DNA from: Streptomyces sp. NBC_00376
Lineage (GTDB): Bacteria > Actinomycetota > Actinomycetes > Streptomycetales > Streptomycetaceae
Assembly: GCF_036077095.1 (NCBI RefSeq)
Contig: NZ_CP107960.1
Coordinates: 558,001-622,000 of the forward strand
DNA length: 64,000 nt
Reading direction: 5' to 3'
Part shown: positions 1-64,000 of the stretch, piece after piece
How positions within the stretch are numbered: position 1 is the first letter of the stretch
Layout: every line of letters begins with the position of its first letter
Notes under the pieces: model-generated
What the model saw: the letters and a program-made list of their open reading frames with translations, nothing else
What the model was told of the DNA's origin: nothing
Databases searched by the model: none
Position numbers and translations under genes: made by a program

Positions 1-652
1 GTCCGGGCGGGACATCCTGTCCCGGCTGCTCCACGGCGCCCGCACCGGCCTGCTCGGTCCGCTGCTCGTCGTCGGCGTCTCCACCCTCCTCGGCACGTTC
101 GTCGGGGTGGTCGCTGCCTGGGGCGGCGGCTGGACGGACACGCTGCTGTCCCGGTCGATGGACATGGTGTTCGCGATCCCCGGACTGCTGCTCGCGATCC
201 TGCTCGTGTCCGTGGTCGGCTCCGGGATGACCGCGCCGGTCGTCGCGATGGCGGTGGCGTACACCCCGTACGTGGGACGCCTGGTGCGCGGGATCGCACG
301 GCAGGAGAAGGCCCGCCCCTACATCGAGTCGTACCGGGTGCAGGGCTGGTCCGGATGGTCGGTCTGTCTGCGGCACCTGCTGCCCAACATCGCCCCGACC
401 GTCTTCGCCCAGTCCGCGATGAACTTCGGGTACGTGCTGATGGACCTGGCGGCGCTGTCCTTCCTCGGCTTCGGTGTGCAGCCGCCCACCGCCGACTGGG
501 GAGCCATGATCAACGAAGGGCAGGCGGCGATCCAGCAGGGGGCGATGCTGCCCGCGCTCGCGCCGTCCGCGTGCATCGTCCTCGCGGTGGTGGCCTTCGG
601 CATCGTCGGCGAGGGGCTCGCCGACCGCATCGCCCGTCGGGAGGAACGGTGA
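1..652 (+). CDS. ABC transporter permease, DppC/OppC type (5' end outside window)
   Basis: Inner-membrane permease of a peptide/nickel-type ABC importer. The reading frame is open from base 2, so the gene starts before the window. The first visible residues (GRDILSRLLHGARTGL) are the conserved entry to the DppC transmembrane domain. Several hydrophobic helices follow, then the cytoplasmic coupling region around the segment ARPYIESYRVQGWSGW, and the tail LSFLGFGVQPPTADWG is typical of the family. Its stop overlaps the start of the next gene by four bases, so it is translationally coupled to the two ATPases downstream. The substrate-binding protein and the partner permease should lie upstream of the window. 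Confidence 0.9.
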   Translation, partial: SGRDILSRLLHGARTGLLGPLLVVGVSTLLGTFVGVVAAWGGGWTDTLLSRSMDMVFAIPGLLLAILLVSVVGSGMTAPVVAMAVAYTPYVGRLVRGIARQEKARPYIESYRVQGWSGWSVCLRHLLPNIAPTVFAQSAMNFGYVLMDLAALSFLGFGVQPPTADWGAMINEGQAAIQQGAMLPALAPSACIVLAVVAFGIVGEGLADRIARREER

Positions 653-1646
653 GCAGCATGACCGAGAACGGCACAGCGGGCCCCGCCCCGGTCCTGGAGA
701 TCGACGGACTCGGCATCCGGTTGCCGGGCGACAGGGCCGCCCGGCCGATCCTGGACGGGGTCGGTCTGCGGGTGTGCCCCGGGGAGACCGTCGGCCTGGT
801 CGGCGAGTCCGGTTCGGGCAAGTCCGTGGCCTGCCGCAGCGTGCTGGGGCTGCTGCCGGCGGGCGCGCGGACCAGCGGTGAGGTACGGGTCGCCGGGCGC
901 GATGTCCTCACGATGAACCGCACCGAACTGGCCGCGCTGCGCGCCCGGCAGGTCGCGATGGTCTTCCAGGACCCGCGTGCCTCAGTCAACCCGCTGCGAC
1001 GGGTGGGCGACTTCCTCACCGAGGGGATGCGGGCGGCGGGCACGTCGGCCGGGGCAGCCACCGCACGGGCCGAGGAACTCCTCGACGCCGTCGGTATCCG
1101 TGACCCGCGCGGCGCGCTGCGCCGCTACCCGCACCAGTTCTCCGGCGGCATGCTCCAGCGGGTGGTCATCGCCGCCGCCCTCGCGGGCGAGCCCGCGCTG
1201 CTCGTCGCCGACGAGCCCACCACCGCCCTCGATGTCACCACCCAGGCCGAGATCATCGCGATCCTCACCCGCCTGCGGGCCGAGCGCGGCACCGGACTGC
1301 TCTTCGTCACCCACGACCTGGAGCTGGCCTCCGCCATCTGCGACCGGGTGTACGTGATGTACGCGGGCCGCATCGTCGAGACCCGGGGCACGGACGAGCT
1401 GTTCGACCGGCCACGCCATCCGTACACGGCGGGGCTGCTCGCCTGCACCCCGCGCATCGAGGCGGACGCGCCGGCTCCACGGGCGATTCCGGGCCGCCCC
1501 GTATCCCTCGCCGAGGCACCGCCCGGCTGTGCCTTCGCCGCGCGCTGCCCCGTTGCGCTGCCCCGCTGCTCCGAGGAAACCCCCGCGCTGGCGCGACACA
1601 GCGACGGCCTCGCCGCGTGTCACCGCGCCGACGAAGGGATCACGCT

Positions 1647-1650
<4 letters not shown>
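649..1650 (+). CDS. ABC transporter ATPase, DppD/OppD type
   Basis: ATP-hydrolysing subunit of the dipeptide/oligopeptide importer, 333 residues. Walker A is GESGSGKS (about residues 52-59), the Q-loop VFQDP follows near 107, the signature is FSGGMLQ (164-170), Walker B is LLVADEP (184-190) and the switch His is in VTHD near 222. The C-terminal part has the cysteine-containing oligopeptide/dipeptide tail (CAFAARCPVALPRC). I chose the GTG at 649 because it overlaps the preceding stop as GTGA and has GGGAGG just upstream; the ATG at 658 is less well spaced. Confidence 0.92.
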
Positions 1651-2468
<818 letters not shown>

Positions 2469-2625
2469 CGGGCGCCCGCCCGGACGCGTACGCCGTGACG
2501 CCCACACGCGTCACGGCGCAGCGCCTCGCGAACACCTCCCCCGGCCCCGTCGCCGTCACCTGGGCGTGGCAGTCTGAGGCAGCTGCGAGCAGGGGCGACA
2601 AGCGGGCGAGGGGGCGGCGGAAGCG

Positions 2626-3852
2626 GTGCTGGTCGAGGAGGCCGTCTGGACCTGGGAGCGCGCGCTCCCGCTCAAGTACGTGCTGGTCAGCGAGGAATGG
2701 GACGGCGAGCTGATCGTGTGGGCGCGCTGCGCCGACGCGGATGGCCTGTTCGTCGAGCCGGCGCCGCGCCGGGAACGGCTGACCCTCGTGGAGTGCGCCC
2801 CGACCGGACGGTTGCGCAAGGCGGTCGAGCGCGTCCGCCACCGGTCGCCCGCACCGGACGGATCCGTCGGGCCCGGCGGCCTCGGACAGCTCGACCTCAT
2901 CGTGGACCGCCCCGAGCCAGCGACCGATCCCGAGGACGGCCCCTTCTGTTCCCCCGACGCGCACCGCTGGCAGCTGCTCGATCCCGTCCTGCTCGACTGC
3001 CGGCCCTCGGCCCGCGACGCGTCGCGGGCCGATGTGACCGTCGAGGCCGAGGTCGACGGCCCGGTATGGCACCGCACCGAGCCCGCGGACGCCCGCTGGC
3101 GGCTGTTCAACGGCACTGGCGGTGCCGGCCTGGGCAACTGCCGCCGGATCGAAGGCCTTTACGCCCACCGCCCGCTCCCCTGCGCACCGCCGCTCCGGCT
3201 GATCGGCTGCGAGCCCGGTGAGCGGTTGCTGAACCGGCTGGTGCGCTCGCGCGCCGACGGCGACCGCGTCACACTGCTCGCCCTGGACCGGTCCGGTCGG
3301 GTGATGCGCCACCAGGAACACATGCCCCTGGGGGTCGTCGCCTCCCGCCCGTCCGCGCTCGGCGGGGCCCTCGTGGACCTGTGGCTCGGCGAGGGCCCGG
3401 CCGTGCGGCCCGTGCCTGCAGTCCGTCCGGTTTGGGACGCCTGGTTCGAGGGGCCACCGGCCGAGCGCGGGGCGTGGGCCGCGTTTCCGCCCGAGGGCCG
3501 GGCCGAGTGGGCCGCGTTCGCCGCCGCACGGCAGGGAGCCGGCGGGCCGCTGCCCGATCCCGTGCGGCACCTCGACGGCCGGCACATCACCGATGTGCCG
3601 GCGTTGGTGTGTGCGCTGGGCGAGGCGGTCGCCGGGCCCGGCGGCCACTACCAGCAGTGCTGGGGCGCGTTGCGGGGCTGCGTGTGCGGCGGGGAGCGGC
3701 CGCCCGCTCCGTTCACCCTGGTCTGGCACGACGCCGAGGTGGCCCGGCGCGCGCTCGCCTCGGTGAGTGTGGACACGGCGGGCGAGACACCGTACGTCGA
3801 CGACGTGCTCCGGCTCCTCGACAAAGTCGGCATCACCGTGGAACTGCGCTGA
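2626..3852 (+). CDS. Unknown protein with C-terminal barstar-like domain
   Basis: A 408-residue cytoplasmic protein with no signal peptide. Residues about 314-408 (from HLDGRHITDVPALVCALGEAV through FTLVWHDAEVARRAL to VDDVLRLLDKVGITVEL) follow the layout of the barstar family, the inhibitors of barnase-type ribonucleases. The two aspartates that contact barnase in the classical helix (pattern NLDALWD) appear as Gly here (CWGALRG), so a barnase-type target is not assured. The first ~300 residues I do not recognise; they hold several isolated Cys and a Pro/Ala-rich linker near 255-310. The GTG start has a GGGCGAGGGGG purine stretch upstream. No toxin gene is visible next to it. The domain call is by pattern and needs a profile search. 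Confidence 0.65.
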   Translation: MLVEEAVWTWERALPLKYVLVSEEWDGELIVWARCADADGLFVEPAPRRERLTLVECAPTGRLRKAVERVRHRSPAPDGSVGPGGLGQLDLIVDRPEPATDPEDGPFCSPDAHRWQLLDPVLLDCRPSARDASRADVTVEAEVDGPVWHRTEPADARWRLFNGTGGAGLGNCRRIEGLYAHRPLPCAPPLRLIGCEPGERLLNRLVRSRADGDRVTLLALDRSGRVMRHQEHMPLGVVASRPSALGGALVDLWLGEGPAVRPVPAVRPVWDAWFEGPPAERGAWAAFPPEGRAEWAAFAAARQGAGGPLPDPVRHLDGRHITDVPALVCALGEAVAGPGGHYQQCWGALRGCVCGGERPPAPFTLVWHDAEVARRALASVSVDTAGETPYVDDVLRLLDKVGITVELR

Positions 3853-4022
3853 TCCTCTCTCAGGACTCAGGCCCCGGTGCGCTCGCGCGGGTGGGGCACC
3901 GCGACGTGCCGTCCTCGATGCGGAGCCGGCCGACGGGACTGTCATGGACCAGCGGCACCCCGCACCGTCCACCCGTCATTTTCCTTTGGCCACGGCGCCG
4001 CCCTGTGGCAGGGTGCTGCGTC

Positions 4023-4790
4023 GTGACAGAGAAAGACAACATCCGGATCGTCCCGCTCGCCGAAGACCCTTCGCTGATCTCCCGTGTGTACGAGATCAAC
4101 GACACCTGGCCCGTCTTCACGCCCCATGACATGGTCGCGAGCGCCTTGTTGAGCCGGGTGCCCGAGGACTTCCCGCAGTACTGCGTGGCGGCGACGGACG
4201 GCGACCGGGTCGTCGCTCGCGGGCTCGCCGTACCGTTCAACTCCGTGCTCGACGGACGTGAGGAGATGCCCGACCAGGGCTGGGACCGGGTGCTGGCCTG
4301 GGCCTTCCGTGACCGCCAGTACGGGAACGCTCCGACGGCGGCCAGTGCGCTGGAGATATCGGTGGACGCCGACTATCTCGGCCGTGGCCTGTCCTACCGG
4401 ATGCTGTCCGCGCTGCGTCGGGCAGCGGGCCGGCAGGGGCACGAAGCCCTGCTGGCACCGGTCCGCCCAACGGCCAAACACCTGGATCCGCGGGTCCCCA
4501 TGGCCGAATACCTCCGCAGGTGCCGCGACGACGGGCTGCCGGCCGACCCCTGGGTGCGGGTGCACGTCAAGGCCGGCGGCACCATCGAGAAGGTGGCCCC
4601 GGCCTCGATGACGGTCAGCGGTTCGCTGGCGCAGTGGCGGCAGTGGACCGGTCTGCCCTTCGACCGGGACGGTCGCGTGGAGATACCCGGCGCCCTGGCA
4701 CCGGTGCACTGCGACACCGCACACGATCGCGCCGTCTATGTCGAACCCAACGTGTGGGTACGGCACGGCATGAAGCCGCACACCGCCTGA
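4023..4790 (+). CDS. GNAT-like acetyltransferase
   Basis: A 255-residue soluble protein. The middle (SALEISVDADYLGRGLSYRMLSALRRAAGRQGHEALLAPVRPT) looks like the beta4-alpha3 core of the GNAT fold, with the acetyl-CoA pyrophosphate loop as GRGLSYRM. No specific substrate can be read from the sequence. I took the GTG at 4023 since homology-like sequence begins there and the open frame upstream is a shadow of the preceding gene. It converges on the beta-lactamase gene, with only 14 bases between the stops. Confidence 0.7.
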   Translation: MTEKDNIRIVPLAEDPSLISRVYEINDTWPVFTPHDMVASALLSRVPEDFPQYCVAATDGDRVVARGLAVPFNSVLDGREEMPDQGWDRVLAWAFRDRQYGNAPTAASALEISVDADYLGRGLSYRMLSALRRAAGRQGHEALLAPVRPTAKHLDPRVPMAEYLRRCRDDGLPADPWVRVHVKAGGTIEKVAPASMTVSGSLAQWRQWTGLPFDRDGRVEIPGALAPVHCDTAHDRAVYVEPNVWVRHGMKPHTA

Positions 4791-4804
4791 CGGCACACTG
4801 CCCG

Positions 4805-5776
4805 CTACGCCAACGCCCCGGCGACCGCGGAGGCCGCTTCCGCGATGAGCGCGTTGTCGTACTCGGCGTCCTCCTTCCACCGGTTCGACAGGATCGCCAC
4901 GACGATGGGCTCGGCGTCGGGGCGCCACACCACGGCGATGTCGTTGCGCGTGCCGTAGGTGCCGCCGGATCCGGTCTTGTCTCCGACCACCCAGCCCCTG
5001 GGCATCCCGGCCCTGATGAGCTCGGCTCCGGTCATGTTGGTCCGCAGCCATTTCGTCAACTGTGCGCGTTCGCCCGTGCCGAGAACGTCTCCGAGGACGA
5101 ACGCGCGCAGATCCTCGGCGAGTGCCCGCGGTGTACTCGTGTCGGACGTGGCGCCCGGGGACCACCGGTTGAGTTCCGGTTCGCTGTGTTCCATCCGGGT
5201 GACGTCGTCGCCGAGCCCCGCGAGTACGGCGTCCAGGCCCCGGGGCCCGCCCAGTCGGCCGAGCAGCAGGTTGGCGGCGGTGTTGTCGCTGAAGCGGACC
5301 GCCGCGTCGCACAGCGCGCTCAGGCTCATCCCGGTCGCGACGTGCTTCTCGCTCACCGGGGAGTTGCTGACCAGATCGTCCTTCGAGTACTTGATCACCT
5401 CGTCCATCCCGTCCAGGGTGTACTTGCGCAGCACGGCACCGGCGGCCAGCGCCTTGAACGTGGAGGCATGGACGAAGCGCTCGCCGTCGTTGTGGGCGAC
5501 TTCGCGACCGGTGCCGGTGTCGATGGCGTAAACGCCCAGCCGGGCATCGTACTTGCGCTCCAGTTCCTTGAACTGCCGGGCGAGGTGCTGCCGGTCGAAC
5601 GGCTTAGCGCTCGCGTCCGCGGCCGGTCCCGTCGCCCCTGCGTGCGGGGAGGACGCCACCGGGGATGCGGAGGACCGGGGTCGGGCGTCCTCTGCGCTGC
5701 ACGCCGCGAGCGGTACGAGAGCGAGAGCGGCCAGCGCACCGAGCAGGGAGCGCCGGGCGCTGCTGTGCGTCTTCAT
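4805..5776 (-). CDS. bla: Class A beta-lactamase, lipoprotein
   Basis: Serine beta-lactamase of 323 residues that hydrolyses penicillin-type antibiotics. All class A motifs are present: STFK (nucleophile Ser about residue 105), SDN (163-165), EPELN (general-base Glu about 199) and KTG (267-269). The N-terminus has ARRSLLGAL followed by a lipobox LAAC with Cys 26, so it is probably exported (perhaps by Tat) and lipid-anchored, then follows a Ser/Ala-rich linker. ATG at 5776 has GGAGG about ten bases upstream. The gene is divergent from a LysR gene and a BlaB-like gene, the arrangement known for the inducible beta-lactamase of Streptomyces cacaoi. Confidence 0.95.
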
Positions 5777-5919
5777 GAGGTCCGAACCTCCAGGTCGCCC
5801 CGAGGGCAGGGGCGCGTAGGGGATGGGGAGGCGACTCCCCATCCCGGGGCGGTCTTGAGTACCGGGCCCACCTTCGCCGCCCGGCGGCCATGCGGTCCAA
5901 TACGCTCGGGCGCGTTTTC

Positions 5920-5934
5920 ATGCCGATCCGGCAT
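5920..5934. promoter_or_regulatory. LysR-type T-N11-A operator of the beta-lactamase divergon
   Basis: ATGCCG-ATC-CGGCAT is a perfect inverted repeat with the T-N11-A layout of LysR binding boxes (TGCCGATCCGGCA at 5921-5933). It lies between the beta-lactamase start (5776) and the likely LysR start (5947), the place where an AmpR/BlaA-type activator would bind. Binding is inferred. Confidence 0.7.
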
Positions 5935-5946
5935 AGGCTGCGGCTT

Positions 5947-6897
5947 GTGGATCTGGTCGGAGCGTGTCGGGCATTCGTCAGTGTGAGCGAGCACGGCGGT
6001 TTCACCGTGGGGGCAGCCGCGGCCCGGATGTCCCAGCCGGTGGCCAGCCGTCGCGTCGCCGCCCTGGAGGAACACTTCGGTGAGCAGCTGTTCGAGCGCA
6101 TGTCGCGGCGGGCCGTGCTCACACCCTTCGGCCGGGAGATGCTTCCGGCGGCCAGACAGCTGGTCCAGGCGGCCGATGTGCTGCTGCACGAGGCCGAAGC
6201 GGTCAAGTCCAGGCCCTGGCGGCTCGCGGTGCCCGCTCTCTGCTCGACGGCCGGTCTCGCCCGGCTGATCGCACAGGCAAGGGAGCACGGCATCACGCTC
6301 GATCTCCGGATCGCCGCCCCCGCACAGCGCACCGAGCTCATCCACGCGCAACTGGTGCGCGCCGCTCTGCTCGCGGTACCCGCGGACGAGGCGACATGGT
6401 CCGTTCCGCTGGGTCTCGCCGGTGCCCGGGATCCCGGCGTGCGGCGCTTCTACATCGAGACGTTACGGATGGGGCGGGCGTCGCCGGGCCCGGCCCGTCG
6501 TATCTGGATCCAGCCGGAGGACGACGTGCCCCACATCCGTGACCCGCTGACCCGGCTGCGGGACGCGGTGGGCCTGCGGCCCGCCCAGCTCGTTGCCGCG
6601 ACCGACCTGGCCACTGCCGCGGCGGAAGTGCTCTGCACCGGCGACCTGCTGCTGTGCTCCCCGGACCAGGCCGAGGAACTCGCCCTGAGCTGGCGGCCGA
6701 TCGGTGAGGTCGAGCTCGGTCGGGGGTTCGCCCTCGTCGCCGCGGCGGGCGGCAATCCACAACACATCGAGGCGCGGCTGGGCAAGGCCATCGGCCGCTG
6801 CCTGGGCGCGAGCAGCAATGCGGACAAAGGTGCGGACAAAGGTACGCGCGGTGGGACGAACGGCGGCGCGGCCGGTACGGGAGGGGCTGCGGCGTGA
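5947..6897 (+). CDS. blaA: LysR-family regulator, BlaA-like
   Basis: LysR-type regulator, 316 residues from this start. The winged HTH occupies the first ~60 residues (DLVGACRAFVSVSEHGGFT, then MSQPVASRRVAALEEHFG), followed by a divergent effector domain. It probably activates the divergent beta-lactamase gene, as BlaA does in S. cacaoi. GTG at 5947 is chosen because the HTH starts right there and because the ATGs at 5890 and 5920 would put the T-N11-A operator inside or at the edge of the coding sequence; 5890 remains possible. A TTA leucine codon sits in frame at 6463-6465, which would make translation depend on the bldA tRNA. The stop overlaps the next start by four bases. Confidence 0.85.
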   Translation: MDLVGACRAFVSVSEHGGFTVGAAAARMSQPVASRRVAALEEHFGEQLFERMSRRAVLTPFGREMLPAARQLVQAADVLLHEAEAVKSRPWRLAVPALCSTAGLARLIAQAREHGITLDLRIAAPAQRTELIHAQLVRAALLAVPADEATWSVPLGLAGARDPGVRRFYIETLRMGRASPGPARRIWIQPEDDVPHIRDPLTRLRDAVGLRPAQLVAATDLATAAAEVLCTGDLLLCSPDQAEELALSWRPIGEVELGRGFALVAAAGGNPQHIEARLGKAIGRCLGASSNADKGADKGTRGGTNGGAAGTGGAAA

Positions 6898-7796
6898 GCA
6901 CCGAGACGCTGCTGAGCGAGATGCGCCGGCAACTGCGCGACGGCGGACTGCACGGCTGTCTGCTGGTGCGGGATCTACACACGGGCGAGGAGGTGGGGAT
7001 CGCCCCGGACACCCAGTTGCCCGCCGCGTCCCTGGTCAAGGTTCCGCTCGCGCTGGCGACGGCGGAGCGCATCCGGCGGGGCGAGCTCGACGGGGCGACG
7101 ATGATCGATGTGCGGCCCGGACGTACGACCACGCCGGGCCCCACCGGGCTGAGCCGGTTCCGCCACCCCGTCCGGATCGCCGTCGACGACCTGCTCTACA
7201 TGAGCACCTGTGTGAGTGACGGCGTGGCAGCCGACGTGCTGTTCGGCCTCACCCCGCCCGCCCAGGTCACCGACATGCTCCGCGAGTTCGGTCTCCGCGG
7301 CATCACCGTGCGGCACGGTCTCGACGAGCTCACCGACACCCCGCTGGAACGCTTCGACGCCTCGCAGGCCCATCTCGCCCTCTCCCTCGCCATCGACGCG
7401 GGCACCAGCGGTCGCGGGCATCGGGTGCCCCAGCTCGACACCACGCGCGCCAGCGCCGGCAGCGCACGCGCCTACGTCGAGCTGCTGCAGGCCCTGTGGA
7501 CACCGTCGGCGATCCATCCGGAAGTGGCCGAACGCGTACGTGGCCTGATGGCCCACAACCTCATCCGGCACCGGCTCGCCCCCGACTTCAGCTCCGACGC
7601 CTCCGCCTGGTCCTCCAAGACCGGCACCCTTCTCAATCTCCGGCACGAGATCGGTGTCGTCGAGCACTCCGACGGCCAGGCCTTCGCCGTCGCCGCCCTG
7701 ACCGAGTCACTCGTCCCGGCCAGTGCACAGCCCGGCGCCGACGCCCTGATGGCCCAGGTGGCCCGAGCACTGCGTGATCACCTCCGTCAGCGCTGA
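6894..7796 (+). CDS. blaB: BlaB-like penicillin-recognition protein
   Basis: A 300-residue protein with the serine beta-lactamase fold but no signal peptide. The motifs are SLVK (Ser about 46), SDG in place of SDN (108-110) and KTG (242-244); a Glu166-type loop is not evident. In S. cacaoi the gene after blaA codes for BlaB, a cytoplasmic protein of this kind needed for induction of the beta-lactamase. The GTG start overlaps the LysR stop (GTGA), so the two are made together. A role as an effector partner rather than a hydrolase is inferred from the missing signal peptide, the changed motif and the neighbourhood. An alternative is a small intracellular esterase or beta-lactamase. Confidence 0.82.
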   Translation: MSTETLLSEMRRQLRDGGLHGCLLVRDLHTGEEVGIAPDTQLPAASLVKVPLALATAERIRRGELDGATMIDVRPGRTTTPGPTGLSRFRHPVRIAVDDLLYMSTCVSDGVAADVLFGLTPPAQVTDMLREFGLRGITVRHGLDELTDTPLERFDASQAHLALSLAIDAGTSGRGHRVPQLDTTRASAGSARAYVELLQALWTPSAIHPEVAERVRGLMAHNLIRHRLAPDFSSDASAWSSKTGTLLNLRHEIGVVEHSDGQAFAVAALTESLVPASAQPGADALMAQVARALRDHLRQR

Positions 7797-7842
7797 GGGC
7801 CGGCCGCCCGAACACCGCGGCCCCGCGCCGTGCGTCCGTGTC

Positions 7843-9609
7843 TCAGGCGTGGAAACCGTTGCACACGACGGATGTGTACTTCTTCGGCCCGCCCTCGACG
7901 TGGTACAGCACCACGGTCCAGTCGCCCCTGTCGTCCCCGACCGGGATCGCGTCGACGGTTCGATTGCCGAAATGCGCGCGGAAGTCGTCGGGGTACTTGA
8001 ACTTGACGGTTCCGCCGGAGGACCAGCGGGAGTAGATGTCGACGGGCTTGCTGGTGAAACCGATGCCCTTGCTCACGGATCGAAGGGGCCGTCCGGTGAC
8101 GGGGTCCGTCTCGTGCGGGGGCCGCACCCCCACGGATATGTAGTACGGCGCGGGCCGCTTCCCCACTCCGGCGCCCTTGGGGCGCAACTGCAGCGAGGCG
8201 GTGTCCGAGCCGGTGGTGTGGGTGACGGAGGACCGCAGGCCCGTCGGTGGTGGGGAGTCGGCGATGCTGGACAGGTCGCAGGAGCCCATGCCCTGGGCCG
8301 CCTGCTCAGGGTCCTCGGACAGGGCCCAGCGGTCCTGCGAGACACGATCGTTCACGATGTGGTCCGGCGGCCGGCCGTCCGAGTCCCTGGTGGCCGGCGG
8401 TGACGTGGCCGGCCGCCCGGACGTGGTCCCCTCCGCCGTGGGGGCGTCTCCGGTCTCCTGCCCGTTCGACTCCGGGAGCAGCCAGACCGTCACCGGCACC
8501 GCGAGCGCCACCGCGCAGACGGCGAGCCAGGTCCCGCCCCGCGGCCCCTGGCCGGTGCGCCTCTCCGGTCCCGGCCGGTCGTCCGGCGCGGTGCCCGACG
8601 AACCGGTGGGTGCGGTGGTCCCGGCCCGCTCCGCCAGCTGGACGTCGGGCTCCTGGTTCACGGGCCTGGTCCGCTCCTGCGTCCCCGGCACCTTCGCCGT
8701 CCCCGCCGTCGGCTCGCCCTCCGTCTCCGTCCCGGTCTCCGGCAGGGGTACGGGGCCGGGTTCGGCGGTGCGCGCCAGCATCCGGTAGTGGGTGTCGGAC
8801 GCCAACGGCGAGTCCACCGCGCACCGGGCGATCACTGCGGCCGGGTCCGGCCGGTCCGCCGGATCCTTGGCGACGCACCACCGGACGAGTTCGGCCAGTG
8901 CGGGCCGGACCCCCTCCAGATCGATGTCCTCGTGCACGGTCCGGTAGCTCACCGCCGCCGGTTCGCCCGTGCCGTACGGAGGGCGGCCCGTCGCCGCGTA
9001 CGCGAGGGTCGCGCCGAGAGCGAAGACATCGGTCGCCTGGCCCACCTCGTTGCGCAGCAGAACCTCGGGGGCCGTGTAGCCGGGTGTCCCCGACACCATC
9101 CCGTCCCGGGTGAGGATCGTCTGCTCAAGTCCTCGCGCGATGCCGAAGTCGATCAGTTGCGGGCCCTGCGGCGAGAGGATGACGTTGTGCGGCTTCACGT
9201 CCCGGTGCGTGACTCCATGTGCGTGGACGGCGGCCAGGCCCTCGGCGAGCGCGGCGAGCAGTCTCAGTGCGCTGTCCGGAGGAAAGGGACCGCTCGCGCC
9301 GACGGCGCCGCGCAGCGTGGGTCCGGCCACGTACTCGGTGGCCAGCCAGTAGGGCGGTTCGTCGAGCGAGGCCTCGATCAACTGCGCGGTGTAGGCGCTG
9401 CGGACGGCCTCTACGGTCGCGGTCTCCCGCCGGAACCGGGCCAGCGATTCGGGGTGGTCGCTGATCTCGTCGCGGATCACTTTCACGGCCACCAGCCGCC
9501 CGCCGGGCGACCTGCCGAGATAGACCTGCCCCATGCCGCCGGCGCCGAGACGGGCGAGCAGGTGGTAGGCGCCCATGCGCGCGGGGTCCTGAGGTCTCAG
9601 TGCATCCAC
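7843..9609 (-). CDS. Membrane Ser/Thr protein kinase, PknB-like
   Basis: Eukaryotic-type kinase, 588 residues. The catalytic domain fills about residues 14-265: glycine loop LGAGGMGQVY, ATP-binding Lys 43, catalytic loop THRDVKPHN (Asp 137), DFG at 154-156 and a GTPGYTAPE activation segment. A Pro/Thr-rich juxtamembrane stretch (~280-358) leads to one transmembrane helix (~360-378), then an extracellular domain of ~200 residues with two or three Cys that is not PASTA-like. I chose GTG at 9609 because VDALRPQDPARMGAY is the usual start of this subfamily; ATG at 9627 is an alternative and neither has a clear ribosome site. What the outer domain senses is unknown. Confidence 0.88.
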   Translation of the reverse strand: MDALRPQDPARMGAYHLLARLGAGGMGQVYLGRSPGGRLVAVKVIRDEISDHPESLARFRRETATVEAVRSAYTAQLIEASLDEPPYWLATEYVAGPTLRGAVGASGPFPPDSALRLLAALAEGLAAVHAHGVTHRDVKPHNVILSPQGPQLIDFGIARGLEQTILTRDGMVSGTPGYTAPEVLLRNEVGQATDVFALGATLAYAATGRPPYGTGEPAAVSYRTVHEDIDLEGVRPALAELVRWCVAKDPADRPDPAAVIARCAVDSPLASDTHYRMLARTAEPGPVPLPETGTETEGEPTAGTAKVPGTQERTRPVNQEPDVQLAERAGTTAPTGSSGTAPDDRPGPERRTGQGPRGGTWLAVCAVALAVPVTVWLLPESNGQETGDAPTAEGTTSGRPATSPPATRDSDGRPPDHIVNDRVSQDRWALSEDPEQAAQGMGSCDLSSIADSPPPTGLRSSVTHTTGSDTASLQLRPKGAGVGKRPAPYYISVGVRPPHETDPVTGRPLRSVSKGIGFTSKPVDIYSRWSSGGTVKFKYPDDFRAHFGNRTVDAIPVGDDRGDWTVVLYHVEGGPKKYTSVVCNGFHA

Positions 9610-9765
9610 GGCATGACTGTGCCACATGCGCGCGCCCGCCGGAGCGGTGGACCACAACTCGTGATCGGATCGATCGGCATCAACGCGAGGGAGCGGCAAC
9701 CCGGTTGAGAGGTGTGCGGGTTCTCGGGGAGGGTGCGAGCCGATTTCGCCTGCTCGCGGGCAGGG

Positions 9766-10272
9766 TCAGGCGAGCTCGGGGGCGGTGAGGTCGAGCGTAA
9801 GCCGGTTGTTCCAGTCGTTGGTGAAGACCGCGGTCGCTCCCTCGTGGTGAACACCGGCGAACGGGTTGGAGTAGAACATCACGGCGAGCCATCGCAGGGA
9901 AAGGTCGGCGCCGATGCGGGCGAGGTAGCCGATGTTGCCCATCCCGCTGCCACCGCCGGACATCCAGCCCGATCCGTCCGGCAGTGCCGACTCGAAGCAG
10001 GTGTTCACCTCGGTGATGCCCTCCTCCTCGATGGCACGGGCCACGTCGAACGGGCCTCCGAGCCGGAAGGGGATCGGCTGTCCGGCGTCCGGGTGGTAGG
10101 CCCCGGGGCCGTCCACGTACAGCTCCCGGCCGGTGTCGTCCGGCCGGTACAGCCCGTCGTGGAACGGCATCTCCTCGGCCGCCCACAACTGCTCGATCAT
10201 TCCCACGATCCCGTCCTGCCCGTCGAAGGGCCCCACAGTATCGATTCCGGCCGTCCACAAGGGGCGCGTCAT
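9766..10272 (-). CDS. Hypothetical protein
   Basis: A 168-residue soluble acidic protein I do not recognise. It has no signal peptide or membrane helix. Notable features are a glycine-rich stretch (WMSGGGSGMGNIGYLAR) and an aromatic C-terminal third (LRWLAVMFYSNPF, then FTNDWNNRLTLDL). Coding is supported by the strong third-position GC bias and by its fit between two same-strand genes with small gaps. No function is proposed. Confidence 0.65.
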   Translation of the reverse strand: MTRPLWTAGIDTVGPFDGQDGIVGMIEQLWAAEEMPFHDGLYRPDDTGRELYVDGPGAYHPDAGQPIPFRLGGPFDVARAIEEEGITEVNTCFESALPDGSGWMSGGGSGMGNIGYLARIGADLSLRWLAVMFYSNPFAGVHHEGATAVFTNDWNNRLTLDLTAPELA

Positions 10273-10297
10273 CGCGCCCCACGCCCGACTCCGCTGC

Positions 10298-10813
10298 TCA
10301 GTAGGCGGAGTTGACGTTGTCGATGGATCCGTAGCGGTCGGCGGCGTAGTTGGCGGCCGCGGTGATGTTGGCGACGGGGTCGGTGAGGCTGCTGGCGGTG
10401 CCGGCGACGTGGTAGGCGCTGAAGGTGGGCTGGATGACCTGGAGCAGGCCCTTGGAGGGGGTGCCCTTCTGGGCGTTGACGTCCCAGCCGTTCTGGGCGT
10501 TGGGGTTGCCGCTGGACTCGCGCATGATGTTGCGGTGCAGGCCTTCGTAGGTGCCGGGGATGCCCTTGGCCTTCATGATGGCGAGGGATTCCTTGATCCA
10601 GCCGTCCAGGTTGTTGGCGTAGCCGCTGTTGCCCTGGGTGTCGCCGGTGGTGGTGGCCTTGGCGACGGCGGGGGTGGTGGGCTGCTTGGTCTCGGCGGCG
10701 TGTGCGGAGGTGGAGGTGAGGGTGAGGGCGGCTGCCGCGGCGGCGGTGGTGGCCAGGGCGGTGACGGACAGGTTGCGCAGGCGGCTGGTGCGGTTCAGGG
10801 CGTGGGTGGTCAT
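10298..10813 (-). CDS. Secreted lytic-transglycosylase-like (SLT-fold) protein
   Basis: A 171-residue exported protein likely to cleave or bind peptidoglycan. A signal peptide (arginine-containing start, then a long Ala/Thr hydrophobic core ending in SAHAA) covers residues 1-35. The mature part carries an SLT-like domain: LDGWIKESLAIM, then IMRESSGNP with the catalytic-type Glu, SKGLLQVIQPTF and the tail YGSIDNVNSAY. ATG at 10813 has AGGAGAG just upstream. A close paralogue lies at 62690-63178 in the same window. Unlike that copy, no c-di-AMP riboswitch is visible upstream. Confidence 0.85.
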   Translation of the reverse strand: MTTHALNRTSRLRNLSVTALATTAAAAAALTLTSTSAHAAETKQPTTPAVAKATTTGDTQGNSGYANNLDGWIKESLAIMKAKGIPGTYEGLHRNIMRESSGNPNAQNGWDVNAQKGTPSKGLLQVIQPTFSAYHVAGTASSLTDPVANITAAANYAADRYGSIDNVNSAY

Positions 10814-11203
10814 GCGGAAGTGACTCTCCTTGGTGAGGGGGTGTGCCGTCCGGGGTGGGTGGCGGCGTGCGGGGCGGGGGCCCTGCGTGGTCCGGCGGGT
10901 GGTCCGTCCGGGCCGGTCGCGGTGGACTGCGACGAGAACCATGGTTAGCGGCGGCCGGGACGGGGGTCAATGATGTGACGTACTACCCCAATACGGAGCA
11001 ATGTCCGAAATGGACCACTCTGGACCGTTTTCGCGCTGCTTGGGACGGCCCTGTTTCTACTATCCGACCTAGGATGTGACGTGGCCCCTATGGGTGGCAT
11101 CACATCCACAGAGCCATTTCGAGGGTTTAGGCGGGCGTTCCGTGCACGGCGGAACGTCGGGCCGCGCAGCCCGGCGCCCGTCAGCCAAGGGCTGTCCCCA
11201 CGC

Positions 11204-11707
11204 ATGCCGGACATCCGTCATTCCCCCGAGGCACCCACCCGCACGCAGGCGATGGCCCCCGGCGAGCGCATCGACGCACACCGCCACGACGACCACCAGG
11301 TCGTCCACGCGGGCTCCGGCGTCCTCGCGGTGACCACCGAAGCGGGAACCTGGTTCGCGCCCGACAACCGGGCCATCCGGGTTCCCGCCGGCTGCGTCCA
11401 CACGCACCGCGCCCATGGGCACCTCGCCCTGCACCTGCTGGGCCTGCCCGCCGACACCAACCCCCTCGGCCTCGACACCCCGACCGCGCTCTCGGTCGAC
11501 CCCTTGCTCCGCGAGCTGATCCTCGCCTGCACCCGGAGCCCCCACGACGACTCACCGGAGCGGCTGCGCCCGCGGGCGGTGCTCCTCGACCACCTGCGCG
11601 CCTCGCCCCAGCAGCCCGTCCAGCTGCCCACCCCCACCGATCCCCGGCTCAAAGCCGTCTGCGACGCACTGCCCCCGGTCCGGCGATCCATCTGTTCACC
11701 GCCCTGA
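11204..11707 (+). pseudogene. AraC-family regulator, N-terminal cupin part only
   Basis: The reading frame encodes the sensor half of an AraC-type regulator. The cupin motif HRHDDHQVVHAGSGVLAV and the following GTWFAPDNRAIRVPAGCVHTHRAHG are typical of the AraC regulators found beside MFS exporters. Near residue 155 (TDPRLKAVCDAL), where the two-helix DNA-binding domain should begin, the frame runs into unrelated residues and stops. The DNA directly after that point encodes the end of an MFS transporter, so a deletion seems to have fused the two genes. The start at 11204 is approximate; the frame is open from 11081. Confidence 0.75.
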
Positions 11708-12030
11708 CCCCGGTCGGCCTGAACGTACCGTTCTCGCTGCAAGTCACCCTCGTCCAGGACTACTTGCCTTCATGAGTCGACACGGCCGGCGGGATCACCC
11801 TCGGGCTGACCGTCAGCGTCGGCGGCCCGGCCGGCCCGCTCATCGGAGGCGTCGCCGACGCCACGTCCCTGCAGACGGCACCCACCCCGCTGATCCTCAT
11901 GCCCGCCCTGGGCTGGCTGCTGTACCGCGGCCTGCCCGAACCGGCCACGCCGGACCATCTCGCCGGCCCGGCACCGGCCGAGGACGCCCCCGGCGCGGGG
12001 CGCTCGGACCCGGCCCCGGCGACCCATTTG
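11683..12030 (+). pseudogene. MFS transporter, C-terminal remnant
   Basis: In the frame of 11686 the DNA reads IHLFTALTPVGLNVPFSLQ, VTLVQDYLPS, a TGA at 11773-11775, then VDTAGGITLGLTVSVGG, GPLIGGVADATSLQTA and LILMPALGWLLYRGLPEP. This matches the last two helices of an MFS drug exporter. The first ten or so helices are missing, and the in-frame TGA breaks what is left. It begins where the AraC coding sequence is cut off, so both remnants probably come from one deletion. It ends against the promoter region of the next gene. Confidence 0.75.
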
Positions 12031-12089
12031 GATGATCAAAGTAGCGAGGGGTTAGCATATGAGCGCCGCCTAGCTCGAAAGATAAACCT

Positions 12090-13535
12090 GTGACTGTCAA
12101 TGACGACTCGTTCACCAGCTGGAAGAACCGCGAGGAGATCGCGGAGTCGATGATCCCGGTGATCGGGAAACTGCACCGGGAGCGGGACGTAACGGTTCTG
12201 CTCCACAGCCGATCCTTGGTGAACAAGTCGGTGGTCAGCATCCTGAAGACCCACCGATTCGCCCGCCAGATCGCCGGTGAGGAGCTGTCGGTCACCGACA
12301 CGCTGCCGTTCCTCCAGGCCCTCACCACGCTCGACCTCGGTCCTTCCCAGATCGACATCGGCATGCTCGCCGCGACCTACGCGGCCGACGACCGCGGTCT
12401 CTCCGTCGAGGAGTTCACCGCCGGGGCCGTCGCCGGGGCCACAGGTGCCAACAAGATCGAGCGCGGTGACGGACGCGATGTCGTCCTGTACGGATTCGGC
12501 CGCATCGGCCGCCTCGTCGCCCGACTGCTGATCGAGAAGGCCGGCTCCGGCAACGGACTGCGCCTGCGCGCCATCGTCGTCCGCCGGGGCGGCGACCAGG
12601 ACATCGTCAAGCGCGCCTCGCTGCTGCGCCGCGACTCGATCCACGGCCAGTTCCAGGGCACGATCACCGTCGACGAGGCGAAGAACACCATCGTTGCCAA
12701 CGGCAACGAGATCAAGGTGATCTACGCCAACGATCCGTCCGAGGTCGACTACACGGCGTACGGCATCAAGGACGCCATCCTCATCGACAACACCGGCAAG
12801 TGGCGCGACCGCGACGGCCTGTCGAAGCACCTGCGCCCCGGCATCGACAAGGTCGTCCTGACCGCGCCGGGCAAGGGCGACGTCCCCAACATCGTGCACG
12901 GTGTCAACCACGACACGATCAAGCCGGACGAGCAGATCCTGTCCTGCGCGTCCTGCACCACCAACGCGATCGTGCCGCCGCTCAAGGCGATGGCGGACGA
13001 GTACGGCGTCCTGCGTGGCCACGTGGAGACCGTCCACTCGTTCACCAACGACCAGAACCTGCTGGACAACTACCACAAGGCCGATCGCCGCGGCCGTTCC
13101 GCGCCGCTGAACATGGTCATCACAGAGACCGGTGCCGCGTCCGCCGTCGCCAAGGCGCTGCCCGAGCTCAAGGCGCCGATCACCGGCAGCTCGATCCGGG
13201 TCCCGGTGCCGGACGTCTCGATCGCGATCCTCAGCCTGCGGCTGGGTCGCGAGACGAACCGTGAGGAGGTCCTCGACTACCTCCGCAACGTGTCGCTGAC
13301 CTCGCCGCTCAAGCGCCAGATCGACTTCACCACCGCGCCCGACGCGGTGTCGAGCGACTTCATGGGTTCGCGCCACGCCTCGATCGTCGACGCCGGCGCC
13401 ACCAAGGTCGACGGCGACAACGCGATCCTCTACCTCTGGTACGACAACGAGTTCGGCTACTCGTGCCAGGTCATCCGGGTCGTGCAGCACGTCTCCGGCG
13501 TGGAGTACCCGACCTACCCGGCACCGGCGGTCTGA
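12090..13535 (+). CDS. gap: Glyceraldehyde-3-phosphate dehydrogenase, long form
   Basis: Oxidises glyceraldehyde-3-phosphate to 1,3-bisphosphoglycerate in glycolysis or the reverse in gluconeogenesis. It is 481 residues, about 145 longer than the usual enzyme because of an N-terminal extension (residues 1-125: IAESMIPVIGKL, VTVLLHSRSLVNKSVV). The NAD-binding motif YGFGRIGR is at 134-141, the catalytic Cys is in ASCTTN (Cys 289), and the C-terminal WYDNEFGYSCQV is conserved. Streptomyces carry this long form beside the normal one. The GTG start has no strong ribosome site (CTCGAAAGATAAACCT upstream). A strong hairpin follows the stop. Confidence 0.95.
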   Translation: MTVNDDSFTSWKNREEIAESMIPVIGKLHRERDVTVLLHSRSLVNKSVVSILKTHRFARQIAGEELSVTDTLPFLQALTTLDLGPSQIDIGMLAATYAADDRGLSVEEFTAGAVAGATGANKIERGDGRDVVLYGFGRIGRLVARLLIEKAGSGNGLRLRAIVVRRGGDQDIVKRASLLRRDSIHGQFQGTITVDEAKNTIVANGNEIKVIYANDPSEVDYTAYGIKDAILIDNTGKWRDRDGLSKHLRPGIDKVVLTAPGKGDVPNIVHGVNHDTIKPDEQILSCASCTTNAIVPPLKAMADEYGVLRGHVETVHSFTNDQNLLDNYHKADRRGRSAPLNMVITETGAASAVAKALPELKAPITGSSIRVPVPDVSIAILSLRLGRETNREEVLDYLRNVSLTSPLKRQIDFTTAPDAVSSDFMGSRHASIVDAGATKVDGDNAILYLWYDNEFGYSCQVIRVVQHVSGVEYPTYPAPAV

Positions 13536-13579
13536 TCCGGCCGGAGCCACTGTCCCGGCCATCCCTGTCCGGACACGCC

Positions 13580-13623
13580 GCGAAGGGCGCCTGATGAGCA
13601 ACTGCTCGTCAGGCGCCCTTCGC
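13580..13623. terminator. Bidirectional terminator hairpin
   Basis: A 15-bp perfect inverted repeat, GCGAAGGGCGCCTGA and its complement, with further pairing GAGC/GCTC inside the loop. It lies between the convergent stops of the dehydrogenase (13535) and the AhpD-like gene (13669) and can serve both. There is no T-tract, as is usual in Streptomyces. Confidence 0.85.
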
Positions 13624-13668
13624 GCTGCTCGCACCATTCGCGCTTCTCGCCCTGCCGCCGTGCGCCGG

Positions 13669-14154
13669 TCAGTCGAGGGAGGCGGCGAACATGCCGGGCT
13701 CGTAGGAACCGCCCTTCAGGTGCACGATCACGGCGAGCCGGTTGGCCGCGTTGATCAGGGCGACCAGGGCGACCAATGAGGCGACCTGGTCGTCGTCGTA
13801 GTGCTTGCGCACCGCGGCCCAGGCCTCGTCGGACACGCCTTCGTGGGCATCCGCGAGCCGGGTGCCCTCCTCGGCGAGCGCCAGTGCGGCCCGTTCGGCC
13901 TCGGTGAACACGGTGGACTCGCGCCACGCCGCGACCAGGTTGAGCCGGAGCGCGGTTTCACCGGCGGCCGCGGCCTCCTTGGTGTGCATGTCGATGCACC
14001 AACCGCAGCCGTTGATCTGGCTTGCCCGCAGCGACACCAGCTCCTGGGTGGAATGCGGGAGCGACGACTGCTGGATCACCAGGCCGGCGTTGGCGAACCG
14101 CTTGGCGAATTTGGCGGCGGTCTCGTTCTCGAACAGGTTGAATCGGGCGTCCAT
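13669..14154 (-). CDS. AhpD-like carboxymuconolactone decarboxylase family protein
   Basis: A 161-residue soluble protein with the alkylhydroperoxidase core: SLRASQINGCGWCIDMHTKEA contains the CxxC pair (CGWC) and the following His of the proton relay. Family members reduce peroxides or act as decarboxylases. Genes of this carboxymuconolactone/oxidoreductase/epimerase class are the usual partner of ECF41 sigma factors, and one lies divergently upstream. ATG at 14154 has GAGGA eight bases upstream; the frame is open beyond it but without a better start. An exact ECF41-type promoter precedes it. Confidence 0.9.
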   Translation of the reverse strand: MDARFNLFENETAAKFAKRFANAGLVIQQSSLPHSTQELVSLRASQINGCGWCIDMHTKEAAAAGETALRLNLVAAWRESTVFTEAERAALALAEEGTRLADAHEGVSDEAWAAVRKHYDDDQVASLVALVALINAANRLAVIVHLKGGSYEPGMFAASLD

Positions 14155-14195
14155 GGCTTCGTCCTCACTCGTGGTGTTCCACTCGACGGACACCA

Positions 14196-14222
14196 GACGC
14201 CGACGCCCCGCTCGTTGTGACA
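14196..14222 (-). promoter_or_regulatory. ECF41-type promoter of the AhpD-like gene
   Basis: On the minus strand TGTCACA (14222-14216) is followed by exactly 16 bases and CGTC (14199-14196). This matches the TGTCACA-N16-CGTC promoter described for ECF41 sigma factors. The start codon is about 40 bases downstream. Confidence 0.85.
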
Positions 14223-14257
14223 GTTCCTGTTGTGTGACCTGCGCCACTGCCCGTCGG

Positions 14258-14284
14258 TGTCACAGAACGGCGCGGAGCGGCGTC
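14258..14284 (+). promoter_or_regulatory. ECF41-type promoter of the sigma factor gene
   Basis: TGTCACA at 14258-14264, 16 bases, then CGTC at 14281-14284. It is the same element as the divergent one on the other strand and lies 45 bases before the sigma factor start, so autoregulation is expected. Confidence 0.85.
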
Positions 14285-14328
14285 TTGTGCGCGTGGCACC
14301 GTCGAGAGCGAACAGGCAGGAGCAGCCG

Positions 14329-15267
14329 GTGAAGAGCGAGCACAGCGAGCGCACAGCGGACACGGCCGGGCAGGTCGTGGACGGCGTACGCGCGGACCCC
14401 GCCACCGAGGCGTTCGTCGCCCATCGCGGCCTGCTGTTCACCGTCGCGTACGAGATGCTCGGCTCGGCCGCCGACGCGGAGGACGCGTTGCAGGAGACCT
14501 GGCTGCGGTGGGCGGGGGTCGATCTCGGCACGGTGCAGAACCAGCGCGCGTTCCTGGTCAGGATCACCACGCGCCAGGCGCTGAGCCGACTGCGTACGCT
14601 CGGCCGCCGCAAGGAGTCCTACGTCGGCTCCTGGCTGCCCGAACCGCTGCTCACCGCGCCCGACGTGGCCGAGGACATCGAGTTGGCGGACAGCGTCTCG
14701 ACGGCGATGCTGCTGGTGCTGGAGACCCTCGCACCGACCGAGCGGGCGGTGTTCGTGCTGCGCGAGGTGTTCGACGTCGAGTACGACGAGATCGCCGAGG
14801 CCGTCGACAAGAGCCCGGCCGCGGTCCGCCAGATCGCGCACCGGGCACGGACCCACGTCGCCGCGCGCCGACCGCGCGAGGTCGTCTCCCCGGCCGAGAC
14901 CCGGGACGCGCTCGATGCGTTCCGGCGGGCCACCGAGACGGGCGATCTGCAGGGCCTGCTCGACATCCTCGCGCCGGACGTGGTCCTCATGGGTGACGGC
15001 GGCGGAATCAAGCAGGCCGTCCTGCACCCGGTCGTGGGGGTCGACAAGGTGGCCCGCCTGCTGGCCACCGGGCTGGGCCGGGTCACCGAGGTCTCGCTGC
15101 TGCCGGCAGAGATCAACGCCTACCCGGCGCTGATCGTCCGGCTCGACGGCGTGCTCGACACCGTCATCACGCTGTGCATAGCCGGCGGTCTCGTCTCCGC
15201 GGTCTACGCCGTGCGCAATCCCGAGAAGCTGTCGCACATGGGGCAGGAGACCGCCCTGCGCCGCTGA
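14329..15267 (+). CDS. ECF41-family RNA polymerase sigma factor
   Basis: Alternative sigma factor of 312 residues. Sigma region 2 (AFVAHRGLLFTVAYEMLGSAADAEDALQETWLRW) and region 4 (LLVLETLAPTERAVFVLREVFDVEYDEIAEAV) are clear. About 100 residues follow with a SnoaL-like C-terminal domain containing DGGG (GDGGGIKQA) and the late NPEKL motif, both marks of ECF41 proteins, in which this extension controls activity in place of an anti-sigma factor. GTG at 14329 has AGGAG upstream. The partner gene and both promoters are adjacent. The inducing signal is unknown. Confidence 0.92.
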   Translation: MKSEHSERTADTAGQVVDGVRADPATEAFVAHRGLLFTVAYEMLGSAADAEDALQETWLRWAGVDLGTVQNQRAFLVRITTRQALSRLRTLGRRKESYVGSWLPEPLLTAPDVAEDIELADSVSTAMLLVLETLAPTERAVFVLREVFDVEYDEIAEAVDKSPAAVRQIAHRARTHVAARRPREVVSPAETRDALDAFRRATETGDLQGLLDILAPDVVLMGDGGGIKQAVLHPVVGVDKVARLLATGLGRVTEVSLLPAEINAYPALIVRLDGVLDTVITLCIAGGLVSAVYAVRNPEKLSHMGQETALRR

Positions 15268-15329
15268 GCGCGGGGGCAGCGGCAGACAAACCCCCGGCCA
15301 CGCCCGCACCCTCTGCTGTTCCCGAAGCT

Positions 15330-15357
15330 CGGACGGCCGGGAGCGCCCCGCCGTCCG
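15330..15357. terminator. Hairpin between convergent genes
   Basis: CGGACGGC and its complement GCCGTCCG enclose 12 bases between the sigma factor stop and the stop of the hexosaminidase gene. It can terminate transcription from both sides. Confidence 0.6.
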
Positions 15358-15366
15358 TGCCTCGGA

Positions 15367-17001
15367 TCAGGAACGGATGGCCGCCACCCGTCGGTTCATG
15401 TGCGCCTCGTGATCGGCCTTCGTCGCGGGTGCGCCGACGATGCCGGGGCGGGTCTGCCAGGGCAGTGGGCCCGTCCGCGGCCGGTACTCCACACCGATGG
15501 CGTCGAGCCGGGGCAGGTGCGCGTCGTACAGGCGGGTGCTGAACTCGTCGAAGTCGCGCTGGTCCGGACCGCACCACAGCGCCTCGGCCACCGCACACAG
15601 GCGCGGGAACGCGTAATAGTCCACCATGCGCGGCGTGTCCATGTGCTCGGACCACAGATTGGCCTGTCCGCCGAGCACCCGTGCGGCCTGTTCGTCGCTC
15701 AGGCCGTCCGGGACCGGGTCGAAGGCGTAGGCGTCCGCCAGTGTGACGGGGACGGAGACCGGAATCGGCTCGTCGGGGTGTTCCGACTGACGGTAGTCGA
15801 GATAGACTTGGTCGTCCGGGCAGGACACGACGTCGAATCCCCGGCGTGCGGCGGTGACGGCACCGGTCATCCCGCGCCAGGAGGCCACGGCGACACCCGG
15901 CGGGAGCTCTCCTTCCAGGATCTCGTCCCAGCCGAAGACACGTCGGCCCCTTTCGGCGACATGGGCGGCGATCCGGGTGATGAACCACGACTGCAGGGCG
16001 TTCTCGTCCGCCAGTCCGCGCTCGGCGATGAGTTCCTGGGTGCGCGGATCACCCTTCCACTGGTCCTTGGGGCACTCGTCACCCCCCATACCGATGAAGG
16101 CGCTGGGGAAGAGGGCCATGATCTCGTCGAAGACGTGCCGGAAGAAGTCGATGGTCGACTCCTCCGCGTTCAGGGTGTGGGGGCTGACGCCCCATCGGGT
16201 CATGACCTCCAGCTGCTCGTGTGTCACACCGAGTTCGGGGTAGGCCGCGATGGCCGCCTGGGAGTGTCCGGGAACGTCGATCTCCGGCACCACCGTGACG
16301 CCGCGCTCCGCCGCGTGGGCGACGATCTCGCGAATGTCGTCCTGGGTGTAGTAGCCGCCGTGCGGTCTGTCCTCGGTCAGATCGTCGATGGTGGAACCCA
16401 GCTGGGACGACCTGCGCCATCCGCCGGTCTCCGTGAGCCGTGGGAAACGCCGGATCTCCACCCGCCAGCCCTGGTCGTCGGTGAGGTGGAGGTGGAGGGT
16501 GTTGAGCCGGTGCATCGCCATCAGGTCGATGAAGCGCAGCACCTCCCGCTTGGGCAGGAAGTGCCTGGCCACGTCCAGCATGGCGCCGCGCCAGCCGAAG
16601 CGCGGCGCGTCCTCCACCACCGCCCCCGGCACCGCCCAACGCTCGTCGCTGATCCGGGAATTGCGGTAGATCCGTGGCGGCAGCAGTTGCAGCAGTGCCT
16701 GGCAGCCGTAGAAGACCCCGCCGGTGTCCCCGCCTTCGATGCGTACCCCGGTCGGCCCGGACTCAAGGCGGTACGCCTCGGGCCCCAACTCCGGCCGCAG
16801 CGTCAGGACGATGGCTGATTCGGACTGCTCGTCGGTGACGGGCAGGGGCAGCCCCGTCGCGGGGCGCAGGGCCGATTGCAGCCAGGCGGCCGTGGTGGCC
16901 GGTGCGCCGGGTGCCGTGATCGTGGTCGCCGCGTCGAGCGGGAACTCGCCCGGGACGGACCGGGCCGCGACGGGGCGGGGCAGCAACCTGGGGTGGGACA
17001 T
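15367..17001 (-). CDS. Beta-N-acetylhexosaminidase, GH20
   Basis: Releases terminal GlcNAc/GalNAc from oligosaccharides; 544 residues without a clear signal peptide, so probably cytoplasmic. The N-terminal ~110 residues form the GH20b-like alpha/beta domain, then comes the (beta/alpha)8 barrel: FGWRGAMLDVARHFLPK, LHLHLTDDQGWRVEIRRFP, EIDVPGHSQAA and the catalytic pair in FIGMGGDECPK (Asp-Glu). Late conserved pieces are ASWRG and GGQANLWSEHM. It lies beside a ROK regulator, an oxidoreductase and a sugar ABC importer on the other strand, suggesting processing of imported amino-sugar oligosaccharides. The upstream gap holds an AT-rich stretch (TTTTGTTAAG near 17070) that may be an operator. Confidence 0.93.
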   Translation of the reverse strand: MSHPRLLPRPVAARSVPGEFPLDAATTITAPGAPATTAAWLQSALRPATGLPLPVTDEQSESAIVLTLRPELGPEAYRLESGPTGVRIEGGDTGGVFYGCQALLQLLPPRIYRNSRISDERWAVPGAVVEDAPRFGWRGAMLDVARHFLPKREVLRFIDLMAMHRLNTLHLHLTDDQGWRVEIRRFPRLTETGGWRRSSQLGSTIDDLTEDRPHGGYYTQDDIREIVAHAAERGVTVVPEIDVPGHSQAAIAAYPELGVTHEQLEVMTRWGVSPHTLNAEESTIDFFRHVFDEIMALFPSAFIGMGGDECPKDQWKGDPRTQELIAERGLADENALQSWFITRIAAHVAERGRRVFGWDEILEGELPPGVAVASWRGMTGAVTAARRGFDVVSCPDDQVYLDYRQSEHPDEPIPVSVPVTLADAYAFDPVPDGLSDEQAARVLGGQANLWSEHMDTPRMVDYYAFPRLCAVAEALWCGPDQRDFDEFSTRLYDAHLPRLDAIGVEYRPRTGPLPWQTRPGIVGAPATKADHEAHMNRRVAAIRS

Positions 17002-17141
17002 CCTGCCGTTTCCTTACACCGGGCCCGCGCCCCCGAGGACACCCGCCCAACATATACAGAGTCTTTTGTTAAGAGGGGGAGGGAACAGGACAAGAGGTGT
17101 GCGACGGTGCGGACGGGACGTGCCGCGCCCGGGGCCGGGGT

Positions 17142-18293
17142 TCAGGACGACGGTTCGGGCAGCAACGTGTCGACGTCGTAGAGCTGGGCGTCCACATGGT
17201 CGAGGGCGAGCCGGACGGCGCCCAGCACCACGGCCTGGTCGGAGAGGGTGGAGACCGCGAGGGCCGGGGGTTCCAGGCACAGCGGGTCCAGGTGCCGCCG
17301 CAGCGGCTCCAGCAGTACGTCACCGGAGCGCGAGACCCCGCCGCCGATCACGACGAGCTCCGGGTCCAGGGCCAGGACCAGGGCGGCGATGCCTTCGGCC
17401 AGGTCGTGGGCGTACTGCTCCACGGCCCAGCGGGCGGCCGGTTCGCCGGTGCGGGCCTGGGCGAAGACGTACTCGGCCGCCTCCTGGGGCAGGACGTCCG
17501 CCGGCATCTTCGGATAGCCCGTCAGATGCGAGGTGGCCCGGTGCCAGCCCAGCAGGGGCAGGGCACCGATCTCACCGGCCGCTCCCCCGCGCCCCCGGTG
17601 CACCCGGCCGCCGATCAGCAGACCGGCACCGGTGCGTACTCCGGACAGCACGAAGGCCACGTCGTCGACGCCCTGGGCCTCGCCGATCCAGCCCTCCGTG
17701 AGCGCGGCGAGATTGCAGTCGTTCTCCACCAGGACCGGGCAGTCGAAGTCGGCGCCCAACTCGCCCGCGAGGTCCAGACCGTCCCATTCCGGCAGGCCGA
17801 CGCAGCGTTTGACCCGGCCGTCATGGCTGACCACGCCCGTGGTGCCGACGCAGACGGCGGCGAGCTGGGCGGAGCGGACCCCCGCCGATTCCAGCGCCCC
17901 GCCGGCCGTCGTACGCACGGCGGCCAGGCGTACGGAACGCCCCGCGTCCGCGCTCACCCGCTCCGTTCGGGCCGCCACGACAGTGCCGTCCAGGTCGGCG
18001 ACGGCCGCCCTGATGCTGTACGAGCCGATGTCGATCCCGAGCACGTAGCCGCCGGTCGAGTGGAAACTGAACAGCCTGGCGGGGCGGCCCATGTGGCCCG
18101 GCTGAGGCGGCAGTTCCTTCAGCCATCCCGAGCCGAGCAGCTCCTCCGTCAGGCTCTCCACGGTCGGGCGGGACAGACCTGTGCGTCTGGTGACCTCGGT
18201 GAGACTGAGGGGGCCCTGGCCGCGCAGGGCGCGAAGCGTCGTGACCAGATTGATGCGCCGCAGCCGTGAGGTGTCGCCTCCGGAAATTGTCAC
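17142..18293 (-). CDS. ROK-family transcriptional regulator
   Basis: Sugar-responsive repressor of 383 residues. A winged HTH covers about 8-75 (LRRINLVTTLRALRGQGPLSLTEVTRRTGLSRPTV), followed by the ROK sugar-kinase-like domain with VLGIDIGSYSIRAAVADLDG and the substrate segment VENDCNLAALTEGWIG. The usual zinc motif with three Cys after the ROK signature is absent (GEIGALPLLGWHRATSH). Of two GTGs I chose 18293, five bases after AAGGGAG; GTG 18299 directly abuts that site. It is divergent from the oxidoreductase/ABC operon and upstream of the GH20 gene, which are its probable targets. Confidence 0.88.
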   Translation of the reverse strand: MTISGGDTSRLRRINLVTTLRALRGQGPLSLTEVTRRTGLSRPTVESLTEELLGSGWLKELPPQPGHMGRPARLFSFHSTGGYVLGIDIGSYSIRAAVADLDGTVVAARTERVSADAGRSVRLAAVRTTAGGALESAGVRSAQLAAVCVGTTGVVSHDGRVKRCVGLPEWDGLDLAGELGADFDCPVLVENDCNLAALTEGWIGEAQGVDDVAFVLSGVRTGAGLLIGGRVHRGRGGAAGEIGALPLLGWHRATSHLTGYPKMPADVLPQEAAEYVFAQARTGEPAARWAVEQYAHDLAEGIAALVLALDPELVVIGGGVSRSGDVLLEPLRRHLDPLCLEPPALAVSTLSDQAVVLGAVRLALDHVDAQLYDVDTLLPEPSS

Positions 18294-18303
18294 CGTCACT
18301 CCC

Positions 18304-18333
18304 TTGACAGGCTCTGTACATGAGAAATAAAAA
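18304..18333 (+). promoter_or_regulatory. Candidate promoter of the sugar operon
   Basis: TTGACA at 18304-18309 followed after 18 bases by TAAAAA (18328-18333), in an AT-rich island between the divergent ROK regulator and oxidoreductase genes. The island also has the inverted pair CTTGC (18338) and GCAAG (18353), a possible repressor site. Confidence 0.5.
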
Positions 18334-18372
18334 CAGCTTGCATTAGTAAGTCGCAAGTCCGAGGGGGTTTTT

Positions 18373-19623
18373 GTGGTCACTCTCGCCATCATCGGGGCGG
18401 GGCTGCGCGGTATGAGCTATGCGCGGCGTGCTCTGGAGACCGGCATGGCGCGTGTTGTGGCCGTGGCCGAACCCGATCCGGAACGCAGGCGCAGCATGGC
18501 CGCCGCACACGACGTACCGGACGAGAACGTCTTCGCCGACTGGCGGGATCTGCTCGACCGGGACCGGCTGGCCGACGCGGCGGTGATCTCGACGCAGGAC
18601 AGCATGCACACGGAACCCGCGGTGCGGGCGGCCGATCTCGGCTACCACCTGCTCCTGGAGAAGCCGATGGCGCAGAGCGAGGAGGAGGCGGCCGCCATCT
18701 CCTCGGCCGCCGACCGCAACGACGTTCTGCTGGCCGTCTGCCATGTCATGCGCTACACGCCCTACACGATCAGGCTCAGGGAGCTGATCGCCGAGGGGCG
18801 GATCGGCGACGTGATGAACATCCAGCACCTGGAACAGGTCGGCTGGTGGCATCAGGCCCACTCGTTCGTACGCGGCAACTGGCGCAGCGAGGAGGGGTCC
18901 GGGCCGATGCTGATGACCAAGGCCTGCCACGACCTCGACTGGATCGCCCACGTCAAGGGGGCGCTGCCCGAGCGAGTGTCGTCCTTCGGGAATCTGGTGC
19001 ACTTCCGGGCCGAGAACCGGCCCGAGGGTGCGGCGGACCGCTGCGTGGAGTGTCCGGTGGAGTCCACCTGCCCGTACTCCGCCAAGCGCATCTACCTCGA
19101 TTGCCTGGGCGACGCGGACAAGGAGTTCTGGCCGCTGTCCGCGGTCACGGCCGACCACACGAAGGAAGGCGTGCTCGCGGCGCTGCGCGAGGGCCCGTAC
19201 GGCCGGTGCGCGTACACCTGTGACAACGACGTGGTCGACACCCAGGTGGTGACCATGGAGTTCGCCGACGGCACCTCCGCCACCTGCACGGTCACCGCGT
19301 TCGCGGCGCTGGAGCACCGCAAGACCCGGATCTTCGGCACCCGGGGCTCCATCGACGGGGACGGAGTCGTCCTGCGCGTGCACGACTTCGTGACCGACGA
19401 GGTAACCGTCATCGACACCGGAGCCAACGGCGATCCCACGGCCGCCACCGGGCACGGCGGCGGTGACGCGGCCCTGTTCGACGCGTTCGTCGATGCCATC
19501 GACAAGAACAACCCCTCCCTGGTACTCACCGACGGTGCGGAGAGCCTGGCCACGCACCGCGTCGTCTGGGCGGCCGAGCAGGCCCGCCGCACCGGCACCG
19601 TCGTGTCCCTCCTGCCGCACTGA
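18373..19623 (+). CDS. Gfo/Idh/MocA-family oxidoreductase
   Basis: NAD(P)-dependent sugar oxidoreductase of 416 residues. The N-terminal Rossmann fold starts with TLAIIGAGLRGMSYARRAL and the family motif LLEKPMA is near residue 97. The C-terminal domain contains CHDLDWIAHV with the likely active-site Asp and His. A cysteine-rich insertion (RCVECPVESTCPYSAK plus a later DC) near residues 220-245 is seen in one subgroup and may hold a metal. GTG start behind GAGGGGG. First gene of a carbohydrate operon with the ABC importer that follows 69 bases later; the substrate is not readable. Confidence 0.9.
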   Translation: MVTLAIIGAGLRGMSYARRALETGMARVVAVAEPDPERRRSMAAAHDVPDENVFADWRDLLDRDRLADAAVISTQDSMHTEPAVRAADLGYHLLLEKPMAQSEEEAAAISSAADRNDVLLAVCHVMRYTPYTIRLRELIAEGRIGDVMNIQHLEQVGWWHQAHSFVRGNWRSEEGSGPMLMTKACHDLDWIAHVKGALPERVSSFGNLVHFRAENRPEGAADRCVECPVESTCPYSAKRIYLDCLGDADKEFWPLSAVTADHTKEGVLAALREGPYGRCAYTCDNDVVDTQVVTMEFADGTSATCTVTAFAALEHRKTRIFGTRGSIDGDGVVLRVHDFVTDEVTVIDTGANGDPTAATGHGGGDAALFDAFVDAIDKNNPSLVLTDGAESLATHRVVWAAEQARRTGTVVSLLPH

Positions 19624-19692
19624 TCCCCGGCCGCGGCACCACGCCCGCCGGATCCCGCGCTCACCGGTCACCCTCACGAAAGGCACACCCCT

Positions 19693-20955
19693 GTGCGTAA
19701 GTTGACAGTCATGCTCACCGTCGGAGCTCTCGCCCTGAGCGTAGGCGCCTGCGGCAAGAAGAACGGATCCGCCACCTCGGAGAAGGAGCTCGTCTACACC
19801 TCCTCCTGGGGGGCCGACGAGCCGCAGGGCAAGCTCATCAGGTCGATAGCCGACGACTTCACCGAGGCGACCGGCACCAAAGTCGACCTGAAGTTCGTGG
19901 GCCGCAAGGGCACCGACACCCTCCCCACCGAGATGAACGCGGGCCAGGGCCCCGACCTGTTCGACACCTCCACCGACAGCGTCGGCGCCTTCGTCACGCA
20001 GAACCTCGCCGCGCCGCTCGACGACGTCCTGGACATGAAGGTGCCCGGCGAGGGCAAGAAGGTGCGGGACGTGCTGCCGGAGTCGGTGGTGAACGCGTCG
20101 ACCGACCAGGACCACGTCCGTTTCATGGCCCACACCGTGATCTCCACCGCGGTCTGGTACGACGCCTCCAAGCACGCGGGGCTCGCTCCCAAGACATGGG
20201 ACGAGTTCATCGCCTATCTCGACAAGGCGAAGAAGGACGGCCGCACACCGCTGGGCCAGGACGGCACGGTCAACTTCTACAACGCGTACTGGTTCTACTC
20301 GGTCCTGGTCCGCTCCGAGGGGGCCGGCAGCCTCAACGCCCTGCGCAAGGACCCGGCCGCCTGGGACAAGCCGGCCGTCCTCGCGGCGGCCGAGAAGGTG
20401 GAGCAGCTGGCCGACGGCGGCTACTTCCAGAAGGACTTCATGGCCACCAAGTACCCTGCCGCGCAGGACGCCTGGGCCCAGGGCAAGTACGACCTGAACC
20501 TCAACGGCACCTGGCTGGCCGCCGAGACCAACGCGAAGCTGGCCGAGGGAACCGAGGTCGCCTCGTTCCAGCTGCCGGCCGGCGGCAAGAACTCCGTGGA
20601 GGTCGGCACGCTCGGCTGGGGCGTGAACGCCAAGGGACACAACATCGAGGCGGCCAAGGAGTTCCTCGCCTTCGCAATGCAGAAGAAGTACGCGGAGAAG
20701 ATCTCCACCGCCGCGCACAACATCCCCGCGCGTCCGGACGTCCCCGCGCCCAGCTACCTGGCGGGTGTGCAGAAGGACGTCGCCGAGGCGAAGTCCACCC
20801 ACCGCACCTACGACGACATGGTCACGGACAAGAACTGGTGGAACAACGTCTTCCTGCCCCTGGACGACCAGTTGCTCTCCGGCAAGATCGATGCCGCGGC
20901 CTTCGTGAAGACCGGCAAGAAGAAGGTCACCGACTACCTCGCCAGCAAGGGCTGA
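19693..20955 (+). CDS. Sugar ABC transporter substrate-binding lipoprotein
   Basis: Extracytoplasmic binding protein, 420 residues. Signal peptide with lipobox SVGAC, Cys at about residue 20. The mature part has the family-1 solute-binding layout: LVYTSSWGADEP, DDFTEATGTKVDLKFVG, then NLNGTWLAAETN and the hinge GTLGWGVNAKGHNIEAAKEFLAF. Family members bind oligosaccharides. It is followed four bases later by the first permease. No ATPase gene is present in the operon; Streptomyces importers of this class usually borrow the shared ATPase MsiK. Confidence 0.93.
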   Translation: MRKLTVMLTVGALALSVGACGKKNGSATSEKELVYTSSWGADEPQGKLIRSIADDFTEATGTKVDLKFVGRKGTDTLPTEMNAGQGPDLFDTSTDSVGAFVTQNLAAPLDDVLDMKVPGEGKKVRDVLPESVVNASTDQDHVRFMAHTVISTAVWYDASKHAGLAPKTWDEFIAYLDKAKKDGRTPLGQDGTVNFYNAYWFYSVLVRSEGAGSLNALRKDPAAWDKPAVLAAAEKVEQLADGGYFQKDFMATKYPAAQDAWAQGKYDLNLNGTWLAAETNAKLAEGTEVASFQLPAGGKNSVEVGTLGWGVNAKGHNIEAAKEFLAFAMQKKYAEKISTAAHNIPARPDVPAPSYLAGVQKDVAEAKSTHRTYDDMVTDKNWWNNVFLPLDDQLLSGKIDAAAFVKTGKKKVTDYLASKG

Positions 20956-20959
20956 GCCC

Positions 20960-21913
20960 GTGGGGACAGCAACACTCACCCCGCCCGCGGCAGTGGCGGC
21001 ACCCGCCGCGGGCAAGGGGGGCAAACGGGTGCGGCCGGCACGTGAGCGCGCCTTCTGGCCCTTCCTGCTCCCCGCACTGATCGCCTACTCCGCGCTCTTC
21101 GTCCTGCCGTCGCTGTTCGGCTTCTGGGTCAGTTTCAACAAATGGGCGGGGCCCGGTTCCGCCATGACGTGGAACGGTCTGGGCAACTACCTCGACCTGA
21201 CGCGCAGCGAGGCCTTCCGCACCGCCTTCGTCAACACCTTCGTGCTGGCCTTCGGCGGCGGGGTCCTGGTCTTCGCCTTCACGTTCCTGTCCATGATGGT
21301 GCTGCGGCAGCTCAAGGGCCGGGCCTTCATCCGGTCCGTGATCTTCCTGCCGATGATCATTTCGGTGATCGCGGTCGGCGTGGCCATCGGCTTCCTGCTC
21401 AATCCCGACGGCGCGGTCAACACGGTCCTGGGCTGGGTCGGCATCGAGGGACGGCCGTGGCTGGGCCCGGACATGGTGTTCAAGTGCATCGTCGCCGGGC
21501 TGGTGTGGTCGAGCACCGGCTTCTACGTGGCGCTGATGATGTCGGCCGCCGACTCCATCCCGCCCTACCTCTACGAGGACGCCAAGCTGATGGGCGCCAC
21601 GAAGTGGGAACAGTTCCGGCACATCACACTGCCGCTGACCTGGGACGTGTTCGCGGTGTCGGCCGTGCTGTGGGTGGTCAACAGCCTGAAGGTGTTCGAG
21701 ATCGTGATCGCCTTCACCACGGCCGGCACACCGGCGAGTCCGCCGATCCAGGCCCGCACCGTGGCGGTGCAGCAGTACGCCTCGGTGGCCGGCAGCGGTG
21801 TGCCCGAGCTGGGTTCGGGTGCCGCCATGGGCGTCGTCATCCTGATCGTCACGACGATCCTCATCGTACTGACCCGGCGTGTCACCCGCCGCGAACGTGT
21901 GGAGCTTTCATGA
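20960..21913 (+). CDS. Sugar ABC transporter permease (MalF-like)
   Basis: Membrane subunit, 317 residues with six predicted helices. After a Pro/Ala/Lys-rich N-terminus come FWPFLLPALIAYSALFVLPSL and, at about residues 205-228, the EAA coupling loop EDAKLMGATKWEQFRHITLP that docks on the ATPase. GTG start four bases after the binding-protein stop. The end overlaps the next gene by four bases (ATGA). Confidence 0.93.
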   Translation: MGTATLTPPAAVAAPAAGKGGKRVRPARERAFWPFLLPALIAYSALFVLPSLFGFWVSFNKWAGPGSAMTWNGLGNYLDLTRSEAFRTAFVNTFVLAFGGGVLVFAFTFLSMMVLRQLKGRAFIRSVIFLPMIISVIAVGVAIGFLLNPDGAVNTVLGWVGIEGRPWLGPDMVFKCIVAGLVWSSTGFYVALMMSAADSIPPYLYEDAKLMGATKWEQFRHITLPLTWDVFAVSAVLWVVNSLKVFEIVIAFTTAGTPASPPIQARTVAVQQYASVAGSGVPELGSGAAMGVVILIVTTILIVLTRRVTRRERVELS

Positions 21914-22776
21914 GGCGCCTGCTCGGCGACATTCTGGTGCCGCGTGTGACGACCGTCGCGCTGTGGGCCTGGGTCGTCTTCAACCTCGCGCTGGTCGCCT
22001 GGGTCGGCCTCCAGTCGCTCAAGGACTCCGGGCAGGTCTGGCTCTCGCCGTTCGCGCTGCCGGACACCATCGAGTGGGGCAACTACTCCGCGGCGTGGAA
22101 GGCGGCCGGCTTCTCCGCCGCCGCGCTCAACAGCACCGTCCTGACGGTGGTCGGAGCCCTGCTGATCGTGGCGCTCTCGGCGCCCGCCGCGTATGTACTG
22201 GCCCGCTCCGACCGGCGCGCCGCCGGGCGGCTCACCGGGTACTTCGCGATGGGGCTGAGCATCCCGGTCCAGACGATCGTGATCCCCATCATCGTGATCA
22301 AGCTTTCCGTGTCCACGTTCATGATCGACTGGGTGACCGGCTGGTGGGACAACCGGATCACACTCCTGGTCTTCCAAGTGGTGCTGTCGCTCCCGTTCGC
22401 CGTGTTCGTGCTGACCGGCTACATGCGCTCACTGCCCCACGAGATCGAGGAGGCGGCCGAGCTGGACGGTGCGGGTCCGCTGCGCGCCTTCGTCCAGGTC
22501 GTGCTGCCGGTGGCCAAGCCGGGTGTGATGACGGTGCTCGTCCTCAACGTCATCGGCCTGTGGAACGAGACCCTGCTCGCCCTGTTGATCACCCCCACGC
22601 CTGAGGAGCGCACGCTGCCCGCGGCCCTTCTCGGCCTCTACAGCTCCATGCAGTACAGCTCCGACTGGGGCGCCCTGTTCGCCGGAATCGTGATCCTGGT
22701 CTACCCCATGATCGTGCTGTACCTCTGGCTGGGCCGTCGCATCGTCGAAGGCATGACTGCAGGGATCGGTAAGTAA
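21910..22776 (+). CDS. Sugar ABC transporter permease (MalG-like)
   Basis: Second membrane subunit, 288 residues with six helices. The EAA loop is EIEEAAELDGAGPLRAFVQVVLP, followed by the helix MTVLVLNVIGLWNETLLALLI. The frame is open far upstream, but ATG 21910 overlaps the previous stop and is the natural start. Ends about 40 bases before the secreted beta-helix gene, which is probably in the same transcript. Confidence 0.93.
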   Translation: MRRLLGDILVPRVTTVALWAWVVFNLALVAWVGLQSLKDSGQVWLSPFALPDTIEWGNYSAAWKAAGFSAAALNSTVLTVVGALLIVALSAPAAYVLARSDRRAAGRLTGYFAMGLSIPVQTIVIPIIVIKLSVSTFMIDWVTGWWDNRITLLVFQVVLSLPFAVFVLTGYMRSLPHEIEEAAELDGAGPLRAFVQVVLPVAKPGVMTVLVLNVIGLWNETLLALLITPTPEERTLPAALLGLYSSMQYSSDWGALFAGIVILVYPMIVLYLWLGRRIVEGMTAGIGK

Positions 22777-22817
22777 CGCGCAACAGAGACCGGCAATCCA
22801 ATCGGAAGGACCGAGAC

Positions 22818-24881
22818 TTGCGTACCTCACGTATCCCGAGTACCCCACCCGCCCGGCGAAGGCGGATCGCAGGGGCGCTCCTGGCGGCTCTCGCTCTCCC
22901 CCTCTCCGCGGTGGCGGCGGTGCCCGCGCAGGCGGCACCCGCGAAGCAGCCCCATCCGCACGCGGCCGGCACCACGTACTACGTCGACGCCGAATCCGGC
23001 AACGACAGCGCATCGGGCCGGAACGCTGCGGCTGCCTGGAAGTCCCTTGCCAGGGCGAGCCAGTTGACGCTGGGCCCCGGCGACCAGCTGCTGTTCAAGG
23101 CAGGCCAGCGGTGGAAGGGACGGCTGGATGTGCGGGGGGCGGGGGCGGTCGGCAGTCCCGCGCTCGTCGGCTCGTACGGCACGGGTGCCAAGCCGCTGAT
23201 CGAGGGCGGCGGCACGAGCGACGTCGCGGTCAAGCTCAACAACGTCCACGACTTCACGCTCGACGGGCTGGAGGTGACCAACTGGAGCGACAGCACCACG
23301 CCCCGCTCCGGTGTGAACCTGTTCGGCAAGGACGCGGGCAAGCTGTCCAACGTCACCCTGCGCAATCTGAACATCCATGACGTGGACGGGCCCGGTGGCA
23401 GCACGGTCAGCTCGGCGGGGCTGCTGGTCTCCATCCGCGGCAACACGACGCCCACGTTCTTCGACAACCTGGTGGTGGAGAAGAACGAGGTCAGCAGGAT
23501 CCGTTCGTACGGGATCATCACCTGGTCCACCTGGTCCCGGCGTAACGGCATGACGAGCCTGTACCCGGTGGAGACCGGCATCCCCGACAGCGAGGTCGTC
23601 ACCTGGACGCCCAGCACCGACGTCAAGATCCGTGACAACTACGTCCATGACGTGACGGCCGGCGGCATCACCCCCATGCACACCAAGGGCGCCGTCATCG
23701 AGGGCAACCGCGTCCACAAGGCCGCCACCGGCCGGCTCAACACCAAGGGCGGGAACGTCGGCATCTGGTGGCAGGGCAACGACGACCTGCTCGTGCAGCG
23801 CAACGAAGTGTCGGGCTCCGGCTTCAACGGGCCGGGCACCGACGGTCACGGCTTCGACGCGGACGCCGACAACAACCACAGCATCGTCCAGTACAACTAC
23901 AGCCACGACAACGACGGCGGGTTCTTCATCACCGTCTCCTTCAAGGGAGCGCCGACCAAGGACACCGTGGTCCGGTACAACCTGAGCAAGGACGACGGCT
24001 TCGAGGTCTTCAGCCTCTCCACCGAGACGTCGGGCACCGCGATCTACAACAACACGATCTACGCGAGCGGCCGGGTCGTCACCGTGCACCCGCCGTACAC
24101 CGGGGCCGGCGACTATCCGCTCGGCAAGATCGTGCACATCTACAACAACGCCGGCGGCATCGACATCCGCAACAACATCTTCTACAACCGGACCACGGCC
24201 GGCTACGACACCGCCAACAACACGGTCTACGACTCCAACCTCTACTGGGGCACCGACACCCCCGTCGCCCCCTCCGGCGACATCAACGCCATCAAGGCGG
24301 ACCCGAAGCTGGTCTCCATCGGCACCGACCCGGCGGGCTACAAGCTCCAGGCCGACTCCCCTGCCAGGGGACGCGGCGGGACGGTGACGCAGGACATCAA
24401 GGACTACTTCGGCAACGCGGTCCCGGCCACCGCTCCCGACCGGGGCTTCCACCAGTTCACCGGGGCCCCGCTGCAGCCGGTCGTCACCACCTCGTACGCC
24501 ACGCTCGGCAACAGCCACGCCTACCGGATGGTCGACGGCAACACCGCGACCGCGTGGAGCAGCGTGTCCTCCGGGGTCACCTTCCCCGGCACCATCGACG
24601 TGGACTTCCGCCGGCCCACCAGCGTCGGCACCGTCACCCTGCACACCGCCTTCGCCACCGGCCAGGGCATCAAGCAGCTCGACGTGCAGACCTGGAACGG
24701 CTCGGCCTGGGTGACCCAGGTCGCCGGGCAGCAACTGGCCTGGTCGGGCAACACGTCGACCGTCGAGCAGCGCACGATCACCCTGCCGCAGCGGATGACG
24801 ACCGAGCGCCTGCGCCTGACGGTCCGTGACGCCAACCTCCAGTGGGGCAACTTCGCACTCTACGAGATCCAGGCCGCCTGA
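22818..24881 (+). CDS. Secreted right-handed beta-helix protein, possible polysaccharide-degrading enzyme
   Basis: A 687-residue exported protein. The signal peptide has RRRR followed by a long Ala/Leu core ending in PAQAAP (about residue 40). The mature protein starts with TTYYVDAESGNDSASGRN, the entry motif of many parallel beta-helix lyases and hydrolases, and then has Asn-rich helical-turn repeats (IYNNTIYA, IRNNIFYNR, VQYNYSHDNDGG). The last ~130 residues (VVTTSYATLGNSHAYRMVDG, TATAWSS, IDVDFRRPTSVG) look like an F5/8-type carbohydrate-binding domain. The start is TTG at 22818 with GGAAGGA seven bases upstream. The position after a sugar importer suggests it feeds that importer; the substrate is not known. 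Confidence 0.85.
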   Translation: MRTSRIPSTPPARRRRIAGALLAALALPLSAVAAVPAQAAPAKQPHPHAAGTTYYVDAESGNDSASGRNAAAAWKSLARASQLTLGPGDQLLFKAGQRWKGRLDVRGAGAVGSPALVGSYGTGAKPLIEGGGTSDVAVKLNNVHDFTLDGLEVTNWSDSTTPRSGVNLFGKDAGKLSNVTLRNLNIHDVDGPGGSTVSSAGLLVSIRGNTTPTFFDNLVVEKNEVSRIRSYGIITWSTWSRRNGMTSLYPVETGIPDSEVVTWTPSTDVKIRDNYVHDVTAGGITPMHTKGAVIEGNRVHKAATGRLNTKGGNVGIWWQGNDDLLVQRNEVSGSGFNGPGTDGHGFDADADNNHSIVQYNYSHDNDGGFFITVSFKGAPTKDTVVRYNLSKDDGFEVFSLSTETSGTAIYNNTIYASGRVVTVHPPYTGAGDYPLGKIVHIYNNAGGIDIRNNIFYNRTTAGYDTANNTVYDSNLYWGTDTPVAPSGDINAIKADPKLVSIGTDPAGYKLQADSPARGRGGTVTQDIKDYFGNAVPATAPDRGFHQFTGAPLQPVVTTSYATLGNSHAYRMVDGNTATAWSSVSSGVTFPGTIDVDFRRPTSVGTVTLHTAFATGQGIKQLDVQTWNGSAWVTQVAGQQLAWSGNTSTVEQRTITLPQRMTTERLRLTVRDANLQWGNFALYEIQAA

Positions 24882-24950
24882 CCGGTGGGGTGGCCGGTAC
24901 GGCACCTGACGGCGTCGCGGGTCGCCCCACCTCGCACCACGTACGGCAAG

Positions 24951-25011
24951 AACGCCGACGGCCTCTCGGGGCACGCGGAAGCGTGGCACTCCGGGAGGCC
25001 GTCGGGGCGTT
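24951..25011. terminator. Large bidirectional terminator structure
   Basis: AACGCCGACGGCCTC pairs with GAGGCCGTC-GG-GGCGTT (two-base bulge), and inside it CACGC-GGAA-GCGTG forms a second hairpin. It lies between the convergent stops of the beta-helix gene (24881) and the amidohydrolase gene (25035). Confidence 0.8.
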
Positions 25012-25034
25012 TCGGTCCGGGAGGCCGGGGCCTC

Positions 25035-26687
25035 TCACGCGGTGTGTTCGACGACTCCGCCGACCACGACGGTCTCCGCGACGGTGCCGGGGATGTCCTC
25101 GGGTGCGGCGCGCAGGATGTCACGGGACAGGACCACGAAGTCGGCCGCCTTGCCGACGGTCAGCGAACCCCGCTCGTTCTCAAGGAAGTTGGCGTATGCC
25201 GAGCCCATCGTGTAGCCGTGGACCGCGGTCTCCACACTGATCGTCTCCTGCGGCATCCAGGGCTCGCCACCGCCGAGCGGACGCCGGGTGACCGCGGTGT
25301 GGATGCCGATCATCGGGTCCATCTCCGCCACGTTCCAGTCGCTGGAGAGCGCGAGAACGGCCCCGGCCGTGTGCAGGCTGCGCATCGGCCATGCCTTGTG
25401 CCAGCGCTCCTCCCCGACGTTCTGTGCCCAGTCCTTGCCGGGGCCGGCGACCTCCGGGGCGCAGTGGCGGGGCTGCATGCACGCGACCACGCCCAGGGCG
25501 GCGAATCGCGGGGTGTCCTCGGGGTCCAGGCACTCGACGTGGACGACCTGGTGGCGGGCGTCCCGCTCCCCGTTGACGGTGCGGGCCCGCTCGACGGCGT
25601 CCAGTACGGTTCGGATGCCCCGGTCGCCGGTCGCGTGGACGAAGCACTGGAAGCCGCGGGCGTCCAGCTTCGTCAGCAGCTCGGCGAACTCCTCGGGCGG
25701 GTAGAAGGTGTCGCCCCGGTGGTGGCGGCAGCCCGCGTAGGGTTCCAGCAGGGCCGCGGTCCGCGGCTCCACCACGTCGTCGATGTAGAGCTTGAGCGGT
25801 CCGACCCGGATCCGGTCGTCGTCGTAGCGGTGGGCGGCGGTGGCGAAGTCGTCGAGATCGGCGTCGGTGGTGCCGCGCGGGTGGAAGAGGGCGGCGACGA
25901 TCCGGGACTTGAGCCGCCCCTCGGTGCGTGCGCGGTCGAAGAGCGGGAGGTCGTCGAGCGAGTTCTGGGGCTCGACCACCGTGGTGATGCCGAAGCGGAT
26001 GGCGTCGTCCAGGGACTTGGCGAGCCGCCCGTACTGCCGGTCGGGCGAGGCCCACGGAAGACCCAGCTGCTTCAGGGCGCGGTGGCCGTCGCGGGACAGG
26101 CCCTTGACCGCGAAGTCCTTGATGAAGCCGGTGGGTTCACCCGTGGCCGGGTCGGTCACGGCTTCGCCGAACGGCAGGTGGGTGTGGTCACGGTCGATGC
26201 CGAGGCGGCGCAGGCCCGCGGTGTTGACCCAGGCGGTATGCACGTCGTAGCTGAGTACGAAGGCCGGTACGTCGCCGGTGACCGGGTCGAGGTCGGCGGC
26301 GGTGGGCATCCGGCCGTCCGGGATGGCCGAGTAGTCGAATGCTTCCGCCTCGATCCACCCGGCGTCGGGGTTGGCGGTGTGCCAGGCGCGGATGCGGGCG
26401 TGGACCTCGTCGAGGGTCGCGGCGCCGGCGAGCTGGACGCAGGCGTCGTCCGAGCCGAGCCGGACATGGTTGTGGGCGTCGACGAACCCTGGGAGCACGA
26501 GCTTGCCCTCGGCGTCGATCACCTGGGTGCCGGGCCCCGTCCACCCGTTCGCTTCCTCGTCGGAACCGAGCCAGGCGATACGGCCGTCGACCACCGCCAT
26601 GGCCTGTGCCTCGGGGAGCTCCGGGTCGACGGTGTGGATGCGTGCGTTGCGCAGGACGAGGTGGGCGGGGCGGGTGGGGCTGGCCAT
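25035..26687 (-). CDS. Amidohydrolase, YtcJ / N-substituted formamide deformylase-like
   Basis: Metal-dependent hydrolase of 550 residues. The metal site starts with DAHNHV after LVLPGF (about residue 70), a central segment holds the carboxylate and His positions (VGPLKLYIDDVVEPRTA, FVHATGDRGI), and LALSSDWNVAEMDP supplies the last Asp. The C-terminal beta sandwich (GSLTVGKAADFVVLSRDIL) is conserved. ATG at 26687 follows AAGGAG. It is downstream of an NCS1 permease by 65 bases, so substrate uptake and hydrolysis are probably coupled. Which amide is cleaved cannot be read. Confidence 0.88.
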   Translation of the reverse strand: MASPTRPAHLVLRNARIHTVDPELPEAQAMAVVDGRIAWLGSDEEANGWTGPGTQVIDAEGKLVLPGFVDAHNHVRLGSDDACVQLAGAATLDEVHARIRAWHTANPDAGWIEAEAFDYSAIPDGRMPTAADLDPVTGDVPAFVLSYDVHTAWVNTAGLRRLGIDRDHTHLPFGEAVTDPATGEPTGFIKDFAVKGLSRDGHRALKQLGLPWASPDRQYGRLAKSLDDAIRFGITTVVEPQNSLDDLPLFDRARTEGRLKSRIVAALFHPRGTTDADLDDFATAAHRYDDDRIRVGPLKLYIDDVVEPRTAALLEPYAGCRHHRGDTFYPPEEFAELLTKLDARGFQCFVHATGDRGIRTVLDAVERARTVNGERDARHQVVHVECLDPEDTPRFAALGVVACMQPRHCAPEVAGPGKDWAQNVGEERWHKAWPMRSLHTAGAVLALSSDWNVAEMDPMIGIHTAVTRRPLGGGEPWMPQETISVETAVHGYTMGSAYANFLENERGSLTVGKAADFVVLSRDILRAAPEDIPGTVAETVVVGGVVEHTA

Positions 26688-26752
26688 GCGGGGTGACTCC
26701 TTGTGGTGCTGTGGTGCGGTCGGTCGGTGGTTCGGCGGGGTGTGGCCGCCGG

Positions 26753-28168
26753 TCAGGAAGGTTCGGTGTGCGGTGCGACGGTCCGGCGGGCGAGTGCCCA
26801 GTAGACGAGGGCCGAAACGACGGAGCCGAGCAGGGTGAGGTCGGCGCCGCCCAGCGGTGCGACCAGCGGGCCGGTCCACAGCTCGGAGTCGCAGGTCAGC
26901 GCGGCGAAGACCATGCCGGCGAGCAGCGCGGTCATGCCGGCGGGGTGGTAGCCGGAGCGGTACCAGTAGGCGCCGTCCGGTCCGGCGTGCAGGGCCGGTG
27001 CGTCGTAGTGGCAGCGGCGCATCACCATGTCCGCGAGGAACACACCGCCCCAGGGCGCGAACACGATGATGAGCAGTGAGAGGAAGGACAGCAGCGAACT
27101 GGTGAAGTCGGTGAGGAAGAGCGCGCAGAGGGAGCCCGCGGCGGTGACGGCCGCGCTGATGATGATGGCCCTGGAGCGGCTCCAGGGCACGCCGAGCACC
27201 TGGAGGTTCAGGCTCGACGAGTAGAGCGTGACGATGGAGTTGGTGACCGAGCCGCCGAGCACGAGTGCGAGGAAGAGCGGCTGGAACCATCCCGGCAGCA
27301 GCTTCTCGGCGCCCGCCACGGCGTCGGTCATGTCCGTCTGCGTGGCGGCGGCCACCCCGGCCACGCCCAGGGCGACCGAGGAGACGAAGCCGCCGAGGGC
27401 TCCGTACCAGGTGAGCGAGCGCAGCGAGGTCGTCCTCGGCAGGTAGCGCGTGTAGTCGGCGGGCATCGGGACGTACGAGAACGGCCCGGCCAGCATCACG
27501 ACGAAGGCGAGACTCCACCCGGAGGCGCCGGGGTGGACCGCCGCACCGCCGGTGTCGGCGCCCGGCAGCAGGAACACGAGGAGGGCGGCGAACCCGACGG
27601 CGAGTACGTACGCGATCCAGCGCTCGGCGAGCTGGACGGTGGCATGGCCCCAGAGGGCGACGAGGAACGTCAGCGCGAGGGTGATCAGCAGGGCGAGGGC
27701 CCGTCCGGCGTGGCCGGAGACCCATCCCAGATCGGCGAAGAACGCTTCGAGGGCGAGCGTGCCGACGACCGTGTTGAGGATGGTGTAGCCGATGCTGACC
27801 ACCCAGTTGAGCATTCCGGCGGGCCAGTTGCCACGCACGCCGAAGGAGGCCCGGGAGATCACCAGGGTGGCGGTGCCGGTGCGTACGCCGCTCAGCCCGG
27901 CTGCGCTGATGGCGAAGAACGCCAGTCCGCCGATGACGACGACGCCGGTCGCCTGCCAGAAGGAGAGCCCGAAGGCGACGGCCAGGGCGCCGTTGATGAC
28001 GTAGGTGAAGGTGAGGTTGGATCCGAACCAGAGCCAGAACAGATCCCTCGCGCCGCCGTGGCGCTCCTCGTCGGGAATCGGGTCGATGCCGTGCGTCTCG
28101 ACCTGGAAGGCCTGGTCGGTAGCCATGGTCCCACCGGGCGCTCTCGCGGTCGTCTCCTGCTGCGTCAT
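26753..28168 (-). CDS. NCS1-family purine/cytosine-type permease
   Basis: Cytoplasmic-membrane symporter of 471 residues with about twelve helices. The start FWLWFGSNLTFTYVINGALAVAFGLSFW with LVISRASFGVRGNWPAGMLNW is characteristic of the NCS1 nucleobase/hydantoin family, and FSYVPMPADYTRYLP is a conserved mid-protein motif. It is the first gene of an operon with the amidohydrolase. A perfect palindrome (28218-28252) lies 50 bases before its start, between it and the divergent TetR gene, so it is probably under that repressor. Confidence 0.9.
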   Translation of the reverse strand: MTQQETTARAPGGTMATDQAFQVETHGIDPIPDEERHGGARDLFWLWFGSNLTFTYVINGALAVAFGLSFWQATGVVVIGGLAFFAISAAGLSGVRTGTATLVISRASFGVRGNWPAGMLNWVVSIGYTILNTVVGTLALEAFFADLGWVSGHAGRALALLITLALTFLVALWGHATVQLAERWIAYVLAVGFAALLVFLLPGADTGGAAVHPGASGWSLAFVVMLAGPFSYVPMPADYTRYLPRTTSLRSLTWYGALGGFVSSVALGVAGVAAATQTDMTDAVAGAEKLLPGWFQPLFLALVLGGSVTNSIVTLYSSSLNLQVLGVPWSRSRAIIISAAVTAAGSLCALFLTDFTSSLLSFLSLLIIVFAPWGGVFLADMVMRRCHYDAPALHAGPDGAYWYRSGYHPAGMTALLAGMVFAALTCDSELWTGPLVAPLGGADLTLLGSVVSALVYWALARRTVAPHTEPS

Positions 28169-28217
28169 GCGGCCTGCCCCTCATCCGTGCGTGCTCCGGG
28201 AATCCCGGAACAGTACT

Positions 28218-28252
28218 TTGAATGCCGTTCTAAAAGTTAGAACGGCATTCAA
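28218..28252. promoter_or_regulatory. Perfect 16-bp palindromic operator
   Basis: TTGAATGCCGTTCTAA, the triplet AAG, and the exact inverted copy. It sits alone in a short AT-richer patch between the permease gene and the TetR gene, the expected place for the TetR operator controlling both. Confidence 0.88.
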
Positions 28253-28352
28253 GATGTGTCCGCGGGGGCCCGTCAAGACCTCCGCCGAAATCGGCGGGCC
28301 CGGAGGTGTCCCGTAAGGTCGTCACTGGGTCCACGGAAAAGGGAGGGGTGGC

Positions 28353-28955
28353 GTGGCGGCGACGCGACGGCGGGACGGGCATCTGGCCCGGGAACGCATG
28401 CTGGAGGAGGCGATGACGGCCATCGCCGAGGACGGCCTGGCCGGACTCACCATGTCGGCACTCGCCAAGCGCCTCGGCACCAGCGGCGGCCACATCCTCT
28501 ACTACTTCGGCAGCAAGGACCGGCTCCTCCTGGAGGTGCTGGGCTGGAGCGAGAGCGCACTCACCGAGGAGCGTCGGACACTGCTGGCCGGCCGGGCCGG
28601 CGCCGAACGCAAGCTCGGCCAGTTCATCGAGCTGTACCTCCCTCTCGGGCCGCGCGATCCGCGCTGGACGCTGTGGATCGAACTGTGGGCGCGTACCGCG
28701 TCGAACGAGCCGCTGCGACAGGCCCAGGCCGAGATCGACCGCGGCTGGCAGGAGGACCTCGAATCGCTTCTCGCCAAGGGCGTGCGGCAGGGCCGCTTCG
28801 CCGAGGACCTCGACACGGCGACCCGCGCTTCCGAACTCCTGGCCCTGCTCGACGGGTTGAGCACCCGTGTGGTCCTCGGCCAGCGCGGCGGGGACCGGGC
28901 GAGCGCGCTGCACATGGCGCTTTCGGCGACCGAGCGGCTGGTGGAGCGGGGTTAG
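28353..28955 (+). CDS. TetR-family regulator
   Basis: A 200-residue repressor. The HTH occupies about residues 10-58 (ARERMLEEAMTAIAEDGLAGLTMSALAKRLGTSGGHILYYFGSKDRLL) and the rest is the helical ligand-binding domain. GTG at 28353 with GGGAGGGG upstream. It is divergent from the NCS1 permease/amidohydrolase operon. The perfect palindrome at 28218-28252 is its probable operator; the ligand may be the transported compound or its product. Confidence 0.9.
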   Translation: MAATRRRDGHLARERMLEEAMTAIAEDGLAGLTMSALAKRLGTSGGHILYYFGSKDRLLLEVLGWSESALTEERRTLLAGRAGAERKLGQFIELYLPLGPRDPRWTLWIELWARTASNEPLRQAQAEIDRGWQEDLESLLAKGVRQGRFAEDLDTATRASELLALLDGLSTRVVLGQRGGDRASALHMALSATERLVERG

Positions 28956-29042
28956 GCTCTCCCGCTCGCGTCACGCCGGGGCATCCGGACCCGGCGGCAG
29001 CTCGCTACGGTTGGTTCGCAACACGGCGTGGAGGGGACCACA

Positions 29043-30515
29043 TTGACGCGGGTTGCGATTGTCGGTGGCGGGATCGGCGGCCTGGCCGCCGCGTTGTTCT
29101 TGGGGCGGCGGGGCCATCGGGTGGCCCTGTTCGAACGGGACGGTCACCGTCCGGGACCGGATGCCGACCGGGAATTCTTCGACTGGCACCGCCCCGGTGT
29201 GCCGCAGGCGGTCCAGCCGCACGGACTCCTGGCCCCGGTCCGGACCGTGCTTCGCGCCGAGGTTCCGGATGTGTACCGCGCGATGCTGCACATGGGCGCC
29301 CGGGAACGCAACGAATTCGAGTGGTTCGACGACCGCGGTCCCACCCGCCCCGGCGACGAGGACCTGGTGACGATCCAGACCCGGCGCATCGTACTGGAGG
29401 CCGCCCTGCACGATGCGGTGCACCGCGAGCCGGGCGTCGAGGTACGGCTCGGGGAGCCCGTCGAGGGGCTCCTCGTCGACCGGCGCGGTGACGTCCCGCG
29501 GGTCACGGGGGTACAGTCCGCCTCCGGGACGCACGATGCGGATCTGGTGCTCGATGCCGGGGGCCGCCGCTCGCCGGTGCCCCGCTGGCTGTCCGGGGCG
29601 GGCTGCCGGGACGCCGTCGTGGAGAACCACCGCGTCCAGATCGCGTACTTCTGCCGTTGGTACCGGCTGCGCCCCGACGGGCCGCGTGATGCCGGACGTG
29701 TCAAGGCGGGTTCGACCTCGGCGTTCGCGGTCGGCGGGGTATTCCCGTCGGACAACGGCATCTTCGCGGCCTCCTTGACGGTGTCCACCGCCGATCCGAC
29801 TCGCGCGGCACTGCGGGACCCTGCGGTGTTCGAGCGGGTCGCCCGGACGTTTCCCGCCATCGCGGCCTGGCTGGCGCTGGAGCCCGAGCCGGTCTCCGGA
29901 GTGCTCGCGATGGGGGGCCTGCACAATCGCTGGACCACACCGGCCGACGCCGACGGGCCCGTGGTCACCGGCCTCGTCGGCGTCGGGGACTCGGTCGCGT
30001 ACACCAATCCCACGATGGGACAGGGAGTGGCCATGGCCCTGGAGGCGGCGCAGTGGGTGGCCCGGAAAGCCGGTGCCGCCTCGAATCCGGCGGCGTTCAC
30101 CGGCGCATACCACCGATGGCTGTCGCAGACCCTGCGCCTGCGATTCGACGCCCAGGTCGCCGCGGACCGGGCCAACGCGGCTCAACTCGGTGATCCCGCA
30201 CGGGTGTCCACCGATCCACCCACCGCCGCCGCCCGCGAGCGGGCCGCCCTCGCCGCCTGCGCGTTCGACGACCCACTGGTCATGCGCGCACGCGCGAAGG
30301 TCCGCCACCTCCAGCTCACCGCCGATCAGGCGTACGGCACCGAAGAGGTACGCGCCCGGCTGGCCCACTGGCTCGGCCAACACCCGGACTTCGCACCCCG
30401 GTTCGACGGCCCCGACCGGGCGGAATGGGAGTCGGCCATAGGCCGGACGGAGAACGCCGCGGAACAGGCGGAGGACATCGACCGCGCCCTGCGCGCCGCC
30501 CGGCCCGGCCGCTGA
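29043..30515 (+). CDS. FAD-dependent monooxygenase/oxidoreductase (PHBH fold)
   Basis: A 490-residue flavoprotein. The FAD motif TRVAIVGGGIGGLAAALFLGRRGHRVALFER starts at residue 2, DADLVLDAGGRRSPVPRWL is the central DG-like motif, and VVTGLVGVGDSVAYTNPTMGQGVAMALEAAQ is the second FAD-binding GD motif. TTG at 29043 is preferred over the GTG at 29028 because GGAGG lies eight bases before it. It follows the TetR gene on the same strand after 87 bases. Substrate unknown. Confidence 0.85.
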   Translation: MTRVAIVGGGIGGLAAALFLGRRGHRVALFERDGHRPGPDADREFFDWHRPGVPQAVQPHGLLAPVRTVLRAEVPDVYRAMLHMGARERNEFEWFDDRGPTRPGDEDLVTIQTRRIVLEAALHDAVHREPGVEVRLGEPVEGLLVDRRGDVPRVTGVQSASGTHDADLVLDAGGRRSPVPRWLSGAGCRDAVVENHRVQIAYFCRWYRLRPDGPRDAGRVKAGSTSAFAVGGVFPSDNGIFAASLTVSTADPTRAALRDPAVFERVARTFPAIAAWLALEPEPVSGVLAMGGLHNRWTTPADADGPVVTGLVGVGDSVAYTNPTMGQGVAMALEAAQWVARKAGAASNPAAFTGAYHRWLSQTLRLRFDAQVAADRANAAQLGDPARVSTDPPTAAARERAALAACAFDDPLVMRARAKVRHLQLTADQAYGTEEVRARLAHWLGQHPDFAPRFDGPDRAEWESAIGRTENAAEQAEDIDRALRAARPGR

Positions 30516-30697
30516 CGAGCAGCGGAAGCACCCGAGCGACCTTTCATACCATTTTCGCACTGTTGTAACCCGTACAGGTGGTGTATCACTGGGTGTGGCC
30601 ATATGGTCGTTTCAGGGACGACGGCTGGAAGAAGGGCCCACGACCGACGACTGCGCCGGCCGGCGTGGGACCGGCCTCAGGCAGCCGAGGAGCCGAT

Positions 30698-31159
30698 ATG
30701 CACACACGCAAATTCAGGACAGCGCTCATGCTGTGCGCCGCCACGGCACTCGCGGCGGCGATTCCCGTTCCGGCATCCGCTTCCGCGTCAGCACGCGCCA
30801 CCACGGAGTCCCGCTCATCGACACGCGTGGTGGCCGTCGACTGCTTCTCGAACCCACAGGTACGGCCCGGCGACTTCCTGCTCGCCTGCGGCGACGGCAA
30901 CAACCGCCTCATCGACATCCACTGGTCCCACTGGGGATCGAATTCGGCCACGGGCAGGGCACTTGACGCGGTGAACGACTGCGATCCCTACTGCGCGGCC
31001 GGCAAGTTCCACACCTATCCCGTCATCATCCGGCTGGACCGACCGGAGTCCTGGAAGGCCCATCCCGAGCTGCGGCAGTTCACCCGCATGCAGCTCGTCT
31101 ACACCGACGGCAGGCCGGCATACACCGAGCGGGTCATGACGCACGAGCTCTGGGACTGA
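30698..31159 (+). CDS. Small secreted protein, unknown function
   Basis: A 153-residue protein with a signal peptide (HTRKFRTALMLCAATALAAAIPVPASA). The mature part is rich in aromatic residues and has four Cys (VDCFSNP, LACGDGNN, NDCDPYCAAG) likely to form disulphides, with motifs CGDGNNRLIDIHWSHWG and FHTYPVIIRLDRP. Related small secreted proteins occur widely in actinobacteria without assigned function. ATG at 30698 has GAGGAG just upstream. Confidence 0.8.
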   Translation: MHTRKFRTALMLCAATALAAAIPVPASASASARATTESRSSTRVVAVDCFSNPQVRPGDFLLACGDGNNRLIDIHWSHWGSNSATGRALDAVNDCDPYCAAGKFHTYPVIIRLDRPESWKAHPELRQFTRMQLVYTDGRPAYTERVMTHELWD

Positions 31160-31208
31160 CCGCTCCCGGGCCCGGCCGCGACGGAACACCGGCCGCGAGG
31201 TGATGTGC

Positions 31209-32459
31209 GTGAACGCTCGCGAATGCACAGGGAACACCGGCGGCCGATGGCGGCCCGGGTACGTGGCCGCCGCAACGGTCTTCGCCATCGGGATGGCCGG
31301 CACCACCCTGCCCACCCCGTTGTACGGGCTCTACCAGGAACAGCAGGGATTCTCCGAGCTGATGGTGACGGTCGTCTTCGCCGTCTACGCCGTCGCCGTG
31401 ATCACGGTGCTGCTGGTGGCGGGGAACTACTCCGACGAGAGCGGCCGCAGACCTGTGCTGTTGTGCGCACTGGGCCTGTCGGCGGCGAGCGCGGGGTGCT
31501 TCCTGGCGGAAGGGGGTCTGCCGCTGCTCTTCGCGGGGCGGCTGCTGTCCGGCTGCGCGGCCGGTCTGCTGAGCGGAGCGGCGACGGCGGCCGTGATCGA
31601 ACTGGCGGGCCCCGGGCACAAGGCACGTGCGGGGTTCGCCGCCACCGCGGCGAACATGGGCGGTCTGGGCTGCGGGCCCCTGCTCTCCGGAATCCTCGCG
31701 CAGTACACGCCCTGGCCGCTGACGCTTCCGTTCTGGGTCCATCTGGGCCTGGTGACCCTGGCCTGCGGGATCACCTGGCTCCTGCCGGAGACCGTCGCCG
31801 AGCCGAAGCGCCGGCCGCGCCTGAGGCCACAGGGGCTGTCCGTCCCCTCCGAGGTGAAGGGGGTCTTCCTGCCCGCCTCGCTGGCGGCCTTCGCCGGCTT
31901 CGCGCTTCTGGGACTGTTCACGGCGGTCGCACCGAGCTTCGCCGAGCGGACGCTCGGTGTGCACAATCCGGCGGTCTCGGGCGCCGTGGTCTTCTCCGTG
32001 TTCCTCGCTTCGACGGTCGGACAGTCCCTGTCCCAGCGGATCGGCGCACGACTCGCACTCCCGGTCGGCTGCGGCATCCTCGTCGCCGGACTCCTGCTGG
32101 TGGCGTCCTCGCTGATCGCCGAATCCCTGCTCCTGCTCGTCCTGGGCGCCCTGTGCGGCGGCACCGGCCAGGGGCTGGCCTTCCGTGCCGCGCTCACCCT
32201 GATCAGCGGCGTGGCCCCGGCACGCAATCGCGGCGGCACCATTTCGGCGTTCTTCGTCGTCGCCTACGGCGGGATCTCGCTGCCGGTGGTCGGCGTCGGC
32301 GCCCTGGCGACCTGGCTCGGGCTGCGCCAGGCCGGGCTGATCTTCGCGGGCTGCGTGATGCTGCTGGCGGCGGGCGCCGGCACGTACGCGGCGCGCAGGC
32401 TGCCCCGGGTGCCGGATCTGCAACCGGGACCACCGCCCACGGCGTCCTCCCGGTCCTGA
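31209..32459 (+). CDS. MFS transporter, drug-efflux type
   Basis: About 416 residues with twelve helices. Loop 2-3 has the conserved GNYSDESGRRPVL pattern, and ARAGFAATAANMGGLGCGPLLSGILAQYTPW is the fifth-helix motif C-like region of exporters. GTG at 31209 is eight bases after GAGG; GTG 31200 overlaps that site and ATG 31203 is too close. No regulator is adjacent. The DNA after its stop is a broken kinase gene, so its own 3' end is intact by chance or by selection. Confidence 0.88.
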   Translation: MNARECTGNTGGRWRPGYVAAATVFAIGMAGTTLPTPLYGLYQEQQGFSELMVTVVFAVYAVAVITVLLVAGNYSDESGRRPVLLCALGLSAASAGCFLAEGGLPLLFAGRLLSGCAAGLLSGAATAAVIELAGPGHKARAGFAATAANMGGLGCGPLLSGILAQYTPWPLTLPFWVHLGLVTLACGITWLLPETVAEPKRRPRLRPQGLSVPSEVKGVFLPASLAAFAGFALLGLFTAVAPSFAERTLGVHNPAVSGAVVFSVFLASTVGQSLSQRIGARLALPVGCGILVAGLLLVASSLIAESLLLLVLGALCGGTGQGLAFRAALTLISGVAPARNRGGTISAFFVVAYGGISLPVVGVGALATWLGLRQAGLIFAGCVMLLAAGAGTYAARRLPRVPDLQPGPPPTASSRS

Positions 32460-32460
32460 G

Positions 32461-33905
32461 TACGGGACAGCCCTTGCCCGGCCGGGCACTGCCCGTCGAG
32501 ACGGTGGTGCTGCTGATCGCGGGCATGGCCGAGGCATTGCACGTCATCCACGGCGCGGGCATCGTCCACCGCGACCTCAAGCCGTCCAGCGTGCTGCTCG
32601 CCGCCGACGGCCCCCGCGTCATCGACTTCGGCATCGCCCACGCCGCCGACGCGACCTCGCTCACCAGCAGCGGCGTCACCATCGGCCCCCCTCGTTCATG
32701 GCGCCGGAGCAGGCTGCCGGGCGCAAGGTGACCCCGGCCACCGACGTCTTCGCGCTCGGTCAGGTGGCGGCGTACGCGTCGACGGGGGGCACCGGCGTTC
32801 GGCGAGGGTCCTCGCACGGTGTTCTCTACCGGATCGTCCACGAGGAGCCCGACCTCACCCACGTCCCGCCGCGACTGATGGAGCTGGTCAGCCGCTGCCT
32901 CGCCAAGGACCCGGCGGCCAGGCCGTCGATCGCCGAGGTCATCGCACTCTGCCAGTCCGCGAACGCGGAGACGGTGCTGCGCCGCCCCGAGTACTGGCTG
33001 CCCGCCCCGGTCTCCGCCGACATCACGGTACGCGCGGCGGCACCGGCCCCGGTCCAGACCCCGCCGCCTCCGGGCTACGGCCCGCCCGTGGCGCAGCAGC
33101 TCACTCAGCCGGCTCAGCCCTCTCCCGTCCCGCCGCAGCCGCAGCCCCCGTACCAGGTGCCCCATCCGGCCCAGGGCCAGGCGCACGCCAACGCCTACGC
33201 CCCGCCCCAGTTCCCGACGCAGGCGCAGACGTACCCCGGCACCCCCGGCGCCGCGGACCGCGCCGCAGGCGCCCCAGCGCCCCGGGGGCTCAGGCAAGCG
33301 GCGTGCGGTCACCGCCATCGCCGCCGCGCCGGTCCTCGGCGTCGTGGCCGGCGGCACGCTGTACTTCCTGCTCAAGAAAGACGATCAGAAGTCGCAGGCG
33401 AGCAGCTCCTCGGGCGACAGCCAGACGAGCGGCACGACCGGCAACCAGAAGCCGAGCGGGGACAAGGACACCGACTTCAAGCCGAGCACCAAGCCCCGGC
33501 CGGAGCCCGCCGATTACAAGGGCATCAATCTGCCGGCCGGCTACCACCTGACGCTCGGGGACAAGACGACGTCTGGCCCCAGAAGGGCGAGGACGGTGAG
33601 TACGAGCTCTCCTGCGACACCGGCGGGTACCTCGACTCCGAGACCACGGGCGGCACTCTCGTGCTGCTCGATCCGGGGCAGGTGGTCTCGCTCGATGTCT
33701 GCCTCGCGGATACCCGGTTCACCGAGACCATCGAGCTCAGCACGCTCTCCAAGGGCAGGTCAGGCAGATCTGCGTCACGACGGGTACCGGACACATGGGC
33801 CTCATGGCGGTCCAGGGGCTCCCGAGCGAGGATTCGCCCAGCGAGTACATGACGCTGGACCTCACCTTCTGGCGCAACGCCGCCGGGTCCGCCACCGGCA
33901 GCTGA
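32461..33905 (+). pseudogene. Ser/Thr protein kinase, N-lobe missing and several frameshifts
   Basis: Pieces of a membrane kinase lie in order in three frames. Catalytic loop: IVHRDLKPSSVLL, then VIDFGIAHAADATSL (frame of 32461). After a shift near 32690: MAPEQAAGRKVTPATDVFALG, with a local +1/-1 pair near 32785-32813, then the Pro-rich linker. After a shift near 33250-33290: AVTAIAAAPVLGVVAGGTLYFLL (membrane helix). Near 33570 another shift gives WPQKGEDGEYELSCDTGGYLD, and near 33760 one gives QICVTTGTGHMGLMAVQGLP to the TGA at 33903. The glycine loop and catalytic Lys are absent altogether. It cannot make a working kinase. Confidence 0.88.
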
Positions 33906-34062
33906 GCCCTCCGCAGTACGGTACGTCGCCTCGGCCTCCGCAGGACGCGGAGGCCGGGACGACCCGCCCGGTACGCCCCGGACGTCTCCGGGGTCCTCCC
34001 GGTGGCAGGGCCGGCCGGATCCGGGCCAGCATTGACCCATGTCGCTCGATCAAGGAGACCTC

Positions 34063-34917
34063 ATGCCTACAGCAGTACTCGGTGCGACCGGTGGTCAGGG
34101 GGGCGCGGTGGTCGCCGCCCTGCTGGAGGCGGGGCGTGCCGTACGGGCCGTCGTGCGTGATCCCGGGAGTGGGCGGGCCCGTGCGCTGGCGGCGGCCGGA
34201 GCGGAGGTCGTGCCGGGCGATCTGTTCGACGCGGCCTCGCTCGCCGAGGCGTTCCGGGGGGCGAAGGCCGCGTTCGCCGTCACCACCCCGTTCCAGGACG
34301 GCCTGGATGCCGAGGTCGCCCAGGGCGCGGCCATCGTGCGGGCGGCCAGGGACGCCGAGCTGCCCCATCTGGTGCTGGCCTCCGTCGCCAGTGCGGACCA
34401 GGACACCGGTGTCCCGCACTTCGAGACCAAGGCCAGGACCGAGGAACTGCTGGCCCACTCGGGGCTGCCGGCGACGGTGGTGGCGCCGACCTATTTCTAT
34501 GACAACGCCCTGGGCTCCCGGGACGAGGTGGCCGCCGGTCTCCTCACCATGCCGATTCCCGGTGACACTCCCCTCCAGCAGGTTGCACGGCAGGATCTGG
34601 GACGGGTCGTGGCCGCGGTCGTCGCCGATCCGGACCGCTGGACCGGGCAGCGGATCGAGGTCGCCGGCGACGATCCCACGCCGGTCCGGATGGCCGAGGA
34701 GATCGGGCGGGCCGCGGGTGGCACGGTCGCGTTCCGCCAGTCGTCGCTGGAGGAACTGCGCACCGTGAACCCCGACATGTTTGCGATGTACAGCTTCTTT
34801 GCGAACGGCGGTTACCGGGTGGACATGGCGGCGCTGCGGACACAGTTCCCCGCCGTCCCCTGGACCTCCTACGCCACGTGGGCGGACGCCCAGGACTGGC
34901 CCGAGCCCCGGGGGTGA
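34063..34917 (+). CDS. NmrA-family NAD(P)-binding oxidoreductase
   Basis: A 284-residue Rossmann protein. The nucleotide motif TAVLGATGGQGGAVVAALLEAG starts at residue 3, and VRAVVRDPGSGRARAL, GAEVVPGDLFDAASL and PATVVAPTYFYDN follow the NmrA/quinone-reductase-2 pattern. ATG at 34063 has AAGGAG; an in-frame ATG at 34039 is less likely. Converges on the P450 gene with a gap of 25 bases. Confidence 0.88.
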   Translation: MPTAVLGATGGQGGAVVAALLEAGRAVRAVVRDPGSGRARALAAAGAEVVPGDLFDAASLAEAFRGAKAAFAVTTPFQDGLDAEVAQGAAIVRAARDAELPHLVLASVASADQDTGVPHFETKARTEELLAHSGLPATVVAPTYFYDNALGSRDEVAAGLLTMPIPGDTPLQQVARQDLGRVVAAVVADPDRWTGQRIEVAGDDPTPVRMAEEIGRAAGGTVAFRQSSLEELRTVNPDMFAMYSFFANGGYRVDMAALRTQFPAVPWTSYATWADAQDWPEPRG

Positions 34918-34942
34918 CTCCGCGCACCGCGGACAGGTGGTT

Positions 34943-36145
34943 CTACCAGGTCGCAACGATCCGCTGTGGGCTGCGGGAGGTGGTGCCCAGGTGCCATTCG
35001 ACGGTTTCCAGGGGCTGGGCCAGGCGCAGGCCGGGGAAGCGCGCTGCGAGCCGGTGCAGGGCGAGCCGGAGTTCCAGCCTGGCCAGCCAGGCGCCCAGGC
35101 AGTAGTGCGCGCCCGCTCCGAACGCCAGGGTGGGCGCCGCCAGGGGCGCGAACAGGTCGTCGAGCGGCCGGGGCGGGAACACCTCGGGGTCGCGGTTGGC
35201 CGCGCCGCAGTCGGCGAGGACCACCGCTCCCGCCGGGATAGTCACGCCGCCGACCTCCGTGTCGGTCGCGGCGTGGCGTGCGGTCCCCCGGTCGTCGCCG
35301 AGCGGAATCAGGTGCAGCAGGCGGTCCGCCAGTGTGCCGGCGGCCTTTTCGTCCGATCCGAGCCGGGGCCAGACCTCCGGTCGCTCACCGAGCAGATAGA
35401 GCAGTGAATTGCTGAGCATCGTCATCGTGCTGTCATGGCCGCCCACGATCAGCCCGCATACCAGGTGGACGAGTTGACTCTCCGGGATGCCGCCCTCCTC
35501 GTCGGCCGCCTGTACCAGCACGCTGGGCAGGTCGTCGCCCGGCTGCTTCCGCCGCCCGGCCAGCAGCCCGGCTCCGAAAGCTGCGAACTCCGCCAGCACG
35601 GAGGCCGTTTCCTCGTCGGGGTGGGAACCGTCCGAGAAGGCGTACTGGCTCCAGTGGCGCAGCGACTCCTGGGCTTCGCTGTCGAGGCCCATCACCCTGC
35701 TGATCACGGCGACCGGGAGCGGGAGGGTGAAGCCGGCCACCAGGTCCGCCGGGCGTGCGCTGTCCGCGAGTTCGTCCAGGCGCTGTTCGACGATCTCGGC
35801 GATCCAGGGACGCCAGCGGGCGACGGCCCTGGGCGTGAAGGCGCGCCGCATGGTGCGGCGCAGGCGCAGATGGTCCTCGCCGTCCTGGTTGAAGATCAGG
35901 TCGATGCTGCTCACCAGACCGGATTCACCCGACCGGGACGGGGAGTCCGGCGGGTGGAGCTCGGCGCGTCCGAACCGGGGGTCGGTCAGCACCATGCGCA
36001 CGTCGGCGTATCGGCTCACCAGCCAGGCCGGGGTCCCATCGGGTAACTCGACGGGCCGGGGTGGGCCGGGTGGGTCGAAGTCCAGCCGGTGCAGCGGGGG
36101 CAGGGGCGGGCCGGGGCGGATGTGGGCGTCGGCGGGGCAGGACAC
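34943..36145 (-). CDS. ftdF: Cytochrome P450 of the PTM cluster
   Basis: Haem-thiolate monooxygenase of 400 residues, last gene of the PTM operon, where the family member hydroxylates or oxidises the finished macrolactam. The I-helix is GLIVGGHDST (231-240) and the haem loop FGAGAHYCLG carries Cys 349. The K-helix ExxR is lost: the segment usually read as EELLR is DRLLH here (Arg 275, His 278). A TTA codon occurs at codon 34 (36046-36044), making it a bldA target. The start is GTG at 36145 with AGGAGG just upstream. It starts 65 bases after ftdE ends. Function in this strain is inferred from cluster position. Confidence 0.9.
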   Translation of the reverse strand: MSCPADAHIRPGPPLPPLHRLDFDPPGPPRPVELPDGTPAWLVSRYADVRMVLTDPRFGRAELHPPDSPSRSGESGLVSSIDLIFNQDGEDHLRLRRTMRRAFTPRAVARWRPWIAEIVEQRLDELADSARPADLVAGFTLPLPVAVISRVMGLDSEAQESLRHWSQYAFSDGSHPDEETASVLAEFAAFGAGLLAGRRKQPGDDLPSVLVQAADEEGGIPESQLVHLVCGLIVGGHDSTMTMLSNSLLYLLGERPEVWPRLGSDEKAAGTLADRLLHLIPLGDDRGTARHAATDTEVGGVTIPAGAVVLADCGAANRDPEVFPPRPLDDLFAPLAAPTLAFGAGAHYCLGAWLARLELRLALHRLAARFPGLRLAQPLETVEWHLGTTSRSPQRIVATW

Positions 36146-36210
36146 GGGGCCTCCTGGCTTGCACGGGTGCGGCGAACTGCTGGGGGGCGGGGGTTGCGCC
36201 GGGCAGGGGG

Positions 36211-37266
36211 TCAGAGTTCGACGAGTACCTTGCCCCGGTTGGCCCCGCTGTCCCGGTAGAGGCTCCGGTAGGCGTCCGGGATGTTCTCGAAGCCGTGGTG
36301 GAGGGTGTGTCGGCAGCGCACCTTGCCCCGCCGGACCAGGCCGCCGAGCTCGTCGTGGAGCGCGCGCCAGTTCGGTTCGGTGAACCATTCCAGCGAGAAG
36401 ATCCCCCGTACGTGTGCGCGCGGGAACATGATGTAGGGCAGCAGTCGCGGTCCCGTGACGTCGCGGCCCACCTGGGTGGCCCACTGCCAGCACACGGCCA
36501 CCTGGCTGTCGATGTTGAGCATGGAGAACACGGCGTCGGTGACGGTCCCGCCCAGATTGTCGAAATACTTGTCGACGCCGTCCGGCGCGGCCCACAGCAG
36601 CGCGTCCCGTACCGCCTCGCTGTTGTCCCCGTGGCGGTAGACGACGACCGCGTCGAACCCCAGCTCGTCGAGGTAGTCCGCCTTCTCCGGCGTCGATGTG
36701 GTGCCCACCACCCTGGCCCCCGCGAGCTTGGCCAGCTGGCCGACCAGCGAGCCGACGGAACCGGAGGCGCCGCTGATCACGACGGTGTCCCCCGGGCGGA
36801 TCGACATGAACTTGGTCAGGGTGCCCCAGGCGGTCATGCCGGGGCCGCCCATCACGCCGAGCGCGGTGGGCAGCGGCAGCACGTCGTCGTACCAGTCGGG
36901 GTCCAGGCGGCGGAAGGCCGGGAAAACCATCGGGAACGTGCCGGTCTGCCAGGGGGTGGCGGCGCCGTTGCTGACGAGATGGGTGCGCCAGCCGCCGAAC
37001 CCCTGCACCAGGTCACCGGGGCGGTGGGCGGCGAGCGGACCCGATTCCAGCACTTCCATGATCGAGTCGGCGCCCATGTGCGCACCGAGCGGGGTGTCCA
37101 GCGCGATGCCCTGGAGGTAGGGGTCCACCGATACGTAGCGCGTCCTCAGGAGCATCTCGTCCGGGGCGAGTTCGGTGTCGATCTCCTCCTCGATCTCGCC
37201 GTAGATCCGCTCGACGTCGGGGATGCCCTCGATGTGCTCGCGCACCACCCATTTCCTGGCCCTCAT
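36211..37266 (-). CDS. ftdE: Medium-chain NADP-dependent reductase of the PTM cluster
   Basis: A 351-residue zinc-free alcohol-dehydrogenase-like reductase. The N-terminal GroES-like domain has TRYVSVDPYLQGI and the cofactor motif VISGASGSVGSLVGQLAKLAG follows near residue 165; no zinc-ligand Cys cluster is present. In ikarugamycin (IkaC) and HSAF/frontalamide pathways the homologous enzyme makes a reductive ring closure of the tetramate macrolactam. ATG at 37266 overlaps the stop of the preceding gene by four bases (ATGA), so it is coupled to it. Confidence 0.9.
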   Translation of the reverse strand: MRARKWVVREHIEGIPDVERIYGEIEEEIDTELAPDEMLLRTRYVSVDPYLQGIALDTPLGAHMGADSIMEVLESGPLAAHRPGDLVQGFGGWRTHLVSNGAATPWQTGTFPMVFPAFRRLDPDWYDDVLPLPTALGVMGGPGMTAWGTLTKFMSIRPGDTVVISGASGSVGSLVGQLAKLAGARVVGTTSTPEKADYLDELGFDAVVVYRHGDNSEAVRDALLWAAPDGVDKYFDNLGGTVTDAVFSMLNIDSQVAVCWQWATQVGRDVTGPRLLPYIMFPRAHVRGIFSLEWFTEPNWRALHDELGGLVRRGKVRCRHTLHHGFENIPDAYRSLYRDSGANRGKVLVEL

Positions 37267-39011
37267 CCCGCTACCTCTCTCCCGACGGGGGCCGGTCGGC
37301 CCTCCGTGAGGGGCCGCGGCACCGGCCGGGGCCCCACCTCGATGACCCGGTGGGTCGGTGACGGACCGCTTTCGTCGATGGACGCGGTGAACGCGCGGCC
37401 GTCGTCGCGGCAGATGAACTGCATGACGTGCCGGCCTGCCGCCGCCGCGCGGATCAGGCCGCCGGTGGTCGCCCATACGCCGGACTGGTAGAAGTTCCGC
37501 AGCCCCGGCAGGCCGGGGCCGTGCCGTTTCACGAGCTTCTCCAGCGTTTCGCCGCTCTCCACGAACGGCTGCCAGCCAAGGACCGTGCCGTCGTAGTTGC
37601 CCGTGTAGCGGACCTGGGTGAGCGGGCTGGACACGTCACGGACGGCGATCGCGTCGGCGATGCCGGGGTGCTGCCGTTCCAGGAACGCGACTAGTGTCTC
37701 GCGGGCCCGGCGCTTGGCCGTGTAGTAGCCGCGGCCGTGGCGCACCGGGAGCGTGTGCAGCTCCTGCCCGCCCCGGCGGCGGGTCACCTGTTCCGGGCCT
37801 TCGTCCAGTGCGCGCCAGGGGGCGATGTCGCAGAAGTAGGTGACGTACGCGACGCTCGTCCCGGGTGGGGAGAGCTCGGGGTAGTGCTGATTGCGGAACT
37901 GGACGTTGATGCTGGGGTGCCGGATGCCGGTCAGTGCGGCCGCTTCCGTCTCGTCGAGCAGGTAGGTGGTGCAGGGGTCGGCGTCGGGGAAGTCGCGGCG
38001 CAGGCCGAGGAACAGCGTGAAGTAGCCGGGGAACACCATGCCGGGTTCCCGGATGGTGCGGGTGTAGAGGCGCCGGTACTCCTCGTTGAGGTAGCGGCCC
38101 TTCAGCAGGTCCATCATGGTGGTGCGTCCGTCGCAGGCCGAGACGATGATGTCGGCGCGCAGTTCACGGCCGTCGCTGAGCCGCACCCCGACCGCTCGGT
38201 CGTCCTCGACCAGTACTTCCTCGACCTTGGCGTTGTAGGTCACTTCGCCGCCGAGCGCGCGGTAGCGCTGCTCGATCGACTCGGCCAGCCCGAGCGAGCC
38301 TCCTTCGGGGACGCCCGCGGAGAGGTTGGCGTGTGAGGCGAGCTGGAAGTGGAACGGCAGTACGGGGAACGCCGGATGCTTCTCGTACAGGATGAAGTTG
38401 AACGCCTCGCGCAGCAGGGGGTCCTTGAACCGCGCCGAGAAGTCGGTCATCAGCACGCCGATGGATTTGCGCACGACGTTGAAGTACGGGATGAACGAGG
38501 CCAGCATGCGCCAGCGTTCCGTCGTCGGCATCAGTCCTACCGGTCTGAGGAACGGGTAGACGGCCAGGCATTTGCGGAAGGCGCGCAGTTGCTTGCAGAA
38601 GTTCCTGATCAGGGCCGAGTCGGCGGGCGAGAGCTCGGTGAGGTGGGCCTGGAGCCGGTCGGGGTCGGAGTAGAAGTACACGGCCCGGCCGCAGCGGCCG
38701 CGCACGACGTTGAACACGTCGAAGTGCCGGATCTCCTTGCCCTGCAACGCGCCGAGCTCCAGCCAGATCTGGTGCATCTCGTTGCCGGGACCGCTGCCCA
38801 GGAGCCAGCTGACGCAGGGGTCCAGTCTGAAGTCGCCCCGGTCCCAGGCCGTGCAGCAGCCGCCGGGCAGTTCATGCATCTCCAGGACATGGGTCCGGTA
38901 GCCGTTCATCCGGGCGTAGCACCCGGTGGACAGCCCGCCCAGCCCTGCGCCGATGATGATCATCGACTCTCGTTCGGAACGCGGCATGAACCTGTTCTCC
39001 TCGGTGCTCAT
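37263..39011 (-). CDS. ftdD: Phytoene-desaturase-like FAD enzyme of the PTM cluster (second copy)
   Basis: A 582-residue flavoprotein of the CrtI-like class. FAD motif SMIIIGAGLGGLSTGCYARMNG starts near residue 16, followed by HELPGGCCTAWDRGDFRLDPCVSWLLG, and the C-terminal GVWATTGGLIRAAAAGRHVMQF is the second FAD contact. In PTM pathways such enzymes form the carbocycles from the linear polyene tetramate. It is related along its length to the next gene upstream (ftdC), so the pair is an old duplication. ATG 39011 overlaps the ftdC stop by four bases. The last ~60 residues are a Pro/Arg-rich tail. Confidence 0.9.
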   Translation of the reverse strand: MSTEENRFMPRSERESMIIIGAGLGGLSTGCYARMNGYRTHVLEMHELPGGCCTAWDRGDFRLDPCVSWLLGSGPGNEMHQIWLELGALQGKEIRHFDVFNVVRGRCGRAVYFYSDPDRLQAHLTELSPADSALIRNFCKQLRAFRKCLAVYPFLRPVGLMPTTERWRMLASFIPYFNVVRKSIGVLMTDFSARFKDPLLREAFNFILYEKHPAFPVLPFHFQLASHANLSAGVPEGGSLGLAESIEQRYRALGGEVTYNAKVEEVLVEDDRAVGVRLSDGRELRADIIVSACDGRTTMMDLLKGRYLNEEYRRLYTRTIREPGMVFPGYFTLFLGLRRDFPDADPCTTYLLDETEAAALTGIRHPSINVQFRNQHYPELSPPGTSVAYVTYFCDIAPWRALDEGPEQVTRRRGGQELHTLPVRHGRGYYTAKRRARETLVAFLERQHPGIADAIAVRDVSSPLTQVRYTGNYDGTVLGWQPFVESGETLEKLVKRHGPGLPGLRNFYQSGVWATTGGLIRAAAAGRHVMQFICRDDGRAFTASIDESGPSPTHRVIEVGPRPVPRPLTEGRPAPVGREVAG

Positions 39012-40690
39012 GTGCGGGTGTCACCACGCATGGACCAGTTGTCGAGCTGGGGCAGTCGGCCCAGCTTTCCCGGATGCCAGGGGTCGGTGCCTCGGCTCTC
39101 GGTTGCCGTGAACCCGCGTCCCAGCTCGTCGCAGAGGTACTGGACGACGAAGCGCCCGGTGGACGCGGCACGGATCAGTCCGCCCATGCCGACCCACTGA
39201 CCGGCCATCGAGAATCCGCGCAGGCCCGGCAGGCGCATGCGGTCCTTGCCAACCAGCTTGGCCGCGATGTCGTCGGCCTCGGAGAACGCCTTCCAGGCCA
39301 GGATGGAACCGTCGTGGTTGCCGGTGTAGCGCCGGGTCGTCGCCGGGGAGGCGACATCGACCAGCTCGATGCGCTCGCCCGTGCCCGGCAGCCGGCGTTC
39401 CAGGAACCTCCTGACGAAGTCGGCCACTTGGCGCTTCTTCTCCCGGTATTCCTTGCGGTCGGCAGCGCGCAGTTCCTTCCAGTACGTGAAGTCGCTGAAG
39501 TAGGTGCAGTGGATGACCGATCTTCCGGGCGGCGCGAATCCGTCCGAGTAGTCGGAGCGCATCTGCACCACCACGCTGCTCTGCAGTGCGCCGGGCAGCT
39601 GCTCCGCGTCCTGCGGGTCGAGCAGGTAGGTGGTGCTGTGGGCCCGGTCGGGGCCCAGCTCGCCCCTGACTCCGACGAAGGCGGAGACCACCGCGGGGAA
39701 CAGCGTGCCGGGGCGGTGCAGCAGTTCGTCGTAGAGCTTGTCGATCCGCGGTCCGGTGTACCGGCCCTGCAGGAGACCGTGGATCGTGGTGTGGCCGTCG
39801 CAGGCCGCGACGACGTGGTCGGCGTAGTACCGCCTGCCGTTGCGCAGCTCGATCCCGACGGCGCGCCCGTCCTCGACCAGGATCCGTTCGACGCGCGCCC
39901 GGTAGCTGATCTCGCCGCCGAGGCCGGTGTAGCGTTCCTCGATCGACCGGGCCAGACCGAGCGAACCTCCTTGCGGGAAACCGGCGTTGTCGTGGTGGGC
40001 GCCGGCCATGTTGAACAGGTACGGCAGGAGCGGAAAGCCCTCCGGATCCTGGAAGAAGATGTTGCGGAACGCCCTGCGGAGCAAGGGGTCCTGGAACCGG
40101 TCGGCGAATTCGTGCATCGGCGTGGCCGCGGTGCGCCAGAACAGGCGGAACGCGGGCAGCACGGTGCGCAGCAGCGCCGCTCTCTCCCTTACGGTGCGCA
40201 GGGCGGGGGCGGTCAGGAACGGGTACAGCTCGATGTCGGTGAACCGGCGCAGATCACGGCAGAAGGAACGGATCAGCCGGGCGTCGGCGGGCGAGATTCC
40301 CAGCAGGTGGTGTTCCAGCCGGTCCGGGTCGTTGTAGAAGGTCACCGAGCGCCCGTTCTCGTCGACCACCCGGTTGAACATCTCGAAGTTGGTGATGGTC
40401 TTGCCGTCGAGCGCGCCCAGTTCGCGCCACACCTGGTTGGCTTCGTTGCCGGTGGCCGTGCCGATCAGCCATTCGATGCAGTAGTCGAAGATGTAGCCGT
40501 CGCGCGACCAGGCCGTGCAGCAGCCGCCGGGCAGCACATGCTTCTCGAAGATGCGCGAGCGCATCCCGTTCATCTGCGCGTAGCACCCGGTGGACATTCC
40601 CGCGACGCCGGCGCCGATCACGATGACCCGGGGGCTGCTGTCCTTCTCCCGGCCGGGAACACTCCAGTCGTCCTCCGTCTCATCGGCCAT
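39008..40690 (-). CDS. ftdC: Phytoene-desaturase-like FAD enzyme of the PTM cluster (first copy)
   Basis: A 560-residue CrtI-like flavoprotein. FAD motif RVIVIGAGVAGMSTGCYAQMNG near residue 21, HVLPGGCCTAWSRDGYIFDYCIEWLIG, and the C-terminal SMAGQWVGMGGLIRAASTGRFVVQY. Its family members catalyse the first reductive cyclisations of the PTM polyene. The start overlaps the end of ftdB by 11 bases, and its own stop overlaps the ftdD start, so ftdB-ftdC-ftdD-ftdE are one translationally coupled string. Confidence 0.9.
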   Translation of the reverse strand: MADETEDDWSVPGREKDSSPRVIVIGAGVAGMSTGCYAQMNGMRSRIFEKHVLPGGCCTAWSRDGYIFDYCIEWLIGTATGNEANQVWRELGALDGKTITNFEMFNRVVDENGRSVTFYNDPDRLEHHLLGISPADARLIRSFCRDLRRFTDIELYPFLTAPALRTVRERAALLRTVLPAFRLFWRTAATPMHEFADRFQDPLLRRAFRNIFFQDPEGFPLLPYLFNMAGAHHDNAGFPQGGSLGLARSIEERYTGLGGEISYRARVERILVEDGRAVGIELRNGRRYYADHVVAACDGHTTIHGLLQGRYTGPRIDKLYDELLHRPGTLFPAVVSAFVGVRGELGPDRAHSTTYLLDPQDAEQLPGALQSSVVVQMRSDYSDGFAPPGRSVIHCTYFSDFTYWKELRAADRKEYREKKRQVADFVRRFLERRLPGTGERIELVDVASPATTRRYTGNHDGSILAWKAFSEADDIAAKLVGKDRMRLPGLRGFSMAGQWVGMGGLIRAASTGRFVVQYLCDELGRGFTATESRGTDPWHPGKLGRLPQLDNWSMRGDTRT

Positions 40691-43600
40691 CGGCGCCGCC
40701 CTCCTGGAGGATGCCGCGCACCAGCTCGGCGTTGCGGGCCGCGTGCTTGGGGTCGAGCATGTCGGCGTGGATCCCGGAGCCGCGCAGCAGGGCGGTGGCC
40801 GTGGTCGAGCTGCCGTGCCAGGTGCCGGACTCGCCGGCGGCGTAGAGTGCCGTCTTCTCCTGGTCGGTGATCACACTGACGGTCGCGGACACCGTGCCGA
40901 GGTTCGGTGTGCGCCCGCAGAAGGCCAGGTACTCCGCGGCGTGGTCGAGGGTCTCGCGGGCCACCGCGTCCGATCCGGTGTGCTTGCGCAGGTGCTCGGC
41001 CAGTTCCGCCTCGAAGAACTCGATGTGCTCGGGGCCTGGTTCGTACGGTTCGACGATGCGGTGCGAGTCCAGCACGATCACATGGGCGACTTCGCGTCCC
41101 CGGCTCTCCAGTTCCCTGGCCACTTCGAAGGCGAGGTTGCCGCCGAGCGAGTAGCCGAGCAGCAGGCATCGGCCCTCGGGCCGGTGCGACTCGACGAGGT
41201 CGGCGTAGCGGGCCACCTTGTCGGCACCGGGGACGTAGTTGAAGGCGATCAGCCGGTACTCGGGCAGTGCGGTGGCGAACCCCCGGTAGACGAGTCCATG
41301 GCCGCCCGCCGGCGGGAAACAGAACACGGTCTGCTCCCGCTCGCTGTTGAAGCTGAGGCAGGGCAGGTCGTCGGCGATCGATCCGGTCGCCAGGCGTTCC
41401 AGCGTCGCGGCCATCCCGTGCAGGGTCGTGACCCGGTACAGCAGGCTGACGGGGATGCCAACGCCGAATTCCTTGCGCAGCCGGTGGATCAGCTCGATCA
41501 GTTTGATGGAGCTGCCGCCGGCCTCGAAGAACTCCTGTGTCAGGCCTGCCCTCTCCAGTCCGAGCAGTTCCTCCCAGTGCCGGGCCATGCTCAGCTCGAA
41601 GGGTGTGCGCGGCGTCTCCTCGGGTTCGTCGTCCGCGTCGAACCGGGGCGTCGGCAGGGTGGTGGGGTCGACCTTGCCGTTGGCGGTCAGCGGCAGTTGC
41701 GGCAGTACGACGAAGTGTGCCGGAACCATGTACGCGGGCAGCCGCTCCCCGAGGTACCGGCGCAGCGCGCGCCGGTCCGGTGCGGCCCCTCGGGCCGGGA
41801 CGCAGTAGGCGACGAGCACGTCCTCGCCGCGGGCGTCGGGGCGCACCGTGACGACCGTCCGGGCCAGCTCGGGCCGCTGGGCGAGGTGTGCCTCGATCTC
41901 GCCGATCTCGATCCGGTGGCCCCGGAGCTTGACCTGGTCGTCGACCCGGCCGAGCAGATGGACCCGGCCGTCCGCGTCCCAGCGTGCCGCGTCGCCGCTG
42001 CGGTAGAGGCGTACGGGGGCGGCGCCCGGCTCCCGGCTCAGGGTCCGGGTGACGAAGCGTCGGTCGGTCAGCTCGGGGTCGCCCGCGTAGCCGAGGGCGA
42101 CGCCTTCACCGCCGATCCACAGCTCGCCGGGCACACCGGGCGGCACCGGTTCGCCGTGCCGGTCGAGCACATGGAGCGTGCTGTTGCCCAGGGGCCGTCC
42201 GATCGGCACCGTCCGGCCGGGTTCCAGGTCGTCGACGGGGCCTTCGAAGAAGGCGCTGTCGATGGTCGCCTCGGTGACCCCGTAGGAGTTGATCAGTCGG
42301 GTCTGCGGCCCGCACAGGTCGTGCAGCCGTCGGTACTCCCCGGCTTTCCACACGTCGGACCCGACGACCAGCAGCCGCATGAAGTCCAGGCTCAGGTCCC
42401 GGCGTTCGCAGTGGTCCATGAGTCCGCGTACGACGGCGGGCACGAACTCCGCGCAGTCGACGCGCTCCCGGCGCATCGTGGTGTACAGGCGCTCGGTGTC
42501 GAAGAGCAGATCGCGGTCGACCAGCACCAGGCTGCCGCCGGAACACAGCGCCCGCACCACGTCGCCGGTGAAGACGTCGAACGACGGGGCGGCCATCTGA
42601 AGGTGTACCCGCACGTCGCGGTCCAGCCGGTATTCCTGGAGCCAGGCCGCGTAGGCCGAGGCGAGGTTGCGGTGGCTGACCCGCACGGCCTTGGGAAGGC
42701 CGGTCGAGCCGGAGGTGTGGATGACGTACGCGGCCGAGTCGGGTCCCGTCGGGTGCTCGGCGCCGGTCCCGCCCTCGCTCCGGCCGTCCGGCCCGTGGAC
42801 CGCGTCCGGGTGCGCCTCGCGCAGCTCCCGCAGCGTGAGGGTCAAGGCCGGCAGCCCTGCCATCCGGTCCCGGCAGGCGTCGTCCTCGACGACGACGAGG
42901 GTGGCGTCCGCGGCCCGGACGGCGTGGGCGGCGCGGTCGGCCGGATGGTCGGCCGGGATCGGGAGATAGGCACCCCCGGCCTTGAGGACCGCGAGCAGTG
43001 CGACGACGAGGTCGGGCGACTTCTCCATGCAGAGTGCCACCACCGACCCGGCACCGGCCCCGAGCGCGCGCAGTCGCCGGGCCAGCTCGTCCGAACCGTG
43101 GTCCAGTTCCGCGTACGTGAGCCGGCGCCCCGGCCCCTGGAGCGCCGGGGCCGTGATGGCCACGGCGTCCGGGCAGCGGGCGGCGGTCTCGCTGATCAGC
43201 CGGTGCACCGGGCGGAATCCGTCCGTCCCGCCCTCCCCCGCCGCCGGGGGCAGGGCGATGCGTCCGGTGCCGCTCCACTCGCTGATCAGCCGCTCGCGCT
43301 CCTGGGCGTCCAGCATCTCCAGCCGGGAGGTGGGCCGGTCCGCCGGGGCGCGGGTCATGCTGTCGAGCAGTGCGGTGTAGTGCGATGCCATCCGCCGCAT
43401 GGTCTCCGGCAGGAACAGGTCGGTGTTGTACTTCAGGACGCAGTGGAAACGGCGCTCCGCCTCGTCCTCGTAGACCGACAGCGTCACATCGAACTGTCCC
43501 TCCTCTTCGGGGAGTTCGATGTACTGGAGCCGGTAGCCGTACTTCTCGGTGGCGACCTTGTGGGTCAGCAGGATGAACATGGCCTGGAACACCGCGGAGC

Positions 43601-46600
43601 GGCTGGGGTCGTGCTGGAGCCCCAGTTCGTCGACCAGCAGCACGAAGGGGTACTCCTGGTTGTCCAGGCCGCCCAGCACCGTGGTGCGGACCTCTTGGAG
43701 CAGCCGGGCCACCGACGGGTCGCCGGACAGATCCGCGTGCAGCGGGAGCGGATTGACGAAATAGCCGTAGACGGAGGCGAAATCCTGCTCGGTCCGGCCG
43801 GTCACCGGGCTGCCGACGATGACCTGGTCCTGGCCGGAGTAGCGCTGCAACAGCAGGTAGTAGGCGCTGAGCAGCACCATGAAGGGGGTCACGTCGTGCT
43901 CGCGGGCCAGGGTGTGCACCCGGGCGCTCAGCTCGCCGTCCAGGACGAAGAACTCCGAGGCGCCATTGTGTGTCTGCACGGCGGGACGGGGCTTGTCGAC
44001 GGGCAGTTCCAGGGTCGGCACCTCGGCCGGCAGGTGCGAACGCCAGTAGTCGAGCATGCGCGGCGCCGCGGGTCCGGCCAGGAAGCGGTTCTGCGCGTTG
44101 AGGAAGTCCAGGTAGCGGGCGGTGACGGGCGGCAGCGAGGGGGCCTGCCCCTGGCGGAGCCCCTCGTACACCGCCAGGAGCTCCTCGATGAAGGTGAACG
44201 TCGAGATCGCGTCGGAGACGATGTGGTGCACCGCCTTCATGATCACCCAGCGGTCGGGGGCGCGCTTGAAGAGGCGGAAGCGGAAGAGCGGGTCGCTCTC
44301 CAGGTCGTACGGCTTTCGGTACTCGGCGACGATCGTGCGGTGGATGTCCTCCCACTCCTGGTCCTGCACGTCGAACAGTGCGACGTCCGGGCTCTGCTCC
44401 GGCGACACCTGTTGCAGCGGCACGCCGTCCACCGTGCGGAAGTTGGTGCGCAGGGCGGGGTGTCGTGCCACCATGCGGCGCACGGCCTCGAACATGCGGT
44501 CGGGATCGAGTGAGACCCGGACCTCGACCGCACCGCCGATGTTGTACGCGTAGCCCTCGGGGTTGAGCTGCCTGAGGAACCACAGGGCCTTCTGGTTCTG
44601 TGTCAGCGGGTGGCTGAGTTCGTCCTCGAACACCTCCACCTCGCCCGTGTCCGTTCCGCCGGCCTCGTGGGCGACCAACTCGGCCAGGGCGTCGTGGAGT
44701 TGCGTGATCAGTTCGGCGACCGGGGTGCCGCTCAGCAGTGCCACCACGGGCGGGGCGACGCCGAGCTCGGAGCTGATGCGGGCGCGCAGCTCCATCGCAA
44801 GGAGCGAGTCGAGCCCCAGTGCGTTGAGCCCGGCCTGCGGATCGACCCGGTCGGGGCCGGTCCGCAGCACCGAGGCGGTCAGTTCGACGAACCGTCCGGT
44901 CACCAGGGACAGGCGTTCCGCCGTGTCCGCGTGACGGAAGGTTTCGAGGATGCCCTCGCCCGGCCCGATGGCCGCCCTGGCGGGGGCCGCCGCCGCCAGC
45001 TCGGCGACCAGCCGGGGCGGTGAGGCGTACCAGGCCTGGAACACCGGCCAGTCGACGACCGTGGCGACGAGCAGCTGGGCGCGGTCCTGGCCGATGACGC
45101 GTTCCAGCACGGACATGCCGACGTCCGGTGCGAGCGAGCTCATCCCCCGGTTGTGGAGGTAGTGGTCGACGAGCCCCAGCTCCTCGATCATGCCGGTGGC
45201 CCAGGGGCCCCAGTCCACGCTCAGCCCCGGCAGCCCGCCTGCCCGGCGGTGCTGGGCCAGCGCGTCCAGGAACGCGTTGCCCGCGGCGTAGTTGGTCTGG
45301 CCCGCCGTGGTCAGCAGCGAGGCGATCGAGGCGAACAGCACGAAGTGGTCCAGCGGTTCGTCCCGCAGGTGGCGGTGGAGCAGGTGGGCACCGATGGCCT
45401 TGGGGTCGTGGGCCTCGGCGAACGTGCGGTGGTCCATGTCCTCGACGAGTGTGTCGCGGACCTGACCGGCGAGATGGAACACGCCGCGCACCGGCAGCGG
45501 ATCGGTGCGCCGGTGAGCGTCCAGCCAGGCCGTGAACGCGGCTTCGTCGGTGATGTCGAGCGGCGCCAGGACGACCCGTGCCCCGAGCGCCTCCAGTTCC
45601 TTGACGAAGGCGGTGGCACGGCCCGCAGCGGTGTCGGGGTCGAGCTCCCGCCAGGTGGAGCGCTCAGGCAGTGCGGTGCGTCCGATCAGGATCAGACTGC
45701 GCGCGCCACACCGGACGAGCGTCCGGCAGAGCAGTCGGCCGAGCGCTCCGAAGGCGCCGGTGACCAGGTAGTTCGCATCGGTGCGCAGTCGCAGTGGAAG
45801 GGGGTGTGTCAGTTGTTCGGCCCGTCGGATGCGGCTGGTCCGGCGGGCCGAACCACGGAGCGCGATCTCCTCCTCGTCGTCGGTGAGGAGTTCACGCAGC
45901 AGCGCACGGGCCTCGGCCCGGCACTCCTCGTCGCCCGGCACCCGGGGGCCCAGGTCGATCAGTTTGCCGGGGTGCGAGGTGAGCTCCTGGTGCCTGAGCA
46001 CCCGGCCCACTCCCCACGCCGGTGCTCCCAGCGGCTCGACGGTCTCGCCGGGCTCGACGTGCTGGGCGCCACGGGTCACGATGTGCAACCGGCCGGCCTT
46101 CCCGCGGCGGAGCAGCGTGCGGGCGAGCGCGATCAGCGAGTAGGCCCCGGCGGCGCTGGTCCGTACGAGGTCCTGCGCAGAGGCCTGGGCGAGCGAAGGC
46201 AGGTCGAGGTTCCACAGATGCACGATGGATCCGACGCTTCCCGCGCCGCCCGCGCCGCCGCTGTGCTCGCCGTCCCTGCCTTCGCCCAGGTCGGTGAACA
46301 GTCGCTCCAGGTCGGTGGCGGACCCCGGGACGACCGTGAACCCGTCGCCTTCGCCCCCTCGCCGGTACGTGTCGCCCGGACGCACCAGGTGGCAGCGCTC
46401 ACCCCGGGCGGCCAGCAGGGCGCTCAGGGCGTCGCCTACGCCCTGGCTGTCGGCGAACACCAGCCAGTCGCCGCCGGTGGGCTCGGTGAGGCGGCCTTCG
46501 GCGCCGGTGGCCGCGCCGTGTCCGGCCTCGTCCGTGGCGGGGTCGAAGGGGCTGTCGATCCAGGCGGTCTCGGCGAGCCATGAGTCGATCGTGCCGAGTC

Positions 46601-49600
46601 CGACCGTGGTGGAGGCCTTCTCCACATCGGCGGCGCGGAAGCCGTTGATGCCGCCGAGGGGCTCGCCGCTGTCCGCGTAGACGGCCATGTCCCCGACGAG
46701 CTCGTCCGCGCCGTCGCGGGTCACCGTGGCATGCACCCAGATCGGCCGGTCTCCCACCGGGGCGAGGCGCAGCTCGTCGATCGACAGCGGCAGGCGGATC
46801 CCGGTAGTCCGGCGTTCCGGTCCACCGGCAACCGCGCTGGTGCCTTCGGCTTCGAGCAGCTGTGTCGTCAGCAGCGACTGGAAACAGGCGTCGAGCACTA
46901 CGGGATGGATATGGTGTCCGGCCGCGTCGTCACCGATCACCGCGGGCGGGCGCAGACGGGCGAGCACCTCTCCGGAGCCGATCCACACCTCGCCGATGGC
47001 CCGGAACGCGGGCCCGTAGTGGTAGCCGAGGGCGGCGAGCTCCGCGTAGCATTCCTCGCCTCCCAGCCTGCGCCGGGCGCGGGCCCGGAGGGCTTCGGTG
47101 TCGGCGGGGGGCCCGGCCGGCCGCGGCTGGCCCGAGCGCACGACTCCGCTCGCGTGAACCGCCCGGCCGCCCTCGTCCGGCCCCTTCGACGCGATCGTGA
47201 ACGCCGCGTTCTGCGAGGAGAGGGTCAGCCGGACGGCCCGGTCCTCGCCCTCCGGCAGGAACAGCGCCTTGCGGAACTCGATGTCCGTCAGCACGACATG
47301 GGTGCCGCCGGTCAGGGCGCGGACCGCCTGCGTGGCCATCTCCAGGTATCCCGCTGCCGGGAAGACCACTGTGGACTGGATGCGGTGGTCGTCGAGGTAG
47401 GGCAGCCGCTCGGTGTCCAGGGCGGTGTCCCAGGTCGGTTCGGTGTCCGTGGTGCGACGGCCCAGCAGCGGGTGGTCGGCGTGGCCGAGACGGACCTGGG
47501 CCACGGGTGCGGGCTCCGTCCAGTAGCGGTCCCGCCGCCACGGGTAGCGGGGCAGTACCACCGATCTGCCCGCCGGGTGCAGGGTGTCCCAGGCGATGGG
47601 GACGCCGAGGTTGTGCAGCTGGGCCAGCGAGGCGGCGAAGCGCTCCGGCTCGTTCTCCTGGCGGCGGATCGACGGCAGGGTCCGTGCGGCCGCACCCCGG
47701 TCTTCGAGGCACTCGCGGATGGAGTGGCCGAGCACCGGGTGCGGACCGATCTCCAGGAACAGTCCGTATCCGTCGTCGGCGAGCCGGTCGACGGCCGAGC
47801 GGAAACGGACCCGGTGGCGGACGTTCTTCCACCAGTAGCTCGCGTCCAGCTCGCTGCCGTGGGCCGTGCCCTCCTGCCCGGTCAGGTACAGCGGAACCGT
47901 CGCCGTCCGGGGAGCGAGATCCTCCAGCGAGGCCAGCAGTTCGTCCTTGATCACCTCCATGCCCGCGCTGTGGTAGGGAACCTGCACCGTGAGGAACTTG
48001 GCGAAGACCTGCTCGGCGTGGAGCCGGTCCGCCAGCTCGGCCAGTGCGTCACGGTCGCCGGCCAGGGTGACCGCCGAGGGGCTGTTGACCGCGGCGACGG
48101 ACACCCGGTCCCCGAACTCGGCCACCCGGGCCTGCGCCTCGTCCTCGGGCAGGCTCACGGCGAGCATGGTGCCGGTCCCGGTCAGCTTCTGCTGGAGACG
48201 GCTGCGGTGCAGCACCACCTTCACCGCGTCCTCCAGGGAGTAGACCCCAGCCTCGTAGAAGGCGGCGACCTCTCCGGTGCTGTGACCGACGACGGCGTCG
48301 GGCCGCACACCGTACTGGCGCCACATGGCCGCGAGTCCCACCTGGACGGCGAAGTTGGCCGGCTGTGCGAGCCAGGTCTCGCCCATGCGCGACCCGGCTT
48401 CGTCGGCCCTCATCTCCTCGATCAGGGACCAGCCGGCAATCGAGCGGACGACTCGGTCGCAGCGGGTCACGGCATCCAGGAACACCTCGTCGCCGTCCAG
48501 CAGTTGGCGGCCCATCCCCCACCACTGCGGCCCCATCCCGGTGAAGACCCAGACCAGGCCGCGCTGTCCGGCTTCGAGCTGCCGGCCTTGGACGACTCCG
48601 GGGTGCGGCTCGCCGCACAGGAAGGCGTCGAGTGCCTCGTCCAGTCCCGCCCGCGAGGAGTACACGACGGAGAGCCGCGACTCCAGATGCTGGCGGCGGT
48701 GGGCCAGTGTGTAGCCGAGGTCGGGGAGCGACACCCCGGGGCCGTGCGTTCCTGACAGTTCGCGGCGGATGCCGGCCGCCACCTCCGGGAGGGCTTCCGG
48801 GGCGCGGGCGGTCAACGGAAGGATGTTCCAGGCCCGTTCGGCGGGCGGAACCGACGGAGCGCTCCGCTCCGGTGCCTGTTCCAGCACGACGTGCGCGTTG
48901 GTGCCACCGAACCCGAACGAGTTCACCCCGGCCCGCGCGGGTCCCACATGTGCGGGCCACCGGGTCGGCTCGGTCGGGATGCGGTACGGGGACGCCCCCT
49001 GGTCGATGGCGGCGTTCAGCTGCTCCAGGTTGATGTGGGGCGGGATCATGCGGTGCTTGAGGCAGAGCACGGTCTTGATCAGGCCGGCGATGCCCGCCGC
49101 CGATTCGGTGTGCCCGATGTTGGTCTTGACGGAGCCCACGTAGCAGGGTGCGTCCGGTCGGCGGCCCTCGGCCAGCGCCCGGCTCAGTGCGTTCGCCTCG
49201 ATGGGGTCGCCCACCGGCGTGGAGGTGCCGTGCGCTTCCACGTACTGGAGGTCGCCGGGCGTGATGCCGGCCTCGCCGCAGACACGCCGGATGAGGGAGA
49301 CCTGGGCGTCCGCGTTGGGCACGGTGATGCCGTTGGTCCGGCCGTCCTGGTTGACCCCCGCGCCGAGGATCACCGCGTGGATGGGGTCGCCGTCGCGCAG
49401 GGCGTCGTCAAGGCGTTTCAGCGCGACCAGGCCGACGCCCTCGGCCCGTACGTAGCCGTTGGCCGTGGCGTCGAACGCGCGTGAACGGCCGTCGGGCGAC
49501 AGGAATCCGCCCTTCGTCTCGGCGATGGTGTACTGCGGCGCCATGTGCAGCAGAACACCACCGGCCAGCGCGAGATCGGTCTCCCGGTTGTTGAGGCTCT

Positions 49601-50186
49601 GACAGGCGAGATGCACGGCGACCAGGGAGGAACTGCACGCTGTGTCGAGCGACAGGCTCGGTCCGCGGAAGTCGAAGCAGTACGAGAGACGGTTCGAGAC
49701 CATCGTCATCATGGTGCCGGTGGCGGTGTGGGCGGCGAGTGACGAGAAGCCCAGGTCGGAGAATTGCAGGATCTTGTAGTCCAGCGTGAACGCACCGACG
49801 AACACGGCGGTATTGCTGCCCGCGAGCTCCGCGGGCCGTTGCCCACCGTCCTCCAGCGCCTCCCACGCGACTTCGAGCAGCTTTCGCTGCTGCGGGTCCA
49901 TGTGGTCGGCCTCGCGCGGGCTGATGCCGAAGAAGGCGGGGTCGAATTCGTCGAAACCGTCGATATATCCACCGCGGCCGCCGATCAGACGTCCCGGTTT
50001 CTCCTTGTGTCTGCTGCCGAGACTGCCGACGTCATAGCGATCGGCCGGTGTCGGTGTGATGCAGTCCTTGCCCTCCATGAGGTTCTGCCAGTACGCGCGG
50101 TGGTCCGACGCACCGCCGGGCAGTCGGCACCCCATGCCGATGATCGCTACTTTTTCGCTCACGGAGGCACTGTTCACGTCGGGCAA
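40680..50186 (-). CDS. ftdB: Iterative hybrid PKS-NRPS for polycyclic tetramate macrolactams
   Basis: A 3168-residue megasynthase. Order by residue: KS 10-435 (DTACSSS Cys 184, His 319 and 359); AT 545-850 (GHSTGEV, malonyl-type); DH 900-1190 (HRIQSTVVFP, Gly of HxxxGxxxxP is Ser; Asp 1099); KR 1470-1720 (Ser 1620, Tyr 1633); ACP about 1750-1835 (Ser 1794); C 1855-2300 (HHIVSDA); A 2325-2840; PCP 2860-2930 (Ser 2893); TE 2950-3168 (GYSLGG, Ser 3013). The single PKS module works repeatedly to make two polyene chains that are joined to an amino acid; TE closes the tetramate. My reading of the A pocket is DVGELVSIDK, close to the ornithine code DVGEIGSIDK. The start is TTG behind GAGGAG. Confidence 0.95.
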   Translation of the reverse strand: MPDVNSASVSEKVAIIGMGCRLPGGASDHRAYWQNLMEGKDCITPTPADRYDVGSLGSRHKEKPGRLIGGRGGYIDGFDEFDPAFFGISPREADHMDPQQRKLLEVAWEALEDGGQRPAELAGSNTAVFVGAFTLDYKILQFSDLGFSSLAAHTATGTMMTMVSNRLSYCFDFRGPSLSLDTACSSSLVAVHLACQSLNNRETDLALAGGVLLHMAPQYTIAETKGGFLSPDGRSRAFDATANGYVRAEGVGLVALKRLDDALRDGDPIHAVILGAGVNQDGRTNGITVPNADAQVSLIRRVCGEAGITPGDLQYVEAHGTSTPVGDPIEANALSRALAEGRRPDAPCYVGSVKTNIGHTESAAGIAGLIKTVLCLKHRMIPPHINLEQLNAAIDQGASPYRIPTEPTRWPAHVGPARAGVNSFGFGGTNAHVVLEQAPERSAPSVPPAERAWNILPLTARAPEALPEVAAGIRRELSGTHGPGVSLPDLGYTLAHRRQHLESRLSVVYSSRAGLDEALDAFLCGEPHPGVVQGRQLEAGQRGLVWVFTGMGPQWWGMGRQLLDGDEVFLDAVTRCDRVVRSIAGWSLIEEMRADEAGSRMGETWLAQPANFAVQVGLAAMWRQYGVRPDAVVGHSTGEVAAFYEAGVYSLEDAVKVVLHRSRLQQKLTGTGTMLAVSLPEDEAQARVAEFGDRVSVAAVNSPSAVTLAGDRDALAELADRLHAEQVFAKFLTVQVPYHSAGMEVIKDELLASLEDLAPRTATVPLYLTGQEGTAHGSELDASYWWKNVRHRVRFRSAVDRLADDGYGLFLEIGPHPVLGHSIRECLEDRGAAARTLPSIRRQENEPERFAASLAQLHNLGVPIAWDTLHPAGRSVVLPRYPWRRDRYWTEPAPVAQVRLGHADHPLLGRRTTDTEPTWDTALDTERLPYLDDHRIQSTVVFPAAGYLEMATQAVRALTGGTHVVLTDIEFRKALFLPEGEDRAVRLTLSSQNAAFTIASKGPDEGGRAVHASGVVRSGQPRPAGPPADTEALRARARRRLGGEECYAELAALGYHYGPAFRAIGEVWIGSGEVLARLRPPAVIGDDAAGHHIHPVVLDACFQSLLTTQLLEAEGTSAVAGGPERRTTGIRLPLSIDELRLAPVGDRPIWVHATVTRDGADELVGDMAVYADSGEPLGGINGFRAADVEKASTTVGLGTIDSWLAETAWIDSPFDPATDEAGHGAATGAEGRLTEPTGGDWLVFADSQGVGDALSALLAARGERCHLVRPGDTYRRGGEGDGFTVVPGSATDLERLFTDLGEGRDGEHSGGAGGAGSVGSIVHLWNLDLPSLAQASAQDLVRTSAAGAYSLIALARTLLRRGKAGRLHIVTRGAQHVEPGETVEPLGAPAWGVGRVLRHQELTSHPGKLIDLGPRVPGDEECRAEARALLRELLTDDEEEIALRGSARRTSRIRRAEQLTHPLPLRLRTDANYLVTGAFGALGRLLCRTLVRCGARSLILIGRTALPERSTWRELDPDTAAGRATAFVKELEALGARVVLAPLDITDEAAFTAWLDAHRRTDPLPVRGVFHLAGQVRDTLVEDMDHRTFAEAHDPKAIGAHLLHRHLRDEPLDHFVLFASIASLLTTAGQTNYAAGNAFLDALAQHRRAGGLPGLSVDWGPWATGMIEELGLVDHYLHNRGMSSLAPDVGMSVLERVIGQDRAQLLVATVVDWPVFQAWYASPPRLVAELAAAAPARAAIGPGEGILETFRHADTAERLSLVTGRFVELTASVLRTGPDRVDPQAGLNALGLDSLLAMELRARISSELGVAPPVVALLSGTPVAELITQLHDALAELVAHEAGGTDTGEVEVFEDELSHPLTQNQKALWFLRQLNPEGYAYNIGGAVEVRVSLDPDRMFEAVRRMVARHPALRTNFRTVDGVPLQQVSPEQSPDVALFDVQDQEWEDIHRTIVAEYRKPYDLESDPLFRFRLFKRAPDRWVIMKAVHHIVSDAISTFTFIEELLAVYEGLRQGQAPSLPPVTARYLDFLNAQNRFLAGPAAPRMLDYWRSHLPAEVPTLELPVDKPRPAVQTHNGASEFFVLDGELSARVHTLAREHDVTPFMVLLSAYYLLLQRYSGQDQVIVGSPVTGRTEQDFASVYGYFVNPLPLHADLSGDPSVARLLQEVRTTVLGGLDNQEYPFVLLVDELGLQHDPSRSAVFQAMFILLTHKVATEKYGYRLQYIELPEEEGQFDVTLSVYEDEAERRFHCVLKYNTDLFLPETMRRMASHYTALLDSMTRAPADRPTSRLEMLDAQERERLISEWSGTGRIALPPAAGEGGTDGFRPVHRLISETAARCPDAVAITAPALQGPGRRLTYAELDHGSDELARRLRALGAGAGSVVALCMEKSPDLVVALLAVLKAGGAYLPIPADHPADRAAHAVRAADATLVVVEDDACRDRMAGLPALTLTLRELREAHPDAVHGPDGRSEGGTGAEHPTGPDSAAYVIHTSGSTGLPKAVRVSHRNLASAYAAWLQEYRLDRDVRVHLQMAAPSFDVFTGDVVRALCSGGSLVLVDRDLLFDTERLYTTMRRERVDCAEFVPAVVRGLMDHCERRDLSLDFMRLLVVGSDVWKAGEYRRLHDLCGPQTRLINSYGVTEATIDSAFFEGPVDDLEPGRTVPIGRPLGNSTLHVLDRHGEPVPPGVPGELWIGGEGVALGYAGDPELTDRRFVTRTLSREPGAAPVRLYRSGDAARWDADGRVHLLGRVDDQVKLRGHRIEIGEIEAHLAQRPELARTVVTVRPDARGEDVLVAYCVPARGAAPDRRALRRYLGERLPAYMVPAHFVVLPQLPLTANGKVDPTTLPTPRFDADDEPEETPRTPFELSMARHWEELLGLERAGLTQEFFEAGGSSIKLIELIHRLRKEFGVGIPVSLLYRVTTLHGMAATLERLATGSIADDLPCLSFNSEREQTVFCFPPAGGHGLVYRGFATALPEYRLIAFNYVPGADKVARYADLVESHRPEGRCLLLGYSLGGNLAFEVARELESRGREVAHVIVLDSHRIVEPYEPGPEHIEFFEAELAEHLRKHTGSDAVARETLDHAAEYLAFCGRTPNLGTVSATVSVITDQEKTALYAAGESGTWHGSSTTATALLRGSGIHADMLDPKHAARNAELVRGILQEGGADGR

Positions 50187-50236
50187 GGCTGTAACTCCTC
50201 AAGTCGTGACGCCGAGGACCGGCATGGAAGGGCAGT

Positions 50237-51175
50237 TCAGACAGAACCGGTCCTGGGCCCCTTCGCACGGCGCAAGGGGTGGAGAAGGCTGGCAACGATC
50301 TCCCCGGTACGGGGGAAGGCCGCGGGATCGCCGAGCCCGACCGCGACCGGTTCGCGGCCGGGCCGCCAGGTGTAACTGTCGAAGGCGTGGTCCCAGATCG
50401 ACAGGTCCGAGCCGTAGTGGCCCGCCTCGGACAGGTCTGTGCTGTGGTGCAGTCGGTGCTGTTCGGGGCTGGCGAGCACATGGTTGAGCCGGCCGATGCG
50501 CACGTCGATGTTGGCGTGGATGAAATAGCCCTGGGCGGCCACGAAAAGGCCCACGACGAACACGGAGTCCCGGGAGAATCCGACCAGCGCCAGAGCCAGC
50601 TGAACGGTTCCCTGCGCGAGAACGATATCGAGGACATGATTGACGCCATTATTGGCGACATTGACCTTTTCCGGCACATGGTGCACTCCGTGCAGCCGCC
50701 ACAATATCGCATTGGTATGGCCGAGCCGGTGCACCAGGTAACTGGCAAGAGAACCGGTCAGCAATGCCGCCGGTATTTCTGCCCAGAGATTGAGATCCGA
50801 TCCACTCGGCGACACCTCGGAGACAACGACGGAGACCAGGTACTGTGCGAATGCACTGGATACCATCGTCAGCACGAAATAGACCCCGTACCAGTACCAT
50901 TCACCGGCATTGGGATGCCAGGACCGGCGGTGCGGAATCAATCGTTCGAGCACGGTGAAATAGGAAATGACACCGAGCAGGAAGAGCGGGCTCACACGGT
51001 CGGGGTCCCAGTCGAGACACAGTGCCGTCGCAGCCACCGAAACCGCGCCCGCCAGCAGGAACGGGTACGCCGCCACACGCAGGGCTGCGCGCGCGGGCAC
51101 CGGGGCACCTTTCCCTCCGGCCCGACCGGAATCCACCTCCGGATCACCGCCGGGCAGCGGTTCACGATTTTCCAC
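50237..51175 (-). CDS. ftdA: Sterol desaturase/fatty acid hydroxylase family enzyme of the PTM cluster
   Basis: Di-iron membrane hydroxylase of 312 residues and first gene of the PTM operon. Four to five hydrophobic helices surround the His motifs HRLGH, HGVHH and HRLHH (about residues 147-240). Homologues in HSAF and frontalamide clusters hydroxylate C3 of the ornithine-derived part. The start is GTG at 51175 with AAAGG eight bases upstream, and the stop is 50 bases before ftdB. The 401-base region upstream is the probable site of the operon promoter. Confidence 0.92.
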   Translation of the reverse strand: MENREPLPGGDPEVDSGRAGGKGAPVPARAALRVAAYPFLLAGAVSVAATALCLDWDPDRVSPLFLLGVISYFTVLERLIPHRRSWHPNAGEWYWYGVYFVLTMVSSAFAQYLVSVVVSEVSPSGSDLNLWAEIPAALLTGSLASYLVHRLGHTNAILWRLHGVHHVPEKVNVANNGVNHVLDIVLAQGTVQLALALVGFSRDSVFVVGLFVAAQGYFIHANIDVRIGRLNHVLASPEQHRLHHSTDLSEAGHYGSDLSIWDHAFDSYTWRPGREPVAVGLGDPAAFPRTGEIVASLLHPLRRAKGPRTGSV

Positions 51176-51576
51176 TCACAGCACCTTTACGAAAGGAACC
51201 GGCACAGCGGGGTGCACTGGCCAGGAAAGAGACACTGATTCACCGCATGCGGGCACACGGGACCGGCACACCGGTCACCACGTGCCGGACGAAAGGAATA
51301 TACGCTGAAGCGCGAGAGGGATCGCCTGATGGACCCCACGGACCCGAGAACCCTCGCCGGGCCGGCCCGCTCTACTAACTTTTCCTCACTCGGCGGCCTC
51401 AACCGTCGAATTCAAGCCGCATGCTGCGACCGTCGTGGCGGGAGTCGTCGACAAGGGCCGGACCACCCGGTCCACCGGGGCCGCCCCAACCACCGCCCAC
51501 CCCATCCATCCAGTCCACCATGAATATGAATTACTAGTAATACAGGCGCAAGGGGGTCGACCTCTCAGAGGGGCGC
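51176..51576 (-). promoter_or_regulatory. Upstream region of the PTM operon
   Basis: A 401-base gap between the end of gltD and the start of ftdA with no convincing gene. It has two AT-richer spots in otherwise GC-rich DNA. One near 51297-51302 reads TATATT on the minus strand, a possible -10 about 120 bases before ftdA without a good -35. The other holds a 12-bp perfect palindrome ATTACTAGTAAT (51530-51541) within AT-rich flanks. A 71-codon minus-strand frame at 51187-51402 has no family resemblance. Confidence 0.5.
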
Positions 51577-53085
51577 TCAAGCCGCCAGAGGTCGGTCGTG
51601 CGGTGCGATCGGTGCCGGGAGCACTGTGGAGCCGGCCAGGTAACGGTCCGTCGCGGCTGCGGCGGACCGTCCCTCCGCGATGGCCCACACCACCAGGGAC
51701 TGGCCGCGCCCCGCGTCACCGGCGATGAAGATCCCGCCCGTCCCGGGGCGGGCCGCCCGCCCGGACGGCTCCGCAGTCTCGGCCCGGAAGCAGACGTTCC
51801 GGGCGAAGTTCCCCCGGCCGTCCAGAGTGAGTCCGAGCTGCCGCATCAGCCCCGTGCCGTGTTCGGGGCCATAGAAGCCGAGGGCGAGCAGGACCAGATC
51901 CGCCGGGATCCCCCGCTCGGTCCCGGGGCGCGGCCTTCTGGCCTGCGGCTCCACCTCCGCGAGGCGCAAGGCATGCACTCGCCCGGTCCGGTCCCCCTCG
52001 AAGCGGAGGGTGGCCGAGGAGAAGACCCGGGGATCCGCACCCGCCCGCCCCCGAGCCTCCTCATGGGCATGGGAGATCCGGTAGACCTTCGGGTAGACGG
52101 GCCAGGGCTCGCCCTCCGGACGGTCGCCGCCGGGCTCCGGGTTGATGTCCAACTGCACCACGGATGCGGCCCCCTGGCGCAGTGCGGTGCCCATGCAGTC
52201 CGATCCGGTGTCCCCTCCCCCGATGATCACCACACGCTTGCCCTCGGCGGTGACGGCCGGAGCTTCGCAGTCCCCCTCGGTGACCCGGTTGGCCAGGGTC
52301 AGATAGTCCATGGCCTGGTGGATACCGCGCAGTTCACGACCGGGTACGGGCAACTCCCGTTGTCCACGCGCACCCACTGCGATGACGACCGCGTCGTTTC
52401 GCTCGGCGAGCCCGGCGGCGCCGAGGTCGTTGCCGATGTCCACGCCCGTACGGAATTTGGCGCCCTCGGCCCGCATCTGCTCGATGCGGCGGTCCAGGTG
52501 ACGCTTCTCCATCTTGAACTCGGGGATGCCGTAGCGCAGCAGTCCGCCGATGCGGTCGGCGCGCTCGTAGACGACGACAGTATGGCCGATTCTGGTGAGC
52601 TGCTGCGCCGCGGCCAGCCCCGCCGGACCGGAACCGACGACGGCGACGGTCTTCCCGCTGAGCCGCTCGGGCGGCCGCGGTGGAGCGTATCCGCGTTCCC
52701 AGATCTGGTCGGCGATGGCCTGCTCGACGTTCTTTATGGTCACCGGGTCGGCGTTGATGGCCAGCACACAGGCGTCCTCGCACGGGGCCGGGCACAGCCG
52801 TCCGGTGAACTCCGGGAAGTTGTTCGTCGCGTGCAGCCGCTCGGCCGCGGCCCGCCAGTCCTCCCGCCCGGCGTACGTGTTCCACTCGGGGATGAGGTTT
52901 CCCAGCGGGCAGCCGCTGTGACAGAACGGGATGCCGCAGTCCATGCAGCGCCCGGCCTGCTCGGACACCAGGGGGAGCCGCGCCTGTCCCGCGTAGACCT
53001 CGTTCCAGTCGCTCAGCCGTTCCTGGACGGGGCGTGCCGGGACGGGCCGTCGGGGGAACTTGAGGAAGCCGTGTGGGTCGGTCAT
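51577..53085 (-). CDS. gltD: Glutamate synthase small subunit, stand-alone
   Basis: NADPH-dependent flavoprotein of 502 residues. Fe-S cysteines are in RCMDCGIPFCHSGCPLGN and RLCPAPCEDACVL. FAD/NADPH Rossmann motifs are VAVVGSGPAGLAAAQQL (about residue 150) and VVIIGGGDTGSDC (about 290), and IFIAGDAGRGQSLVVWAI closes the FAD site. In glutamate synthase it passes electrons to the large subunit; no gltB is next to it here, so this copy may pair with a distant GltB or serve another reductase role. ATG at 53085 has GGAGG. It is on the same strand as and upstream of the PTM operon. Confidence 0.92.
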   Translation of the reverse strand: MTDPHGFLKFPRRPVPARPVQERLSDWNEVYAGQARLPLVSEQAGRCMDCGIPFCHSGCPLGNLIPEWNTYAGREDWRAAAERLHATNNFPEFTGRLCPAPCEDACVLAINADPVTIKNVEQAIADQIWERGYAPPRPPERLSGKTVAVVGSGPAGLAAAQQLTRIGHTVVVYERADRIGGLLRYGIPEFKMEKRHLDRRIEQMRAEGAKFRTGVDIGNDLGAAGLAERNDAVVIAVGARGQRELPVPGRELRGIHQAMDYLTLANRVTEGDCEAPAVTAEGKRVVIIGGGDTGSDCMGTALRQGAASVVQLDINPEPGGDRPEGEPWPVYPKVYRISHAHEEARGRAGADPRVFSSATLRFEGDRTGRVHALRLAEVEPQARRPRPGTERGIPADLVLLALGFYGPEHGTGLMRQLGLTLDGRGNFARNVCFRAETAEPSGRAARPGTGGIFIAGDAGRGQSLVVWAIAEGRSAAAATDRYLAGSTVLPAPIAPHDRPLAA

Positions 53086-53263
53086 GGGGCCGCCTCCATC
53101 GCTCAATCGCGGTGCACAGGCGTTTTTGCCAGCGTACGCCTGCTTTGTCCCTCGGCCCACCATGCCGACCGGTATCCCCCGACCCGATCGCGGCCGTCGT
53201 CAGCCCGTCGGCCGACGGCGCATTACTGGTATGGACATGACCATTCGCCCTGACTAGTCTCGA

Positions 53264-53281
53264 AGTTGGTCTAGACCTAGT
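53264..53281. promoter_or_regulatory. DasR-type operator (dre) upstream of the LPMO gene
   Basis: The palindrome GGTCTAGACC (53268-53277) preceded by T matches the core of the DasR responsive element ACTGGTCTAGACCAGT; the flanks deviate (GTT on the left, TAG on the right). It lies about 65 bases before the start of a chitin-active LPMO gene, a usual DasR target class in Streptomyces. Confidence 0.75.
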
Positions 53282-53343
53282 GGGGTGGAGCGCGCCCTCC
53301 CCACTCGTCACGCAGCGCCCCACACCTCCTCCAGGAGCGAAGC

Positions 53344-53934
53344 ATGCGCAGAAAGATCACCTCGTTCATCCTCGGCCTCGGGATCGCCGGAGCCTCCCTC
53401 TTCGTCACCACAGGCAGCGCTCAGAGCCATGGCTACACCGACGCCCCGGTCAGCCGTCAGCAGCTCTGCGGCAACGGCACCGTGCGCAACTGCGGCCAGA
53501 TCCAGTGGGAGCCGCCGAGCGTCGAGGGCCCGAAGGGCTTCCCCGCCCGCGGCCCGGTCGACGGCACCATCTGCGCCGGCGGCAACGGCCGGTTCTCCGA
53601 GCTCGACGACCCGCGTGGCGGCGCCTGGCCCGCGACGAAGGTCACCGGCGGGCAGAGCTACACCTTCCGCTGGCGCATCGAGGCCCGGCACGCCACGACC
53701 GATTTCCGCTACTACATAACCAAGGACGGCTACGACCCCGCCAAGCCCCTCACCAGGGCCGACCTGGATCCGCAGCCGTTCCTGACAGTGCCCTTCGGCG
53801 GCCGTCTGCCGGGATCCACCGTGACCCACGACGGGATCCTGCCGCAGAAGTCGGGCAAGCACCTGATCCTCGGCGTCTGGACGATCGCCGACACCGGCAA
53901 CGCGTTCTACGCCTGCTCGGACGTCACCTTCTGA
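53344..53934 (+). CDS. AA10 lytic polysaccharide monooxygenase (chitin-binding protein)
   Basis: Secreted copper enzyme of 196 residues that cleaves crystalline chitin oxidatively. The signal peptide RRKITSFILGLGIAGASLFV ends before His 29, which becomes the N-terminal copper ligand (HGYTDAPVSRQQLC). The second His of the brace is in IEARHATTDFRYYITKDGYDP (about residue 116) and the axial Phe is in GNAFYACSDVTF at the C-terminus. Single-domain length is normal for small Streptomyces CHB proteins. A DasR-type operator lies upstream, so GlcNAc-responsive control is likely, and a strong hairpin follows. Confidence 0.95.
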   Translation: MRRKITSFILGLGIAGASLFVTTGSAQSHGYTDAPVSRQQLCGNGTVRNCGQIQWEPPSVEGPKGFPARGPVDGTICAGGNGRFSELDDPRGGAWPATKVTGGQSYTFRWRIEARHATTDFRYYITKDGYDPAKPLTRADLDPQPFLTVPFGGRLPGSTVTHDGILPQKSGKHLILGVWTIADTGNAFYACSDVTF

Positions 53935-53952
53935 TCCCGGTCCGCACCCGGT

Positions 53953-53998
53953 CGACTTCCGCTGCCAGGCACGGGCCCACCCCGGGCAGCGGAAGTCG
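53953..53998. terminator. Bidirectional terminator hairpin
   Basis: CGACTTCCGCTGCC and GGCAGCGGAAGTCG form a 14-bp perfect stem with an 18-base loop, between the convergent stops of the LPMO gene (53934) and the phosphotransferase gene (54031). Confidence 0.85.
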
Positions 53999-54030
53999 TC
54001 CGGTGGAGCGCCGGGCCGCCCGCGAACTCG

Positions 54031-54915
54031 TCAGCCGTTGAGGGCTTCGGTGATCTGGCGGGCGGTCTGCACGGCGACCCGGGGGTGGTCGGCGGCGTAC
54101 GCGGTGCAGGCGTTCAGGCCGGTGGCCAGCGCCCAGCCCCGCCCCCTGGTCCAGGTCGCGTCGTCCACGCCCAGCACGTCGCGGAAGACGGCCCGGGTTC
54201 CGGCCGACATCAGGGTGAAGGCGATGGTCAGGTCGCAGGACGGGTCGCCGGTGCCGAGTTCGCCGAAGTCGATGACCGCGTCGAGACGGCCGTCGGTGGT
54301 CAGCAGGTTGCCGGCGTGGAGATCGCCGTGGAACCAGACCGGAGGACGGTCCCATCCCGGCGCGCCGAGCGCCGCGTCCCACAGCTCGGTCATGGCCGCC
54401 GCGTCGAACGTGCCGTCCACCGCCGCGATGGCGGCCCGCGTCGCACCGTCCCGGTCGGCCAGTGACCGTACGGTCAGACCCTCGCGATCCTCACTCGGCG
54501 CGACCCGCTGGAGAGCTGCCAGGAATCGCGCCAGGCCGACTGCGGCGTCCGCCGATTCCGCCAGGCCCTCGACGGTCGCCACCTCGCCGTCCAGCCAGCG
54601 GGACACCGCCCAGGGCCACGGGTAGCCGAAATCCGCCTCCCCCACCCCCATCGGCACCGGGACGGCCAGCGGCAGGTGCGGGGCGAGCCGGGGCAGCCAT
54701 GCCGCCTCCTTCCGGGCCTGCCCCATGGCCCCCGGATGGCGGGGCAGCCGGACGGAGAGTTCCTCACCGAGCCGGTGGATCACATGATCCGAGCCGGCCC
54801 GGTCGAGCGGCTTCAGCGGCAGCCCCGCCCACTGGGGGAACTGTGTGTCGACCAGCCGCCTGACGAGCGCGGTGTCGATCACGGGGTGGATGTCCGCCGT
54901 TCGCTCCTCGGTCAA
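54031..54915 (-). CDS. Aminoglycoside phosphotransferase-like kinase (APH family)
   Basis: Soluble small-molecule kinase of 294 residues. The catalytic Brenner loop is WFHGDLHAGNLL (Asp as base) and the metal-binding motif is AVIDFGELGTGDPSCDL. The N-lobe has GSDHVIHRLGEELSVRLPRHP with the likely ATP Lys in the following AMGQARKEAAWL segment. The substrate may be an aminoglycoside, another antibiotic or a metabolite. The frame is open far upstream through a decayed gene; TTG at 54915 with GGGAG six bases before is my start, as no ATG or better GTG is close to the family N-terminus. Confidence 0.82.
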   Translation of the reverse strand: MTEERTADIHPVIDTALVRRLVDTQFPQWAGLPLKPLDRAGSDHVIHRLGEELSVRLPRHPGAMGQARKEAAWLPRLAPHLPLAVPVPMGVGEADFGYPWPWAVSRWLDGEVATVEGLAESADAAVGLARFLAALQRVAPSEDREGLTVRSLADRDGATRAAIAAVDGTFDAAAMTELWDAALGAPGWDRPPVWFHGDLHAGNLLTTDGRLDAVIDFGELGTGDPSCDLTIAFTLMSAGTRAVFRDVLGVDDATWTRGRGWALATGLNACTAYAADHPRVAVQTARQITEALNG

Positions 54916-55019
54916 GAACGGCTCCCGCGTTCGGCCCGCTCGGAACGGCGGGCAGTACCGGCCATCACAGCCTGACCGGCACCCGCCTGTCGACGCGTTT
55001 TCCCGACCGGCCCCATCAC

Positions 55020-55469
55020 GGCGTCGCCGCACGGGTTCGATGACGGCGAACGAGGTGCGCAGGTCGGTCGGTTCGGGGGCGACGCCCGCGTGCAGGGCGA
55101 GCTCGAAGCAGCCGGGGGGCGAGGTCGACGACGGGGATGGTGGCTTCCCGCCGGAGAGCCGGCTGGTGCCGCCGCGCACCCGGGCGCCCTGTTCGTCGGT
55201 GACCGTCCAGGAGACCGAGGCGGCCGACGAGCCGAACTCCCCCGCGCCCTGGCCCCGTTGGAAGATCAGGCTCGGGGAGGTGACGGACAGGTGTGCGCCG
55301 CGGCCGGGGCGGGCGGCGGGAGCGCCACGACCAGGGTCGGAGCGAGGGCCGGCGCGAGAGCGAGGGTGGGCACTCGGGCGAATGGTGGGCGGGGTCGTGA
55401 GCCCGTCCGAAGGCGGTGCGGGCGTCGGGGACCGGCGGCGCCTCCGGTGCCGGTGGTGGTGTTGGTCAT
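55020..55469 (-). pseudogene. Secreted glycosidase, N-terminal remnant
   Basis: Begins like a real gene: ATG 55469 behind GAGGCGATCC, a signal-peptide-like stretch (LALAPALAPTLVVALPPPAPAAAH), then in another frame LSVTSPSLIFQRGQGAGEFG, SSAASVSWTVTDEQGARVRG and ELALHAGVAPEPTDLRTSFAVIEPV. The frame changes near 55300 and a compensating -1/+1 pair garbles the segment between SGGK and GCFEL. After EPV the expected catalytic domain is missing and the sequence runs into the phosphotransferase gene. It is the front end of a secreted glycoside hydrolase. The exact family is not clear. Confidence 0.65.
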
Positions 55470-55554
55470 GGTGGATCGCCTCTCGGTACTGATGGTCGAT
55501 GGCCGGTGGGTGCCGGGTGCCACGTCGCCCACCGGCCCGGGGCAGCACAGCGGA

Positions 55555-56228
55555 TCAGCCAGTCAGCTGCACCTGCTGATGGCGCACCAGCGTCACCGGC
55601 CTGGACCTGCAGCACGGCGGTGGCCCGTCGGCCGGGGGCCGCCGAGACGGTGACCCGCTCGCCCTCGATCTCGAAGACCACGGTGCGCTCGCGTACCGAC
55701 GCCCCGTCACTGTGACCGGTGACCCGGTTGTCGAGTGTGGCGGTCACCGGAACCTCCGCTCCCGCCGCGATGTCCCGGGGCGCTGACAGCGACAGCAGCG
55801 GTGGCTCCTCGACCTTGTCCACCGCGGCCCGCAGACAGACCGGGGCGCCGGTGGCCGTGAGGTGCACCCAGCCGTCCACCGGCTCCAGGACCCGTTCCGA
55901 GCCGAGCATGTCCACCACGGTGACCGGCTTCCGGGTCCGCACCCGGACCGGATTGCCGGTGCGGTCGCTGCTCCACAGGGCCGTGGTCACCGCGCCGCCG
56001 CCGGGCGAGCTGGCGCGGACCCGAAGGTGTAGGCGTGCAGGTCGCGGTCGCCGGTGTGCAGCCGGCCGGTGAACCGCGCCCCGGTCAGCTCGCGGGCCGT
56101 GGTGGAGTACGCGAGGCAGGCGGGCTTCGGGTTGAGCCCGTAGGCCTCCGGGCCCGTCCTTCGCAGCAGGCCGAAGTTGTGCTCCCCGTTGCTCGGCCCG
56201 TTGCCGTCGTTGATCAGGTACGCGATCG
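55555..56228 (-). pseudogene. Glycosidase, C-terminal remnant
   Basis: Reads from the middle of a glycosidase: YLINDGNGPSNGEHNFGLLR, EAYGLNPKPACLAYSTTAREL, TGARFTGRLHTGDRDLHAYTF, a frame change near 56020, then VTTALWSSDRTGNPVRVRTR, VTVVDMLGSERVLEPVDGWV and the beta-rich ERTVVFEIEGERVTVSA. A second frame change near 55590 leads to the end VTLVRHQQVQLTG and TGA at 55555. The whole N-terminal half is missing. It precedes the N-terminal remnant on the same strand, so two tandem glycosidase genes seem to have been reduced, or one rearranged. Confidence 0.65.
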
Positions 56229-56696
56229 CGCATCGCGGAGGCCGCGCGCAGACTCGACTTCCGTCCCAACGCCCTTGCCCAGTCCTTCGCGTTGGGGCGG
56301 AGCCGGACGATCGGCATACTCGCCCAGAACGCCCGGGGAGCGTTCACCGAACCGGTGCTGGTCGGGGCGGTCACCCACCTCGGCGGCCAGTAACAGGCGT
56401 ACCTGCTCTACGACACGGGTTTCGACCCGGACACGATGGACGAGAGCGTCCGCAGCTGCGGGGAGTCGGGAAGGCGCGTGCCGGACGATGTCGCACTGGT
56501 CGGCGTGGACAACTGGGAGTACGTGATCAGCGGTCGGTGCTCCCGCCATCTCACCACCGTGGACACGGAGTTGGCCGCGCTGGGCGCCGTCGCCGCGGCC
56601 CAGGTGGAAGACGGCCACGACGCCCCCGGGACGCACGCCCACCCGTGCACACCGGTGGTCGGCGCGACGACGGCCGGACCGCGGCCGGAGGGCTGA
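56229..56696 (+). pseudogene. LacI-family regulator remnant
   Basis: In frame 56229 the DNA reads RIAEAARRLDFRPNALAQSF, ALGRSRTIGILAQNARGAFT, EPVLVGAVTHLGGQ, TAA at 56391, then QAYLLYDTGFDPDTMDESVR and, after a gap in homology, RVPDDVALVGVDNWEYVISG and LTTVDTELAALGAVAAAQVEDG. This is a LacI regulator that has lost its first HTH helices, has an in-frame stop, and lacks about 130 residues from the middle. It abuts, head to head, the remains of a glycosidase gene that it probably once controlled. Confidence 0.8.
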
Positions 56697-56721
56697 TCCG
56701 GTCCGCCCGGCGGCCCCGCGC

Positions 56722-57594
56722 TCACTCGGCGGCGGCGAGCCGGGGAGCGGGCTGGACGGTGACGAGTGCGATGCCCCCGCAGCACACGGCGAGGAGCAGC
56801 AGCTCGGCCGCGGAGGGAGCGGACGCGGTGCCGAGCGCCCAGTCGCCCAGTCGCACGGTGAAGGGAACGGCCAGTTGCACGGCGGCCGTGAAGACCGGCC
56901 CGCGGAGCAGGATGAGCCGGTGCTGTACGAGGTAGGCGGGTGCGTACACGGCCGCGCCCAGCACGACCGTGCCGCCGATCGCGGCGGGGGTCGGCGGGTG
57001 GGAGATCAGCGCGGGCAGCGCCATCGGGAGCAGCAGGCAGGTGGCGGCCGCGAGCAGTACGGGCAGCACGGCGAGCGGCGGCAGCCCCGAGAGCCGCTGC
57101 CGGTACAGGAACCCGTACCCGGCGAAGGCCACGGTCGCCGCCGCGACCAGCAGCAGCCCCGGCCCGTCCGCATCGCCCGCGTCCGCGCCGAGCGCCGCGT
57201 ATCCGACCGCCGCCGCGCAGGCGAGTACCGCCCCCGCCGCCTTGCGCGGCCCGGACCGTTCGCCGAAGAACAACGCGCCCACGGCCACCGAGGCGCACGG
57301 CATCAGCGCGACGACGAGATTGGTGAGCGAGGTCCCGATGCGCGGGATGGCGAGGAGGGTCCCTGCCGCGTACCCGGCGAAGCCGAGCAGGCCCAGCAGC
57401 CACACGGTGCCCGGCTTGGCGGCCGCCCGGCGCAGATCGGACCTGCCCTCGGCGGTGGCCGCCGCGACGGCGGTGAGCACCAGACAGCACACCGCGGTGC
57501 GGCCCACGGCGACGATCAGCGGATCGGTCCCGGTGACCAGGGCGCCGGAGAGCAGCCACGTTCCGGCGAGCAGCAGTACGAGGACGGCCGGCAT
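56722..57594 (-). CDS. DMT/EamA-family transporter
   Basis: A 290-residue membrane protein with ten predicted helices arranged as two EamA repeats (LLAGTWLLSGALVTGTDPL, then AVGALFFGERSGPRKAAGAVLACAAA in the first; LGAAVYAPAYLVQHRLILLRG in the second). The family exports metabolites or amino acids. The ATG start has GGGCGAGCG upstream. No functional partner is evident beside it. Confidence 0.88.
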   Translation of the reverse strand: MPAVLVLLLAGTWLLSGALVTGTDPLIVAVGRTAVCCLVLTAVAAATAEGRSDLRRAAAKPGTVWLLGLLGFAGYAAGTLLAIPRIGTSLTNLVVALMPCASVAVGALFFGERSGPRKAAGAVLACAAAVGYAALGADAGDADGPGLLLVAAATVAFAGYGFLYRQRLSGLPPLAVLPVLLAAATCLLLPMALPALISHPPTPAAIGGTVVLGAAVYAPAYLVQHRLILLRGPVFTAAVQLAVPFTVRLGDWALGTASAPSAAELLLLAVCCGGIALVTVQPAPRLAAAE

Positions 57595-57731
57595 CGCTCG
57601 CCCTTTCCGTGGACGGGGGAGGAACGGGCGGCGGGCGCGGAGCCGTTCGACCCCGCACGACCACTTTCCTGCAGATGCCGACTATAGCGACGGAGTGGCC
57701 CCCACCGGGTCGTGCGGTCCGCTCACCGCCG

Positions 57732-58385
57732 TCACTCCGGCCAGGCCGAATCCAGGATGGTGTCCACGAAGTCGCCCCGTTCGAACCGGGGCACGTAGCG
57801 CGCCAGCACATCGGCCTTCACATTGCCGAACGTCGTCTCCGGCTTGGGTTCGATGCCTTCGGTGAAGGCCCTGAGAATGCGCCGCTTGAAGTCGGGGCGG
57901 GGGTGCAGGGCGACGATCGCCGCGCGGTCCGCCTCGCTGATGTCGTCGTACCCGATGCCCAGTACGTCGTACTCCACCCCCGCTGTCACGAGTGCGACCT
58001 CCGGCTCCATGAACGACGGGATCCCCGGCGTCGTGTGGAGCGCGATCGCCGTCCAGACGCGGCGGATGCTGTCCTCGGGCACACCGCGGCTCTGCAGGAA
58101 CCGCCGTGCCTCGTCGGCGCTGTCCACCTCGAACCGGCGCCCGCTGGCACGGAACTCCTCGTTGAGGCCGAGATCGTGGAACATGGCCGCGACGTAGAGC
58201 AGTTCCGGGTCGAAGCTCAGCCCCCTGTTGTGTCCTTGGAGACCGCCGAAGAAATAGACGCGGCGGGAGTGGTGGTAGATCAGGTCGTCGGTGGTGTCCC
58301 GCACCAACTGGGTGGCGGCTGAGGTCAGTTCGGTGTCGGGAACCGTCACGGTGGTGGGGGCGGGGAGATCGGCGCTGCCGGCCAT
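57732..58385 (-). CDS. HD-domain hydrolase
   Basis: A 217-residue protein with an HD metal site: first His in IYHHSRRVYFFGG, the HD pair in AAMFHDLGLNEEF, and later His in TAIALHTTPGIP. Its size and layout resemble cyanamide-hydratase-like and related HD proteins more than (p)ppGpp enzymes. ATG at 58385 has AAGGAG. Substrate unknown. Confidence 0.85.
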   Translation of the reverse strand: MAGSADLPAPTTVTVPDTELTSAATQLVRDTTDDLIYHHSRRVYFFGGLQGHNRGLSFDPELLYVAAMFHDLGLNEEFRASGRRFEVDSADEARRFLQSRGVPEDSIRRVWTAIALHTTPGIPSFMEPEVALVTAGVEYDVLGIGYDDISEADRAAIVALHPRPDFKRRILRAFTEGIEPKPETTFGNVKADVLARYVPRFERGDFVDTILDSAWPE

Positions 58386-58463
58386 GGGAACTCCTTCGGC
58401 GTAAGGGACCTGTCGAATCGAACGTGAGCGACTTCGGCGCACGGGGCTCCCTGCGGCCCGGGT

Positions 58464-59576
58464 TCACGGGCGGGATCCGGGTGGTGCCTTGCGTGGCCGT
58501 CCACCGTCGGCCGCGTCCCGGTCCGCCAGGGAGAGATGGAGGTGGGCCAGGTCGTGCGGGACCGGTCCGTCGGGGCGGAAGAGCGGTGCGCTCGCCCCGT
58601 CGGCCGCCGTGGCCGGAGCGTCGGTGAGACGCAGACGGGTGCGCAGCCGCCCGTAGAAGTCGTGCGGGCCGAGCCTGATGACGCGGAGGCGGTGCGGTGA
58701 CGCGTACACCCCGATCCAGTCCCCGGCGTCCAGCACGCCGCGCAGCTGGCCGTCGATGGTCACCGCGCCCTGCCCCGAGTGCGGCAGGACCCGGACGGCG
58801 ATCGGTTCGTCGGCCGCGGCGATCACGGTGCGGTCGAAGGTCATGTGCGCCGCCACGGGCGTGAAGAGGACGGCGTCCATGCGTGGCGAGACCACCGGAC
58901 CGCCTGCGGCAAAGCTGTAGGCGGTCGAGCCGGTGGGGGTGGCCATGATGACCGCGTCGGCCGAGTACGAGGCGAGGAGCCGTCCGCCGATGTAGACGCC
59001 GAGGCTGACCTGCCGGTCGCGGGCGAGCTTCTCCACGACGACGTCGTTGAGCGCGGTGACGTCCAGTGCCACGCCCCAGTCCTCCGCCGCGGCCTCCGCT
59101 TCGAGGTCGACGTGCGGGGGCGGCAGCATCGGGCGTCGTCCGTAGGCCATCAGGGCGTCGATGTCCTTGGGCACTTCGAGTACGCGGGAGGCCCGCATGG
59201 TCAGGGTCATGCGCTCATCGACCGCCGCCCGGCCCCGGTGGACGGCGTCGAGCGCCCGGACCACGTCCTTCGCCGGGACCTCGGTGAGGAAGCCGACGCG
59301 GCCCAGGTCGATCCCGAGGACGGCGCCGTCGTTCTTGGCGGCGATCCGGGCGCCGCGCAGGAATGTCCCGTCGCCGCCGAGCGTCACAATGAGATCGGGA
59401 TTGCCCGCGACGTCGGCCTCCTCGCGCCCGCCGCGCCTGCGCCCGTCTTCGCGCCACACGTCGATGTCCGTGCAGGGGATGCCTTCGCGGGCGCACCAGT
59501 CGCGTACGACGCCCGCCGCGACGACGGCCTCGGGACGGCCCTGGTGTACGACGACTCCGACCCGTGCCACGCTCAT
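58464..59576 (-). CDS. nadK: NAD kinase, with C-terminal extension
   Basis: Phosphorylates NAD to NADP. A 370-residue protein. The catalytic GGDGT motif is in LIVTLGGDGTFLRGARIAAKN, followed by GIDLGRVGFLTEVP, the ATP/NAD motif LNDVVVEKLARDRQ and MATPTGSTAYSFAAGGPVVSP. About 60 residues beyond the usual end (from GRLRTRLRLTDAP) are not part of the core enzyme. Most Streptomyces have more than one NAD kinase; this appears to be the longer, non-housekeeping type. ATG at 59576 after GGGAGTCGGACGGG. Confidence 0.88.
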   Translation of the reverse strand: MSVARVGVVVHQGRPEAVVAAGVVRDWCAREGIPCTDIDVWREDGRRRGGREEADVAGNPDLIVTLGGDGTFLRGARIAAKNDGAVLGIDLGRVGFLTEVPAKDVVRALDAVHRGRAAVDERMTLTMRASRVLEVPKDIDALMAYGRRPMLPPPHVDLEAEAAAEDWGVALDVTALNDVVVEKLARDRQVSLGVYIGGRLLASYSADAVIMATPTGSTAYSFAAGGPVVSPRMDAVLFTPVAAHMTFDRTVIAAADEPIAVRVLPHSGQGAVTIDGQLRGVLDAGDWIGVYASPHRLRVIRLGPHDFYGRLRTRLRLTDAPATAADGASAPLFRPDGPVPHDLAHLHLSLADRDAADGGRPRKAPPGSRP

Positions 59577-59778
59577 CCCGTCCGACTCCCCGTGTTGTGA
59601 CGACGGCCTGTCCTCACCCCACTGTGCGGGAGTCGGGGGTGGGTCCGCCCGTCGTCGGGCCGTCACGGCGCCCGGTCGGGCGATCCGGCCCGCGACGGCG
59701 GCCCGGACGGACACGTGCCCGGCCCGCCTGCGGATGGTCTCCGCCGCCGGGCCGGGCACGGCACGGAACAGGTCCGGG

Positions 59779-61176
59779 TCAGGACTGTGCGTCCTCCGGA
59801 ATGCTGACCAGCCAGCGGGTCTCCTTGCGGGGCCGCAGGTAGAACGCCCAGTAGAGCGTGGCGACCGCCGTGATCCCGCCGGTCCACAGCAGGTACTCGG
59901 TCTCCTGCTGGGTCAGGATGTACGCCAGTACGGCGATCAGCAGGACCGGGATCGCGGGCCAGAGCGGCATGCGCCAGGCCGGCGCCTCGCGGTGCGCGCC
60001 GCGGCGGCAGAGCAGCGCGGCAACGGCGACCAGCAGGTACATCGCGGTGACGGAGACCCCGGTGACGCCGTACAGGGTGTCGAGGTTGACGAAGCAGAGC
60101 GCCGCGCCGGGAACGCCGACGACCAGGGTCGCAACCCACGGGGAGCCGAAGCGGCCGAGCCGGGACAGGGCGTTGTTGACCGGCCCGGGCCAGGCCTTGT
60201 CACGGGCGGAGGCGAACAGCACCCGCGAGTTCTGGATGACCATCACGATGCCCGCGTTGATGATCGCGAGGGCGACGCAGAGGCTGACGAAGGTCCCGAC
60301 GGCCGAGTTGGACCAGGCGGCGACCATGGTGTTGAGGTCGCCCGAGGTCAGTGCCGCCAGGTCTGGGGCGCCCAGCGTGATGGCGATGACCGGGACGAGG
60401 ATGACCGCCGTGGAGATGGCGAGGGTGGCGAGCACGGTGCGGGCCACGTTGCGCCGCGGGTTCTCCAGCTCCTCCGAGAGGTAGACGGCCGTGGAGAAGC
60501 CCTGGGTGATGAAGAGCGCGATGGCGAGCCCGGAGACCACCATCATCGCGGTGACGGTCGAACTCCCGCCGCCCGACGAGGCGACCGAGCCGTGCACCAG
60601 TGCCAAGGCACCGCGCTCGGAGTGCGCGAAGCCGAGTACGGCGACGACGGCCGCCGCGATCACTTCGAGGACCAGGAAGATGCCGGTGATCCACGCGTTG
60701 GCACGCAGGTCCAGCAGACCGGCGAGGGTGGCGAGCACCATGACGCCGGCGCCCGCGACGGAGGCCGGGATGTGCACGATGGGAGCGAGGTAGTCGGCCG
60801 TTCCCATGGCGATGACCGGGGGCACGATCATCACGACCAGCAGCGAGAGCACGAAGACGAGCCACCCGGCGAGCCGCCCCGCCATGGTCGACACCATGGC
60901 GTACTCGCCCCCGGCGCTCGGAATGAGCGTGCCCAGTTCCGAGTAGCAGAAGGCGACCGCGATACAGAGCAGCGAGCCGATGGCGATGGTGAGGGCGGTG
61001 TACGTGCCGAGGCTGGAGAACAGGTCCGGCACGACCACGAAGAGGGTCGAGGCGGGCGTCACGCAGGAGAGGGTGAGCAGTGTTCCGCCCACGACGCCGA
61101 TGGAACGCTTGAGCTTCTGTGGGGTGGGGCCGGTCGCTGGTGCGAGCGCCTGGGGAGCGCTGAGCGTTTCGGTCAT
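59779..61176 (-). CDS. APC-family amino acid permease
   Basis: Cytoplasmic-membrane transporter of 465 residues with twelve helices. The first helix motif SIGVVGGTLLTLSCVTPAS, PSAGGEYAMVSTMAGRLAGWL and VYLSEELENPRRNVARTV are standard for the amino acid-polyamine-organocation family. Substrate unknown. ATG start with a weak ribosome site. Confidence 0.9.
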   Translation of the reverse strand: MTETLSAPQALAPATGPTPQKLKRSIGVVGGTLLTLSCVTPASTLFVVVPDLFSSLGTYTALTIAIGSLLCIAVAFCYSELGTLIPSAGGEYAMVSTMAGRLAGWLVFVLSLLVVMIVPPVIAMGTADYLAPIVHIPASVAGAGVMVLATLAGLLDLRANAWITGIFLVLEVIAAAVVAVLGFAHSERGALALVHGSVASSGGGSSTVTAMMVVSGLAIALFITQGFSTAVYLSEELENPRRNVARTVLATLAISTAVILVPVIAITLGAPDLAALTSGDLNTMVAAWSNSAVGTFVSLCVALAIINAGIVMVIQNSRVLFASARDKAWPGPVNNALSRLGRFGSPWVATLVVGVPGAALCFVNLDTLYGVTGVSVTAMYLLVAVAALLCRRGAHREAPAWRMPLWPAIPVLLIAVLAYILTQQETEYLLWTGGITAVATLYWAFYLRPRKETRWLVSIPEDAQS

Positions 61177-61575
61177 CGTGCGGTTCCGATCAACAGGTGC
61201 GGTGTTCGAGCGCGGGAGCGGTATCGCCTCCAGACGAGGACGTGGTGAGTGGTTTCGTCACTCCCAGCGCGACATGCAATCCTGACGTGATCCGCAGGTC
61301 AATAGGTGTTCACCTTCGGAATTCGTTGTTCCGAGGGCCCTATTCGACGATTTGGCGCTAACAACGCGTCAAAGCACGGGGATCGGGGGGTGCGGGAACC
61401 GCAGCCGGACCCGGTGGAAAGTTTCCCCCATTTCCAGCATCCGGAAGGGCGGGGCCGCCGGACCTGGGCCGAAGTGCGGGGCTCACGGGTCGCGCAACCG
61501 CTGTCGTGGTGCCAGCCTGGAGACATGGCTTGGGCGTCATGGACGACTTGCGGTGTGTTCTCGGGACGCGGTGGC
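61177..61575. other. Intergenic region without recognised gene
   Basis: About 400 bases between the divergent APC permease and a small conserved gene. A possible -35 TTGACC (61302-61297, minus strand) lies about 125 bases before the permease start without a clear -10. A weak inverted repeat TCGGAA/TTCCGA is at 61316-61334. Nothing else is seen. Confidence 0.4.
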
Positions 61576-61845
61576 GTGCTCACGGACGAGGTGGGTGTGC
61601 TGTCCGGGGACCTGACCGTTCACACGACCTGGGCGGATGACTCGGCCCAGGTCACTGTGCAGTACACCGGTGCGATCGACTGGTTCACCATGTCGGGCAG
61701 TCCGGTGCGGTGCTGTTCGGAGGAGGACAGCCGTAGCCTGCACGACGCGGTGGTGCAGGCGGTCCGGGGCGGGGAGGCGGCGACCGTTCCCGTACTGCCC
61801 CGCCGCGAACCACGGCGACAGGCGGCGGAACCCGCCCAGGAGTGA
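61576..61845 (+). CDS. Small conserved hypothetical protein
   Basis: An 89-residue acidic protein, reading TDEVGVLSGDLTVHTTWADD, SAQVTVQYTGAIDWFTMSGS and then EEDSRSLHDAVVQAV. Short proteins with this pattern recur in actinobacteria without known function. It has no signal peptide or membrane segment. GTG at 61576 is my start; the frame is open upstream but without similar character. Confidence 0.6.
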   Translation: MLTDEVGVLSGDLTVHTTWADDSAQVTVQYTGAIDWFTMSGSPVRCCSEEDSRSLHDAVVQAVRGGEAATVPVLPRREPRRQAAEPAQE

Positions 61846-61857
61846 CGCGGCCCGGCA

Positions 61858-62349
61858 TCACCCCGGGGCGTCGCGGCCATGCCCCACATCGGAGCCGGAG
61901 TCACGGAGGGCCGCGGCGACCAGCCCCGAGATCTCGCCCCTCGACACTCCCCCGCCGCCCACCAGCCGGTCGAATACCAGCCCGTCCACACAGGCCAACA
62001 GCGTGAGCGTGCGGCCTTCGGCGTCGGCCACCCCCCGCGCACGCAGGAAAGCCCGCACGGCGTCACGAGCCGCGTTCTCCCGCGGCACAAGAATCTCGCG
62101 CAGCTCCGGGTGGCGCATGCTCTCGACCGCGCACGCGTAGCGGGCGAGCGACCGCTGCCGCCCCGCTCCCGTCAGCCGCCGCTCGACGAAACCGGCGAGC
62201 CCGTCCGTCAGTTCACCGGCGTCGCGCATCACCGGCGCCCGCTCGCCGGCCGCCTGGAGTTCCGCCTGGTCGTGCGCGACGAGCCGTCTGACGAGCGCGG
62301 TGAGCAGGGCCTGACGGGTGCGGAAGTACGCGGAGGTGGTGCACGCCAT
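61858..62349 (-). pseudogene. TetR-family regulator, DNA-binding domain truncated
   Basis: The frame gives TTSAYFRTRQALLTALVRRL, VAHDQAELQ and a full helical ligand-binding domain to the TGA at the end. The segment SAYFRTRQALL is normally the last part of the TetR HTH, so nearly all of the DNA-binding domain is gone. It is joined head to head with a truncated monooxygenase gene at about 62340. A TetR repressor and the divergent gene it controlled seem to have lost their common promoter region and both 5' ends in one deletion. Confidence 0.82.
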
Positions 62350-62644
62350 GACCCCGAATCTCGGCCAGGGGGCCTGCCAGGCACTGGAGGACGCGGCGAC
62401 ACTGGCCGCCGCGCTGTCCGGCGAAGCGACCGTCGAGTCGGCGCTCGGCCGCTACGACGCGGAGCGTCGGCCCCGCAGCCAGTCGGTCGCGCGGGCCGCG
62501 CGGCAGGCCGGCCGGATGGGCCAACAGCTGTCCCACCCGGCGGCCGTCGCGCTGCGCAACGCGGCGATGCGTCTCGCACCGTCCCGTGTCACGATCCGCA
62601 CGATCCTCTGCCACGCCGACTGGACACCCCCGAGGCCGGGCTGA
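62339..62644 (+). pseudogene. FAD monooxygenase, C-terminal remnant
   Basis: The frame gives HAMTPNLGQGACQALEDAAT, LGRYDAERRPRSQSVARAAR and QLSHPAAVALRNAAMRL. HAMTPNLGQGACQALEDA is the second FAD-binding motif of PHBH-type monooxygenases (normally preceded by GDAA). Everything before it, about 280 residues, is missing, and the sequence instead runs into the truncated TetR gene on the other strand. Confidence 0.85.
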
Positions 62645-62689
62645 CCTCGGGACGGAGCACCCGGCCGTGCGGCAGCGGTGTCGCGTACG

Positions 62690-63178
62690 TCAGTAGGCCC
62701 CGAAGACGTTGTCGATGGAGCCGTACCTGGCGGCCGCGTAGTTGCACGCCGCCGTGATGTTGGCGACCGGGTCGTAGCTGTCCATCGAGGTCCCGGGCAC
62801 GTGGTAGGCCCGGAACGTCGGATCGATGATCTGGAGGAGACCCTTGGACGGCGTCCCGGCGGCGGCGTTCGAGTCCCAGTTGTTGATGGCCCGGGGGTTG
62901 CCGGACGACTCGCGCATGATGTTGCGGTGGATGCTGTTGTAGCTGCCCGGGATGTTGTGCTCGGCCATGACGGCCAGCGACTCCTTGATCCAGCCGTCCA
63001 GATCGTTGGCGTACTGCGCTGCCGGTGCGGCGACGCCGGCGGACTGCGCCGGAGCCGCCGAGGCGGTGTGGGCGCCGAGCAGCGGCAGCAGGAGAGCGGC
63101 GGCGCCCGTGCCCACGGCGATGAAACCGCGGGTCAGCGGGGTGGACTTGCGACGGCGGTACGTACCCGTTGCGGACAT
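62690..63178 (-). CDS. Secreted lytic-transglycosylase-like (SLT-fold) protein, riboswitch-controlled
   Basis: A 162-residue exported protein. Signal peptide with RRRK and a hydrophobic core ending in ASAAP (about residue 42). The SLT-like domain has DLDGWIKESLAVMAEH, IMRESSGNP with the catalytic-type Glu, SKGLLQIIDPTFRAYH and the tail YGSIDNVFGAY. It is a paralogue of 10298-10813. ATG at 63178 follows GGAGAGGAATCC. A ydaO-type c-di-AMP riboswitch occupies the leader, so expression of this cell-wall enzyme should follow c-di-AMP level, as known for rpfA in S. coelicolor. Confidence 0.88.
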   Translation of the reverse strand: MSATGTYRRRKSTPLTRGFIAVGTGAAALLLPLLGAHTASAAPAQSAGVAAPAAQYANDLDGWIKESLAVMAEHNIPGSYNSIHRNIMRESSGNPRAINNWDSNAAAGTPSKGLLQIIDPTFRAYHVPGTSMDSYDPVANITAACNYAAARYGSIDNVFGAY

Positions 63179-63185
63179 GGTGGAT

Positions 63186-63361
63186 TCCTCTCCGTCGCCT
63201 GCGAGGTGAGCTGTCGGGTTCAGGCTGGAGATGCCTGGCCGCACACGAGCGCGGCTTCACCCCGAGCCGTTCCGGATTCCGGACCGGCGGCTTACCTGGG
63301 TCCCCCGCTCCTGCCGTGCATGGGTGGTCGGATGGCCGGACAGCGGCAGGATTCGGCGTTC
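63186..63361 (-). ncRNA. ydaO/yuaA-type c-di-AMP riboswitch
   Basis: On the minus strand the leader contains, in order, the conserved pieces of this class: GCCGAATCCTGCCG (63357-63344), GCGGGGGACCCAGG (63308-63295), CGGGGTGAAGCCGCG (around 63265-63250) and CCCGACAGCTCACCTCGCAG (around 63218-63199), ending in GCGACGGAGAGGA just before the start codon. Order and spacing fit the Rfam ydaO consensus as I know it. It precedes a cell-wall hydrolase gene, the usual context in actinobacteria. Confidence 0.88.
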
Positions 63362-63610
63362 CGTCCGGATTGACGGTGACCGTAGGCGAGAAGAGCCGAA
63401 CGGGACAAGACCCCAATTTCCGAATGCAATTCACCCACAAGATCGATTAACGGGAATTTCGGTAATCCACCTCACACCGCACGACCCGCTCCCCTTGCGC
63501 GGAAAGGGAACCGATCCATGAGGCACAGCATCCCGCGGGCCGAACGTGACTCGCGCCACGAATTCACAAAAGCGGGCATTTCGCCCAGCGGCCGCCGAGG
63601 CCCGGTGACA

Positions 63611-63639
63611 TTGCCTTTCCGCCCCCCGGTCGTTACAGT
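63611..63639 (+). promoter_or_regulatory. Candidate promoter of the ABC-F gene leader
   Basis: TTGCCT (63611-63616), a 17-base spacer, TACAGT (63634-63639), a good housekeeping-type promoter. Transcription would start near 63645, giving a leader of about 250 bases before the ABC-F start at 63898. Confidence 0.6.
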
Positions 63640-63643
63640 TTTG

Positions 63644-63685
63644 ATGTCCTGTTGTCTCCGATTGAGGTGGACGTTGCGCATCTGA
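63644..63685 (+). CDS. Possible leader peptide of the ABC-F gene
   Basis: ATG at 63644 lies at or next to the predicted transcription start, so it would be leaderless; it codes for MSCCLRLRWTLRI and ends in TGA at 63683-63685. A second short frame starts with GTG at 63667 (VDVAHLRFANITPYGFARAP and three more residues) and ends in TAG at 63736-63738, at the edge of the first hairpin. Either could act as the sensor peptide of a ribosome-stalling attenuator. Coding is not proven. Confidence 0.35.
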   Translation: MSCCLRLRWTLRI

Positions 63686-63737
63686 GGTTCGCGAACATCA
63701 CGCCGTACGGCTTTGCCCGTGCGCCCGTCACGCAGTA

Positions 63738-63890
63738 GCAGTGCTTCGCACTGCCCGTGACCCCGCGTGGATGCGACCTCGGTGCATGAGCCGTCCCTCG
63801 ATCTTCAGGACCGCCGCATCTCCCTCCGCTCCCCGGTCGCCGCGTGGTGCTCGCATACGAAGCCCCCTTCACTGCGCTTGCGAATGCGAG
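63738..63890 (+). promoter_or_regulatory. Attenuator-like hairpins in the ABC-F leader
   Basis: Hairpin 1 is GCAGTGC-TTC-GCACTGC (63738-63754). Hairpin 2 pairs CTCGCAT (63850-63856) with ATGCGAG (63884-63890), and its 3' arm contains the GAGG ribosome site of the ABC-F gene. GCAGTG of hairpin 1 can instead pair with CACTGC at 63870-63875 inside hairpin 2, so the structures may exclude each other. Confidence 0.55.
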
Positions 63891-63897
63891 GAACACC

Positions 63898-64000
63898 ATG
63901 GCGACACCCACCACCCCCCACGCCTCCCTCACCTGCTCGGCCCTGGCCTTCCGGTGGCCGGACGGCACCACCGTCTTCGACGGGCTCTCGCTCAGCATCG
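63898..64000 (+). CDS. ABC-F ATPase, N-terminus only (3' end outside window)
   Basis: The first 34 codons read MATPTTPHASLTCSALAFRW and PDGTTVFDGLSLSI, the typical start of the first nucleotide-binding domain in Streptomyces ABC-F proteins, which protect ribosomes from antibiotics or act in translation. Walker A would be about ten residues further on and is not in the window, so an ordinary ABC ATPase cannot be fully excluded. ATG at 63898 has GCGAGGAAC upstream, partly inside a leader hairpin. The long leader with a short frame and hairpins supports an antibiotic-inducible ABC-F gene. Confidence 0.65.
   Translation, partial: MATPTTPHASLTCSALAFRWPDGTTVFDGLSLSI

Follow-up and report, generated by a model that had tools for sequence, protein, structure and literature searches.

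The question raised by this locus is twofold: whether six neighboring genes on one strand constitute a working cluster for a polycyclic tetramate macrolactam (PTM), and what is to be made of the last of them, ftdF, a cytochrome P450 gene in which the ExxR motif of the K helix is absent. The window, by which we mean the whole 64,000-nucleotide stretch of DNA analyzed, is 558001-622000 of contig C1 of a 10.04-Mb genome, whose bacterium its nearest named relatives mark as a Streptomyces.

Organization and conservation of the cluster

The original prediction placed six gene types on a single strand, in a stated order and between fixed outer coordinates, and in all these respects it is borne out by the open reading frames, their translations and the Pfam matches. 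The features are as follows.

34943-51175, minus strand: whole cluster, ftdA-ftdF, six intact ORFs.
50237..51175, minus strand: ftdA, 312 aa, fatty-acid/sterol-type hydroxylase (PF04116, E 4.6e-24) with His motifs HRLGH, HGVHH and HRLHH; 90% identical in L012; putative C-25 hydroxylase by homology to FtdA/SD/SGR815.
40680..50186, minus strand: ftdB, 3168 aa, iterative PKS-NRPS, KS-AT-DH-KR-ACP-C-A-PCP-TE by Pfam.
41673..43190, minus strand: FtdB adenylation domain, residues 2333-2838, pocket code DVGELVSIDK.
39008..40690, minus strand: ftdC, 560 aa, CrtI-like FAD oxidase, GAGVAG at residue 26; putative cyclase for the second five-membered ring, the counterpart of PtmB1/OX2/SGR813 in homology and position, as described in the available text of PMC6950151 and PMC8399814.
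37263..39011, minus strand: ftdD, 582 aa, CrtI-like FAD oxidase, GAGLGG at residue 21; putative cyclase for the first five-membered ring, the counterpart of PtmB2/OX3/SGR812 in homology and position.
36211..37266, minus strand: ftdE, 351 aa, MDR reductase (PF16884 and PF00107); putative enzyme of inner six-ring closure by homology to PtmC/OX4.
34943..36145, minus strand: ftdF, 400 aa, cytochrome P450-fold protein (PF00067).

Two starts were set by alignment, the ATG at 37266 for ftdE and the GTG at 36145 for ftdF; the longest ORFs begin too early, at 37476 and 36595, respectively. FtdC and FtdD matched FAD/amine-oxidase models in Pfam, and the matches of FtdE to NF058644 and TIGR02825 fell below both cut-offs. 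At three junctions the genes overlap by 4-11 bases, and at the remaining two they are separated by 50-65 bases, a spacing that suggests one transcript. The notion that the cluster is a pseudogene is rejected on the unbroken frames and on dN/dS values of 0.10-0.34 for all six genes against five relatives, indicating purifying selection.

When public genomes were scanned with FtdB, the best 80 of 435 relatives gave 78 distinct loci with best-segment identities to FtdB of 53-93%; among the matches listed, the nearest by identity is Streptomyces sp. ADI95-17 (L012), at 93%. Within this set, all six genes lie on the same strand in 31 of the 78 loci, and in 31/31 the order is A-B-C-D-E-F, beyond chance. 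A same-strand ftdC or ftdD homologue accompanies FtdB in 70 of these 78 loci and is missing from 8, four of which are cut by a contig end. The genes flanking the window's cluster (among them an MFS transporter, an NmrA-like gene and a GltD-like oxidoreductase) were matched in 4-5 of the FtdB loci, whereas ftdA-ftdE were matched in 56-78; the cluster therefore probably ends at ftdA and ftdF.

As a separate lead, apart from the cluster described here, loci L036, L042, L059 and L066 have 10 kb of sequence downstream of their FtdB genes, and tblastn found no cyclase homologue in it.

The synthetase

FtdB is a single-module iterative KS-AT-DH-KR-ACP-C-A-PCP-TE hybrid, the architecture of Group I PTM synthetases. 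In the PKS part, Pfam places the ketoacyl synthase at residues 11-388, the acyltransferase at 545-862, the dehydratase at 905-1191 and the KR at 1471-1663, together with a PP-binding domain; the NRPS part consists of condensation (1860-2300), AMP-binding (2333-2838), PP-binding (2870-2929) and thioesterase (2953-3077) domains. Residues were compared across 76 aligned FtdB sequences, 3 of 79 having been omitted for frames below 2500 aa (L033, L051 and L076), with gapped rows outside the per-residue counts. The window's FtdB, like all or nearly all of the others, has the Cys/His/His of the KS, the Ser/His of the AT, the His/Asp of the DH, the Tyr of the KR and the Ser of the ACP, and likewise the HHxxxD of the C domain, the Lys of the A domain, the Ser of the PCP and the Ser/His of the TE. 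In 3 other FtdB, Ala takes the place of the KR Ser.

The adenylation pocket was originally read as DVGELVSIDK at ten named residues of FtdB, and exactly these letters stand at those positions. This code is found unchanged in 55 of the 76 aligned sequences, the window included (54/75 of the others), with both Lysobacter rows among them, and positions 1, 2, 3, 7 and 9 (D, V, G, S and D) are invariant in 76/76. Over the whole alignment, with synthetases drawn from Streptomyces, Lysobacter and others, the code is invariant or nearly so, and it is of the PTM/ornithine type that characterizes Group I, with ornithine as the predicted substrate. Ornithine modules of other NRPSs carry DVGEIGSIDK. The FtdB code thus speaks directly for a PTM synthetase, and for ornithine through the chemistry of the family.

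Proposed pathway and product

The analysis itself establishes which genes are present and in what order, their orthology, the domains, catalytic residues and pocket code of the synthetase, and purifying selection; every chemical step given below is inferred from named relatives. According to the available text of PMC6950151, PMC8399814 and PMC11724479, a common polyene tetramate is made by the iterative PKS-NRPS, the PtmB2/OX3 homologue forms the first five-membered ring, the PtmB1/OX2 homologue the second and the alcohol-dehydrogenase homologue the inner six-membered ring, and SD/FtdA hydroxylates C-25. From the same perspective, FtdB would iteratively assemble two polyene chains, couple them to both amines of a single ornithine and release the tetramate; FtdD and FtdC would then close the two five-membered rings and FtdE the inner six-membered ring, with FtdA acting as C-25 hydroxylase. 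FtdF, the P450 without ExxR, may carry out a further oxidation of the PTM core. Its site is a guess, either C-12 hydroxylation or C-14 dehydrogenation, the two reactions proposed for FtdF-type P450s (PtmE'/FtdF) and called unverified in 2021 in the available part of PMC8399814.

Group I is distinguished by two phytoene-dehydrogenase-like oxidases, in comparison with three in the Lysobacter-type Group II (PMC6950151, in the part available). The window has two, FtdC and FtdD, along with an alcohol-dehydrogenase (MDR) homologue, FtdE, a C-25 hydroxylase (SD/FtdA) and a P450 (FtdF), and so its gene set is exactly the Group I set. We regard it as nearly certain that this is a PTM cluster of Group I (5/5/6-type), complete and probably functional, with FtdA-FtdF acting as in the named relatives. 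The 5-5-6 product originally suggested from two cyclases and a reductase agrees with this gene content, as with Group I in the available text of PMC6950151, the product class being the probable one; stereochemistry and oxidation pattern are left unfixed by gene content. It is possible, if unlikely, that the intact cluster yields mainly 5/5 bicyclic PTMs or others that are less fully processed, with FtdE or FtdF acting poorly, since both 5/5 and 5/5/6 products come from clusters of this gene set (PMC6950151) and koyanamide A arises alongside 10-epi-HSAF from the sko cluster (PMC8399814), as far as the available parts of both sources go; but the ftdE of the window is intact, with dN/dS 0.17, and its product is 95% identical to that of L012.

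The original prediction would have been undermined by FtdB grouping with non-PTM synthetases. The C-domain tree, built from 20 FtdB rows plus, out of 37 further own-genome C matches, the 7 with loci, gives the opposite result as far as its outgroup reaches: the window's FtdB C domain and 19 FtdB-type C domains share one side of a 100/100 branch, and the outgroup of 7 other own-genome C domains occupies the other. Four of the 19, from L036, L042, L059 and L066, have no cyclase gene nearby. Hence, the idea that FtdB is a member of some hybrid PKS-NRPS family unrelated to PTMs, for which one could point to the 8 of 78 loci without an ftdC/ftdD homologue and to the four among them with 10 kb downstream, deserves next to no credence, because this branch sets FtdB apart and both cyclases follow FtdB in the window and in its nearest relatives.

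A P450 group without ExxR

FtdF belongs with the P450 superfamily by fold, by sequence homology and by its haem-thiolate Cys, within the signature FGAGAHYCLG; the K-helix ExxR, a signature regarded as nearly universal in P450s, is replaced by RLLH, a feature that the original prediction had overlooked.

35312..35323, minus strand: ftdF K-helix codons 275-278, R-L-L-H instead of E-x-x-R, from a gap-free alignment to PDB P450s.
35099..35101, minus strand: ftdF haem-ligand cysteine codon, C349; Cys in 121/121 rows and 56/56 genus matches.

Misalignment was considered as the cause of the absent motif and rejected, as three different PDB P450s, with EELLR or EELFR, align here gap-free. A protein search with FtdF listed 120 of 733 homologues. 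In an alignment of 121 rows, Arg takes the Glu position in 120/121 and His the Arg position in 121/121, and the Asp-Ser acid/alcohol pair is present in 121/121. Across 392 genomes of the genus, ExxR occurs in 0/56 FtdF-like genes, with 31 reading RxxH, 24 QxxR and 1 NxxR; all 56 keep the haem Cys, and a stop is found in none. In comparison, 19 of 20 weaker P450 frames of PTM loci, on either strand, have ExxR. In the P450 tree, all non-ExxR rows fall on one side of a 100/100 branch. This tree comprises 17/27 own-genome P450 frames (30 loci), 9/34 FtdF loci and 15/56 genus matches, including the window's own, and its midpoint root serves for drawing only; the motif reading covered all 56 genus matches. 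The own-genome frames omitted were L110 (FtdF), L114 (the paralogue, which the tree includes as L147), two L113 frames, and L087, L088, L089, L095, L107 and L112; in L087, L088, L089, L107 and one L113 frame ExxR is recognized by pattern.

Three further notions were also set aside. Loss of ExxR is not a PTM-only trait, as the group includes genes unlinked to PTM genes. Membership in the conservon family CYP157 does not fit either, the CYP157 signature of a kept Glu and an Arg changed to Trp being absent from the RxxH of FtdF; among five neighbors of the own-genome paralogue (L147), a scan with NCBIfam alone matched only a MerR-type regulator. Finally, the meander Arg cannot serve as a third sign: the FtdF meander differs from many P450s and two QxxR rows depart from its pattern, and the Arg is also absent in P450s that have ExxR (e.g., L030, L032, L048 and L070).

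The reading we lean towards, with reservations, makes FtdF and its relatives a separate lineage of active haem-thiolate P450s in which ExxR was lost stepwise, first to QxxR/NxxR and then to RxxH, with the PTM FtdF proteins as tailoring members and others outside PTM clusters. The retained Cys, the acid/alcohol pair and selection would favor activity. The main competing reading, to which we give considerably less weight, is that with ExxR lost FtdF is no working oxygenase, and is instead a substrate-binding or structural helper or a decaying gene. Both ExxR residues are changed, and the AF2 model has low confidence in the haem loop (residues 341-350, mean pLDDT 42). Moreover, a same-strand FtdF orthologue is found in 34 of the 78 FtdB loci (best 80 of 435 relatives) and none above 450 bits in 44, some through contig ends, which suggests that a PTM can be made without this step. 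However, the haem Cys and the Asp-Ser pair throughout all 121 rows, a dN/dS for ftdF of 0.20-0.34 against five relatives, which signifies purifying selection, and 56 genus matches free of stops count against a helper or a relic.

The CYP157 family of Streptomyces, in which the Glu stays and the K-helix Arg is Trp (EVLW, EQSLW) according to the available text of PMC3599690, shows that the motif has exceptions, and FtdF is accordingly termed a P450 by homology and fold. CYP157 is the sole precedent found for an ExxR exception in the open-licence literature, the available parts of PMC6408508, PMC7369989 and PMC7404182 containing none, and no paper found there has “tetramate macrolactam” together with “EXXR”. 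As far as these sources were available, ExxR is an entry criterion for calling P450s in PMC7369989 and PMC6408508, and such inventories would thus set aside a group that is conserved and selected but lacks it. In the former survey, proteins with only one of two motifs are pseudo-P450s; in the latter, covering 48 Streptomyces species and 1625 P450s, the EXXR Glu and the CXG Cys are in all except 34 fragment or pseudo-P450s of short sequence. At its word, and in the part available, PMC6408508 argues against any common group that lacks the Glu, except if genes of this sort had been excluded or had not been counted at all.

If the active-lineage reading is correct, FtdF would stand beside CYP157 as a second, more complete K-helix exception, discarded by motif-based surveys by definition, and such P450s would sit in clusters whose last oxidation step lacked an assignment in 2021. 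The FtdF group thereby offers a natural test of the purpose of the ExxR pair, and FtdF makes the question of its action on the PTM core testable. P450s from different PTM pathways were reportedly studied by Yan et al. in 2021, perhaps with an FtdF-type enzyme among those tested.

The region upstream of ftdA

51400..51416, minus strand: conserved 17-bp block, a candidate promoter or operator; the window and 5 relatives share it letter for letter, and 3 further relatives have it with 2 mismatches.
51477..51519, minus strand: 43-nt insertion upstream of the 17-bp block; in the window alone of seven sequences, absent from the 6 relatives aligned.
51530-51541: 12-bp palindrome ATTACTAGTAAT, without mismatch in the window and in three relatives; a fourth differs at one position.

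Shuffling the window yields 0.06 matches to the 17-bp block at up to 3 mismatches; the window itself has 2, the second an unrelated match with 3 mismatches at 7996. The 43 extra bases sit between the block and the palindrome and are absent from the six relatives, and the cluster may therefore be expressed differently or be silent. No sigma-70-like promoter or terminator was detected in 51100-51700, and Streptomyces promoters may not fit the sigma-70 model. Promoter variation in PTM clusters has reportedly been studied. Among the titles listed from the open-licence literature none is on the subject, and the available part of PMC7729405 does not treat it.

Comparison with known systems

The cluster is an ordinary new example of the common PTM type to which ftd, SGR810-815, ptm' and sko belong. 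It marks a further strain as likely to produce antifungal and cytotoxic tetramate macrolactams, and its orthologues make it easy to test. The FtdF observation raises the weight of this finding a little. The frontalamide cluster ftd of Streptomyces sp. SPB78 presumably has the same six-gene order as the window. By description, its gene names and roles match, as cited in the available text of PMC6950151 and PMC11724479. SGR810-815 of S. griseus, compared through S. griseus NCTC13033 (L080), has all six genes in the same order and an identical pocket code, with FtdB 72% identical over the best segment and the other five proteins 69-82%; the 17-bp upstream block was not found in it. For 10-epi-HSAF, PMC6950151 gives an [M+H]+ of 513.296; its producers, ptm' (SCSIO 40010) and sko (S. 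koyangensis), share the Group I gene content by description (PMC6950151, PMC8399814), and the sko protein sizes match those of the window (PMC8399814), in the parts of these sources available.

For FtdF itself, the closest likeness in motif is to CYP157, as both are P450s without the full ExxR, but CYP157 keeps the Glu whereas FtdF changes both residues to give RxxH. Among PTM P450s with solved structures, IkaD (8jnc) and CftA (8jnp) are 33% and 36% identical to FtdF, respectively, over the structural alignment.

Flanking regions of the cluster

In the region upstream of ftdA, alignment with six relatives reveals an insertion that is present in 0 of the 6; it separates a conserved 17-bp block from a 12-bp palindrome.

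window 51477-51519, minus strand: 43-nt insertion, ftdA upstream region

Also near the PTM cluster is a gene to which five of the FtdB loci (78 in all, from the best 80 of 435 relatives) give matches.

window 53344-53934, plus strand: LPMO_10 lytic polysaccharide mono-oxygenase gene

FtdF-like P450s and loci with a partial ftd gene set

The genome itself (G000) holds, besides FtdF, a second P450 with the RxxH motif, which is 54% identical to FtdF and is not adjoined by PTM genes.

G000:C1:6067731-6068873 (L147:7229-8452), minus strand: second RxxH P450

In other genomes, two loci deserve mention.

G159:C1:8707500-8724500 (L150): QxxR P450
G204:C3:290000-309500 (L178): adjacent ftdE and ftdF homologues

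Three neighbours of the QxxR P450 were scanned, and these encode elongation factor Tu, ribose-phosphate pyrophosphokinase and an antiporter/NuoM-like subunit; if they are second copies, this may be a sign that an unknown cluster carries self-resistance genes. The ftdE/ftdF pair, with no further ftd gene within 15 kb upstream, is perhaps a decayed PTM cluster. At four FtdB-type PKS-NRPS loci (L036, L042, L059 and L066), tblastn found no homologue of the CrtI-like cyclases, with 10 kb of downstream sequence present in each case; possibly, these are PTM-like synthetases whose polyene tetramate meets a different fate.
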